In this document: piece by piece, positions 1 through 43,781 of the stretch
Layout of the letters: every line of letters begins with the position of its first letter
How positions within the stretch are numbered: position 1 is the stretch's first letter
Assembly: GCA_017549125.1 (NCBI GenBank)
Contig: JAFYVL010000084.1
Location: forward strand, 1 to 43,781
From: Oscillospiraceae bacterium
GTDB lineage: Bacteria > Bacillota > Clostridia > Oscillospirales > Oscillospiraceae
Direction of reading: 5' to 3'
DNA: 43,781 nucleotides
Made by a program: the position numbers and the translations under genes
Notes under the pieces: model-generated
Told to the model about the DNA's origin: nothing
What the model saw: only the letters and a program-made list of their open reading frames with translations
The model's database searches: none

Positions 1-141
1 AATACTCTTGCGGAAAGAAAAATGCTTTCTTCGGAAAGTGTTGGACTTTCCAAAGAAAGCGAAGTTCACTTATAAAAGTGAGCGCAAGAAAAGGAGAGAT
101 TGATTATGAAGAGCAACAACAGTATCAATGTTCCCGGCGCA
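1..141. repeat. 141-bp exact terminal direct repeat (left copy)
   Basis: Bases 1-141 are identical to 43641-43781. The repeat covers the SASP leader, its ribosome binding site and the first 12 codons. An exact overlap of 141 bases equals the largest default k-mer of a widely used short-read metagenome assembler. The simplest reading is a looped contig, either a true circle or tandem unit of 43,640 bp or a graph loop through two near-identical SASP leaders. Confidence 0.97.
6..89 (+). ncRNA. Candidate structured 5' leader of the SASP mRNA (three-way junction)
   Basis: An outer stem pairs 6-12 with 83-89 (TCTTGCG/CGCAAGA). Inside it, 24-39 pairs with 45-60 (16 bp, one mismatch, loop GTTGG) and 66-71 pairs with 76-81 (TCACTT/AAGTGA, loop ATAA). 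The structure ends three bases before the AGGAG ribosome site (92-96). The fold is read directly from complementarity; a regulatory role is inference. It recurs at 43646-43729 because of the terminal repeat. Confidence 0.6.
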
Positions 142-363
142 AAGCAGGCTATGGAGCAGTTCAAGATGCAGGCTGCTTCCGAGGTCGGTGTTAACCTGAC
201 CAACGGTTACAACGGTCACCTGACCTCCCGTGAGGCCGGCTCCGTGGGCGGCCAGATGGTCAAGAAGAATTGTTCCATACGAACTATGAGATTTGATCGT
301 CATAACCGTATTGCCGTGGGCCATTCCCAGTCTGTGCAATACATAGCAGGAATCGAAATCTAG
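106..363 (+). CDS. Alpha/beta-type small acid-soluble spore protein, C-terminus replaced
   Basis: The 85-residue product has the family signature. FKMQAASEVGV matches the GPR-protease cleavage region and N-terminal DNA-binding helix, and GSVGGQMVKK is the conserved second motif. Such proteins coat spore DNA in the forespore and are degraded on germination. ATG 106 is chosen because AGGAG lies nine bases upstream; a TTG at 100 is too close to it. After MVKK (about base 270) the usual helical tail is missing and replaced by about 30 residues unlike the family, ending at a TAG. The 3' end therefore looks recombined, and function may be reduced. A strong terminator follows at 413-448. Confidence 0.85.
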   Translation: MKSNNSINVPGAKQAMEQFKMQAASEVGVNLTNGYNGHLTSREAGSVGGQMVKKNCSIRTMRFDRHNRIAVGHSQSVQYIAGIEI

Positions 364-412
364 CAAATCATTTTGTTTTTGCCTAATGCTTCCACACTGG
401 ACCATGATTTAC

Positions 413-448
413 AAAAATGCCAGATGGTTTCTACCATCTGGCATTTTT
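413..448 (+). terminator. Rho-independent terminator after the SASP gene
   Basis: A perfect 15-bp stem pairs 413-427 with 434-448, with a 6-base loop. An A-run on one flank and a T-run on the other allow it to work in both directions. It separates the SASP unit from the LRR-GTPase promoter, which begins two bases later. Confidence 0.9.
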
Positions 449-449
449 A

Positions 450-477
450 TTGCCTTTTGCTAAATTTGGAGTATAAT
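450..477 (+). promoter_or_regulatory. Sigma-A-type promoter of the LRR-Roco gene
   Basis: TTGCCT (450-455), a 16-bp spacer and a perfect TATAAT (472-477). The -10 element overlaps an in-frame ATG at 476, so that ATG would not be on the transcript. This supports the start at 518. Confidence 0.65.
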
Positions 478-517
478 GGATATAGAGTCGAAAAAACGCG
501 AAAAGGACGGTGACAAA

Positions 518-3500
518 ATGGACGCTTTAACAGAGAATGCAATGAACACTTGCGAGCCTGCCACAGACAAGGAACTTACGGATGTAATTTGGGACATCAC
601 ACAAGGTTTTTTGGGACAGGCTAAACGGCTTAAAAGGATTACCCATAAGATTTCTGCAAGCTGTATTCCGTGGTCTTCTATAACTACCCTGAGCATTCTA
701 GGAAATGCAGATAGTCGATGTAATGATACATTGAGGGAAGCTGGGATGAGACATGGCATATATATTAATCTCACTTCAGATCGGCTAGTATTAATTCATC
801 CCTCAAAGGACTCTCTCCTACAGTATGCAAAGCAGTTAGGGAGTTTGAAAGCTCTGGAATTGCATAATATCCAGCTTCCACGCTTGGATATCACTTTCTT
901 CCCTGCCCTTCAACGATTTTGGGTGTGGAATAACGAAGTTGTATCAACCATTCACGGTTTGACCCAAGCGACTTATCTGACCGATTTAAGACTTTTTTCG
1001 TGCAGTAATCTCACCCAGTTGCCTGAACTAGAAAAGCTGACACAGCTTAGAATGTTGGTTCTTTCAAAGTGCGGCTTTGAACAGCTGCCTGGTCTGGAAC
1101 ACTTGACACAGCTTACGCTGCTGTCACTTTCTCAATGTAACAATCTTACTCAGTTGTCCACCCTAGATAATTTTACACAGCTAACTAAACTAATTCTGTG
1201 CGGATGCAATGCTCTCACGAAAATACCCTCTCTGGACAATTTGACGCAACTGGTTGAATTAACTCTTAGCAAGTACAGCGACATTACTCAAATGCCTTCG
1301 CTTGAAAATCAAACACAGTTAGCAGAGCTGGATCTTTCTAGCTGTAGTAGTCTCAGAGAACTTCCTGCAGGAATTCGTAATATGAGGTTGCTTCGCAAAC
1401 TCGATCTGCAGGATCTAAATCTCCAGGACTTACCGGACTGGCTTCCTGAAATTGCAGAACACTTTTCTTTAAGTTCAGACGATGAGGAAAAAGGGCAAAA
1501 CAAAGCCATCGTTTATTTACACGGTACAAACATAGAAGCCATCCAGGATATGTCAATCTTTGAGCAGCCCTTCGAATTAGTAGTTAAATGGTTTGAGGAA
1601 CGCAAGCTCGGTAGAACACAACCGCTGAATGAGATCAAGGTAGTATTTCTAGGCGACGGAGAAGCGGGCAAATCCCACACTATCGCACGCCTAATGAACG
1701 ATGGAGGAGACCCTGATTATCAGCTTTTTGATGGCAAGTCCACCCCAGGTATCGTCATCCGAAACAAGGAATATGATATGGATGGTCGAAGAATACAAAT
1801 TCATTACTGGGATTTTGGTGGGCAGGAGATTATGCACTCTATGCACCGTATTTTCCTAACTGGACGAACTATGTATGTGGTACTACTTAACGCTCGTGAT
1901 GATACCCAAGGTGATCGGGCTCGGTACTGGCTTCACAATGTGAAAAGTTTTGCCCCAAACTCACCTGTCCTACTGGTACTTAACAAGATTGACCAAAATG
2001 AAAACGCATCCGTCGACGAAATAGATCTCCGAGGCAGATACGGAAAGCTGACACAAGTGGTTAAGTTGTCTGCACTGAATTTTGACCAGGAAGAATTCAC
2101 ATCTGTATTTACGAAGGTTCTTCTTGAAGAAATTAAAAATACTGGCTTCTTGGATGCCCAATGGCCCACATCATGGATGCAGGTCAAACAGAGACTAGAA
2201 GACATGACCAGTCACTACATTTTGGGAGATAATTATCAAGCTATCTGCAAAGAATGTTTGGTGGATGACAATCAAAAGAATCTACTACATTGGTTTAATG
2301 ATCTAGGCATTAGTTTTTGTTGTTGCGATGAGGAAGATTATGCATTGGAGGATTATGTAATTCTCCGCCCCGATTGGATTACTAATGCACTGTACATTAT
2401 CCTGTTCAACAAATTGGACGGCGCACACAACGGTTTAGTCCCACATAAAACCATCTATAGCCTCCTCAAATCCGCGCATAACACTCCGGAAGTTCGTTGC
2501 ACCTTGCCCCATGCAAAGTATAATAACAGCGACATTCAGTATGTTTTGGGCGTTATGAGAAAATTTAATCTCTCCTTCACCGATGGAAACGAAAATGAAT
2601 TCATTCCTATGCTTTGCCAGCAAAATTCTACTGTCGATGTGCAGTATTATCGCAGAGATGCCGATACGCTGGAATTTATTATGGAATTTGACTATCTGCC
2701 CAACAACCTGTTGCATCGGCTTATGGTGGACCGGCATACCGAACTAGATATGGATAATGTCTGGCGTACTGGTGCGAAATTTCAGGTTCAAGAGCTGGGG
2801 TTTAGTGCCGTTGTGGTCATCGATGGTAATACGCTTTGTTTTTGGATCCGTCACACGAATCCTATGCACCGTCCCAACACATATCTAACTATGCTAAAAG
2901 CTAATGTAGATCGCATCGTAGAAAAAATGGGGCTAAAAGCTCCTTCAAATCGATTAATCTATAAACTTGATGGTGAACAAGATGTCTTTGATTTGGAAAC
3001 ATTAAAGGCCATGCAAGAAACAGGTCAGACGCAAGCATTCTCGATGACCTGGCGTAGAATGATTCCTATTGTAGACATCCTAAACCAATCTGCCCCTGAT
3101 AGTCTTAACGATGAGAAGAAGCTTCTAGATGCCATCAAACGGTCCTGCCGAAACATTCAAGGAGAACCAGATTATCGACTAATGGAAAACGGGCAAGGCA
3201 TGGAGGATAAGCGAAATAGACGCATACGTGACGATCTGTTTGGTTGGGGATATAACATCCAAGATCAAAGTCAGCGTGGGCGCAGTGGAAGCGGCGGTAG
3301 TATTGGCGAATTGGACCTTTTACTCCATAATGACAAACGAGAACTCTGGACGACCATTGAAGCATTGCGTGTCTCTAATGGCACAAAGGCCACATGGAAC
3401 GAACATCTAGAGAAACTGATAGGCAACTATAACTTCTTCGGTGCTCCATTCCTGTATCTTCTAACCTATGTGGATGCTGATCCAACGGCTTTTGGGCGAA

Positions 3501-3694
3501 TCTGGACTGGATATCAGAAACACATCAAGCAATACAATCCTGGTCGGTTTACTTATTCCACTAATTCTTTTGTTGACCTAAACGATACTGGTAATCCTCA
3601 ATACATAAAGTGTGCAAAGTGTCAGTATTCTTGCGGTGGAGATCCAATCACAGTCTACCACATTTTCGTTCGAATCCCTACTCAGGATGAATAA
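518..3694 (+). CDS. LRR-Roc-COR (Roco-like) GTPase with C-terminal nuclease-like domain
   Basis: The protein has 1058 residues from ATG 518, which has AAAGGA at 502-507. An in-frame ATG at 476 would add 14 residues but overlaps the promoter. Residues about 108-310 are leucine-rich repeats (LxxLxLxxCxxLxxLP). A Ras-like Roc domain follows, with P-loop GDGEAGKS (about 379-386), G3 DFGGQE (about 432) and G4 NKID (about 488). The next region has the size and position of a COR dimerisation domain. The last 150 residues contain GELDLLLHNDK followed about 10 residues later by IEAL, resembling a derived PD-(D/E)xK nuclease core, although the usual Lys is not obvious. Bacterial LRR-GTPases fused to effectors are seen in defence islands; a role in phage or toxin response is inference. 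There is no signal peptide, so it is cytoplasmic. It is monocistronic. Confidence 0.85.
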   Translation: MDALTENAMNTCEPATDKELTDVIWDITQGFLGQAKRLKRITHKISASCIPWSSITTLSILGNADSRCNDTLREAGMRHGIYINLTSDRLVLIHPSKDSLLQYAKQLGSLKALELHNIQLPRLDITFFPALQRFWVWNNEVVSTIHGLTQATYLTDLRLFSCSNLTQLPELEKLTQLRMLVLSKCGFEQLPGLEHLTQLTLLSLSQCNNLTQLSTLDNFTQLTKLILCGCNALTKIPSLDNLTQLVELTLSKYSDITQMPSLENQTQLAELDLSSCSSLRELPAGIRNMRLLRKLDLQDLNLQDLPDWLPEIAEHFSLSSDDEEKGQNKAIVYLHGTNIEAIQDMSIFEQPFELVVKWFEERKLGRTQPLNEIKVVFLGDGEAGKSHTIARLMNDGGDPDYQLFDGKSTPGIVIRNKEYDMDGRRIQIHYWDFGGQEIMHSMHRIFLTGRTMYVVLLNARDDTQGDRARYWLHNVKSFAPNSPVLLVLNKIDQNENASVDEIDLRGRYGKLTQVVKLSALNFDQEEFTSVFTKVLLEEIKNTGFLDAQWPTSWMQVKQRLEDMTSHYILGDNYQAICKECLVDDNQKNLLHWFNDLGISFCCCDEEDYALEDYVILRPDWITNALYIILFNKLDGAHNGLVPHKTIYSLLKSAHNTPEVRCTLPHAKYNNSDIQYVLGVMRKFNLSFTDGNENEFIPMLCQQNSTVDVQYYRRDADTLEFIMEFDYLPNNLLHRLMVDRHTELDMDNVWRTGAKFQVQELGFSAVVVIDGNTLCFWIRHTNPMHRPNTYLTMLKANVDRIVEKMGLKAPSNRLIYKLDGEQDVFDLETLKAMQETGQTQAFSMTWRRMIPIVDILNQSAPDSLNDEKKLLDAIKRSCRNIQGEPDYRLMENGQGMEDKRNRRIRDDLFGWGYNIQDQSQRGRSGSGGSIGELDLLLHNDKRELWTTIEALRVSNGTKATWNEHLEKLIGNYNFFGAPFLYLLTYVDADPTAFGRIWTGYQKHIKQYNPGRFTYSTNSFVDLNDTGNPQYIKCAKCQYSCGGDPITVYHIFVRIPTQDE

Positions 3695-3700
3695 CCTCAA

Positions 3701-3733
3701 AACGCCGGAGGGGTATTACACTCCTCTGGTGTT
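3701..3733 (+). terminator. Weak terminator-like hairpin after the LRR-Roco gene
   Basis: An 11-bp stem with two G-U pairs (3701-3711 with 3723-3733) lies seven bases after the stop. The T-run is only three bases, so termination may be partial. The following 150 bases up to the Fic stop hold nothing I can identify. Confidence 0.5.
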
Positions 3734-3886
3734 TAGCTGTCATAGACAAAATGACCTAGCAATATTTTATGCATAGTGTGGCTACGCAGTTAAACTGTAT
3801 ACAAGACCATGCTTTCTGCGCCTAAAAACACAGCACATATTTTTTATGACAGACTATCTATTGATGTCCCACTATGATTCCATTAA

Positions 3887-4825
3887 TCAGAATGTCCGCC
3901 AGCAAAGGGTCCGCATAAATTCCGCAATCTCACCATTGTCCCGGTCTTCGTAATAGGCAACCAAAAGGCGTTTAAATTCCGGCACATGCTCTTGAGGAAT
4001 TACCAGTAGGCCTTGCCCCTTGGTGATCATATAGCGATTCGCAAAGATCACAGAAGCACGCTTGTTGCCATCATTGAAGATCTGGGTTTTCATGCAATAC
4101 AGGCATAGGGCAATGGCCGTGTCCACCGCATCAACGCTTTCGTGAATAATAGCATCGATGTTTTCTTTGACGATACTCTCAATGGGCAGCGGAGGAATAT
4201 AGCTTGTGCCTCCAATGGTAACCGGCACACCTCGGATACGGCCACCGTCGGAATAGAAGCCTTCGTTTACCAACTTGGCAATGTGGCAAAGAATATGGTA
4301 GTCCGTACCATAACTTAGAACATCCTTATCCAGTATAAATTCCCAGGCATGCTTCAGGTTCAAAATTTTCTGCACGTCGGTGGCCTTCACACCGGACACA
4401 ATGCCATTATCAATAATATCCTCTGTTTGGGGAAAGGTTGTGGCAACACCTTCCAAAACCGCTTGGTCATAGATATTGGCTTTCATATTGGCTCGGGCAA
4501 AATCCAAATTCAGCATGACCCGAGGGGATAGTTTCGTCTCCTCGTAGCCCAATGTGGCCAATTCCCGCTCCACCTTCCGGAGTTGCTTTCGCAATTCCCT
4601 GGCTTCTTTAGAATTACGAAGCAAAAGCTGATACAGTTCATCGGTATAAGAATCCACATAGGTAGAGGTCACCCGACTACCCACCCGCTTGCGCATATAT
4701 AGATACTTCTGCCCATCCCGATCTTTGATCTCAGGTGTACCTTCATAAGGAATTAAGTTTAACCGAGCCTGATAATCCGCTTTTTGATGCAGCAACTCTT
4801 GAACCTTAGAATAAGTGTTTTCCAT
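3887..4825 (-). CDS. Fic/DOC-fold protein with Gln in place of the catalytic His
   Basis: The 312-residue protein has a charged, coiled-coil-like N-terminus (60-95) and a Fic core. Fic enzymes transfer AMP or other nucleotide parts to target side chains using HxFx(D/E)GN(G/K)R. Here the motif reads QIFNDGNKR (248-256): the anion-binding GNKR remains but His is Gln248. The segment TTFPQTED (129-136) resembles the Fic inhibitory-helix region. AAGGAGG lies eight bases before the ATG. A consensus promoter and an inverted repeat sit just upstream. Without the His, adenylylation is unlikely by the classical mechanism; it may be a regulator, a pseudoenzyme or use other chemistry. It is convergent with the LRR-Roco gene. 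Confidence 0.85.
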   Translation of the reverse strand: MENTYSKVQELLHQKADYQARLNLIPYEGTPEIKDRDGQKYLYMRKRVGSRVTSTYVDSYTDELYQLLLRNSKEARELRKQLRKVERELATLGYEETKLSPRVMLNLDFARANMKANIYDQAVLEGVATTFPQTEDIIDNGIVSGVKATDVQKILNLKHAWEFILDKDVLSYGTDYHILCHIAKLVNEGFYSDGGRIRGVPVTIGGTSYIPPLPIESIVKENIDAIIHESVDAVDTAIALCLYCMKTQIFNDGNKRASVIFANRYMITKGQGLLVIPQEHVPEFKRLLVAYYEDRDNGEIAEFMRTLCWRTF

Positions 4826-4839
4826 TACAATCCCTCCTT

Positions 4840-4887
4840 GGGGAACATTTTCATATTTATTATACCGTATTGTTCCCCAATTGTAAA
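4840..4887 (-). promoter_or_regulatory. Promoter and palindromic operator of the Fic gene
   Basis: On the minus strand, TTTACA (4887-4882), a 17-bp spacer and perfect TATAAT (4864-4859). An inverted repeat GGGGAACA (4840-4847) with TGTTCCCC (4871-4878) flanks the -10 element. One arm overlaps the core promoter spacer and the other abuts the ribosome site, as expected for an autoregulatory operator. Confidence 0.7.
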
Positions 4888-4982
4888 CATGGAATTTTTA
4901 AAAAATCTAAACCGTTCAAAGCTGTTCCTTTGGGATGTTTTCCGGGTTCTACCATCAATACTGTGATTTCTTTCTGTGTCAT
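4860..4982 (-). pseudogene. Truncated gene resembling the N-terminus of DUF3846 proteins
   Basis: ATG 4982, seven bases after GGAGG, opens a 40-codon frame. It starts MTQKEITVLMVEPGKHPK, which I recognise as the typical beginning of DUF3846 proteins found among conjugative-element accessory genes. The frame then diverges and stops at 4860 inside the Fic promoter, far short of the usual length. It is most likely the 5' stump of a mobile-element gene. The family assignment is from memory of its N-terminal motif. Confidence 0.5.
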
Positions 4983-5044
4983 ATCATAACCTCCAAAACA
5001 GTAATAGCCAGGTGGTAGCTACCACCCGGCTAAGGTTATGATAT
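4981..5044 (-). promoter_or_regulatory. Nested inverted repeat that can sequester the DUF3846-like ribosome site
   Basis: A 12-bp perfect arm at 4981-4992 pairs with 5033-5044. Between them lies a second hairpin: GGTGGTAG/CTACCACC (5011-5026) extended by AGCC/GGCT (5006-5009 and 5028-5031). On the minus-strand transcript the outer stem pairs with part of the GGAGG and start-codon region of the 4982 gene, giving a plausible translational switch. Confidence 0.6.
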
Positions 5045-5063
5045 ATATTTATGATTTATAGAA

Positions 5064-5086
5064 TTGCGCTGATGTTCCTCGCGCAA
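5064..5086 (-). terminator. Possible end-of-operon hairpin
   Basis: TTGCGC (5064-5069) pairs with GCGCAA (5081-5086), eight bases past the isomerase stop. It is followed on the minus strand by an AT-rich stretch without a clean T-run. It is the only candidate terminator for the 28-kb operon. Confidence 0.35.
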
Positions 5087-5093
5087 GCCGTTA

Positions 5094-5960
5094 TCACTGT
5101 ATAGCTTCAAACATCCCGGCAAGCTTTTTAGCGGCATTGGCCAGATTGCAGACACCCTCAAAAACAGTATCCTGGTTGAAGTCTGCCAGGTAGTTTACAG
5201 CCTCCAGGGTAAACCATCCGGAATAGTCAATATCCTTCAGCGCCTTCACCACCGCATCAAAATCGATCTGCATGGAGAAGGGAATTGCATGGGAATCGTG
5301 GATTTGGTCGTTATCATGGATATGAAGCGCCTGCAGATGATGACCCAGTGCGTGGATCATCTTCACTGCGCCGTCGCCGGAGCCTTCCATTTCCGCATGA
5401 CCAAGATCCAGGCAAGCAACGAAATAATCGTCGTTGACCGCCTCCATATGTTTACAGAAGCTGTCTGCCGTTGCGCAGGCTGCGAAACAGGACCGGGGCT
5501 CTCCCTGATTCCAGTTCCACATATTCTCCGTGGCAATCTTCACGCCGCATTCCTTGGCAAAGGGCAGCAGTTCAAAATACAGTTCCGCATTCTTTTCCGG
5601 TGTATGGTGGTTGCTGGGATGGATGATGCAAATCTCACCACCGGCTTCTGCGGTGCATTCAATAGAACGCTTCATGTAAGAACGAACACCGGGGACATCT
5701 GTGGGGAAAGGTGCATGGGACTGGTTGCACACAATACCGTTATCCAAGCCGATCTGCTTCAATTCCCGGGCAAATTTCAGATATTCGTTGGTACGCAGAG
5801 GGTGGTTGGATTCCAGGATAATATCCTCAGGCCACTGATACCGACACATATCGAACAGAGAAAAATCCCAGCCATCGAAGCCCGCCTTGGCGCACAGCTC
5901 CACAGCTTTATGTTCTCCCACATGTTTGGCAATGGATTCAATTTCCGTTGAAATCTTCAT
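5094..5960 (-). CDS. Sugar isomerase/epimerase, xylose-isomerase-like TIM barrel
   Basis: The 288-residue protein belongs to the AP-endonuclease-2/xylose-isomerase-like fold. Metal-ligand candidates fall in the expected order: E145 (ATENMW), D185 and H188 (CLDLGHAE), H215 (HIHDND) and E253 (TLEAVN). It probably interconverts a keto or aldo sugar, or a sugar acid, released by the upstream hydrolases. The exact substrate cannot be read from the sequence. GAGGAGG precedes the ATG. It is the last gene of the main operon, 19 bases after the nitrilase-GDPD fusion. A related but distinct isomerase lies at 33856-34701 under the same type of promoter box. Confidence 0.85.
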   Translation of the reverse strand: MKISTEIESIAKHVGEHKAVELCAKAGFDGWDFSLFDMCRYQWPEDIILESNHPLRTNEYLKFARELKQIGLDNGIVCNQSHAPFPTDVPGVRSYMKRSIECTAEAGGEICIIHPSNHHTPEKNAELYFELLPFAKECGVKIATENMWNWNQGEPRSCFAACATADSFCKHMEAVNDDYFVACLDLGHAEMEGSGDGAVKMIHALGHHLQALHIHDNDQIHDSHAIPFSMQIDFDAVVKALKDIDYSGWFTLEAVNYLADFNQDTVFEGVCNLANAAKKLAGMFEAIQ

Positions 5961-5979
5961 AGAATCCTCCTCTCGTAAG

Positions 5980-7572
5980 TCATTTAGTAATTTGGCTTAC
6001 CAGATTATAGTCGTTAGTCAGAATTGTATCGATGCCCATGTCCAGGAATTGCTTGGCTTCCTGAGGGTCATCGGACCAGAACACATTACAGATAATGCCG
6101 TTGGCATGGGCTTTGTCGATCATTGCCTGGTCAAAATGGGGCTTACACAGCTGGATTTTCTTGCAACCATAACGTAAGGCACGCTCTACCATCCCCCAAG
6201 GATCATCTCCTGCGCCTACGCATCGAGTAATATCCGGTGCCATCTCCTGCAAAGCCGCCAGAACGCCATCATGACCGCACATAAAGTACACATGCTTTTC
6301 GCAATCATAAGCCCGTACCAGGTCAATGATCTTTTGCAGATGATTGCGATCTACAGGGGCATCATTACCATAGGTTTTGATATGGATATTCATAACGGTG
6401 TGGCAGGAGAATTTCTTCAAAATCTCCTCAAAGGTCAAAATCTTCATACCCTTGAACTTTTCGCCGAATTTTGAACCAAAATCATACTGGCGAAGCTGTT
6501 CCAGGGTCAGATCCAGCACAAAACCTTTTTCGCCTGTGAGTCGTTCCAAATTCAAATCATGGCAGGAGATAATCTCTCCGTCTTTGGTGGGCCACAGATC
6601 GAACTCGATCTCCTGAGCACCCATGGCCACCGCCGCGCCGAAGGCCGGCATACTATTTTCCGGTGCAACCGCATTGAAACCTCTGTGTGCGCAAATACGG
6701 GGATAGGGCATCCATTCGTCGGTCTGTGCAATAGCGCTGCCAGCGGGTCGGTATTTCCAAGGGCGTCTTCCCTTTTCAATATATTCATAGTGCGCAGCAG
6801 GGGGATTGCCAAAGCCTGCGGGCTTATAATATTTCTGATTCACATCAATTTCCGCTGTTGCCAGACCAATGCGGCTTTCCATGGATGCCAGCACCTGTCC
6901 GTCCGGAGCTATGATAACACTACCGCCACCCACATTGGAATTTTCGTCCATAGACACAGAGGAACGCAGCACATAGGTATTGGTATTGTATGCCAAAAAC
7001 TGGGAGGAAAATGTTAAATAACGGTGGGTATCGCTTCTTTGGTGGCTGCAACCGATAATAATATCCAAATTCTTCCGTGCCATATTTGCATACATCTCAT
7101 AAAAATAAAAGTCATAGCAGGTCAGAAACCCAAAGCGAATACCTTCCATTTCCACCACCGTGGGCTGGGAATATTCGAAGGAATAGCTACTATCCAAGGT
7201 GGGATTTGCCACCTCACCGGGGGTCAGGTGCTGTTTATGGTACATACCTGCCACATTGCCTTTACGATCGAAGGCATAGGTAGTGTTACGCAAACCCTCC
7301 GCATGAATGCTTCTGGCATTGACGAACACCATAGCATTGCACCGTTTGGCCGTTTCTGAAACCGTCTGTAAAAGTTTTTTATTAAACATCTCTACACTTG
7401 CTAATGCCAATTCCGGTGTTTTGGCAAGGCAAGGGGTATCCGCAGACTCGGGCAGCACAATGATATCCATACTCTCATCGCATTGTACCAGTAGTTCCAG
7501 CTGCTTGTCAAATAATTCCTGGGAACGACTATAATCTGTAGAATACTCTGGCTGAATGATACATACTTTCAT
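5980..7572 (-). CDS. Fusion of nitrilase-superfamily amidase and glycerophosphodiester phosphodiesterase
   Basis: The 530-residue cytoplasmic protein joins two complete enzymes. Residues 1-270 are a carbon-nitrogen hydrolase with the Glu-Lys-Cys triad: E42 (LPESAD), K113 (YHKQHLTPGE) and C152 (LTCYDFYF). Residues 292-530 are a GDPD TIM barrel with HRG (296-298), PENS (304-307), ExD (323-325) and HD (338-339). GDPDs cleave glycerophosphodiesters to glycerol 3-phosphate and an alcohol. Nitrilase-type enzymes hydrolyse amides or nitriles. Pairing them suggests sequential attack on an amide-bearing phosphodiester such as a glycerophospho-ethanolamine or teichoic-type substituent; this is inference. 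GGAGG lies 12 bases upstream, rather far. Confidence 0.88.
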   Translation of the reverse strand: MKVCIIQPEYSTDYSRSQELFDKQLELLVQCDESMDIIVLPESADTPCLAKTPELALASVEMFNKKLLQTVSETAKRCNAMVFVNARSIHAEGLRNTTYAFDRKGNVAGMYHKQHLTPGEVANPTLDSSYSFEYSQPTVVEMEGIRFGFLTCYDFYFYEMYANMARKNLDIIIGCSHQRSDTHRYLTFSSQFLAYNTNTYVLRSSVSMDENSNVGGGSVIIAPDGQVLASMESRIGLATAEIDVNQKYYKPAGFGNPPAAHYEYIEKGRRPWKYRPAGSAIAQTDEWMPYPRICAHRGFNAVAPENSMPAFGAAVAMGAQEIEFDLWPTKDGEIISCHDLNLERLTGEKGFVLDLTLEQLRQYDFGSKFGEKFKGMKILTFEEILKKFSCHTVMNIHIKTYGNDAPVDRNHLQKIIDLVRAYDCEKHVYFMCGHDGVLAALQEMAPDITRCVGAGDDPWGMVERALRYGCKKIQLCKPHFDQAMIDKAHANGIICNVFWSDDPQEAKQFLDMGIDTILTNDYNLVSQITK

Positions 7573-7704
7573 TTTAATGCAAATCCTCCTTCTTGCTACA
7601 CAACTTCATAGAAACAGGGGCGCTCCAGAGGGTGATTGTTGGGGCTGTGCAGAGCAAAATACTGCTGCACAGTTCCGTACAACCGTGTACATGGTGTAAC
7701 ACAT
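7573..7704 (-). other. 132-bp gap in the operon, possible gene scar
   Basis: No intact gene. One minus-strand frame without a start reads about 36 codons and ends near 7595 with PLERPCFYEVV, which looks protein-like. It may be the 3' end of a deleted gene. I could not place it in a family. Confidence 0.25.
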
Positions 7705-10032
7705 TTAATCCAAACGCATCAGCAATTCCAAAACGCGGGTTGCGCAGATCTCCAGATCTTTGCGAGTGATCAACCCTTCTTTCAGGTTTGCCTGCAAGCG
7801 CTTGGGATTTCCATTGGGCATACGCAGGTCATTACCTGCCTGCACCTCTCTGTAATGCTCCGCCAAGTTATCCCAGTCAGTCATTACAAGGCCGTCAAAG
7901 CCCCATTCCTCCCGGAGAATACCCTGGATAAGTTCTGCATTTTCAGAGGTGTAAATGCCGTTGAGTAGATTGTAGGCGGTCATCACAGACCACACACTGC
8001 TCTCCTTGACCACGATCTCAAAGCCCTTCAGGTAGATCTCACGCAAGGCACGTTCACTGACTCGGGAATCGCTCTTTTTCCGGTTGGTCTCCTTGTTGTT
8101 ACAGCAGAAATGCTTCACACAGGCGGAGATATTACAGGACTGTACACCCCGAACCATAGCCGCTGCCAGCTTGCCGGACACCAGAGGATCTTCGGAATAA
8201 TACTCAAAGTTTCTGCCGCACAGGGGGCTTCTGTGAATATTGATAGCCGGTGCTAGCCATACGCCGAAGTTATTTTCCTTGACCTCCAAGGCCGCCGCAC
8301 GACCGATCTCATACATCAGCTCCGCATTCCAGGTACAGGCAAGCAGGGTCGCCACAGGCCATGCGGTGGTTTTTACACCACGGTCCTCATTGATACGCAG
8401 GCCCGCAGGTCCGTCTGCAGTCATAACCGCAGGCACACCGCTGCAATACAAGCCGCCAATACCACGGGTATCGGCACAGCCCTGATTAGGTGCGCCGCCC
8501 AGCAGAGTGATCAATTCATCGTCGGATTGCTCCGCCACAAATTCTGCAACGCTGATCTCGCCTCTGCCCACTTTATTAAAATGAGTCTTTTCTTCCGGTA
8601 GCTTTACGCCATTGGCATCCGGCAAAATATGCTGGGCATTCCAGCGGTTCTTTTCAGGCCAGTTTTCATTCATGTAAACCGGTGTATATTCGCTGGTGGT
8701 CATGGGTGCATAACTACCGTCTGCCAGCATACGTTTGGATAATTTCTTTGGCACACAACGGTTTTGCAGTTGCTGCACTACCTGTTCTTGCAGATTGTGG
8801 TAGCAATAGACCGTGTTCAGATCCCGAACACTATTGCCTACATGGAGAATATAATCGCCTGCAGGCAATACATAGGCTGCTAATGCCTCATCATATACCG
8901 CCAGGTCCTCTACATTAACTGCGATCTCCAGTTGTTGCGACTGACCAGGCTGTAACAGCTGTGTCTTCTGGAACGCACGCAGTTCATACTTAGGCACAGG
9001 CAAACGGCATTGGGGCATGCTGCTGTATACCTGCAACACTTCCTTGCCGGCATAAGCGCCCACATTTGTAACCTGAACATTCATAACAACCGATCCCTGT
9101 ACCAGCTGGCAACCCAGAGGCTCAATGGCAAATTCCGTATAGGACAGACCAAAACCAAAGGGATAGTTCACCTTTTGCGCTGCGCCGGGAATGGTCTCAA
9201 AATAGCGGTAGCCTACAAAAACATCATCGGTGTATTCTACATAGTCATCGGACTCGTTGAAATTGTAAGAAGAGGGATAATCGGCAAATGCCGCCGCAAA
9301 AGTATCTGTCAGCTTACCGGAGGGATTCACATCACCGCAGAGGATATCTGCCTCAGCCAATGCACCCTCCATACCGCCCTGCCATGCCAGCAGAATGGAT
9401 TTGATATTGGGCTGGCTATTACACCAGGAGGTATCCACCATGCCGCCCACATTCAAAACCACCACGACGTTTTGGAATTTAGCGCATACATCGGCTACCA
9501 TCTTCTGTTCCTGGGTGGACAGATAGAAATCGCCATCGTTAGGCTCGCCCTTACGATCCCAGTTTTCCCCGGAGAAACGGCAAATGCTTATAATTGCAAC
9601 ATCACATTCTGCCGCCGCACGATCCAGCAAAAGCGCGGGAATTTCCGGTTCTACTGTGTAGCCGGGTTTCTTGCCGTCTTTCCGTTGCTGCGCCACATTT
9701 TCCCGGTAGAAATCATGCAGCTGGCTAAACACCTGGGTTTTGCCCTCCTGCTCTTTCATTTCCATAGCGTTGCACAGGTCGCGGACATATTTGACGGTCA
9801 CATCACCACTGCCACCGCCGCCCTTCACATAGTCTACGCTGGCTTTACCGAACAGCGCAACCTTCTTATCCTTTTTCAGGGGTAACAGCTGATCTTCATT
9901 TTTCAGCAGCACCATACCCTCTGCCGCCGCTTTTCGGGACAGATCAATATGTGCCTGGCATCCGGTAATGATGCTGCCATTTTCACCCAAGGGCAGCAGC
10001 GGATAATATCGAAATCGTTGCCATTTAGCCAT
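7705..10032 (-). CDS. GH3 beta-glycosidase with permuted domain order
   Basis: 775 residues from ATG 10032 (GGAGG seven bases upstream). Longer in-frame extensions run into the GH13 gene and are not real. The order is C-terminal GH3 domain first (AAEGMVLLKNE at about 35), then an FnIII-like domain, then the catalytic barrel. This is the reverse of standard GH3 enzymes and matches the permuted subgroup known from rumen clostridia. The barrel shows ADGPAGLR, KHFCCNN and the nucleophile Asp719 in GLVMTDWD. There is no signal peptide, so it probably removes terminal beta-glucose or beta-xylose from imported oligosaccharides. It overlaps the GH13 stop by 8 bases, which implies translational coupling. 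Confidence 0.92.
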   Translation of the reverse strand: MAKWQRFRYYPLLPLGENGSIITGCQAHIDLSRKAAAEGMVLLKNEDQLLPLKKDKKVALFGKASVDYVKGGGGSGDVTVKYVRDLCNAMEMKEQEGKTQVFSQLHDFYRENVAQQRKDGKKPGYTVEPEIPALLLDRAAAECDVAIISICRFSGENWDRKGEPNDGDFYLSTQEQKMVADVCAKFQNVVVVLNVGGMVDTSWCNSQPNIKSILLAWQGGMEGALAEADILCGDVNPSGKLTDTFAAAFADYPSSYNFNESDDYVEYTDDVFVGYRYFETIPGAAQKVNYPFGFGLSYTEFAIEPLGCQLVQGSVVMNVQVTNVGAYAGKEVLQVYSSMPQCRLPVPKYELRAFQKTQLLQPGQSQQLEIAVNVEDLAVYDEALAAYVLPAGDYILHVGNSVRDLNTVYCYHNLQEQVVQQLQNRCVPKKLSKRMLADGSYAPMTTSEYTPVYMNENWPEKNRWNAQHILPDANGVKLPEEKTHFNKVGRGEISVAEFVAEQSDDELITLLGGAPNQGCADTRGIGGLYCSGVPAVMTADGPAGLRINEDRGVKTTAWPVATLLACTWNAELMYEIGRAAALEVKENNFGVWLAPAINIHRSPLCGRNFEYYSEDPLVSGKLAAAMVRGVQSCNISACVKHFCCNNKETNRKKSDSRVSERALREIYLKGFEIVVKESSVWSVMTAYNLLNGIYTSENAELIQGILREEWGFDGLVMTDWDNLAEHYREVQAGNDLRMPNGNPKRLQANLKEGLITRKDLEICATRVLELLMRLD

Positions 10033-11629
10033 TAGTCTTCCTCCAAAATACTGCAACCTCATAAGGTTCGTATTTTTTATCGTTTTTCTTTTTCCTTCCG
10101 TAATTGGAAAGCAAAATTTCACCACAGGCATCCGGAATATCCAGTTCCTGCGCTTTTTCAAAATTACAAACCACCGTGATCTGTTCATCACCGGCTGTTC
10201 TTGTATAGGCGCAATAAGAGGCATCTCTGAGTGCCAAAGGCTCAAAGCTGCCCACACGCAGGGCCGTATGGGTCTTTCGCAAGTGCAGTACATCCCGGTA
10301 AAACCGCCATACAGACTTTTCAGACCCCAAATCTGCTTCTAAATTACAGCTTTTATAATCACTATGGACAGGTATCCAGGGTTTCCCGGTAGTAAAGCCA
10401 CCATTTTCCTGACCGCTCCAACAGAAGGGGCGTCTGGTATTGTCCCGACTACCAAAATTGATCTTATCCAATGCCTGGACCGAACTCATGGTTTCGCACA
10501 ACTGCCGGTACATATTCAAACTTTCGATATCATCAAATTCTTTAATGGTATCGTAATGGGGGTTGAACATACCCAGTTCCTGCCCCTGATACATAAAGCA
10601 CACACCACGCATTAGGTACATCATCGCAGCGATACAGGTGGCCGATTCATAGGGATATTCTTTGCTTCCCAGCCGTTCCAGCATCCAACCGTTATCATGG
10701 TTGTCTGTAAACAAAGAGATCAGCAGATCTTGCTCCTCCATTGTTTTGACCCAATAGCGCATACAGTTCCATAGTTGGGTTAAGCTGCCTTTTGCAGGGG
10801 TAAATTTATCCTCTCTTCCGTAGTTCAGATGTCCAAACTGGAACAGGGTAGAAAGTTCCTGTCGGTCCTGATGAATATGTCGATGAATCTCATCCAGTTC
10901 TCCTGTCCAGCACTCACCTACCGTAAATAGATGGGCAGTTTTTTCTCTACTGAACAGCGCCTGAATAAACTCATGCAACCGAGGACCAAAGCAATTACGA
11001 TTTCCTTCAAAATCCTTAGAGATCTGGTCGATCACATCGATGCGGAAACCGTCCACACCCATATCCACCCAAAAATCCACCACATCCTGCATACCCTTGA
11101 CCACACCGGGTTCATTCCAGTTTAGGTCCGGCTGCTGAGGAGTATAGGAATGGAGATAGTATTGCCCTCTTGTTTCATCAAAGGCATAGGCTGTGCCACC
11201 AAACATACTTTCCCAGTCATTGGGCGGAGTATCGAACCAGTAATAGTAATTGCTATAGGGATTATCCCTGGATTTTCTGGATTCCTGGAACCAAGTGTGC
11301 TCATAGGAGGTATGATTGGGTACCAAATCCAAAATCAGTTTCATATCTCGTTTATGCATCTCATCGATAAGCCGGCGCATATCCGCCATGGTACCGAATT
11401 CGTCCATGATATCCCGGTAATCTGCCACATCGTAGCCATTATCAAAATTGGGACTTTTGAAGCAGGGACCCAGCCAAACGGCATTGATCCCTAGTTCCTT
11501 CAAATAATCCAATTTCTCAATCACACCGGGCAAATCGCCGATTCCGTCTCCGTTGGCATCAAAAAAGCTGCGAGGATATATCTGATAGATATTCCAGCCT
11601 AAAAAGTTTTTATGCTTTTCATTTAACAT
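10025..11629 (-). CDS. GH13 alpha-glucosidase, oligo-1,6-glucosidase type
   Basis: 534 residues from ATG 11629; an upstream in-frame TTG at 11635 is less likely. The conserved regions are complete: DLVPNHT, nucleophile Asp198 in GFRIDVI, acid/base Glu239 in TVGECW and transition-state Asp312 in TDNHD. Val after the nucleophile is the residue known to favour alpha-1,6 over alpha-1,4 glucosides in this group. The calcium-loop-like DANGDGIGD (about 24-32) is present. No signal peptide, so it acts on imported oligosaccharides. Its presence among beta-specific hydrolases suggests a mixed-linkage glycan or a shared isomalto-oligosaccharide role. The gene ends in an 8-bp overlap with the GH3 gene. 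Confidence 0.93.
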   Translation of the reverse strand: MLNEKHKNFLGWNIYQIYPRSFFDANGDGIGDLPGVIEKLDYLKELGINAVWLGPCFKSPNFDNGYDVADYRDIMDEFGTMADMRRLIDEMHKRDMKLILDLVPNHTSYEHTWFQESRKSRDNPYSNYYYWFDTPPNDWESMFGGTAYAFDETRGQYYLHSYTPQQPDLNWNEPGVVKGMQDVVDFWVDMGVDGFRIDVIDQISKDFEGNRNCFGPRLHEFIQALFSREKTAHLFTVGECWTGELDEIHRHIHQDRQELSTLFQFGHLNYGREDKFTPAKGSLTQLWNCMRYWVKTMEEQDLLISLFTDNHDNGWMLERLGSKEYPYESATCIAAMMYLMRGVCFMYQGQELGMFNPHYDTIKEFDDIESLNMYRQLCETMSSVQALDKINFGSRDNTRRPFCWSGQENGGFTTGKPWIPVHSDYKSCNLEADLGSEKSVWRFYRDVLHLRKTHTALRVGSFEPLALRDASYCAYTRTAGDEQITVVCNFEKAQELDIPDACGEILLSNYGRKKKNDKKYEPYEVAVFWRKTNG

Positions 11630-11653
11630 ACGCAATCTCTTTTCACAAGGTAT

Positions 11654-11734
11654 TCAAGGTAGACAGCAAGAGGTACCACAGCCCTCCGTAATACTGTCAC
11701 CCAAAAAGGCGACCTTTTTCCCTTGTAGTTCCAT
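11654..11734 (-). pseudogene. 5' stump of an SGNH/GDSL hydrolase gene
   Basis: ATG 11734, just after AAGGAA, reads a 26-residue frame. It contains VAFLGDSITEGCGTS, the catalytic-Ser block I of SGNH hydrolases, then CCLP and a stop. A functional enzyme needs about 200 more residues including the DxxH motif. The fragment occupies a gap between the GH2 and GH13 genes, so an in-operon esterase was probably deleted. Confidence 0.75.
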
Positions 11735-11741
11735 AATTTCC

Positions 11742-13472
11742 TTACATCTCAATGGCTGCTTTTGCTTCCATGGCTTTTTTCAGCCAGTCATAGACCTCCT
11801 GGGAGAATTTCTTTTCACGTCCATAGGTATACAGACCGTTTTTCTCCTGCTCCACATCGTAAAGCTGGGTATAACACAGACCGCAAATATTGGGGTTATC
11901 AAGCAGAACGCGGGTCAAGCCTATATAACGCTCTACGAATTCCTCCACAGTTTCCGGCGCATTGCCATAGCCCCAACCCTTGCCGCCCTCCGGGTTCCAC
12001 AAAATACCACCGTACTCGGTGACCATGTAGGGCTGTCCCACATGGCTGTGGCGTTTGGGATAGGGATTATAGGCATCACCGCCGTTTTTAAAGGCCTCAT
12101 GGTGCTCTGCAAATTTCTCCACATTCTGCTCATAGTCGTGGACATCAAAAATATCCGTAGCCACATGGTAGTGACCGCTGGTATCAATACAGGGACGGGT
12201 GGTATCGATATTCTTAGTGGTGTAATAAATTGCCCGGAGAACATCGTCGCATTGCTTCCGTCCGTCTCTGTCCCAAGTCTCATTGAAGGGGCACCAGCAC
12301 ACCAATGCTGGGGAATTAAAGTCTCGTTTCAGCACATCCATCCAGGGCTTCAGCAAAGAATGGACAGCCTCCGGTCTACAAATATCCAGACCCCAGTTGC
12401 CATACTCTCCCCAGATCATATAGCCCAGCTTATCCGCCCAGTACAAATAGCGGCGTTCAAAGACTTTTTCATGCATACGGGCAGCATTGAAACCCAAAGC
12501 CATAGACAGTTCAATATCTTTCTTCAATGCCTCATCAGAGGGTGCAGTATAAATGCCGTCGGGATAATAGCCCTGATCCAGCACCAAACGCTGGAACACA
12601 GGCTTGCCGTTGATCAGCACCGCATTTTTGGCCAGGGTCACACTCCGCAGGCCAAAATAGCCTTCCACATGATCCTGGGAACCATTGTCAAAGGTGCAGT
12701 CAAAGGCAATGTCGTACAATTCCGGCTTGCCCGGCTCCCACAAATATTTTTCCGCCAATGGTACGGTGAAGCTGACGGTATTGCTGCCTAAATTCAGCCG
12801 GGCATTGCCCATTTCCTTACCGGCATGGGTAATTTTTGTATTCAGCTTGCCGGGGCATATCTCTCCTGCAAAGCGAATCTGGAAATTGACGGCACAGTTG
12901 TCAGGATCCGGAATACAGCGGTAGCTTTCTATGTAGGTCTGGGGGACAAATTCCATCCATACGGTCTGCCAGATACCGGAATTTCGGGTATAGTCGCAAC
13001 CATGGGACCAGACCATTTCCGATTGCTTACCACGGGGCTGCATGGGGTTGCGAACATCGTTCTCCACATACAGCACCAAGGTATTTTCACCGGGTTTTGC
13101 CCAGCGGGTCACATCATAGCTAAAAGGCGTATAGCCGCCCATATGGACACCCAGACTATGATCGTTAAACCACACCTGTGCCATATAGTTGACCGCCTCA
13201 AAATGCAACAGGCAACGACCACTCAACTCTTCTTGTGTCAAAGTTACATTTCTTCTGTACCATACAGCCCCGATAAAATCTTTATATTCCACACCGGACA
13301 ATTTGCTCTCTACGCAAAAAGGCACACAAATCGTTCCGCTGAGTTCTTTCTTCTGCATATCCAAATGCCGACCGGAACGACCGTGGTCAAACTGAAACTG
13401 CCATGTGCCGTTTAAGTTTTTCCAGTCGGAACGCACCATTTGGGGACGGGGATACTCGTTTCTAGGGATCAT
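11742..13472 (-). CDS. GH2 beta-glycosidase (short, beta-galactosidase/glucuronidase-like)
   Basis: 576 residues. The start is ATG 13472 (AGGAG seven bases upstream). Two earlier ATGs at 13496 and 13493 sit on top of a GAAGGA. It has the N-terminal jelly roll (about 1-175), Ig-like domain (about 180-280) and TIM barrel. The acid/base Glu398 lies in FNETWD and the nucleophile Glu486 in VTEYGG. It is much shorter than LacZ (about 1020). The specific sugar is not readable. Cytoplasmic; fourth hydrolase in the operon. A 13-bp hairpin lies between it and the upstream CBM gene. Confidence 0.9.
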   Translation of the reverse strand: MIPRNEYPRPQMVRSDWKNLNGTWQFQFDHGRSGRHLDMQKKELSGTICVPFCVESKLSGVEYKDFIGAVWYRRNVTLTQEELSGRCLLHFEAVNYMAQVWFNDHSLGVHMGGYTPFSYDVTRWAKPGENTLVLYVENDVRNPMQPRGKQSEMVWSHGCDYTRNSGIWQTVWMEFVPQTYIESYRCIPDPDNCAVNFQIRFAGEICPGKLNTKITHAGKEMGNARLNLGSNTVSFTVPLAEKYLWEPGKPELYDIAFDCTFDNGSQDHVEGYFGLRSVTLAKNAVLINGKPVFQRLVLDQGYYPDGIYTAPSDEALKKDIELSMALGFNAARMHEKVFERRYLYWADKLGYMIWGEYGNWGLDICRPEAVHSLLKPWMDVLKRDFNSPALVCWCPFNETWDRDGRKQCDDVLRAIYYTTKNIDTTRPCIDTSGHYHVATDIFDVHDYEQNVEKFAEHHEAFKNGGDAYNPYPKRHSHVGQPYMVTEYGGILWNPEGGKGWGYGNAPETVEEFVERYIGLTRVLLDNPNICGLCYTQLYDVEQEKNGLYTYGREKKFSQEVYDWLKKAMEAKAAIEM

Positions 13473-13501
13473 CACTACTCTCCTATTCCTCATCATTCCT
13501 T

Positions 13502-13532
13502 CTCCCAGCCGCCTGTCATAGGCGGCTGGGAG
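13502..13532 (-). terminator. Intercistronic GC-rich hairpin (attenuator or mRNA-stability element)
   Basis: Perfect 13-bp stem (13502-13514 with 13520-13532) and a 5-base loop, six bases after the CBM-protein stop and just before the GH2 ribosome site. No T-run follows. It more likely protects or processes the upstream message than terminates. Confidence 0.55.
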
Positions 13533-13537
13533 TCACT

Positions 13538-16500
13538 TTAAGCATTGTTTTTCTTTTTCTTGCGTTTTACCAACACCAAGATCAAAACTGCAGATACCAT
13601 GACAGCACCGGCTGCGATCCACCAGGTATTACCGCCTGTGGACTTTGTAACCGTTGTAGCCGGTTCCGTAGGCGCCTGCTCCACAGCAGGCTTCTTTTCA
13701 CCGGACAGATCACCCCAAACACTCAGGAGAGATTGGTTGTAATCTGCCTCGGCATCACCACTCCAATTGGGCAATGCGCTGGCCACGGTACTGGTCAAAC
13801 CTTCCGGCAAAAGGATATAGTCATGGTCGATCCAAAGCACATAGCCATTTTTCTGGCTGGGGTACTTGGGATAATCCATCAGATCCTTCATACAGGCGGT
13901 GCAATAAATGTAATTATCCCCCTCCTGCAACTGCACATCCATATAGACCAAGCGGTTATTACCGGCATTGGTAGCAGTAAAGGGTACCTTGTACTTATCC
14001 TTCAGGTTCACATACATGCCAAAGAAGGCATCCTTGTATTCCTGCAGATTGTGACCCTGGCGGAAGCCAAAACCAAGACGGTAGGTGCCTGCCTTTTCCG
14101 CATACACATAGTACTTGGTGTAGGCAATACCCAAAATATTCTCTTCACTGAGATTATCAAAGGTCACATCATTTTCCCAGGCAGAGCCCCAGTCCTCGGT
14201 GCCCACATAGGTCTTGAAGCCTTCATACAGATTATACTCGCTGTTTTCCGCTTCAAAACGGGTATAGACCGGTGCTTTTTTCAGCCGCAGCCGGGTGTCC
14301 ATTTTCAGGCAGTCCACATTGGCCCAGCCGCCGCCCCAGGCATCGTACTGATCCTTCACCAGGGGGATCACATACAGTTCATTCTCGCCCTTTTTCAGCT
14401 TGATCTGTACCGTATCCGTATCCCACAGCCAGTTGCATCGGGCACCGAATCCGCTGAGCTTTGCAGTATAGGCATCGCTGTCGTTCACAAAGAAGGTGGC
14501 GTAGGCAATACCGTTTTCATAGGCATCGCCATTCTTCACACCGTCTTCCTTGGCGGTGTAACGAAGCTTGAAGTTGTATGTTCCATCCGCCGGTGCGATC
14601 ACAGTCCATTTCAAATAAGCTGTTCCGGACAGATCTGCACCGCTGACCAGATCCTTGGCATAGATATTGGCCGCGGAATTACTGCCGGCTGCCACAATAC
14701 CATTGGTTGCGGAGCCATTCTTTTCTGTGGTGTTATACAGATTCCATTGCACATAGGTCAAGTCCTCTGCTTCTGCAATCGTGAATTTCTCCTCCACATA
14801 ACCGGTGGGCTTAACGGTCAATGCACCGTCTATATACAAACAGTCCACATTGGCCCAGCCGCCGCCCCAGGCATCATACAGATCCTTGACCATGGGAATG
14901 GCAATGATCTCATTGTCACCCTTCTTCAGATGGATGGAGATCTCTTCCGTATTGTATACCCAGTTATCAAAGCCCAGGAAGGGAGCTTTATAGGCTTTCT
15001 GTCCATTGACAAAGAACGCCGCATAGCCTTCCGGTTTCAATGCCTCGCCGCTCTTAGTATCATCGGCATTGGGAGCATATCGCAGGGTGAAGCTGTAATC
15101 GCCCTCTTTGGGGGCTGTAATGACCCATTTTACATAGGAAGTATAGGTCAGATCCACGCCCTTTTTCAGCTGCTTATAATACACATTGTTCTGCGCAGAG
15201 CTGCCTGCAGCCTGGTAGCCGCCGCTGGCAGAATTGTGAGACTCCTGGGTATTATAGCCGTTCCAATGGGTCAGGCTCCGATCCTCAGCCTCTATGGTCT
15301 TTTTGACCGGTGCTTTCTGAAGCGTCAGCGCGGGGTCATAATACAGGCAGTCTGCATTAGCCCAGCCGCCGCCCCAGGCATCGTAAAGATCCTTGACCAT
15401 GGGAATCACAATGACCTCATTTTTGCCTTCCTGCAAGGTAACTGCAATGGTCTTTGTATCATAGACCCAGTCATCCTTGCCTCCAAAGACAGCCTTATAG
15501 GCAGTCTGACCGTTGACAAAGAAGGCCGCATACCCCTCCGGGGTCAAGACACTGCCCGCCTTCATATCCTCACCGTTGGGATTGTAGCGGAAACGGAAGT
15601 AGTATTCGCCTGCAGCCGGGGCTGTGAATACCCATTTTACATAGGCAGTTGTAGACAGCTTCACACCGCTTTTCAGATCTGCGTAGTACACATTTCTGTT
15701 GGCTGCAGCACCTGCGGCCATTTTGCCGCCGCTGGCAGAATTATGATCCTGCACCTTGCTGTAGCTGTTCCACTGGGTGTAAACCGTATCCTCTGCCTCC
15801 ACCACATTCATAGGTCTGGCATCGCTGCCCTCATCGGGGCCATAGGGCACCCGGGGTGCTTTCAGCACAGTCAGACGGTCATCAATGTGCAGGCTGTCCA
15901 CATTGGCCCAGCACTCACCGTAATAGGGCAGCATATCCTTGACCAAAGGAATGGCAACGATCTGGTTTGTACCCTTGTTCAAGGTGATCTGAATGGTCTG
16001 GGTGTTATATACCCAGCCGTTTTTACCCATGAAGGCAGACTTATAAGCCGTTTCTCCATTGACAAAGAACACCGCATAGGCCTCCGGAGACAGTACTGTA
16101 TCGTTTGCCATTTCCTTGACTTTCATCAAGTAGCGCAGGGAGATGATGTATTCCCCATCCTCCGGTGCTTCCACATTCCATGCCACATAAGCGGTGTTGC
16201 TCAGATCTACACCAGGCTTTAATTGCTCCAGGAATACATTGTTTTCTGTTTTACCGCCACCAATCACCTTGCCGCCATTGGCATCCGTGCGATTCTCTAC
16301 CGTAGCGTACAAGTTTGCGCCGGTGCGATCACGATCCTCCGCTTCCACAATCATAAACTGGGGTTCTCTGGGTGCATCCACCAAGGCCAGCCGGTCATCA
16401 TAATACAAGCAGTCCGCATTGGCCCAGCCATCACCGTAGGATTGCAGAAGATCCTTGGTAAAGGGGATCACCAGGATCTCATTTTCGCCCTGCTTCAGCT

Positions 16501-18493
16501 CCACAGTAATGGTATCTGTGTCATAGACCCAGTTATTTTTACCCAGGAACTTTGCCTTATAGGCAGTTTCTCCGTTGATAAAGAAGGCCGCATACGCACC
16601 GGAATCCAATTCATCTCCGCTAGCCAGAGGGCCTGCCTTCATTAAATAGCGGAAGCCAAAGGTATAACTGCCATCCGCTGGGGCGTCCACCGTCCATTTT
16701 ATATAGGCAGTACCCGACAGGTCTGCACCGGCAACCAACTGGCTGAAGGACAAATTGTTTTCCAGTCTGCCGCCGCCAACGATCACGCCGCCGCTGGCAT
16801 CGGTACGGTTTTCCCTGGTGCTGTAATTGTTCCATTGAGCATACTGGGTATCCTCTGCCTCTGCTTTCAGCAAGGTCACAGGTGCCTCCGTCTCCACCGG
16901 GGTCAACCGGGCATCCAGATACAGACAGTCCACATTCGCCCAGGAATTACCCTGGCTCTCCATGATCTCTTTTACCAAAGGAATAGCGATAATCTCATTG
17001 ATGCCTTTTTTCAGGGTAACAGCAATGGTCTGCGTATCATAAACCCAACCATTCTTACCTAAAAATTGCGCCTGGTATGCGGTTTCGCCGTTAATGAAGA
17101 ATGCCGCATATACCTGATCGTTCAATTCCGCACCATTGCTAAGACTATTTGCCTTAAACAAATACCGCATACCCAGGGAATATTCCCCATCTTTAGGTGC
17201 TTCCACAGTCCATTTCACATAGGCAGTATTGCTCAGATCCGCGTTTTTCTTCAGATCTGCGTAAGCAATATTCTTACCATGGCTGCCTCCGCCAACGATC
17301 ACGCCACCGCTGGCATCGGTACGATTTTCTGTGGTGCTAAAGTTGTTCCACCGGGCATAGACAGTATCTTCTGCTTCCGCTACTGTCATGGTAGGTTCTG
17401 TTTCTTTTTCACAGGCTGTGAGCCGGTTGTCCAGATACAGACAGTCTGCATTGGCCCATCCCCAGGAATTGGCATCAATAATATCCTTTACCAAAGGAAT
17501 GGCAATGATCTCATTGCTACCCTCATTGAGTGCAACAGAAACGGCATCGGTATCATAGACCCAGCTGTTTTCGCCATTGAATTTTGCCTTATAGGCATCT
17601 GTTCCATTGACAAAGAAGGTTACATATACCTTTTCTGCCAAAGATCCGCTATGGGTACCACCAATTTTTATATGGGCACGCATAGCAATCTTGTAATTAC
17701 CGGCAGAAGGCGCATCCACCGTCCATTTGATATATGCGGTTTTGCTTAGATCTACGCTAGATTTCAGGTCAGCAAAATATACGTTCTTGCTGGCATCTGC
17801 GCCACCGACCTGCACACCGCCGCTGGCATTACTGTTATTCTCAGTGGTGTTGTAGCCGTTCCAAATGGCATAGTCGGTATTTTCTGCTTCTACACGATTT
17901 TTTCTTGCAGTCAGGTTTTTATCCAGATACAGACAGTCCACATTGGCCCAGCCCCAGGAATTGGCAGTTATGATGTCCTTCACCAGGGGAATCGCAATGA
18001 TCTCGTTGACGCCTGCATTGAGGGATACAGAAATCACATCCGTGTCATAGACCCAACCGTTTTTACCGGCAAAAGGTGCTTTGTAGGCAGTCTGTCCGTT
18101 GACGAAAAAGCTTACATACACCTTATCGTTCAGATAACCGCTGGGGCTACCACCGATCTGCACATGGGCTCGCAGAGCAATATCATAATTACCTGCATTG
18201 GGTGCGTCTACTGTCCATTTTACATAAGCAGTATTGCTCAGATCCACACCGGATTTGAGATCTGCAAAATATACATTTTTACTGGCATCCGATCCACCTA
18301 CTTGCACGCCACCACTGGCGTTGCTGTTATTTTCAGTGTTCTTATAGCCATTCCATGCAGTATAGAGAGTATCCTCTGCCTCTACCTTTTTCATGGAGTC
18401 CGTACTGGCTGCATTGGTTAAAACCGGAATAGAAGGCAAAATGATCGCCAAACACAGTAACAGCGCAAATATTCGTTTTCCTGTTTTGAACAT
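13538..18493 (-). CDS. Membrane-anchored surface protein with nine tandem CBM35-like modules
   Basis: 1651 residues from the third ATG of a triplet (18493), seven bases after AGGAGG. A signal peptide covers about 1-30. Nine modules of about 165-170 residues follow. Each of modules 1-8 opens with EAED/EAEN and includes NxSASGG or RTDASGG, AYVKWTV, FFVNGxxAY, WVYDT and WANVDCLY; the ninth opens FEAEN and is the most divergent. A Pro/Thr linker, one transmembrane helix and a Lys-rich tail (KRKKKK) end the protein. No LPxTG and no catalytic domain. It probably displays many sugar-binding sites on the cell surface, concentrating substrate for the GH30 lipoprotein encoded next to it. The family match (CBM6/35-like beta-sandwich) is from motif shape. 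Module repeats make this region prone to assembly or recombination changes. Confidence 0.85.
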   Translation of the reverse strand: MFKTGKRIFALLLCLAIILPSIPVLTNAASTDSMKKVEAEDTLYTAWNGYKNTENNSNASGGVQVGGSDASKNVYFADLKSGVDLSNTAYVKWTVDAPNAGNYDIALRAHVQIGGSPSGYLNDKVYVSFFVNGQTAYKAPFAGKNGWVYDTDVISVSLNAGVNEIIAIPLVKDIITANSWGWANVDCLYLDKNLTARKNRVEAENTDYAIWNGYNTTENNSNASGGVQVGGADASKNVYFADLKSSVDLSKTAYIKWTVDAPSAGNYKIAMRAHIKIGGTHSGSLAEKVYVTFFVNGTDAYKAKFNGENSWVYDTDAVSVALNEGSNEIIAIPLVKDIIDANSWGWANADCLYLDNRLTACEKETEPTMTVAEAEDTVYARWNNFSTTENRTDASGGVIVGGGSHGKNIAYADLKKNADLSNTAYVKWTVEAPKDGEYSLGMRYLFKANSLSNGAELNDQVYAAFFINGETAYQAQFLGKNGWVYDTQTIAVTLKKGINEIIAIPLVKEIMESQGNSWANVDCLYLDARLTPVETEAPVTLLKAEAEDTQYAQWNNYSTRENRTDASGGVIVGGGRLENNLSFSQLVAGADLSGTAYIKWTVDAPADGSYTFGFRYLMKAGPLASGDELDSGAYAAFFINGETAYKAKFLGKNNWVYDTDTITVELKQGENEILVIPFTKDLLQSYGDGWANADCLYYDDRLALVDAPREPQFMIVEAEDRDRTGANLYATVENRTDANGGKVIGGGKTENNVFLEQLKPGVDLSNTAYVAWNVEAPEDGEYIISLRYLMKVKEMANDTVLSPEAYAVFFVNGETAYKSAFMGKNGWVYNTQTIQITLNKGTNQIVAIPLVKDMLPYYGECWANVDSLHIDDRLTVLKAPRVPYGPDEGSDARPMNVVEAEDTVYTQWNSYSKVQDHNSASGGKMAAGAAANRNVYYADLKSGVKLSTTAYVKWVFTAPAAGEYYFRFRYNPNGEDMKAGSVLTPEGYAAFFVNGQTAYKAVFGGKDDWVYDTKTIAVTLQEGKNEVIVIPMVKDLYDAWGGGWANADCLYYDPALTLQKAPVKKTIEAEDRSLTHWNGYNTQESHNSASGGYQAAGSSAQNNVYYKQLKKGVDLTYTSYVKWVITAPKEGDYSFTLRYAPNADDTKSGEALKPEGYAAFFVNGQKAYKAPFLGFDNWVYNTEEISIHLKKGDNEIIAIPMVKDLYDAWGGGWANVDCLYIDGALTVKPTGYVEEKFTIAEAEDLTYVQWNLYNTTEKNGSATNGIVAAGSNSAANIYAKDLVSGADLSGTAYLKWTVIAPADGTYNFKLRYTAKEDGVKNGDAYENGIAYATFFVNDSDAYTAKLSGFGARCNWLWDTDTVQIKLKKGENELYVIPLVKDQYDAWGGGWANVDCLKMDTRLRLKKAPVYTRFEAENSEYNLYEGFKTYVGTEDWGSAWENDVTFDNLSEENILGIAYTKYYVYAEKAGTYRLGFGFRQGHNLQEYKDAFFGMYVNLKDKYKVPFTATNAGNNRLVYMDVQLQEGDNYIYCTACMKDLMDYPKYPSQKNGYVLWIDHDYILLPEGLTSTVASALPNWSGDAEADYNQSLLSVWGDLSGEKKPAVEQAPTEPATTVTKSTGGNTWWIAAGAVMVSAVLILVLVKRKKKKNNA

Positions 18494-18506
18494 CATCATT
18501 CCTCCT

Positions 18507-20036
18507 TTACGCATAAAGATTGGCATCCCAAGTCAAGGTGACCGTTGCCATAGCAGGCACGGTATACTCGATCACCTTATCTCCTACAACCAGTTTAAAG
18601 GTATTTTCTTGGGTATTTTCGTTGCAGATAACCGCTGTCATGGTGCCGTTTTCATTGCGGTACACCGCATTGGCCACCAGACCCTTAAAATCCTCTCGGG
18701 TGTCCGTGGATTCCACTCGGACGGCGCCGGGACGGATAAACTTGCTGAAATGTGCCAGAGCATAGAAATCCTCCAGGTATGCCACGGTCTTTTCTTCCCG
18801 ATTCCATTCCAGCATACCAATGCCCATCACATTGACACTTTCGCCGTTTTCGTCCAGCAGAGCCGGACCATATTCTTCGTCCAGGCAGATATTCCACAAA
18901 ATGTGAGCGCCGGAGCCGATCAACTGAGACTCCATGAGCCAGCCCATCTGCCGGAAAAATCTTGCCGCACTGGATTGGGTGCGTCCAGCTGCTTCCGTCA
19001 CATACAACGGTACATCCGGATACATTTCCCGCACCTCTGCCATCTCAGAAAAATCGCTGTTATAGGTGTGATAACCGATCATATCGATGCTGCCCAGTGT
19101 CTTGCCCAACAAGCTCTTACCGCTGGCACCGGTGTTAAAATCCCAACACATAACCTTGGTGTCCAGACCTGCATCTTCCAATGTAGGCTTCAGGTACACA
19201 TTGATCAATGTGGAATGATCATCGGTGTTCATATACATTGCCGCAATAGCATGGGTGGCTGTAGGTTCGTTCTGATCGGTAATGCAATAAATGGGAATTC
19301 CGTGGGACTCATAGGCCTGAATGGACTTAACCAAATAATCGCAAAATAGCTGATAATACTCACGCTTCAAGGTGGATTGATTGAGAGAATGGAATTCCTC
19401 AATGGTCTTCATCCACAAAGGTGCTGTCCAGGAACACAGGAACACTTTGAAATTTTCCTCACCGATCAATTCCTTAGCCTGCTGCAGGAAGGGAATGATC
19501 AGCTCCTCATGCTTTCCCAAAGTAAAATGCTCCAGGGTCAGATCGTCCCGGACGGGAGCATAGGAGAAATTGGGGTCTGTGGAGAAGTCAGAAATGCCAT
19601 TGGGCTGACGCAAAATATTCAAGCCGATGCCCTCATCCTCATCAAACAGGCTGACCATAACCTGATTGCGCAATTCTTCGGGCATATCCAACAGGTTGAT
19701 GGCAGAGGACTCTGTCATGGCTGCGCCCCAGCCCAGGATCTCCTGGTGGGTAGTGGTGGCATCCACCTGGATCACCGCACCGGTGGAACGGTCCAGCTGA
19801 TCCAGGTCATAGACCAAAGCCGAGCCATCCTCCTGGCGGTCAAATTTCACAAAATCACCGGGGATGGTCAAATATGCCGCCGGTGTACCGTTGACGGTCA
19901 CCGTGGAGTCTATTGCTACCGGCTCTGTGGGGGCTGTGGTCTCGGTGGAGGCTGTTTTCTCAGAGGTACAGCCAAACAGTACAGCAACCATCACCGCGCA
20001 CAGAACCAGGCATAAAATTCTTTTCATTTTCGTCAT
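18507..20036 (-). CDS. GH30-family glycoside hydrolase, surface lipoprotein
   Basis: 509 residues with a lipoprotein signal (lipobox LFGC, Cys23) and a short Thr/Pro linker. The catalytic (beta/alpha)8 barrel has GWGAAMTES at its start, acid/base Glu257 in DQNEP and nucleophile Glu348 in YVTEAAG, followed by the small beta side domain typical of GH30. GH30 includes beta-1,6-glucanase, beta-glucosylceramidase-like and xylanase subfamilies; the subfamily is not clear. It is the only predicted extracellular glycosidase of the main operon, so it likely generates the oligosaccharides that the transporters import. GGGAG lies seven bases before the ATG and overlaps the end of the permease gene. Confidence 0.9.
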   Translation of the reverse strand: MTKMKRILCLVLCAVMVAVLFGCTSEKTASTETTAPTEPVAIDSTVTVNGTPAAYLTIPGDFVKFDRQEDGSALVYDLDQLDRSTGAVIQVDATTTHQEILGWGAAMTESSAINLLDMPEELRNQVMVSLFDEDEGIGLNILRQPNGISDFSTDPNFSYAPVRDDLTLEHFTLGKHEELIIPFLQQAKELIGEENFKVFLCSWTAPLWMKTIEEFHSLNQSTLKREYYQLFCDYLVKSIQAYESHGIPIYCITDQNEPTATHAIAAMYMNTDDHSTLINVYLKPTLEDAGLDTKVMCWDFNTGASGKSLLGKTLGSIDMIGYHTYNSDFSEMAEVREMYPDVPLYVTEAAGRTQSSAARFFRQMGWLMESQLIGSGAHILWNICLDEEYGPALLDENGESVNVMGIGMLEWNREEKTVAYLEDFYALAHFSKFIRPGAVRVESTDTREDFKGLVANAVYRNENGTMTAVICNENTQENTFKLVVGDKVIEYTVPAMATVTLTWDANLYA

Positions 20037-20038
20037 AG

Positions 20039-20956
20039 TTATTCTCCCGTAATGCCGGAGGCTTCCACGCCTTCCACAAATTTCCGCTGCAACAGTAAAT
20101 ACAGGATCATCAGCGGTCCTACGGTCAACAAGGTCGCCGCCATTTGTATCCGCTCATTCAATCGGTTCAGAGAGCTGCCCTGGCTGGCAGGATATGCCGC
20201 GCCGAACAGTTTGTCAAACTTTTCCAGTTGCAGAGGCAGCGTATTGATCTTGCCGTCCAGATACAATCCGGAACGGGATGTTTCGTTCCAATACCAAACG
20301 AAGCTCAACAACAAGGACAGAATAATGGTGGGCACCACCATGGGGATGGAGATCCGAAAAAAAGTTCGTACCGGACCGGCTCCGTCGATCTGTGCGGCCT
20401 CATCATAGGCCTTGGGATATTGGAAGCCCTGCATAAATATCAGCACAAACAGAGAGCTTTTCACGCCCTGTCCCATGGCTGCAGGTAGCCAAATGGAAAG
20501 CTCCGTACCCACCATGCCGTAGCTGTTGAATAGCACATACTGGGGTACCAGTGTCAAACTGGTGGGGATCACAAACACCAGGATCAACATACCGATCCAG
20601 AGTTTTTTCAGAGGTACACGGAATTTTGCCAGACCATAGCCTGCTAATGCGCAGGAAAGGGTCTGCAAAATACTTGCCACGCCTGCCAAAATCACCGTAT
20701 TGGTGAAGGTTACCGGATACTCCAGGGTGCTGAATACCTGCTTGAAATTCTCAAAATCCAAATAGGTCGGCACCCATTGGATGGTGGGATTGATCAGATC
20801 AGATGTGGGCATCAGAGAGACCAGGATCATATACATAATGGGATAAATGTATACAAATCCAAAGTCCAGCAGAAGCACATAGATGGCAAGCTTGGTCAGC
20901 CGCTGTCCCCATTTGCCGTCATTGGTCAAACCCTTGACAGAAAACTTTTTAGTCAT
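20039..20956 (-). CDS. Sugar ABC transporter permease, MalG/UgpE type (pair 2)
   Basis: 305 residues with six predicted transmembrane helices. The cytoplasmic EAA loop reads EAAQIDGAGPVRTFFRISIP, the contact site for the ATPase. It overlaps the MalF-type partner by 8 bases, implying coupled translation and a heterodimeric pore. It belongs to the CUT1 class for oligosaccharides. It is separated from permease pair 1 by the NHL-Yip1 and DUF5696 genes. Confidence 0.93.
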   Translation of the reverse strand: MTKKFSVKGLTNDGKWGQRLTKLAIYVLLLDFGFVYIYPIMYMILVSLMPTSDLINPTIQWVPTYLDFENFKQVFSTLEYPVTFTNTVILAGVASILQTLSCALAGYGLAKFRVPLKKLWIGMLILVFVIPTSLTLVPQYVLFNSYGMVGTELSIWLPAAMGQGVKSSLFVLIFMQGFQYPKAYDEAAQIDGAGPVRTFFRISIPMVVPTIILSLLLSFVWYWNETSRSGLYLDGKINTLPLQLEKFDKLFGAAYPASQGSSLNRLNERIQMAATLLTVGPLMILYLLLQRKFVEGVEASGITGE

Positions 20957-21824
20957 CGTGCTTCTCCTTTCTCTCCTTTAACAGCAGGAAGGTAATGCCC
21001 AGCAGTACCAGCTCCACCAGGGAATACAGCCAGGAAATGGCCGCAGAATAGGAGTACGGGGCATCCAATCTGGTTAAATTGTTCTTTACCAGCTTTGCCA
21101 AGGCATTACTGGGCATGCCTGCCAGATCCACCACCGTATAAATACCGCTAAGCAGGATCATGGGCTTTAAGTGGGGAAAGGTGATCTTCCAAAAAATCTG
21201 CCAGCCGCTGGCACCGTCAATGGATGCCGCCTCATAAATGGGCTTATTGATCTTCTGCAGACCTGCCAGAATAATCAGGATCTGCACACCGGAGTACCAC
21301 AGGATCAGCACCACATTATCAAAAATATACTGCAAGGGTGTAGCGATGACACCGGGCAGATTGCCGATGATCTGATAAACACCATAATCATTGGCCTGGA
21401 TCAGCATAGTGGCATCATTGCCGATGAGCTTGCTCATAACCGGGCCGCTGATAACCACCACCGGGAAGAAAAACAACGCCCGGAAAAAGCCTCTGCCCTT
21501 AGTGACCTTATTCAGAAGCAATGCCAGGATCACAGAGGCAACCAGGATCATGGGAGTGGAAAAAGCGATAAATTCCACGGTGTCCAGCAGTGCCGGCAGG
21601 AAATTGGCATCCTTTGTAAAGATCTCTTCAAACCATTGGGCACCCAGGATGGTAAGCTCCATGCCGTTGACCGTAAATTTCACACGGCTAATACTCATGA
21701 CCAGAGAATAGCCAATGGGGATCAAGGTAAAAACCAGCAGACCGATCAGCCAGGGGGACAAAAATGCCAGACCACTCAGGGCGTCTCTTGTTCTTAAGGT
21801 TGTTTGCTTTTTTTGCTTTTTCAT
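20949..21824 (-). CDS. Sugar ABC transporter permease, MalF/UgpA type (pair 2)
   Basis: 291 residues, six predicted membrane helices, EAA loop EAASIDGASGWQIFWKITFP. It pairs with the permease at 20039-20956. It has no dedicated binding protein next to it; the nearest are two transcribed upstream in the same operon. It could share them, or the DUF5696 protein encoded immediately before it could contribute to recognition. Confidence 0.93.
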   Translation of the reverse strand: MKKQKKQTTLRTRDALSGLAFLSPWLIGLLVFTLIPIGYSLVMSISRVKFTVNGMELTILGAQWFEEIFTKDANFLPALLDTVEFIAFSTPMILVASVILALLLNKVTKGRGFFRALFFFPVVVISGPVMSKLIGNDATMLIQANDYGVYQIIGNLPGVIATPLQYIFDNVVLILWYSGVQILIILAGLQKINKPIYEAASIDGASGWQIFWKITFPHLKPMILLSGIYTVVDLAGMPSNALAKLVKNNLTRLDAPYSYSAAISWLYSLVELVLLGITFLLLKERKEKHDD

Positions 21825-21841
21825 AGACGCTCCTTTCCGGT

Positions 21842-24121
21842 CTATTTACCGCTGACAAATACAGCACTCACCGCATTGACGGTGACACCGTTTACGGTCA
21901 CATCTGTATCGGTATAGTTGATATAAATGCTGCCATTGGCATATTCGGTCAAAACCACACCCTCCTGCAAAACCCGGTGATCCAACATCTGCTGTCCATG
22001 TACATGGTGTAGCACCTGATCGATCCGCTGATAGATGGAAACCGCCGTGGCCTTCCAATCATCAAAGCAGGTGGAAAAATATTCCTCGCTGGGAGTATCT
22101 GTCAACTCCTTGCTGTCGCTGCCTGTGAGCAGGAAGGAAGGATAGGCATTGTATTCGATGCATTTAAGCACATCCATATCCGTGTAGAAACTCTGGTTGG
22201 CATAGGGTGCATAGAGCATCACATTGCCGGAAAGCACCAGCTGCAAAAAGGGTACGGAATCCGTCTCAAAGGCATAGCGGCTGGAGCTCATGGGGGCATC
22301 CCGGTAAACAGCCGTGGTACCCAGCACATACTGATTGGGATGATACAGTGTCAGACCCGTCTCCCCCGTTAAGGCTTCCAGCTTCCCGGAAACCATGGTC
22401 AGCACCTGGGAACGGCTCATTTCCTTGTCCAGCAGCATTTCTGCGTATAGCATGGAGCCCAGTTCATCGGTGACATAGTTCGTCAGTCCTGCCTTCTTTA
22501 AACTGTCAATTTGCTTGGTATACGCCGACAAAGCCTTCTTGATCTTTAAGTACTGGATGTCACCTAAAAACACATTTTGATCGTTGCGCATTAGCTGGAT
22601 CACTTCCTGAGAAAGCGCAATACCCAGGTCGTTTTCGCTGGAAACCTGCACCTGCCGCACGCTCAGCGGTGCCAGATACATAGAAAGGGCAGTTCCCTGC
22701 TTTTCCAGTTTTTTCTGCAGTGATGTCACATCCTGCAGGCTGCCTAACTGGGTGTCCTCGTAGGTCTCCAACTTTTCATAGCCGTTGAGACCACCCTCCT
22801 GCCAGCCCAGCAGCTGGAAGGAACTGTTGGTGATCCCCTGCTGCTGCAAATACTCTGCCGCATCCAGAAGCTGATCGGCTTCTGTCAGCTGGGTAGTACT
22901 GTCGTATAAATACCCTTCCTGAATATCTGCCACAATAAAATCCATCATCATGGCAGGTATTTGCAGGGCATAGTCGGGCATATTGCCCTCCTGGGTCAAA
23001 ATACTGCCATATTGCTTTGCCATACCGCTGTAATTGGCATCCTCGCCCTGAAGGAAATACACACACACAGAGGGATTGACGGTATTTGGGGTTTTTTGAA
23101 CCATTTGGATACCCGCACCGTCTCTGCCTACAGGCTGCAAATAGGCTTGCCGGTAGGTAAAATATGCGGTGGAATAATTATAGTTGGTAACAATACCCGC
23201 AGGATCTGCCATGATGGAGGCATATTCCGCACCGGACTGCACATAGCCAAACAGGGCATTCTGGTCATAACCATGGCTGATACCGTAAACGGGCATGGTA
23301 ATAGTTTCGCTGTCTTTCAGAAAATCATTGCCACGATTGGCATTCAGATCACCTATCGTGTAGGGATTGTCGATGCTGTAATCGTTGCCATACACCCTTT
23401 CGCAATAGCCTGCCAAATATTTGACGGGACGGCGGAACCGGATCAGCGCACCGCTGCCGTCGGGGACAAACATATAGCCGCTGATCTCATCGCCCACGGT
23501 TGCTCCCAAAAACGGAGCAAACCATACCTGTCCCAGCACACAGCTGCCGGTCTCCTTGATGGAGGAATCCTCCAGGGAGAAGCGAATATGGTCACTTTCC
23601 AGGGTCAGCCTTGCAGACAAACTGATCCCCTGTTCCTTAAAATCCACATGGAGGACCACGCCGTTTTCACAGGCTTCATAACTGCATTTATTTTTGCTGT
23701 TACCTGCACCGATCTGGGCAATACCGCCTGCTTCATCATAGTATTTGATGGATACGATGGAATTGCCAAAAGAGGACCAGGTCTTGTTCAGATCCTCCGG
23801 CTGATCCTGTCGAAGGGCGCCCCAGATATATCCGTTTTCCAGATTGACCACCCGGATAGAAGCGGTCTCCTTCCGCAGGTACAGGGCAAGCTTCTCATTC
23901 TGTGCAATCTGTTCATATCCCTCCAGAGTCATGCCCTCCAAGGCAGAGGGCTTGTCCGTATCATTGACATGCGTATACAGATTGGAGACCGCAGAGTAAC
24001 TACTGTAGCCATCCATGGGTACATCTGGGGATGTGGCAGGGATTTCTGCCCAGGCACAGCCGCCCATACTGCAAAGCAGAATAACCGCCAACAAGCAAGC
24101 CAGGATTCTTCTATCGCCCAC
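21842..24121 (-). CDS. Secreted DUF5696-family protein, possible TIM-barrel glycosidase
   Basis: 759 residues beginning with GTG 24121, nine bases after AAGGAGG and overlapping the NHL-Yip1 gene end. A signal peptide with GGC at 20-22 is a weak lipobox. The N-terminal half is beta-rich (YIWGALRQDQ, GYMFVPDGSGALIRF). The second half looks like a (beta/alpha) barrel, with an acidic VTDELGSMLYAE segment that could hold a catalytic Asp or Glu. I recognise this as the DUF5696 group, recurrent next to sugar ABC transporters in Firmicutes. Enzymatic activity is inference. Confidence 0.7.
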   Translation of the reverse strand: MGDRRILACLLAVILLCSMGGCAWAEIPATSPDVPMDGYSSYSAVSNLYTHVNDTDKPSALEGMTLEGYEQIAQNEKLALYLRKETASIRVVNLENGYIWGALRQDQPEDLNKTWSSFGNSIVSIKYYDEAGGIAQIGAGNSKNKCSYEACENGVVLHVDFKEQGISLSARLTLESDHIRFSLEDSSIKETGSCVLGQVWFAPFLGATVGDEISGYMFVPDGSGALIRFRRPVKYLAGYCERVYGNDYSIDNPYTIGDLNANRGNDFLKDSETITMPVYGISHGYDQNALFGYVQSGAEYASIMADPAGIVTNYNYSTAYFTYRQAYLQPVGRDGAGIQMVQKTPNTVNPSVCVYFLQGEDANYSGMAKQYGSILTQEGNMPDYALQIPAMMMDFIVADIQEGYLYDSTTQLTEADQLLDAAEYLQQQGITNSSFQLLGWQEGGLNGYEKLETYEDTQLGSLQDVTSLQKKLEKQGTALSMYLAPLSVRQVQVSSENDLGIALSQEVIQLMRNDQNVFLGDIQYLKIKKALSAYTKQIDSLKKAGLTNYVTDELGSMLYAEMLLDKEMSRSQVLTMVSGKLEALTGETGLTLYHPNQYVLGTTAVYRDAPMSSSRYAFETDSVPFLQLVLSGNVMLYAPYANQSFYTDMDVLKCIEYNAYPSFLLTGSDSKELTDTPSEEYFSTCFDDWKATAVSIYQRIDQVLHHVHGQQMLDHRVLQEGVVLTEYANGSIYINYTDTDVTVNGVTVNAVSAVFVSGK

Positions 24122-26105
24122 GCAGCTGCACCTCCTTAAATACTTCTACAAAGAAATTGACCATTTGGTCTGCAAACATGCCCAGCAAGGACAATGCCAA
24201 AACCACCACCGCCATCAAAAACACGGTGATGCCCAAATTGGCAAAAACTGTCCGCAGCAGGTATCTGTGCACTTCCTTCAGAAAGATCACCAACAAAACC
24301 GCACACCAAATATAGATCACCAGGCTGGCGAACAGCAGGATACGGCTTTCGTTGAGGGTGACACCGTGGGAAATTAGCACAATAAAGGGTATGAACACCA
24401 AAAACGGAGATCCGCAATAGGGCAGACCGATGTACAGATCCCGGAACCGTGCCTTACTTTCATTGATCTCGCCCACCAGGAAATTACAGCCCAAAAACAG
24501 CACCACAGGTGCCGCAAATACCAATGTGACAAACATTAGAGATGTATTCTGGGTATTGGTAGTGCTGACCACGAAGCCACGAAGCACATAATTGCACACA
24601 AACACCACATACAGGGCAATGTATAGTAAGGTTGCCGTCAGATAGTCGCCCTTATCCTCCCACCGTATGGACTCAAAGGTATCGATGGGATGGCGTAGAA
24701 CATCCATGACCATCTTTAGATTTTGTATCCGTCGTCCGGGTTTTCTCACAGGAAGCCGGTCATAGATCCAGCGGTTATAGACAAATCGCAGGATGGCGAA
24801 AACCACGATAGCTCCCAATGCCCAGGGTAAAAGATCCGACAACTCACTGTTGCGGATCTGCCAGAAGGCATCGGAGTAGCCCTCCCGGTTTTCTGCCAGC
24901 TGATAGCAGGCCGCCGCAGCTTCATAGTCATGCTGCTGAAAAGCACAGTTGCCTAGACCGTTTTCTACCATCTGACAGCTACCGCTGATACGGCGGACAC
25001 CTTCCCAGATCTGCTGACTTTCCGTATAACGACCCTGGTTATAGGTTTCCAGCGCCTTATGGACAGAATTAGCGTAGGCTGTAGGCATAAAGCTATGCAT
25101 GAGTCCCCGTTCCTGATCCAGGATGTACAGATTGCCCTTGTCGTCGCAATCAATGGCGGAAACCTTGGTAAACAAGCCCACCAGTTCCTTGGAGGCAGTC
25201 ATGCCACCCAGGGAGAACAACAGATTGCCGTCCTTGTCATATTCATAGATCAGACCGTTTTCCGTAATGGCATAGATCTGCTCGGCATTGCCTACGCACA
25301 GATCCACAAAATTGGTCTCGTCATGCATCTGGGCAGGAAACAGATTATTGCCTGCCACATCATGCTTTTTCAGCGCATTTCCCACGGCTGTCATGGTGAC
25401 TGTGTAGAGAAGCTTGTTGTCATCCATTTCCACATTGCGGAAAGAATAGGGAATTTTATTGAGAAGCTTTTCCTTCTGTGCCTGGGTAAAGAATCGGTCA
25501 ATGAGCCAATCTCCCAGGGAGGTCGGATTATTGTTATAGCCAAAGTATCCCAAAAATGCGCCTTCGGCACTCATTTGGATGATGCCGTCATAGGAGCCCG
25601 TAGACACCACATACATGAGCCCCTCGGGATCGACCGCAATCTTACTGGGAGAAAACTGGGTCTTGGAACCAAAGGTAGGTTCTGTGGGACGACCGTAGGA
25701 ACAGACAAACTGACCGTCCAGGGTAAAAACCTGTATACTGTTCAAGCCCCGGTCTGCCACATAAATATTGCCGTTGCCGCTGATGCAGATGCCGGAGGGC
25801 ATACTAAGATTTTCCTTGCCAAATTCCACATGCTCTGCGCCCTGGATGTCGGTTACCACAATGCGGCCGTTGCCGGTATCGGCAATATAGATCTTATCCT
25901 CATACATGCAAAAATCTTCCGGCGTCATCAGATTCAGCTGATGCAATGTCACGCAGTCGGGTACATAAGCATCCTGTGTCCGTCTCCACTCACCGCTGGA
26001 GAGCTTTACATAAGTATAGGCCGTCGCATTTGCCGCAGAAGCCGGCAGAATAAAGCCTGTTATCAAACAAAGCACCAAAATCAGTGCAATGAACCATTTT
26101 TTCAT
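24111..26105 (-). CDS. NHL-repeat, TPR-like and Yip1-domain membrane protein
   Basis: 664 residues. A signal peptide (1-24) leads into an extracellular NHL beta-propeller (about 55-340) with blades such as MPSGICISGNGNIYVADRGLNSIQVF. A short TPR-like helical part (about 345-410, ALETYNQGRYTESQQIW and NCAFQQHDYEAAAACY) follows, then one membrane helix. A Yip1-like bundle of five helices (about 475-655) contains NESKARFRDLYIGLPYCGSPFLVFIP. It may sense or scaffold the transporter in the membrane; the role is unknown. It overlaps the DUF5696 gene by 11 bases, so the two are probably made together. Confidence 0.8.
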   Translation of the reverse strand: MKKWFIALILVLCLITGFILPASAANATAYTYVKLSSGEWRRTQDAYVPDCVTLHQLNLMTPEDFCMYEDKIYIADTGNGRIVVTDIQGAEHVEFGKENLSMPSGICISGNGNIYVADRGLNSIQVFTLDGQFVCSYGRPTEPTFGSKTQFSPSKIAVDPEGLMYVVSTGSYDGIIQMSAEGAFLGYFGYNNNPTSLGDWLIDRFFTQAQKEKLLNKIPYSFRNVEMDDNKLLYTVTMTAVGNALKKHDVAGNNLFPAQMHDETNFVDLCVGNAEQIYAITENGLIYEYDKDGNLLFSLGGMTASKELVGLFTKVSAIDCDDKGNLYILDQERGLMHSFMPTAYANSVHKALETYNQGRYTESQQIWEGVRRISGSCQMVENGLGNCAFQQHDYEAAAACYQLAENREGYSDAFWQIRNSELSDLLPWALGAIVVFAILRFVYNRWIYDRLPVRKPGRRIQNLKMVMDVLRHPIDTFESIRWEDKGDYLTATLLYIALYVVFVCNYVLRGFVVSTTNTQNTSLMFVTLVFAAPVVLFLGCNFLVGEINESKARFRDLYIGLPYCGSPFLVFIPFIVLISHGVTLNESRILLFASLVIYIWCAVLLVIFLKEVHRYLLRTVFANLGITVFLMAVVVLALSLLGMFADQMVNFFVEVFKEVQLRGR

Positions 26106-26117
26106 GACCGCGCCCCC

Positions 26118-26990
26118 TTACTTAATACCGGAGCGTGCCATGGTATCCATGACTCTGGACTGCATGATCACAAACAGCACAATATTGGGCACCACCACGA
26201 TCAAGGATGCAGCCGCCGCCATACCTCTGCCTGCCACACCGTTGCCCGCAGAGGACAGTACATTCATATAATAGGCAAAGGTCTTGTAGCCTTCCGTATT
26301 GATATACATATTGGAGGCTTCCACGCTGTTCCACGCAGACTGGAAGAACAGAATGGCCACCGTTGCCATGGCAGGCTTGATGACCGGGAATACCACTCGG
26401 GTCAAAATGCGAAATTCGCCGGCACCGTCGATTCTTGCCGCCTCGATCAGAGAATCCGGCACATCATCAATGAACTGCTTGATGAGGAACACGCCGGTTG
26501 GCATGATCAGAAGCGGAATCACATTCACCCAAAAGGTATCTGTGAGTCCCAGGGCATTGATGACCAAATACCTGGGGATACCCAGCATGGAGCCCACAAA
26601 CATCAATGCCAGCTGGTTTGCCTTAAAGATGGTCTTTCTGCCCTTAAATTTCCGTTTGGACAGGGCATAAGCCGCCATCAGGGAGATCAGACAGCCCAAG
26701 AACACCACAGCCACCGTCACAATAATGCTGTTGAACAAATACAGTGACATAGGGAAGGCTGTATTTTCCGCCGCACCGAACAGCTTGCGGAAATTCGCCA
26801 TGGTGGGGTTCTTCACGAAGAAGGCAGGCGGGTAAATAAACAGCTCCTCAATGGGTTTAAATGCTGTGGAAATAATATAGATCAGCGGTAACAAGGCCAA
26901 CACGATCATAGGCAGGAGAATAATATAAAACTTGATCTGAGATCTGTGGAATTTTGCGGGATTGACCGTAATTCCTTTGTATTTTGCCAT
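26118..26990 (-). CDS. Sugar ABC transporter permease, MalG/UgpE type (pair 1)
   Basis: 290 residues from ATG 26990 (AAAGGGGG upstream); an upstream in-frame start at 27020 lies inside the partner gene. Six predicted helices and the EAA loop EAARIDGAGEFRILTRVVFP. CUT1-type channel half that pairs with the permease transcribed just before it. Confidence 0.92.
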   Translation of the reverse strand: MAKYKGITVNPAKFHRSQIKFYIILLPMIVLALLPLIYIISTAFKPIEELFIYPPAFFVKNPTMANFRKLFGAAENTAFPMSLYLFNSIIVTVAVVFLGCLISLMAAYALSKRKFKGRKTIFKANQLALMFVGSMLGIPRYLVINALGLTDTFWVNVIPLLIMPTGVFLIKQFIDDVPDSLIEAARIDGAGEFRILTRVVFPVIKPAMATVAILFFQSAWNSVEASNMYINTEGYKTFAYYMNVLSSAGNGVAGRGMAAAASLIVVVPNIVLFVIMQSRVMDTMARSGIK

Positions 26991-27003
26991 AGTGTCGCCC
27001 CCT

Positions 27004-27921
27004 TTACTCAGAACTGCCAAAGAGCTTATAGGCCAGCTTGTTAAACAGCCACACGATGATCAGCAGTAACACAGAAAGTGCCGCAGCATAACCCATTTCA
27101 TAACGAATGAAACCAATGTCATCAATGTGGTTGACGATCAGAGAACCGGCATACTGAGGTGTGGGATTAGAGCCGGAAAGTGCCACACCCAAGCCGGTGG
27201 TATTGAAGGTGTTGACCACCGCCATCACCGCACCAAACAGCATTTGGGACTTGGTGTTGGGAATGGTGATGTAAATAACCTCCTGGACACGGTTAGAGAT
27301 ACCGTCAATGAGGCCTGCCTCATACTGCTCCCTGTCCACATTGAGAATACCAGACAGCATGGACAAAAAGCCGATACCCATACTGGACCACAATGCCACA
27401 AAGATCATAATAGGCATCAGATAGTCCGAAGATTGCAGCCAGGAGACGGGCTCATTGATCAGCCCCATTTGCAGCAGCAGATCGTTTAAATAACCGGTGC
27501 GGTCACCGTTAAACACCGCCACCCAAATAGTGGAGATGGTGACACCGGCGATCAGCGACGGAATGTACAGCACCACCGCCAAAATGGTTCTGGCAGTCTT
27601 TGTGAGCTGGGACAGCATCCAAGCAACCACAAAGGACAGAAGATAGCCGCCAGGTCCTACGATCAATGCATACAAGATGGTGTTGGGCAATATTTTCTGC
27701 ATAAAGACCGTATCTTGAGTAAATGCCCGGATATAGTTCTGCAAGCCCTCAAAGCTGTCAATGGATACGGAGTTGAAATTGGTGAAGGACAATCCTACCG
27801 CCAAAATAATGGGCAGTAGAATGAAGGCAAAAAACAGCAGAAGATAGGCAATCAGCATAACCCAATGAGAACGGGCATCGAAAATATCCCCTATCCGCTT
27901 GGCTTGGGTTCGCAATCTCAT
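27004..27921 (-). CDS. Sugar ABC transporter permease, MalF/UgpA type (pair 1)
   Basis: 305 residues with six predicted helices. The EAA loop is atypical: EAGLIDGISNRVQEVIYITIPN, with Gly for the second Ala and no conserved Gly-Ala. It shares a 4-base ATGA overlap with the tethered binding-protein gene, so these two are translationally coupled and probably work together. Confidence 0.92.
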   Translation of the reverse strand: MRLRTQAKRIGDIFDARSHWVMLIAYLLLFFAFILLPIILAVGLSFTNFNSVSIDSFEGLQNYIRAFTQDTVFMQKILPNTILYALIVGPGGYLLSFVVAWMLSQLTKTARTILAVVLYIPSLIAGVTISTIWVAVFNGDRTGYLNDLLLQMGLINEPVSWLQSSDYLMPIMIFVALWSSMGIGFLSMLSGILNVDREQYEAGLIDGISNRVQEVIYITIPNTKSQMLFGAVMAVVNTFNTTGLGVALSGSNPTPQYAGSLIVNHIDDIGFIRYEMGYAAALSVLLLIIVWLFNKLAYKLFGSSE

Positions 27922-30794
27922 CTGTTTCTCACCTCACTCAAAATTTCCTCTGCGCTGCGCATATCATACTTGCGTATGACCTTGCCGGATTTGTCCAAAT
28001 AACCGAATTGCTGCATACGAATAGCCATTTCCTGGTTGATGGTAAATACCGCCTCGTTTAAAGCTGCACGCTGGGATTGATTTTCATTGACCACACGATA
28101 CCATGCATTACTCAGTTCCCGTTCCAGCATGTAGGTAGCAGGCATGATCCGGTAGTTGGCAGAGCTTTCCCATTGCTGCTGAATGATCTTGGAATGATCC
28201 GACGGGAAGGACATTTGCTTGAAGGCCTCACGGTTGGCGGTGTTCCAGATATATTCAGAGCCGTATTTGGTCTGCAGGGTGTAAGCAAACTGCACCTGGG
28301 TGTCTTCGCTCATCCACCATTTCAGAAATTCCCAGGAGGCATCTGCCTTGGTGGTAGAATTCATAATCAGATCACTGCTGCTGACGGAGATTTGCTGACG
28401 ATTAATACTGCCGTCGTCCTGTAGGACACCGGGTGTCAGAGCGATCTCCCATTTATCCGCAATTTCCGGGGCGGCATACAGCATTTGTATGTAGCCGGAG
28501 AAATCCGTCACGCCGATGGGCATGATACCGTACCGAAAATTGTTATAGAAGCTGGGAGCATTGTTCTGCACACCATAGAGGGTGTACAACTCTGTAAGCA
28601 TAGTGAAGGCCTGGATGCCTGCCTCGGAGTTCAGTTCCGTGGTTAGACCGTCCTGGCTGTAGAGGGATGCACCATACTGCATGAAGAAGGGAGCCACACT
28701 GCCTAAGGGCTTGGTACCGGTGGCACCGGATAGGGGCATATAGAAGGTCATACCCTTACGGCGCAAAACCGGCATGATGTTCTCCACATCCTCCCAGGTC
28801 TGGGGAACATCCAGATCCAGTTTTTCCATGATATCTGCACGGTACATGAGCACATAGAAATTCTTGGTCTCCGGAACACCGTAAATGGCACCGTCATATA
28901 CGAAGGTTTCCAGATCGTAAGCATAGAAGTTTTCATCAATAAAGTCGGCAAAATCGTCAAACTGGGTCAGATCATAGGCCGCGCCTCTGGCACCCAGCTG
29001 ATAGGGTCGATCCGCATCCACACCCAATGCCACATCCGGACAGGTATCCGAGGCATTGGCAAGCAAAAGCTTGCTTTCATTGGGCATAATGGAGAAATAG
29101 ACCTTGATGCCGGTTTTGGGAGTAAACTGGGTGTCTGCCATCAATTGGAGGGTCTCCACATAGGCAATGGGTTTGTTGACCCAGACCGTGATGGCATTGG
29201 GGTCGTCCTGGGCTTCGTCGGAAACACCGTAAGAGCCGTCTCTATGGAGCAGAGAATCCACAAACCGCAGGGTGCCGTGCCACAAACTGTCAAAGAAGCC
29301 TGCATCACCGGCAGGGAGCTTATAATCGTCTCCGTAAAGATAGATCCTGTCCAGAGACATGCCTTGGGACTTGATGCCGGTGACCAGCTGTGCCAGCATG
29401 TCCGTTGCAGAGCCGGAGCCTACGGACAGCTGATTTACATAGGTAGGCAGCTTATCTGTGCGCTCCAATGCCTGCTCAATAATGCCTGCCGCCTGCTTCA
29501 GATTTGCACAGCTGGCAGCAGAGGTGCCGGACATCTGGCTTAATTGGTCATACACAGCCAGCAGCCGCTTGCGAAGGGTCTTTAAATGGTCTGTGACACC
29601 AGGGATGTAAGTCTCGATCTCCCAGGTGCGGTTCACATCCGCATTACTGCCTGCCACCTGCTGCAGATCCAAACCGATCTCCGACAACTCATTGTTGATG
29701 GCATTGATCTCCTGCACGATAGCCTCCATAGAGGGCACGCTGGTAAACATGGAAATGGTGTGGTGGCCCTTGGTCAGATAGACCTTGGCTTTTTTACCGT
29801 CTACCTTGATCACGGCATTTCTGTAGCTACTACCCGTATAGGAGAAGGACACTTCCTTCAATTCTGCATAGGGTGTCTGTCCGTCGATCTCAATATCTCT
29901 GTAAACGGACTGTCCCTCTTTTTGAGACTGGGTGTAGTGGAACGCCAGGTTATACCAGCCGTCCTCCGGTACATCAAATTGCCATACCACCCGCTGTCCT
30001 GCGGTCTTCCAGGAATAATAGTCCACCGCATTTAAAAGCTTCTGGAAGGAGCTGTAGGGATAGCAGGAGGAATTGATATCCGCCTTGGTTCGAACATAGG
30101 AGTCAGACTTGGCAATATAGTTCTCCGCCTCAATGATGATTGCCTGAGAGGGCGTACTGCCATCGTAGGCAGAAATATAGTTTTCGTATGTATCCACCTG
30201 GGGCATTTGGGTCAGCAGAACCTCTTTCAGCAGGATGTCCTGATCGTTATTCTGAATGGTCACCGACCGATCCCCTGCTTCCAAATGGAACGCCACAGGC
30301 TCCAGATCCAAGCTGGCGCAATCCCGGATATAATCGGTCACATAGGCATCCACCTTCACCTGGGAGGGGGTCACCTCGTTATCATAACGATCCAGGATAT
30401 AATCCTTGCTCTCATCACACCATACGCCATTGATATAGCTTTTGACCTGGGTGTTGTCTACCTGGACGGTCATAGTAGCCTGCACAATGGTGTTGCCCTG
30501 GGTCTGATAGGTGATCGCCAGAGCATAATCACCGGTCTTGGGCACCTGCACCGTCAACTCTGCAGTTTCGCCTGCAGCCAAAGCCTGTTCCACCGCATGC
30601 CGCTGGACCACTTCTTCCTGGGGGATCTGCACCCAGTAGGAATGATCAAGTGCCTGCTGCATGCAATCATCAAAGGCAGGTGTTCGATTGTATAAATTGT
30701 CGCTCATACTGGCTACCACCGCAAATAATGCGATCAAAGCTATGAGCAATAAAGCTACGATTCCTAAGATGATATGTTTTTTTCTCACTTGCAC
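27918..30794 (-). CDS. Membrane-tethered sugar-binding protein fused to CBM-like modules
   Basis: 958 residues from GTG 30794, seven bases after AGGAGG; an ATG at 30800 is only one base from it. An uncleaved N-terminal helix (about 8-30) anchors it. Two beta-sandwich modules follow (about 60-200 and 215-365, the second starting IIIEAENYIAKSDSY). A helical, coiled-coil-like spacer comes next (about 375-480). A complete type-1 solute-binding domain (about 560-890) carries DVALGVDADRPYQL and YGVPETKNFYVLMYR. Normal binding proteins are 400-500-residue lipoproteins, so this is about double. The CBM part may hold the glycan near the pore. Confidence 0.85.
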   Translation of the reverse strand: MQVRKKHIILGIVALLLIALIALFAVVASMSDNLYNRTPAFDDCMQQALDHSYWVQIPQEEVVQRHAVEQALAAGETAELTVQVPKTGDYALAITYQTQGNTIVQATMTVQVDNTQVKSYINGVWCDESKDYILDRYDNEVTPSQVKVDAYVTDYIRDCASLDLEPVAFHLEAGDRSVTIQNNDQDILLKEVLLTQMPQVDTYENYISAYDGSTPSQAIIIEAENYIAKSDSYVRTKADINSSCYPYSSFQKLLNAVDYYSWKTAGQRVVWQFDVPEDGWYNLAFHYTQSQKEGQSVYRDIEIDGQTPYAELKEVSFSYTGSSYRNAVIKVDGKKAKVYLTKGHHTISMFTSVPSMEAIVQEINAINNELSEIGLDLQQVAGSNADVNRTWEIETYIPGVTDHLKTLRKRLLAVYDQLSQMSGTSAASCANLKQAAGIIEQALERTDKLPTYVNQLSVGSGSATDMLAQLVTGIKSQGMSLDRIYLYGDDYKLPAGDAGFFDSLWHGTLRFVDSLLHRDGSYGVSDEAQDDPNAITVWVNKPIAYVETLQLMADTQFTPKTGIKVYFSIMPNESKLLLANASDTCPDVALGVDADRPYQLGARGAAYDLTQFDDFADFIDENFYAYDLETFVYDGAIYGVPETKNFYVLMYRADIMEKLDLDVPQTWEDVENIMPVLRRKGMTFYMPLSGATGTKPLGSVAPFFMQYGASLYSQDGLTTELNSEAGIQAFTMLTELYTLYGVQNNAPSFYNNFRYGIMPIGVTDFSGYIQMLYAAPEIADKWEIALTPGVLQDDGSINRQQISVSSSDLIMNSTTKADASWEFLKWWMSEDTQVQFAYTLQTKYGSEYIWNTANREAFKQMSFPSDHSKIIQQQWESSANYRIMPATYMLERELSNAWYRVVNENQSQRAALNEAVFTINQEMAIRMQQFGYLDKSGKVIRKYDMRSAEEILSEVRNR

Positions 30795-30826
30795 GATCAT
30801 TCCTCCTAAAGGCTTGTATCGTAAAA

Positions 30827-30860
30827 GCCAAGGCGGGCGGTTAACCGCCCGCCCCATGGC
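30827..30860 (-). terminator. Intercistronic stem-loop between the two binding-protein genes
   Basis: A perfect 22-base palindrome (30832-30853), extended by GCCA/TGGC at 30827-30830 and 30857-30860, lies 12 bases after the SBP lipoprotein stop. No long T-run. Such GC-rich hairpins after binding-protein genes are known to raise the level of the upstream message relative to the permeases. Confidence 0.65.
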
Positions 30861-30872
30861 GATTCGTAATCA

Positions 30873-32393
30873 TTATTCTGCGTTGTTGGTTTCCCAGGGA
30901 TGGGTCTTGTAGAACTCCTCGATGTTCTTCTGCATACATCTTGAGAAATAAGACCAGGTGCCCTGCATGGCAGCTTCTGCCTTGCTCTGGAAATCATTGA
31001 CCAGGCTGGAAGGATCCTGTCCTGCCTTGACCTGCTCGGTGGCAGCATCACGGAACTGCACAATGTCGTTCCAGTAGTTAGGGATCAGCTTATCGCAGTC
31101 TGCCACATGGATGGTTTCAGGGCGTTCAACGATTGTTTTATACATGTACTTGATACCATTGGTTACAGGGAAGTTATTTTCAAACTCCTCCATAACTTCA
31201 GGATAAGAGCATGCAGGGATGAAGCTATCCCATGTCTTGGAATCTGCTTCATATGCAGCCTTACGCTCCTGCAGCTTGATCATGTTGCCTTCCTTGCTAT
31301 AAGTAATGAACTTCAGGAAAGCATAGGCAGCATCCCGGTTTTCCTCTGTTACCTTGGTGGTCATATAAGCAAAATCAAAGTGGGCCTGAATTTTCTCAGG
31401 CAAGCCGTCGCCGGTGGGAACAGGATAGAAGTCGTATTTATAGTTGGCATTTTCCAACACACGGGTCTCCCAGGAGGAGTGGTTGCCAAACAGCACACGA
31501 CCGGACAGCAATGCGTCTGCGCCCTCACCGAAGCGGCGCTCATACTCGCTGACCTCTCCACCGGTATATTTCAGATCATCAGAAACCAGGGCATACACGC
31601 TCTTCAGCTCCTGAATCAGCTGATTTGCCTTTACCCAGGCCTCCCCTGCATTCAGGTCGATGGTATGATTCTCAAAGGAATAGCCGTACTGATGGTAGCC
31701 CTCGGGAACCATGGCGCTGACCAGCTTGTTGTCCAGACCCCAGGTGGGATGGGCAGCATTATAAATGTAGTTGATGCCGGAGGTAGTAGTGGTGGTGGCC
31801 TTCTTTGCCATTTCCACAAATTCGCTGATTGTCCAGTCGTATTCGGGAACATCCATATTCAGCTGTTCCAGCAGATCCAGGTTCACCGCAATGGCATTGA
31901 ACTGGATCTGGTAAGGCAGGGCGTACACATGACCCTCATAAGTAAAGTTGACCAGGGCCTGATCCATGATGTATTCCTTATCCGGATCCTCCGCGATCAA
32001 ATTGTCCAGAGGATACGCCCAGCCTTCCTGGAGAATGGTACCAAAATGCTCAGAGCCTACGCACACATCGGGCATCTTGCCGCTGCCTGCCAAGGCCATC
32101 ATCTGGTTGATCTGACCCAGCATAGTGCCGGGGATCTCCTGGGGAATGACGGTAACATTGGGGTACATGGTCTTAAAGCCGGCGATCAGCAGATCATACA
32201 GCTCTGCAAAGTCCGCAGTATATCCCACGGTGATGGTACCGGTCAGTTCACCGTCTACGGTTTCCAGTCCCTCCACATTCCCGGACTGGGCAGTCTTACC
32301 GGGCTCCTCGGCTTTTTGCAGGCATGCACATAAGGACATAGCCATGGCGATTGCCAATACCAGGGAAAGCATCTTCTTAAATTTCTTCATCAT
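30873..32393 (-). CDS. Extracellular sugar-binding lipoprotein of ABC transporter
   Basis: 506 residues. Lipoprotein signal with lipobox LCAC (Cys24). The mature part is a type-1 (MalE-like) solute-binding protein: GTITVGYTADFAELYDLLIAG opening, DVCVGSEHFGTILQEGW, and the late FLKFITYSKEGN segment. It delivers an oligosaccharide to permease pair 1 and possibly pair 2. It is the second gene of the operon, 11 bases after the AraC regulator. Confidence 0.92.
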   Translation of the reverse strand: MMKKFKKMLSLVLAIAMAMSLCACLQKAEEPGKTAQSGNVEGLETVDGELTGTITVGYTADFAELYDLLIAGFKTMYPNVTVIPQEIPGTMLGQINQMMALAGSGKMPDVCVGSEHFGTILQEGWAYPLDNLIAEDPDKEYIMDQALVNFTYEGHVYALPYQIQFNAIAVNLDLLEQLNMDVPEYDWTISEFVEMAKKATTTTTSGINYIYNAAHPTWGLDNKLVSAMVPEGYHQYGYSFENHTIDLNAGEAWVKANQLIQELKSVYALVSDDLKYTGGEVSEYERRFGEGADALLSGRVLFGNHSSWETRVLENANYKYDFYPVPTGDGLPEKIQAHFDFAYMTTKVTEENRDAAYAFLKFITYSKEGNMIKLQERKAAYEADSKTWDSFIPACSYPEVMEEFENNFPVTNGIKYMYKTIVERPETIHVADCDKLIPNYWNDIVQFRDAATEQVKAGQDPSSLVNDFQSKAEAAMQGTWSYFSRCMQKNIEEFYKTHPWETNNAE

Positions 32394-32404
32394 AAATCAT
32401 CCTT

Positions 32405-33295
32405 TCATCCTAAGTTCTTACGATATTGGGAAGCTGTCATACCCACATATTTGTGGAATTGCTTGGAAAAGTATTGGTCGCTCTTGTATCCCAAACGGTC
32501 GGATATCTGCTTGATGGACAGGTTGGTGCGGATCAGAAGATCCTTGGCATTTTCCATCTTGATATTCAGATAGTACGCATAGGGAGTAGAGCCATAGTAC
32601 CGCTTGAACAGTTTATTGGTGTAGTCGTTGGATCGGTAAATGGACGCGGATATTTCATCCATATTCAAATCGATCTGATAGTTATTATCAATAAACTGCT
32701 TGATCGCCTGTGCTTCCTCCGGTATCTGATGGTCTCTGGTCTCATGGATACACAGCCGGTTGAGCAGCTTGAACACCAGCATACCGCACCGCTCCATGGT
32801 ATCCTCCACCGGCAAATTTTGTTTGCTCAGTTCAAAGATCTCCTCAAAGATAGGGCTCAGCGCCTCACAACGGGAATACAGCACCTTCTTGTGCAAGCGA
32901 AAGGACTGGATCAGACTGGGTACCGCCGTACCCTTCAGGTTAATAAATATCTTTGTCCAGGGATCCGATGCACTGGAGCGATAGGAATGATGGGTATTCT
33001 CATTGAGAATATAGATATCCCCTGCTTTGGGCTCATAGGTTTCGTCCCCCACACGCAATGTGCCGGTGCCCTTGTAAATGTACTCGATAACTGTTACATC
33101 GGATTTTTCCCTGTCTATCCGGTAATACCTGTTGCAATAAGACACGCCTGCCATTTCCACCCAAAAAGGCGGAATCTTATCCGGCAGCAAAAAGGAATAT
33201 ACATCTTCAAACTTGTAAACGGAACCTGCCACATTCTCCACCCTCACCCGATTTTTTATATACCGCTCCCGGCAATACCACCCTCTTGCAAACAC
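32405..33295 (-). CDS. AraC-family transcriptional regulator with cupin sensor
   Basis: 296 residues. The N-terminal cupin-like sensor (about 40-130) includes GTGTLRVGDETYEPKAGDIYILNENTHHSYR. The C-terminal double helix-turn-helix (about 195-296) has ASIYRSNDYTNKLFKRYYGSTPYAYY and ISDRLGYKSDQYFSKQFHKYVGMTASQYRK. It probably activates the locus when sugar binds the cupin. It heads the operon under a promoter carrying the 34-bp box shared by four promoters here, implying autoregulation. The start is uncertain: the longest frame begins with GTG at 33295 without a clear ribosome site, and later GTG codons (33247 and beyond) are possible. Confidence 0.92.
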   Translation of the reverse strand: MFARGWYCRERYIKNRVRVENVAGSVYKFEDVYSFLLPDKIPPFWVEMAGVSYCNRYYRIDREKSDVTVIEYIYKGTGTLRVGDETYEPKAGDIYILNENTHHSYRSSASDPWTKIFINLKGTAVPSLIQSFRLHKKVLYSRCEALSPIFEEIFELSKQNLPVEDTMERCGMLVFKLLNRLCIHETRDHQIPEEAQAIKQFIDNNYQIDLNMDEISASIYRSNDYTNKLFKRYYGSTPYAYYLNIKMENAKDLLIRTNLSIKQISDRLGYKSDQYFSKQFHKYVGMTASQYRKNLG

Positions 33296-33344
33296 TGCTA
33301 TTTTTAACAGAAGATGGTCGTAATTGGGGTTATATTTTGTTTAT

Positions 33345-33408
33345 ATTATAGATTATGTGCGCCGTACTATGCAATGCCATATATAATTTATTATCTTCCA
33401 AATACAAT
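33345..33408 (-). promoter_or_regulatory. Promoter P1 of the AraC-led operon with 34-bp operator box
   Basis: Minus strand: the box runs 33408-33375 (ATTG, A, TTG, later AATT and ATAT). It abuts -35 TTGCAT (33374-33369), an 18-bp spacer and -10 TATAAT (33350-33345). It matches P2, P3 and P4 position by position except for ATTA in place of the second ATTG. Confidence 0.75.
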
Positions 33409-33482
33409 TTAGCAGAGCATTTTTCCCTTTATTTTCCGTCTATTTACAATTTGAATACTGTCTTTTTTGCGTTGGATGCCAT

Positions 33483-33653
33483 TTATACCACCCGGTTGCG
33501 AAGCTCCCCGCCGGTCAAACATGCCACCACATTCTCGGCACAGATCTCGCTGACTGCGCTGATAGCCTCTTTGGAATACATGCCGATATGGGGCGTCACC
33601 ACCACATTTTCCAGGCTCAGCAACGGATGATCAGCGGTCATGGGCTCGGTTTG
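33483..33653 (-). pseudogene. 3' remnant of a D-isomer-specific 2-hydroxyacid dehydrogenase
   Basis: The reading frame ending at 33483 encodes EPMTADHPLLSLENVVVTPH and continues IGMYSKEAISAVSEICAENV. This is the typical C-terminal catalytic-His segment and closing helices of phosphoglycerate/2-hydroxyacid dehydrogenases. Only about 55 of over 300 residues remain. Upstream, in another frame, LQKIMDGKIIAIAR resembles the start of KDPG-type aldolases, so two decayed genes may be fused. An intact promoter (P2) still points into it. Confidence 0.7.
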
Positions 33654-33749
33654 CCACCTTTCGGGCAATGGCAATGATCTTGCCATCCATAATCTTTTGC
33701 AAGGTAGTTTTATTCTTGGTGTTCGTCCCCTTCTATATACTGTGAACTC

Positions 33750-33812
33750 AGTATAAAACAAGAAAAACACCACCGCAACGGCATATGCAATTGGAAATGT
33801 TACAAATACAAT
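33750..33812 (-). promoter_or_regulatory. Promoter P2 with 34-bp operator box, upstream of the dehydrogenase remnant
   Basis: Minus strand: the box 33812-33779 abuts -35 TTGCGG (33778-33773), a 17-bp spacer and -10 TATACT (33755-33750). Direct ATTG half-sites begin at box positions 1 and 22, and ATAT is at 27-30. It starts two bases after the isomerase terminator. Confidence 0.75.
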
Positions 33813-33814
33813 TT

Positions 33815-33844
33815 AACCGCCCGAAAATTAACTTTCGGGCGGTT
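33815..33844 (-). terminator. Rho-independent terminator of the isomerase gene
   Basis: Perfect 12-bp stem AACCGCCCGAAA/TTTCGGGCGGTT (33815-33826 with 33833-33844), 6-base loop, followed on the minus strand by AAATTGTATTTG. It closes the one-gene isomerase unit. Confidence 0.8.
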
Positions 33845-33855
33845 CATTTATTCCA

Positions 33856-34701
33856 TTATTCCATATCTATAAGCATTTTACCGATTCGGCAGGCCCGGGC
33901 ATAGGCCATCGCCAAATACTGTTCATAGGGCATTTGTCCATAGGGGTCATTTTCATGTCTGCCGGGCTTGGATCTGAGATTCAGTTCAAAGGTCAGAATA
34001 TCCGTAAATCCGCATTTTTGAAGCCGCTGGGCGATATACTTCCAATCTGCCACCCCGTCGAAGGGCAGTAAATGCAGATCGTCCAGCCAGGTGATCTTTC
34101 CGTCAAAATCCTTGATGCCCAGATTGTCATTGAGATGGGTACACAGCAGACGGTCACCATATTTTGCCAGCATATCCTGAGAATAATTATAGCACATCTC
34201 ATGGCCGGAATCCCAGCAGAAACCCACCGTATCATCATTGGCAAAATGGGTCATCAGCGCATCTAAAAATTCCATACCCTCCACATTTTCAAAGGCAATC
34301 TTAATGCCCCGCTGGCGAGCATAGTCTACCACCTGACCGTAACGCGCCAAGCCGATCTCGGTCACATCATGCCTGTCAAAGCCCACAAAGGGATGCACCA
34401 CCAGAATGGGAGCCTGCACAGCTACACAATGATCTACACAGGTCTGCAGCTTTTTTACACCTCGCTGTGCTTTCTCGTCCTCTGCGTGCCACAGCTCTGC
34501 CGCCATATCCCAGGGCGCATGCACAGATTGAAAACGCATATCCAGCTCCTTAGCTTTCTTTGCCAATCCCAGCATATCCACATCCGGGTCGCATATAACA
34601 AAAAAGCCATCAAAACCGGTGTTTTTCAGCATTTCCAGCTGGTCAATAAAGCCGATCCCGCAGGCACGACTCAAGCCTAAGGCAAACTGTTTTTTCCACA
34701 T
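33856..34701 (-). CDS. Sugar phosphate isomerase/epimerase, TIM barrel
   Basis: 281 residues from ATG 34701, 11 bases after AGGAGG; a GTG at 34710 is only two bases from it. Metal ligands are visible in order: Glu in IAFENVEG, Asp in CWDSGHE, His in CTHLNDN and Glu in LTFELNL. Same superfamily as the protein at 5094-5960 but clearly divergent. Own promoter with the shared box and own terminator, so a separate member of the same regulon. Substrate unknown. Confidence 0.85.
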   Translation of the reverse strand: MWKKQFALGLSRACGIGFIDQLEMLKNTGFDGFFVICDPDVDMLGLAKKAKELDMRFQSVHAPWDMAAELWHAEDEKAQRGVKKLQTCVDHCVAVQAPILVVHPFVGFDRHDVTEIGLARYGQVVDYARQRGIKIAFENVEGMEFLDALMTHFANDDTVGFCWDSGHEMCYNYSQDMLAKYGDRLLCTHLNDNLGIKDFDGKITWLDDLHLLPFDGVADWKYIAQRLQKCGFTDILTFELNLRSKPGRHENDPYGQMPYEQYLAMAYARACRIGKMLIDME

Positions 34702-34727
34702 AGCATCCACCGCCTCCTTTTTTACCC

Positions 34728-34790
34728 ATCATACACCAAAGAAACACCGGACGCAAGGATATATGCAATATCAATTCTGCCAAATCCAAT
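34728..34790 (-). promoter_or_regulatory. Promoter P3 of the isomerase gene with 34-bp operator box
   Basis: Minus strand: the box 34790-34757 abuts -35 TTGCGT (34756-34751), a 17-bp spacer and -10 TATGAT (34733-34728). ATTG half-sites lie 21 bp apart, with an extra TTG at box positions 8-10. Confidence 0.78.
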
Positions 34791-34809
34791 TATTCCCACC
34801 GGCTTGGTA

Positions 34810-34839
34810 TTGACATATTCATTGGTTTACCACTATTAT
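34810..34839 (+). promoter_or_regulatory. Possible promoter of the GH36 remnant
   Basis: TTGACA (34810-34815), 18-bp spacer, TATTAT (34834-34839). The expected start point would fall inside the ribosome site, so this assignment is tentative. No 34-bp box in this orientation. Confidence 0.4.
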
Positions 34840-34856
34840 CTATAGGAGGTATGTAT

Positions 34857-35120
34857 ATGGCTATTCACTATTGTGAAGAAACCCGGCAATTCTATTTGCA
34901 TACCCATAACACCAGTTATGTGATGGAATTATATGAGGGGCTTTTGGCGCATAGTTATTGGGGGCGATCCGTAGACAGCATCCCGGTTTTGGATCCCGAC
35001 ACCTTCTACACCGACAGCAAGGGTAACACCTTCCAAGGCAAGACTTTGATGCATTTGGGGATTCCTGTGGACACCCGTGCAGATTTTAAAGAAGCCTTGA
35101 TGGTATTTGAAAAACAATAA
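34857..35120 (+). pseudogene. GH36 alpha-galactosidase with large internal deletion
   Basis: 87 residues from ATG 34857 (AGGAGG seven bases upstream). The first half (IHYCEETRQFYLHTHNTSYV and LLAHSYWGR) matches the N-terminal beta-sandwich start of GH36 alpha-galactosidases. The second half (FYTDSKGNTFQGKTLMHLGI, then RADFKEALMVFEKQ) matches their extreme C-terminus. About 600 residues including the whole catalytic barrel are missing, but the frame is intact across the junction near base 34975. It is a clean in-frame deletion scar and is not expected to be catalytic. Confidence 0.75.
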
Positions 35121-35127
35121 CTTCTAA

Positions 35128-35477
35128 CAGAGGTCGATAAAGCCGTCAAGACAAGCAACTCGACCCCGAAGTGTATGTGGATACTCGAGAGGGGAGCGAT
35201 GGGAGCGCCGCCAGTGGCGGAAAAAGCGACCTGAGCGAGTGGCAGCGGTCGGTGAGCGACGCTGGCGTTTGCGCCAAGGAGAACACCGGGCACCGCAACA
35301 GGATCGAGTTGTGAAGTAAGTCAAACCACCTTGCGTAGCAAGCTTTTTAGGAGAACGGATTGCCACACCAGTCTGCGGACTGGTACGCAATGACGCATCG
35401 AAATACTTGCGGTGCAAAACGAACCGCCAATCATCAAACGCTGTGTTTTGACGATTGGCGGCTTTTTCGACACTCTG
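35128..35477. mobile_element. 350-bp MITE-like element with imperfect terminal inverted repeats
   Basis: The left end (35128-35150) and the reverse complement of the right end (35477-35454) agree over about 20 bases (CAGAG, GTCGA, AAAGCCG) with one indel and a few mismatches. The interior is GC-rich and full of small hairpins, for example CCGCCA/GGCGG and ACCAGTC/GACTGGT at 35367-35384. No credible protein. It resembles dispersed intergenic repeats of gut Oscillospirales. No clear target duplication. A plus-strand terminator-like hairpin (35424-35461 plus five Ts) forms its right end. Confidence 0.55.
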
Positions 35478-35519
35478 AAAAAATCTCCAATCGCCATGAA
35501 AGACGATTGGAGATTTTTT
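35478..35519 (-). terminator. Terminator of the giant surface-protein operon
   Basis: A 16-bp perfect stem (35478-35493 with 35504-35519), with A-run and T-run flanks, lies eight bases after the stop of the minus-strand gene. It can also work on the plus strand. Confidence 0.88.
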
Positions 35520-35527
35520 ATTGCATA

Positions 35528-38500
35528 TTATGCTGCGTAATTCTTGATCTTATCAATATTCCAATTCAGTTCATAGCCGGACAGCATAGCCTGGACAGCC
35601 AGGATCTGCTGGGCGGTATAATCTCCGATATTGGCATTGACAGATTCTACCAGATCCTTCAAGGTCATGGTATACTCCGCACTTTCAATGACCGTGCCAT
35701 CGTTCAGAACCAGAACTACCTGTGCGATCAGGTTGGTGTCACCATAGCCCATCACATCATAGTTCTTCACACGCAGGGTCAGTTCCTTATTGGAAACAAA
35801 GCCGCTCCGGGTTCTGGAAACGGTGTTGCCGCCCTCCAGACGCAGACGGTAGCCGTAGGAAGCCACCTGGCTTTCGATGGCATCACTGCCTACGAACAGA
35901 GCCTTATAACCAACGCCGGTGACATTGGGTGCCAGGCTAGTCTTGGTAATGCCCATGTAGAAGCGGTTGAAGGTGTAGCCGCCGTCAGCAGTTTCCACAG
36001 CCATGTAACGACGGATAGCGCCGGTCAGTTCGGTCTTGAACTCCTTAACAGGAATCATGCCACAGTTCATGATGCCGCCGGTTGCGCCATAGGCATCGGT
36101 AGTGGTGTCCATACCGTAAACCAGGTATTCGCCAGCTTGAATGTTGCCGCTCAAGCTGCAACCATTCATGTCAATATACAGATCCTTGTTCAGAGTAATC
36201 TGCACATTGGTCAAGCTGCTATACAGCTTCACATACTGACCTTCGCCGCAATTTTCAACAGCCTGTGCCAGCGTCTCATAGTAGGTAATATCCGTACCGT
36301 TGACCACTGCTGCGTTCATAACATAGATGTTATCAGCAGCGGAGGTATTGCCCATATAGCTCTTCATGGTGCTGTCCTGGGCGGTCAGCTTGCTAAAGCT
36401 TGCATCATAGGCAGCCTGTCCCACAAAGTAGATGGCAGTATTCTCATTGGAGAAGGGATCGGGAGAACCGGCATAGCGGCTGTGAGCATAGACACCACGA
36501 TCCACATTGGAGCTGCAGGCCAGGTTCACGCCCTCATAGATGTACACATTGATATTGCCTTCCACATGGCGGTCGGTCGCAAAGCCGGAACCGCTGGTGT
36601 TGTTATAGCAGCCACCGTATACACGGCGCAGGATGGTGCCGCCCTTCAGATAGATGTTTACATTGCCGTTTAAGTTGGCATGGGCCCATTCGTGACCGCC
36701 AAATACCTGATCCATGGTACCGCCGTTGATGGTAATGGTAATCTGGCTGCTCTTGGCACCGGGGCCGTAAATGTTGCCGCCGTAGATACCCATATAAGTA
36801 CCGCCGTTGACGGTCACATTGGCATCATTCACATCGCACCAGTCGGCGCTACGCTTGCCGCTGCCGCCGCCCATGACCTTCAATGCCTTGGCGTTGTCCT
36901 GAACGGTCACATTGGTCTTTTCCACCCAACCTCTGCGGGAGCCGCCATAAATGGTATTGGGAATGTCGTGGTTGTTGACATTGATACCTGCATTCACGTT
37001 ACCACCTACGACCAGCTTTGCTTCACCGGTCACAGTGGTGTTATTACCTGCGCCGCCACCGTTACCGCCGTAGATGCTATCCCATGTGCCGGACAGCACG
37101 GTCAGGTCAGTAGATGCAACGCTGCCGGTGCTGACACCGCCGAAAATCAGTGCCATGCCCTTAACTGTAACATCGGAATCGATCTTAGTGGTATAGCCGT
37201 TACAGAAAATTTCTGCATTGTCTGCAACCTTCAGGGTCATACCCTTAAAAGTAACAGCGCTGTTGATATTCACTATGCTCAGATTGGACAGATCCAGGGT
37301 GCCACCGGTGATGGTCACAGCCTTGTCATTTTCATACCATGCAAAATCTGCATCTGCAGTCCATGTACCTACAATGTGGATGGTGCCGCCCTTGGCAACA
37401 CGGATCATAGCCGCGGTCAGAGATGCCACAGGATCAGCCTCCGTACCGGCTGCAGTGTCATCGCCGTTGAGGCTCACATATACATCCTGCTTCAGATTTG
37501 CCCAGTTCATGGGATCTACCTGCTCAGCAGCCAGGGTAATACCGCCATAGACACTCAGAGCGCCCATATCGCACCAGAAGTTACCGTCGTAGCTGTGCTC
37601 GTACATAGAGGTGACCACGACCGTATGCTTACCGGCAGTCAGATACTGGGTCCACATGGGATTGTTGTTGACAATATAGCCGGAATTATCACAGACATAC
37701 TTCTGATACTTGATGCCGTCCACGATCAGCAGCAAATGACCCTCGTCTGCATCGGCAACGGTCTTGGTAATCAGGTGGGTCTGCAGATCATAGTAGCCGT
37801 CTACGGGAACTTCCACGGTGTATGCCACATAGGGCACACCGGACAGCTCATAGATGGGCAGGTTGGCGCCGTCAAAGGTGTAGACCTCTACGCCGCCCAG
37901 GTAAGTAGAACGGTAGGCATAGCCTGCGGCCTCGGTATTTTCCAGGGTGTTCACAGTCCACTTATTCACAAACTGAGACTGACCGGGCAGCAGATGGTTC
38001 ACGGAGCTGACAATGCCGGTAGCCTGACTGGGGCCGTAAATATCCATATAGTCATGATCCATCCAGCTGACCATAGCCGCATTGTCTGCGGTGCAGGAGA
38101 TCATGCGGATCACATTGCGGCCCTTGACCAGCTCCACATTCAAGGTTGCCTTGCCCACCATATTATTAGATGCGGAGTAATCTGCGCCAGCATCTCTGGG
38201 AGCAAAGGGTACGGTAGTAAAGGTCTGGTCATTGATGCTTGCGGTGATGGCATAATCACCCACCGTATAATTGGAGGTGGTTGCAATATTGTACACATAT
38301 TCAATGGTATAAGTACCAGCCTGCTCCACTTCCACGGTATAGGTAACCATGGGGTGACCCACAGCATTGCCAAAGCCCTTATGGGCCTGCAGCTGCTCCA
38401 GGGTCATCATCTTGGAGGCATCCTTTGTCATATTGCCAACCACAGAGCCGGAAACCTTGTAACGGTTGAGAACACCGTGGGTCTCTGCCTGCAGGGTGGC

Positions 38501-38983
38501 CTTATAGGTGGCCGCACCAATGTTCACAGAAATATTCTCTGTGTCCTCTAGGTCACTGCCATCGGTAAAGCAGAGAATATAACGGACGCTGTAATTGAGC
38601 GTGCTGTTGCCTGCCACATCAGCAATAGACAAGCTGCAGAGCTTCGTTCCTTTTGCCATAGAGACACCGGAAGCGGTGGGAACAGCCAGAATGGTAGTCT
38701 TGCCATTTTTGGCTGTCTTTGCTTCTACATTTACATTTTCCATGTCAGAGGATACCGTGACCTTCTTGCTGGCTTCGGGAGTCAGCACCAACTGCACATA
38801 GTCCACTGTCTTGCCCTCCGGCAGGTTGGTCAGGGTCACATCCACAGTGGCTACGCCGTCGCTTAGAGATACAAATTCCAAATCCACACAGCCTTCTGTG
38901 GCTGCGCCTGCGGAAAAACCAAAGAAAGCCATCAGCACTGCCAGACAAATGGCAGCGGTAATAATCTTATTTTTCATTTTCAT
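35528..38983 (-). CDS. Secreted beta-helix surface protein with CBM-like modules
   Basis: 1151 residues; ATG 38983, nine bases after AGGAGG. Signal peptide (1-27). A cohesin/Ig-like beta-sandwich (about 30-155) and two CBM-like modules (about 160-325 and 330-500) come next. A parallel beta-helix region (about 505-880) has YVSLNGDDTAAGTEADPVAS and repeated NGGTxxxIYGG/VFGG rungs. The C-terminal domain (about 980-1130) has YMAVETADGGYTFNRFYMGI, a type recurrent in gut clostridial secreted proteins but uncharacterised. No anchor or LPxTG. It could be a polysaccharide lyase or a binding scaffold; no catalytic residues are evident. The CBM-like pair closely resembles that of the CE2 protein made from the same operon, 22 bases upstream. 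Confidence 0.75.
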   Translation of the reverse strand: MKMKNKIITAAICLAVLMAFFGFSAGAATEGCVDLEFVSLSDGVATVDVTLTNLPEGKTVDYVQLVLTPEASKKVTVSSDMENVNVEAKTAKNGKTTILAVPTASGVSMAKGTKLCSLSIADVAGNSTLNYSVRYILCFTDGSDLEDTENISVNIGAATYKATLQAETHGVLNRYKVSGSVVGNMTKDASKMMTLEQLQAHKGFGNAVGHPMVTYTVEVEQAGTYTIEYVYNIATTSNYTVGDYAITASINDQTFTTVPFAPRDAGADYSASNNMVGKATLNVELVKGRNVIRMISCTADNAAMVSWMDHDYMDIYGPSQATGIVSSVNHLLPGQSQFVNKWTVNTLENTEAAGYAYRSTYLGGVEVYTFDGANLPIYELSGVPYVAYTVEVPVDGYYDLQTHLITKTVADADEGHLLLIVDGIKYQKYVCDNSGYIVNNNPMWTQYLTAGKHTVVVTSMYEHSYDGNFWCDMGALSVYGGITLAAEQVDPMNWANLKQDVYVSLNGDDTAAGTEADPVASLTAAMIRVAKGGTIHIVGTWTADADFAWYENDKAVTITGGTLDLSNLSIVNINSAVTFKGMTLKVADNAEIFCNGYTTKIDSDVTVKGMALIFGGVSTGSVASTDLTVLSGTWDSIYGGNGGGAGNNTTVTGEAKLVVGGNVNAGINVNNHDIPNTIYGGSRRGWVEKTNVTVQDNAKALKVMGGGSGKRSADWCDVNDANVTVNGGTYMGIYGGNIYGPGAKSSQITITINGGTMDQVFGGHEWAHANLNGNVNIYLKGGTILRRVYGGCYNNTSGSGFATDRHVEGNINVYIYEGVNLACSSNVDRGVYAHSRYAGSPDPFSNENTAIYFVGQAAYDASFSKLTAQDSTMKSYMGNTSAADNIYVMNAAVVNGTDITYYETLAQAVENCGEGQYVKLYSSLTNVQITLNKDLYIDMNGCSLSGNIQAGEYLVYGMDTTTDAYGATGGIMNCGMIPVKEFKTELTGAIRRYMAVETADGGYTFNRFYMGITKTSLAPNVTGVGYKALFVGSDAIESQVASYGYRLRLEGGNTVSRTRSGFVSNKELTLRVKNYDVMGYGDTNLIAQVVLVLNDGTVIESAEYTMTLKDLVESVNANIGDYTAQQILAVQAMLSGYELNWNIDKIKNYAA

Positions 38984-39005
38984 GGTTATTTACCTCCTGC
39001 CTTTC

Positions 39006-42000
39006 TTAGTTCCAACCCATAAGGGTTGCAATTTCTGCGGCCAGAGTTTCGCCGATAGCCTGCTGACCAGCCACACTGGGGTGACTCCACAGGCCATCCT
39101 GATAAGTGGGAAGCTGCACATAGCTTACCTGCATAGCAGCATCCTTACCCTGGTTATAAGCATTGATTGCGGAAATGATCCATTCTTGCTTGCTGTCGCC
39201 ATCCATATTGGATGTGGTGCCCATAGCACCATATGCCCAAATGATTTTTGCATTGGGATTTGCAGCACGAACCTGATTGATCATCACTGCCACATCGGTC
39301 ATATACTGCTCAGCCGTAACAACAAGGTTTCCATTATTATCCTTCAAAGTGGCATCGTTGGTGCCCAGGTTAATGACTACCACATCTGGCTGCCACTGAC
39401 TATGATCGTAGTCGCCCAGTTCGATCAGCATGGACTGTTCATCATAAATGCGAGTAATGGACTTATTCTCTACATCTGCGCTTGCAGAACTGGAGAAATA
39501 CCAGCCACCGCTTGCGATGCTGTAATAATCAGCATCCAGCGCATCTGCTGTTACATTGGCATAGGAGTAGTAGGAATAGGTTTTATCTGTGTAAACACCG
39601 TCAGTAACGATACCCAAAGGATCGTGGCTCTTGGTCACTACGCCGAAGCCAGCGGTGATGGAGTCGCCCACAAACTGGATCTTGCGGGTCTTAGCCTGTG
39701 TCTGCTGCAGGCTGCCGGTATAGCTGACACTGTAAATATACAGGCCGCCATTCTTAGAGTCCACACTCTTGGATACCGCAATAGTATGCTCGCCTGCTTC
39801 CAAAGAGGATGCAATCTTCAGAGTCTGCTGCGTGTAGAAGGTATCCAGGTCGAAATACACACCCTCACCGCCGTCGATCTGCACGAACAGACCGGGCTCA
39901 TTCTTATCGTTGATGCCTGCGCTATGCATAACGGTCATATACACATCACCGGAGAAATTACCGGTCATGGTAAAACTGGAAGCAGAAGGTTCCAGGTACA
40001 GCGCACTACCCACCTTGGTGGGTCTGCCAACAGGATTGGTGTAGGCAAGCAGTGCATCTGCACCCACAGAAGCATTCTGGTAAGCAATACCATCAGCAAA
40101 AATTGCCTGCTTGATATTTGCCAGCAATGCGCTCTGATCCTCACCTGCCAAATGCTTTTCATTGACGATCTTCAGATCACGAATATCAATAACGCCATCG
40201 CTGTTCTGATCCAGCTCATTGATCACGGTTACGGTATAATATGTGCCGCTGGCATAAGCGACCACAGCACCGTTAGGAACTGCATCGGTATCTGCCAGTA
40301 CATCGCCCTGGCTGTCAGTGACGGTAACATCGCCATGGAAATTGCTCTTGAGCATCAGCACATTTACATTGCCGCCAATGGTAACACCACCGTTTTCAAT
40401 GGTATATACAGAGCCTTCCACCAAGCCCTCGGGAACCTGCATCAGAGTAATGGGGTCGATCTGGGTCTGTGCCAGCTTTACGTCCTCACCATACACGGTC
40501 AAAGCTGCAATGTCGCACCAGGTAGCACCGGATTCGCAAATCGCAGAAATCAAAATGGTATGGATACCCTGGGTCAGATAAGTGGTCAGATTCTGCTTAT
40601 TCTTCTTGAAGCCCTCAGCAACCTCCGCTACAGGCATCTTATACTTCACACCATCGATCACCATAATGATGTAACCGGAAGCTTGAGCACCGGTGTTCAT
40701 GGTGGTGTGCATATCATAGTAGCCATCTGCAGGAATATCCAGGGTATAGCTGACCCATGCCAGTTCCTTGATCGTGGTGTAGTCCAGCATATCGTAGGTC
40801 ATGGTGATCTTCTCAATGCCGCCCAGGTAGCTCTTTGCCCAATCGTAGGTGCTGCCGGAATTGACGTTGGTATAGCCGTTATAGTAGGCAGCCTCACCGG
40901 ACTGGAAGTAGTTAACCGTCTGGGTCACAGGGGTCACCTTCTGATCGCCATCGATCTCAATATAGTCCTGGTTCAGCCAGCTGACAGAGGCATTGTTATC
41001 CGCATTCACAGAGATCATGCGGATCACATTGTAGCCCTTTTCCAGCTGCACGGTGATCTCGCTCTGTGCCCAGCCATTGGACTCAGACTCATAGGGGGCA
41101 TAAGCCATCTGATAGAAATTCTTGTCATTGACAGATGCGGTCATGTAATAATCCGCCATGTCATAACCGGAGTTCATTGCCACTCGGTACACGCTGCGCA
41201 GCGTATAGCTGCCTGCCTCGGGGGCATCCACCATGTAGGAGACATAAGCAATGCCGGACTTGTCTACCAGGCCCTTCTCCTGCATATCCGCAAAGGTCTG
41301 CATATGGGTAGGATCGTAATTGATACCACCCACCACTGTGCCGCTCTTACCGGCTTCATTGCTGGAGGTATAACGGCCGATCACACCGTTTTCTGCTTCC
41401 AGGCGCACCGGTCTTTTTACCTCAGATGCCTTATCCACGGTAACCACCTGCAGATCGGTATCTACAAAGATACAGTCCACATTGACCCAGTCGCTGCCGC
41501 TCTTGCGCTGGTCAGCGGTCATGGGGATAAAGGTGATCTCGTTGATGCCTTCCTGCAGGGTCAGCTCCGTATTATAGGTATCGTAGGTCCAGTTATACTG
41601 GGCATTCTTATCAAAGAAGCTCTGGGCGCCAAAGGCACCGTTTACCATGAATACAGAATAGGGATCTTCTTTCCAAGTCTTGCTGGTGCTGTCCCAGATG
41701 CCGGGGTTATTCAGGCGATAACGAGCCTTAAAGGTGTATGTACCGGCTGCAGGCGCATCTACATAAATGGTGACACCGGAAACCGAATCCTTATCTACCG
41801 TACCGGCCTTGATCTGAGCCAGCGAAGGATTGAAGATGGTGTTGCCGCCACCGATGACCTTGCCTGCCGCATTGCGGTAATCACGCTTGGCATCGTTATT
41901 GTTTTCCGTATTATTATAGGTATGCCACAGGGCATAGCCTTCGTTCTTATACTCCGCCTCGGCGTACCACCAATCCATCTTGGGATTGGACTGGATCACA

Positions 42001-43178
42001 GCCTTTTGCAAGCCGCCGTGCAGGTACAGCTCGTTGTAGTTGAACCAGGATATATTATTACCGCAGGTATCAGCAGATGTGCGCTTGGCAGGCGCAGTAA
42101 ATGTCAGCACATGGTTACCCTCTGCCAGGTATACAGACATATTTACCTTACCGCCGGAGCCGGCTGCATTATCTACATGATTAAACTCAAAGGCATAGGG
42201 TTTGCCGTCCACTAACAATCCCAAAGCCCGGGTATTGGACTTACCGTCTGCGCTGTCGTACTCTGCTGTGATGTCATAATAGCCATCTTCCGGAGCGTTG
42301 ACCGTATAGGTAAAGCTTCTGAGCTTTTCCACATTGGAGGTGCTCATATTGGAAACAGGAATGGTATTGTCACCCCAGCCACCGTCACCGACAGAGCCAC
42401 CGGCATTGATGGTGGTATAACCATATACATAGGGTGCATCACCGGCACGCAGAACGGTTTCCTGCGCCTTGACCGGCTCTACAGCATACTGACCGGAAAT
42501 CTTCAGATAGTCCACATTGCCCCAAGCGCAGGTAGCGCTCGTCTGGGTCTTTGACTCATCTGTCCAGTTGGCAGGACCGTCCTGCTCAAAGGTTATGGGC
42601 TGAACATAAATTACATTCAGACCCTTTTGCAGAGTAACCGCAACCTCTTCTGTTTTACAGTAACTTCTTCTGCTTGCCACAGTGTTGCCGCCAATGTAGT
42701 TGGCTTTATAAGCAACGGTCGCATCAGGATCCGTCATCTTTTGGGAAGGGTTGACTGCAAATGCAGTATAGTAGTTTTCGCCACCGTTTGCTGCAACCTC
42801 CAAATAATTCTTTGTGCCGTAGAATGTACCGGCAGAAGACAGATAATAGGTGCCCGTCTGTTCTGCTCTGACATAAAATGCCACAAAGGTACTGTTGGAT
42901 TTGTCGATGAAACCGTTGACCAAGTCCTTATCGGAATTGGGATCATCGAACCAGCCAAAGTATCCGCCAGAGGCGCCGGCCGCCATCAAACCGCCGGATG
43001 CACTGGTGTTAGCCTCCGTTTTGGAATACCTGTTCCAAACAGCATATTCCGTGTTCTCTGCCTCAATGGTTACATACTGCTTGTTTTCTGCAGCCTGGGT
43101 CGTAATCCCCAGAACCGGAACGCAGGACAGCAGCAAACACAGGCAAAGGCTCATTGCTAGAATTCGCTTAAAATTCAT
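39006..43178 (-). CDS. Multimodular secreted CE2-type carbohydrate esterase with dockerin-like loop
   Basis: 1390 residues from ATG 43178 (AGGAGG seven bases upstream; the upstream in-frame ATG at 43199 lacks a site). Signal peptide about 1-30. Five CBM-like modules follow (about 35-235, 240-400, 405-590, 590-745, 745-910), three opening with EAEN/EAEY. A dockerin-like calcium loop DQNSDGVIDIRD lies near 1000. A CE2-style jelly roll (about 1060-1160) precedes the SGNH catalytic domain: Ser1173 in GDSITAG, LGTND, and His1366 in DGLWSHPS. CE2 enzymes remove acetyl groups from plant polysaccharides such as acetyl-xylan or acetyl-mannan. Promoter P4 carries the regulon box. Confidence 0.85.
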   Translation of the reverse strand: MNFKRILAMSLCLCLLLSCVPVLGITTQAAENKQYVTIEAENTEYAVWNRYSKTEANTSASGGLMAAGASGGYFGWFDDPNSDKDLVNGFIDKSNSTFVAFYVRAEQTGTYYLSSAGTFYGTKNYLEVAANGGENYYTAFAVNPSQKMTDPDATVAYKANYIGGNTVASRRSYCKTEEVAVTLQKGLNVIYVQPITFEQDGPANWTDESKTQTSATCAWGNVDYLKISGQYAVEPVKAQETVLRAGDAPYVYGYTTINAGGSVGDGGWGDNTIPVSNMSTSNVEKLRSFTYTVNAPEDGYYDITAEYDSADGKSNTRALGLLVDGKPYAFEFNHVDNAAGSGGKVNMSVYLAEGNHVLTFTAPAKRTSADTCGNNISWFNYNELYLHGGLQKAVIQSNPKMDWWYAEAEYKNEGYALWHTYNNTENNNDAKRDYRNAAGKVIGGGNTIFNPSLAQIKAGTVDKDSVSGVTIYVDAPAAGTYTFKARYRLNNPGIWDSTSKTWKEDPYSVFMVNGAFGAQSFFDKNAQYNWTYDTYNTELTLQEGINEITFIPMTADQRKSGSDWVNVDCIFVDTDLQVVTVDKASEVKRPVRLEAENGVIGRYTSSNEAGKSGTVVGGINYDPTHMQTFADMQEKGLVDKSGIAYVSYMVDAPEAGSYTLRSVYRVAMNSGYDMADYYMTASVNDKNFYQMAYAPYESESNGWAQSEITVQLEKGYNVIRMISVNADNNASVSWLNQDYIEIDGDQKVTPVTQTVNYFQSGEAAYYNGYTNVNSGSTYDWAKSYLGGIEKITMTYDMLDYTTIKELAWVSYTLDIPADGYYDMHTTMNTGAQASGYIIMVIDGVKYKMPVAEVAEGFKKNKQNLTTYLTQGIHTILISAICESGATWCDIAALTVYGEDVKLAQTQIDPITLMQVPEGLVEGSVYTIENGGVTIGGNVNVLMLKSNFHGDVTVTDSQGDVLADTDAVPNGAVVAYASGTYYTVTVINELDQNSDGVIDIRDLKIVNEKHLAGEDQSALLANIKQAIFADGIAYQNASVGADALLAYTNPVGRPTKVGSALYLEPSASSFTMTGNFSGDVYMTVMHSAGINDKNEPGLFVQIDGGEGVYFDLDTFYTQQTLKIASSLEAGEHTIAVSKSVDSKNGGLYIYSVSYTGSLQQTQAKTRKIQFVGDSITAGFGVVTKSHDPLGIVTDGVYTDKTYSYYSYANVTADALDADYYSIASGGWYFSSSASADVENKSITRIYDEQSMLIELGDYDHSQWQPDVVVINLGTNDATLKDNNGNLVVTAEQYMTDVAVMINQVRAANPNAKIIWAYGAMGTTSNMDGDSKQEWIISAINAYNQGKDAAMQVSYVQLPTYQDGLWSHPSVAGQQAIGETLAAEIATLMGWN

Positions 43179-43298
43179 TGCATTTCCTCCTTTGATCATT
43201 CAGCGGCATATTTGCCGCAAAAGATTACAAACCACAGATGGAAGGTTTTTTGTGAAATCTTACAAAAACCAACAGGCACCTATAATCCGTTTAATTGT

Positions 43299-43361
43299 AT
43301 TCTACAAAGAAAGCAACACCTAAACAACGGAATATCCAATTAAAAAACTGTCAATTACAAT
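43299..43361 (-). promoter_or_regulatory. Promoter P4 of the CE2/surface operon with 34-bp operator box
   Basis: Minus strand: the box 43361-43328 abuts -35 TTGTTT (43327-43322), a 17-bp spacer and -10 TAGAAT (43304-43299). It leaves a leader of about 115 bases before the CE2 start. Half-sites ATTG are at box positions 1 and 22. Confidence 0.75.
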
Positions 43362-43470
43362 TTCGCAGATACATAAATCCAGTTTTTAAAAGCAATTAGT
43401 AGCCATTTACAACTTAAAACTGTCAAAAACAAGTGCTTTTCCTCTACCCCTTCATCCCCTATTTAAATTT

Positions 43471-43591
43471 CGTCGCCTTGCCAACCACCGGGGCGACGGA
43501 AATGGGTAGAAATGGTTGCAAACAGATGCAAATGGCATCAAATATCCCATGGTTTCCAAAATTGATGGAAATCATGGGGTTTCCTTTTTTT
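43471..43591 (+). terminator. Plus-strand hairpins ending in a terminator, no gene upstream
   Basis: CGTCGCC/GGCGACG (43471-43477 with 43492-43498) is followed by a 13-bp stem (43546-43558 with 43566-43578, one G-U pair) and a seven-T run (43585-43591). The 460 bases between the CE2 start and the SASP leader hold no supported protein. The terminator could end a small RNA or read-through from the divergent side. Confidence 0.5.
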
Positions 43592-43596
43592 GCAAG

Positions 43597-43623
43597 ATTT
43601 ACCGAAAAGAAACAATCATATTC
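43597..43623 (+). promoter_or_regulatory. Possible sigma-G promoter of the SASP gene
   Basis: CATATTC (43617-43623) matches six of seven bases of the sigma-G -10 pattern CATnnTA. The -35 region is weak (GATTT near 43597). SASP genes are sigma-G dependent in other spore formers, and the expected start would sit just before the folded leader. Confidence 0.3.
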
Positions 43624-43645
43624 TGCAACTGTGGGGTAAAAATAC

Positions 43646-43729
43646 TCTTGCGGAAAGAAAAATGCTTTCTTCGGAAAGTGTTGGACTTTCCAAAGAAAGC
43701 GAAGTTCACTTATAAAAGTGAGCGCAAGA
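43646..43729 (+). ncRNA. Second copy of the folded SASP leader
   Basis: Identical to 6-89: the same three stems. It is part of the terminal repeat and is probably the same locus if the contig is circular. Confidence 0.6.
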
Positions 43730-43745
43730 AAAGGAGAGATTGATT

Positions 43746-43781
43746 ATGAAGAGCAACAACAGTATCAATGTTCCCGGCGCA
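43746..43781 (+). CDS. SASP gene, first 12 codons (cut by the window end)
   Basis: ATG 43746, nine bases after AGGAG, begins MKSNNSINVPGA, identical to the start at 106. Whether its 3' end is the intact family tail or the replaced one seen at 270-363 cannot be told here. Confidence 0.85.
   Translation, partial: MKSNNSINVPGA

Follow-up and report, generated by a model that had tools for sequence, protein, structure and literature searches.

A 21-bp direct-repeat box at four promoters of an Oscillospiraceae polysaccharide-utilization locus, a predicted operator set of its AraC-family regulator

The stretch of DNA analysed here (the window) comprises the 43,781 nucleotides of contig JAFYVL010000084.1 from an Oscillospiraceae bacterium (GCA_017549125.1), and ends where the contig ends. 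The genome (G000) is a 2.29-Mb draft, 71.5% complete, and its bearer is probably a gut bacterium. The features of concern all lie on the minus strand:

5094..32393, minus strand: the rest of operon 1 after araC, putatively a single transcript
32405..33232, minus strand: araC, with an AraC_binding (cupin-like) and an AraC-type HTH domain
33345..33374, minus strand: promoter P1, -35 TTGCAT, 18-bp spacer, -10 TATAAT
33375..33408, minus strand: box 1, at the promoter of the araC/transporter/hydrolase operon, putatively autoregulatory
33483..33700 (approximate limits), minus strand: deletion remnant of an aldolase-dehydrogenase pair
33750..33778, minus strand: promoter P2, -35 TTGCGG, 17-bp spacer, -10 TATACT
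33779..33812, minus strand: box 2, at the promoter of the deleted aldolase/dehydrogenase pair
33856..34701, minus strand: isoB, a xylose-isomerase-like TIM-barrel protein
34728..34756, minus strand: promoter P3, -35 TTGCGT, 17-bp spacer, -10 TATGAT
34757..34790, minus strand: box 3, at the promoter of the isomerase-like gene isoB; the weakest box
35528..43199, minus strand: operon 4, with orthologues behind a box in two related species
35528-38983, minus strand: second large operon-4 protein, without Pfam match
39006-43199, minus strand: CE2_N/GDSL esterase protein of operon 4, by domain match
43299..43327, minus strand: promoter P4, -35 TTGTTT, 17-bp spacer, -10 TAGAAT
43328..43361, minus strand: box 4, at the promoter of the CE2/surface-protein operon

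Operon 1 carries transport genes for two solute-binding proteins and two pairs of ABC permeases (SBP, BPD_transp_1), together with genes for NHL/Yip1, DUF5696, GH30, CBM35, GH2, GH13, GH3 and CN-hydrolase/GDPD proteins and an isomerase-like one, isoA, and a strong terminator-like hairpin (5032-5005) follows it. Gene order is kept from araC to GH3 in one related species (G016), whose GDPD homologue is on a different contig, and from araC to the CBM35 gene, where the contig ends, in another (G044). Comparison with relatives places the start of araC at GTG 33232 rather than 33295, and comparison with G044 that of isoB at ATG 34701, its reading frame having been listed from GTG 34710. In the remnant between boxes 1 and 2, a KDPG/KHG-type aldolase gene survives by its start and a D-2-hydroxyacid dehydrogenase gene by its end, along with a short internal piece; the "decayed gene" of the preliminary description is what is left of this pair, which is intact in both relatives.

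The combination of GH30, GH2, GH3, GH13 and CE2 domains (predicted activities) with SBP, BPD_transp_1 and AraC is the content of a Gram-positive polysaccharide-utilization locus (gpPUL), and gpPULs share with it the grouping of an AraC regulator with ABC transporters and hydrolases at a single locus (in part of PMC5320581). Examples given there include one with CE2 (Ros-3) and one with GH2/GH3 (Ros-5), and among the rows consulted in its Table 2 none matches GH30, GH2, GH3, GH13 and CE2 with two transporters. The nearest solved sequence to the GH30 protein is 5ngk (162 bits), and the protein scores below the cut-off of an endo-1,6-beta-glucanase model (231.5 vs 700); nearest to the GH2 protein is the beta-glucuronidase 7xyr (448 bits), to GH13 are oligo-1,6-glucosidases and alpha-glucosidases, and to GH3 beta-glucosidases. 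A beta-linked, glucuronate-bearing glycan is a plausible substrate, though not a settled one. Word searches of open-licence papers, made without the letters of the motif, showed no description of this locus among the papers listed.

The four boxes lie at the minus-strand coordinates first reported for them, align without gaps, and each leads straight into the TTG of a -35; box 2 starts directly after a hairpin (33815-33844). Reading of the sequence likewise bore out the spacers of 18, 17, 17 and 17 bp and the four -10 elements, which are close to consensus, while all four -35 elements agree with TTGACA at TTG only. Every position proposed as invariant is so in the four window boxes. Across ten boxes of three species (G000, G044 and G016), those that remain invariant are 1-4, 6, 8, 9, 13, 22, 23, 27, 28, 30 and 33, plus the TTG; position 10 is G in seven and T in three, and positions 24 and 29 are conserved in nine. 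In all ten, the promoter-proximal half-site runs straight into the -35 TTG, at a fixed position. The direct-repeat geometry was also upheld, the self-identity of the box being 0.65 at offset 21 and 0.47 at the runner-up, offset 14, and the repeat can be written approximately as ATTGTATTTG-N11-ATTGTATATT, with half-sites 21 bp, or two helical turns, apart. The earlier wording of direct ATTG half-sites holds for the second half-site of three boxes, box 1 having ATTA instead.

Scattering of the box over the genome, which the preliminary description had named as a refutation, is not seen: the draft genome contains exactly four exact matches to the box pattern, all at the places described, with none at one mismatch, two at two and 12 at three; the reversed pattern, used as a control, gave none at up to two mismatches and four at up to three. 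As the pattern was built from these same four sites, sites from other species make the fairer test. When the matrix is derived solely from six sites in the two related species (G044 and G016), the four boxes rank first to fourth in the window, at 48.2, 42.6, 27.9 and, for box 3, 15.6 bits, the next match reaching 2.7. Run over the whole genome (150 of 845 candidates scored), the same model gives box 4 the best E value in the genome (2.7e-8), followed by box 1 (9.2e-7) and box 2 (2.8e-5); box 3 again ranks fourth, at E 0.87 beside a background match at E 0.96, and since this is background level it must be considered weaker than the other three. Neither the pattern scan nor the relatives-only model found a further site in the draft genome, and an Rfam scan of the window found no family at gathering score.

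Conservation in relatives, the lack of which would have counted as a refutation in the preliminary description, is seen in both relatives that have the cluster: in G044 and G016 the orthologous promoters of araC, of the aldolase/dehydrogenase pair and of CE2 all have the box adjoining the -35. The counterparts of box 1 are at C14:19438 in G044 and C71:2078 in G016 (this one with two mismatches to the pattern), those of box 2 at C14:21274 and C71:298, and those of box 4 at C14:30454 and C87:6451. The hexamers and 18-bp spacing of P1, the -10 TATACT of P2, and both hexamers of P4 are the same in the three species. At the G044 isoB promoter, a half-site scan shows that the counterpart of box 3 keeps half-site 2 and the TTG, without half-site 1, so that a shared site that has decayed in part or been built in part is, for box 3, as likely an account as a gain in G000 alone; the absence of an isoB match in G016 at E 1e-20 shows little. 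In pairwise comparisons of three promoters in three species, the half-sites are about 90% identical (106/117 and 112/126) and the -10 elements fully so (54/54), whereas the spacer between half-sites is at 53% (82/156) and the 40 bp upstream at 39% (140/360). These figures argue against a likeness that is merely inherited, whether from promoter duplications in the cluster or because divergence has been short, in boxes that no regulator reads. Such an account could draw on the confinement of all four sites to one 10-kb stretch, the word GGTGTT in three of the four window spacers, and the retention of box 2 over a deleted gene pair; yet GGTGTT is not seen at the orthologous G044 and G016 promoters, and box 2 heads intact genes in both species, making this account very improbable indeed. 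That same lack of a counterpart led us to drop GGTGTT, in the spacers of boxes 2 to 4, as a candidate second element.

A fourth species (G088) has an AraC that is 60% identical and a changed box at three promoters, that of its own araC included. Its second and third sites differ by two and three mismatches from a pattern made of the first, and the self-identity of the three is 0.64 at offset 21 and at most 0.46 elsewhere. Half-site 1, from approximately ATTGTATTTG, becomes ATYARATTTG in all three sites and half-site 2 becomes ATCRAATATG in two. Two of the sites adjoin a -35; the third (contig 87), ahead of a gene without Pfam match, has its promoter 11 bp further, a shift of the core promoter by about one helical turn. 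Both recognition-helix regions of AraC differ in G088, whereas they hardly vary among the three species whose box is the standard one. Regulator and operator may be drifting together, a reading that we hold tentatively, with the case for it not quite balancing the case against. G088 provides a natural experiment, if a small one, in the joint change of AraC-type operators and recognition helices and, were the drift real, the clade could serve to work out, base by base, the rules by which AraC helices select their operators.

The local protein has an AraC-type HTH domain (HTH_18, 72.2 bits, cut-off 33.6; HTH_AraC, 56.5 bits, cut-off 26.6) and an N-terminal AraC_binding domain (PF02311, 54.1 bits, cut-off 21.1). 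It is not AraC itself, since it scores 73 bits with the NCBIfam equivalog of the E. coli protein (NF007860), below the cut-off of 208. Among 136 genomes of the genus, own genome included, exact boxes occur only in G000 (four), G044 (three) and G016 (two), and the same three are the only ones with an AraC match at 76% identity or more and the only ones where the first binding protein is matched at E 1e-60. The cluster, the AraC and the box all occur together in these three species, so their joint presence does not by itself point to this protein. When a model of all ten sites was run over the 136 genomes (in each, 50 candidates were scored), its own ten reached 30.5-36.5 bits, one other (in G003) 25.2, and the remainder 19.0 or less; a loosened pattern finds just one match at one mismatch in each of five more genomes, G003 aside, and a match at up to two mismatches in 75 of the 136, which is background level. 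Beyond the two relatives, a scan of genome contigs for AraC gave one distant, 20%-identical match. In an evenly drawn sample of 400 genomes of the family, G000 among them, a search added one AraC match at E 1e-45, in G502; this protein is 38% identical, and the region upstream of its gene, where inspection by eye did not find the box, has a different repeat word at 21 bp.

The boxes might instead be operators of another regulator encoded elsewhere, AraC-type or not, with the local araC merely one of its targets. At E 0.001 the genome of G000 yields 28 AraC-like matches. In G003, where nothing matches AraC at E 1e-20, the 25.2-bit site is followed by no clear target gene, and 3 kb from it on the same contig lies a response regulator that includes an AraC-type domain, with a best match at E 9.9e-17. 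This alternative is nonetheless unlikely: the site is in araC's own promoter in three species and is changed in G088, whose AraC is changed too; exact boxes follow this AraC orthologue through the genus; the genome of G000 has no further site; and scans of fifteen further AraC-like loci, one of which is from G000 itself, gave nothing at 6 bits or more (the fifteen count one G017 gene twice and include two loci truncated where contigs end). Weak two-copy matches to 21-bp repeats of other sequence (8 or 9 of 10 positions) turn up upstream of other AraC-like genes; they are mere asides, as such a match is expected by chance in roughly a quarter of regions (a rough estimate).

The box is thus very probably the operator of the AraC-family protein 32405-33232, which would activate the four promoters on binding an oligosaccharide. 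Two AraC subunits would sit side by side on the direct repeat, with the second half-site adjoining a weak -35, an arrangement like that of class II activation by AraC; binding of an oligosaccharide product by the N-terminal cupin-like domain would then let the protein recruit RNA polymerase to its own operon, which would serve uptake and breakdown, and also to the CE2 surface operon, to isoB and to the aldolase/dehydrogenase pair (deleted in G000). A repressor that occupies the -35 until it binds inducer would also explain why the box adjoins it, and the near-consensus -10 elements would suit a repressor. We give this version little credence: the -35 elements TTGCAT, TTGCGG, TTGCGT and TTGTTT share only TTG with TTGACA, a direct repeat upstream of a promoter is read as activation for AraC-type regulators (in part of PMC8579813), and an activator fits better than an occluding repressor with the G088 promoter that lies about one helical turn further away. 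The AraC-type regulon first proposed thereby gains support from conservation, the 21-bp repeat, and the restriction of exact boxes to genomes with a close AraC, and an autoregulating AraC-type activator of a gpPUL is the best reading that these comparisons allow. "New", as it was called, it is as an example, of an ordinary and well-known class of sugar-responsive gene switch.

To our knowledge, polysaccharide-locus regulators in this Oscillospiraceae group, seen as metagenome assemblies only, have been little studied, and the predicted regulon offers one regulator and four operators with defined half-sites. The aldolase, dehydrogenase and isomerase-like genes, which lie outside the transporter operon, and the large CE2 surface operon are linked by it to a single uptake locus, an aid in predicting the substrate. 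In E. coli, the araI1-araI2 operator has 17-bp half-sites with a 4-bp gap and overlaps the -35. E. coli AraC shares with the local protein the AraC_binding and AraC-type HTH domains, and its operator shares the two direct half-sites before the promoter and their 21-bp spacing, whereas the half-site sequence differs (in part of PMC4760080). AraC-family regulators of rhamnose genes in Bacillales, Bacteroides and Enterococcus also have motifs of their own with a 21-bp direct repeat, deduced by comparison as here, although their target genes are others; the comparison is one of geometry and method (in part of PMC3870299). In Caldicellulosiruptor bescii, operons of ABC transporters and hydrolases have local regulators of the AraC family, with repeats in tandem upstream of mapped promoters that are interpreted as sites of activation; species and substrates are different, and the comparison is one of arrangement (in part of PMC8579813).

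Four minus-strand promoters of the window carry a common 34-bp box just before the -35 element, at the very coordinates where the preliminary description had placed them:

33375-33408, minus strand: box 1, araC and operon 1; spacer 18 bp, -10 TATAAT
33779-33812, minus strand: box 2, aldolase/dehydrogenase remnant; spacer 17 bp, -10 TATACT
34757-34790, minus strand: box 3, isomerase-like gene isoB; spacer 17 bp, -10 TATGAT
43328-43361, minus strand: box 4, CE2 operon; spacer 17 bp, -10 TAGAAT

The boxes align without gaps, each continuing directly into the TTG of the -35, and comprise two direct-repeat arms, half-sites 1 and 2; this overall layout stands as first described, except that half-site 2 of box 1 reads ATTA, not ATTG. 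When the own genome (2,288,503 bases, 93 contigs, 71.5% complete) was scanned with a 33-bp pattern, all four perfect matches fell exactly on these promoters rather than scattering genome-wide, the counts at one, two and three mismatches were 0, 2 and 12, and a reversed-pattern control gave four matches in total at up to three mismatches. Since the pattern derives from the boxes themselves, a fair test was built from the sites of other species.

Among 136 genomes of the genus, own included, two others (G016 and G044) hold orthologues of the cluster, with synteny over araC, two binding proteins, permeases, NHL/Yip1, DUF5696, permeases, GH30 and a CBM35 gene; in G016 gene order is kept further, through GH2, GH13 and GH3, and a GDPD homologue lies on a different contig, upstream of the CE2 box. 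Conservation in relatives was borne out, the box being present in both at the araC, upstream gene pair and CE2 promoters:

Orthologous promoters bearing the box in the two relatives (genome, contig:position)
araC box: G044 C14:19438; G016 C71:2078 (two mismatches)
Box of the upstream gene pair: G044 C14:21274; G016 C71:298
CE2-operon box: G044 C14:30454; G016 C87:6451

Pairwise identities over these three promoters in the three species trace a footprint: 106/117 in half-site 1, 37/63 in the middle and 112/126 in half-site 2, then 48/54 in the -35 hexamer, 82/156 in the spacer and 54/54 in the -10, with 140/360 in the 40 bp upstream and 155/270 in the 30 bp downstream. Gene-specific traits (the 18-bp spacer of araC, TATACT, TAGAAT) follow the orthologues. 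When both strands of the window were scored with a matrix built only on the six sites of G016 and G044, the boxes ranked first to fourth (48.2, 42.6, 27.9 and 15.6 bits; next 2.7). In the own genome a sequence-only model of the same six sites (150 of 845 candidates scored) gave E values of 2.7e-8 for box 4, 9.2e-7 for box 1 and 2.8e-5 for box 2, and 0.87 for box 3, at rank four beside a background match at 0.96; boxes 1, 2 and 4 are therefore backed by outside evidence and box 3, which is weak as a sequence match, rests on its position.

The proposed direct repeat of half-sites 21 bp apart also held, self-identity over the ten boxes of the three species being 0.65 at a 21-bp offset and at most 0.47 at all other offsets from 3 to 27. 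The same 21-bp direct-repeat structure is reported for AraC-family regulators of Bacillales, Bacteroides and Enterococcus in a comparative study of rhamnose regulons (PMC3870299), and in Caldicellulosiruptor bescii tandem repeats of AraC type lying upstream of mapped promoters were read as a sign of activation (PMC8579813).

Box and regulator keep company across the genus. If position 10 may be G or T, exact boxes are confined to three of the 136 genomes, the own (4), G044 (3) and G016 (2), the same three that alone hold an AraC match of at least 76% identity and the first solute-binding protein of operon 1 at E 1e-60; any AraC match at E 1e-20 occurs in 11. Six further genomes have a single one-mismatch match each, and 75 show some match at two mismatches or fewer, which is background. 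A ten-site model with stricter filters (50 candidates scored per genome, 136 genomes) placed the ten sites at 30.5-36.5 bits, then an orphan in G003, another genome of the genus, at 25.2, and all else at 19.0 or below. This strong site, with neither a close AraC nor a clear target, is a point against the pairing; it lies at C21 3415-3451, preceded by a GH94 gene and a hairpin, with a response regulator bearing an AraC domain about 3 kb away. Co-occurrence across genomes cannot tell araC apart from the rest of its cluster. Fifteen other AraC-like loci scanned lacked the box at 6 bits or more, and 400 genomes of the family-wide set yielded one further AraC at E 1e-45 (G502, 38% identity).

A link to the regulator itself is suggested by G088, of the same genus: its AraC is 60% identical, and the first binding protein had no match in its genome, which is just 62% complete. 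Its araC promoter bears an altered box, ATCAAATTTG-N11-ATCGAATATG, then TTGCAC-18-TATAAT; searching with this variant gave three sites, with 0, 2 and 3 mismatches (control: zero), namely at araC, at a Gfo/Idh/MocA oxidoreductase gene just upstream of it and at a promoter on contig 87, and these too repeat at 21 bp (self-identity 0.64). At the last (variant box at 6122-6152) the best -35 (TTGCGA, followed by a 17-bp spacer and TATAAT) is displaced downstream by 11 bp, roughly one turn of the helix, and the gene had no Pfam match. This counts against the proposed regulon, as do the weakness of box 3 and the incompleteness of the own genome. In the protein alignment, within which we assume the placement of the two recognition helices, these regions are nearly identical in the three standard-box species (SNDY[TSA]NKLFKRY; SDQYFSKQFHKYVG) and diverge in G088 (SNDYVKKQFKQF; SDRYFSKRFREITG). 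Because this is one event, it is suggestive only. Conservation, geometry and co-occurrence with the orthologue together support the regulon first proposed for the AraC-type protein at 32405-33295, from which we infer binding: the box is very probably its operator, and box and regulator would be a new case of an already known kind of system, well documented by comparison.

For araC the more likely start codon is GTG 33232, at which both relatives begin. Operon 1 follows P1 (33345-33374) and may extend to about 5005, with a strong terminator-like hairpin after the isomerase-like isoA; weaker terminator-like and promoter-like matches lie inside it, so that a single transcript is presumptive. Behind box 2 the decay noted earlier is real, yet intact counterparts in G016 and G044, a KDPG/KHG-type aldolase and a D-2-hydroxyacid dehydrogenase (PF01081 and PF02826 in G044), show a remnant of two genes, not one, beneath a retained box: deletions spared the aldolase start, a short internal piece and the dehydrogenase end. 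A hairpin ends shortly before box 2 in all three species (relatives judged by eye). The isomerase-like gene of G044 retains half-site 2 and the TTG, beginning 63 bp before the ATG, and no clear half-site 1 was found at that promoter; at 20.0 bits this match ranks fourth of its kind on the contig, ahead of the fifth at 17.9. The products encoded behind box 4, in G016 and G044 as well, are a CE2_N/GDSL protein and another large protein.

The most probable mechanism is an AraC-type activator, autoregulated and responsive to sugar, that would act on two direct half-sites, the second abutting a poor -35, its expected inducer being an oligosaccharide derived from the substrate of the locus. The nearest match of the GH2 enzyme is a beta-glucuronidase (7xyr, 448 bits); that of the GH30 is 5ngk (162 bits), besides a sub-threshold match to an endo-1,6-beta-glucanase model. 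A route through sugar acids would suit a KDPG-type aldolase, and we therefore guess, with low confidence, at a beta-linked, glucuronate-bearing glycan.

Different 21-bp repeat words, weak and possibly due to chance, occur upstream of AraC genes that are more distant: a paralogous one (GTTTCA-like; own genome C76, G044 C34) and the G502 AraC (GTTCGCCCT-like). Other features of the window are:

476-3694, plus strand: LRR-Roc-COR protein, with an LRRK2-like domain order; its neighbour is a Fic-domain ORF (3887-4825)
7705-10293, minus strand: GH3 enzyme, C-terminal domain preceding the N-terminal one; its start overlaps the GH13 ORF, so that one start or end is probably misplaced
34851-35120, plus strand: short ORF like part of a GH36 C-terminal domain, probably a gene fragment, adjoining the next feature
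35110-35330: multi-copy repeat, 36 matches in the own genome (pieces counted apart), of which five, this one included, reach roughly 200 bases or more, and three begin no more than 130 bases from a contig start; a probable mobile or intergenic repeat at which the assembly breaks
43544-43700: two strong hairpins upstream of box 4, near where the contig ends
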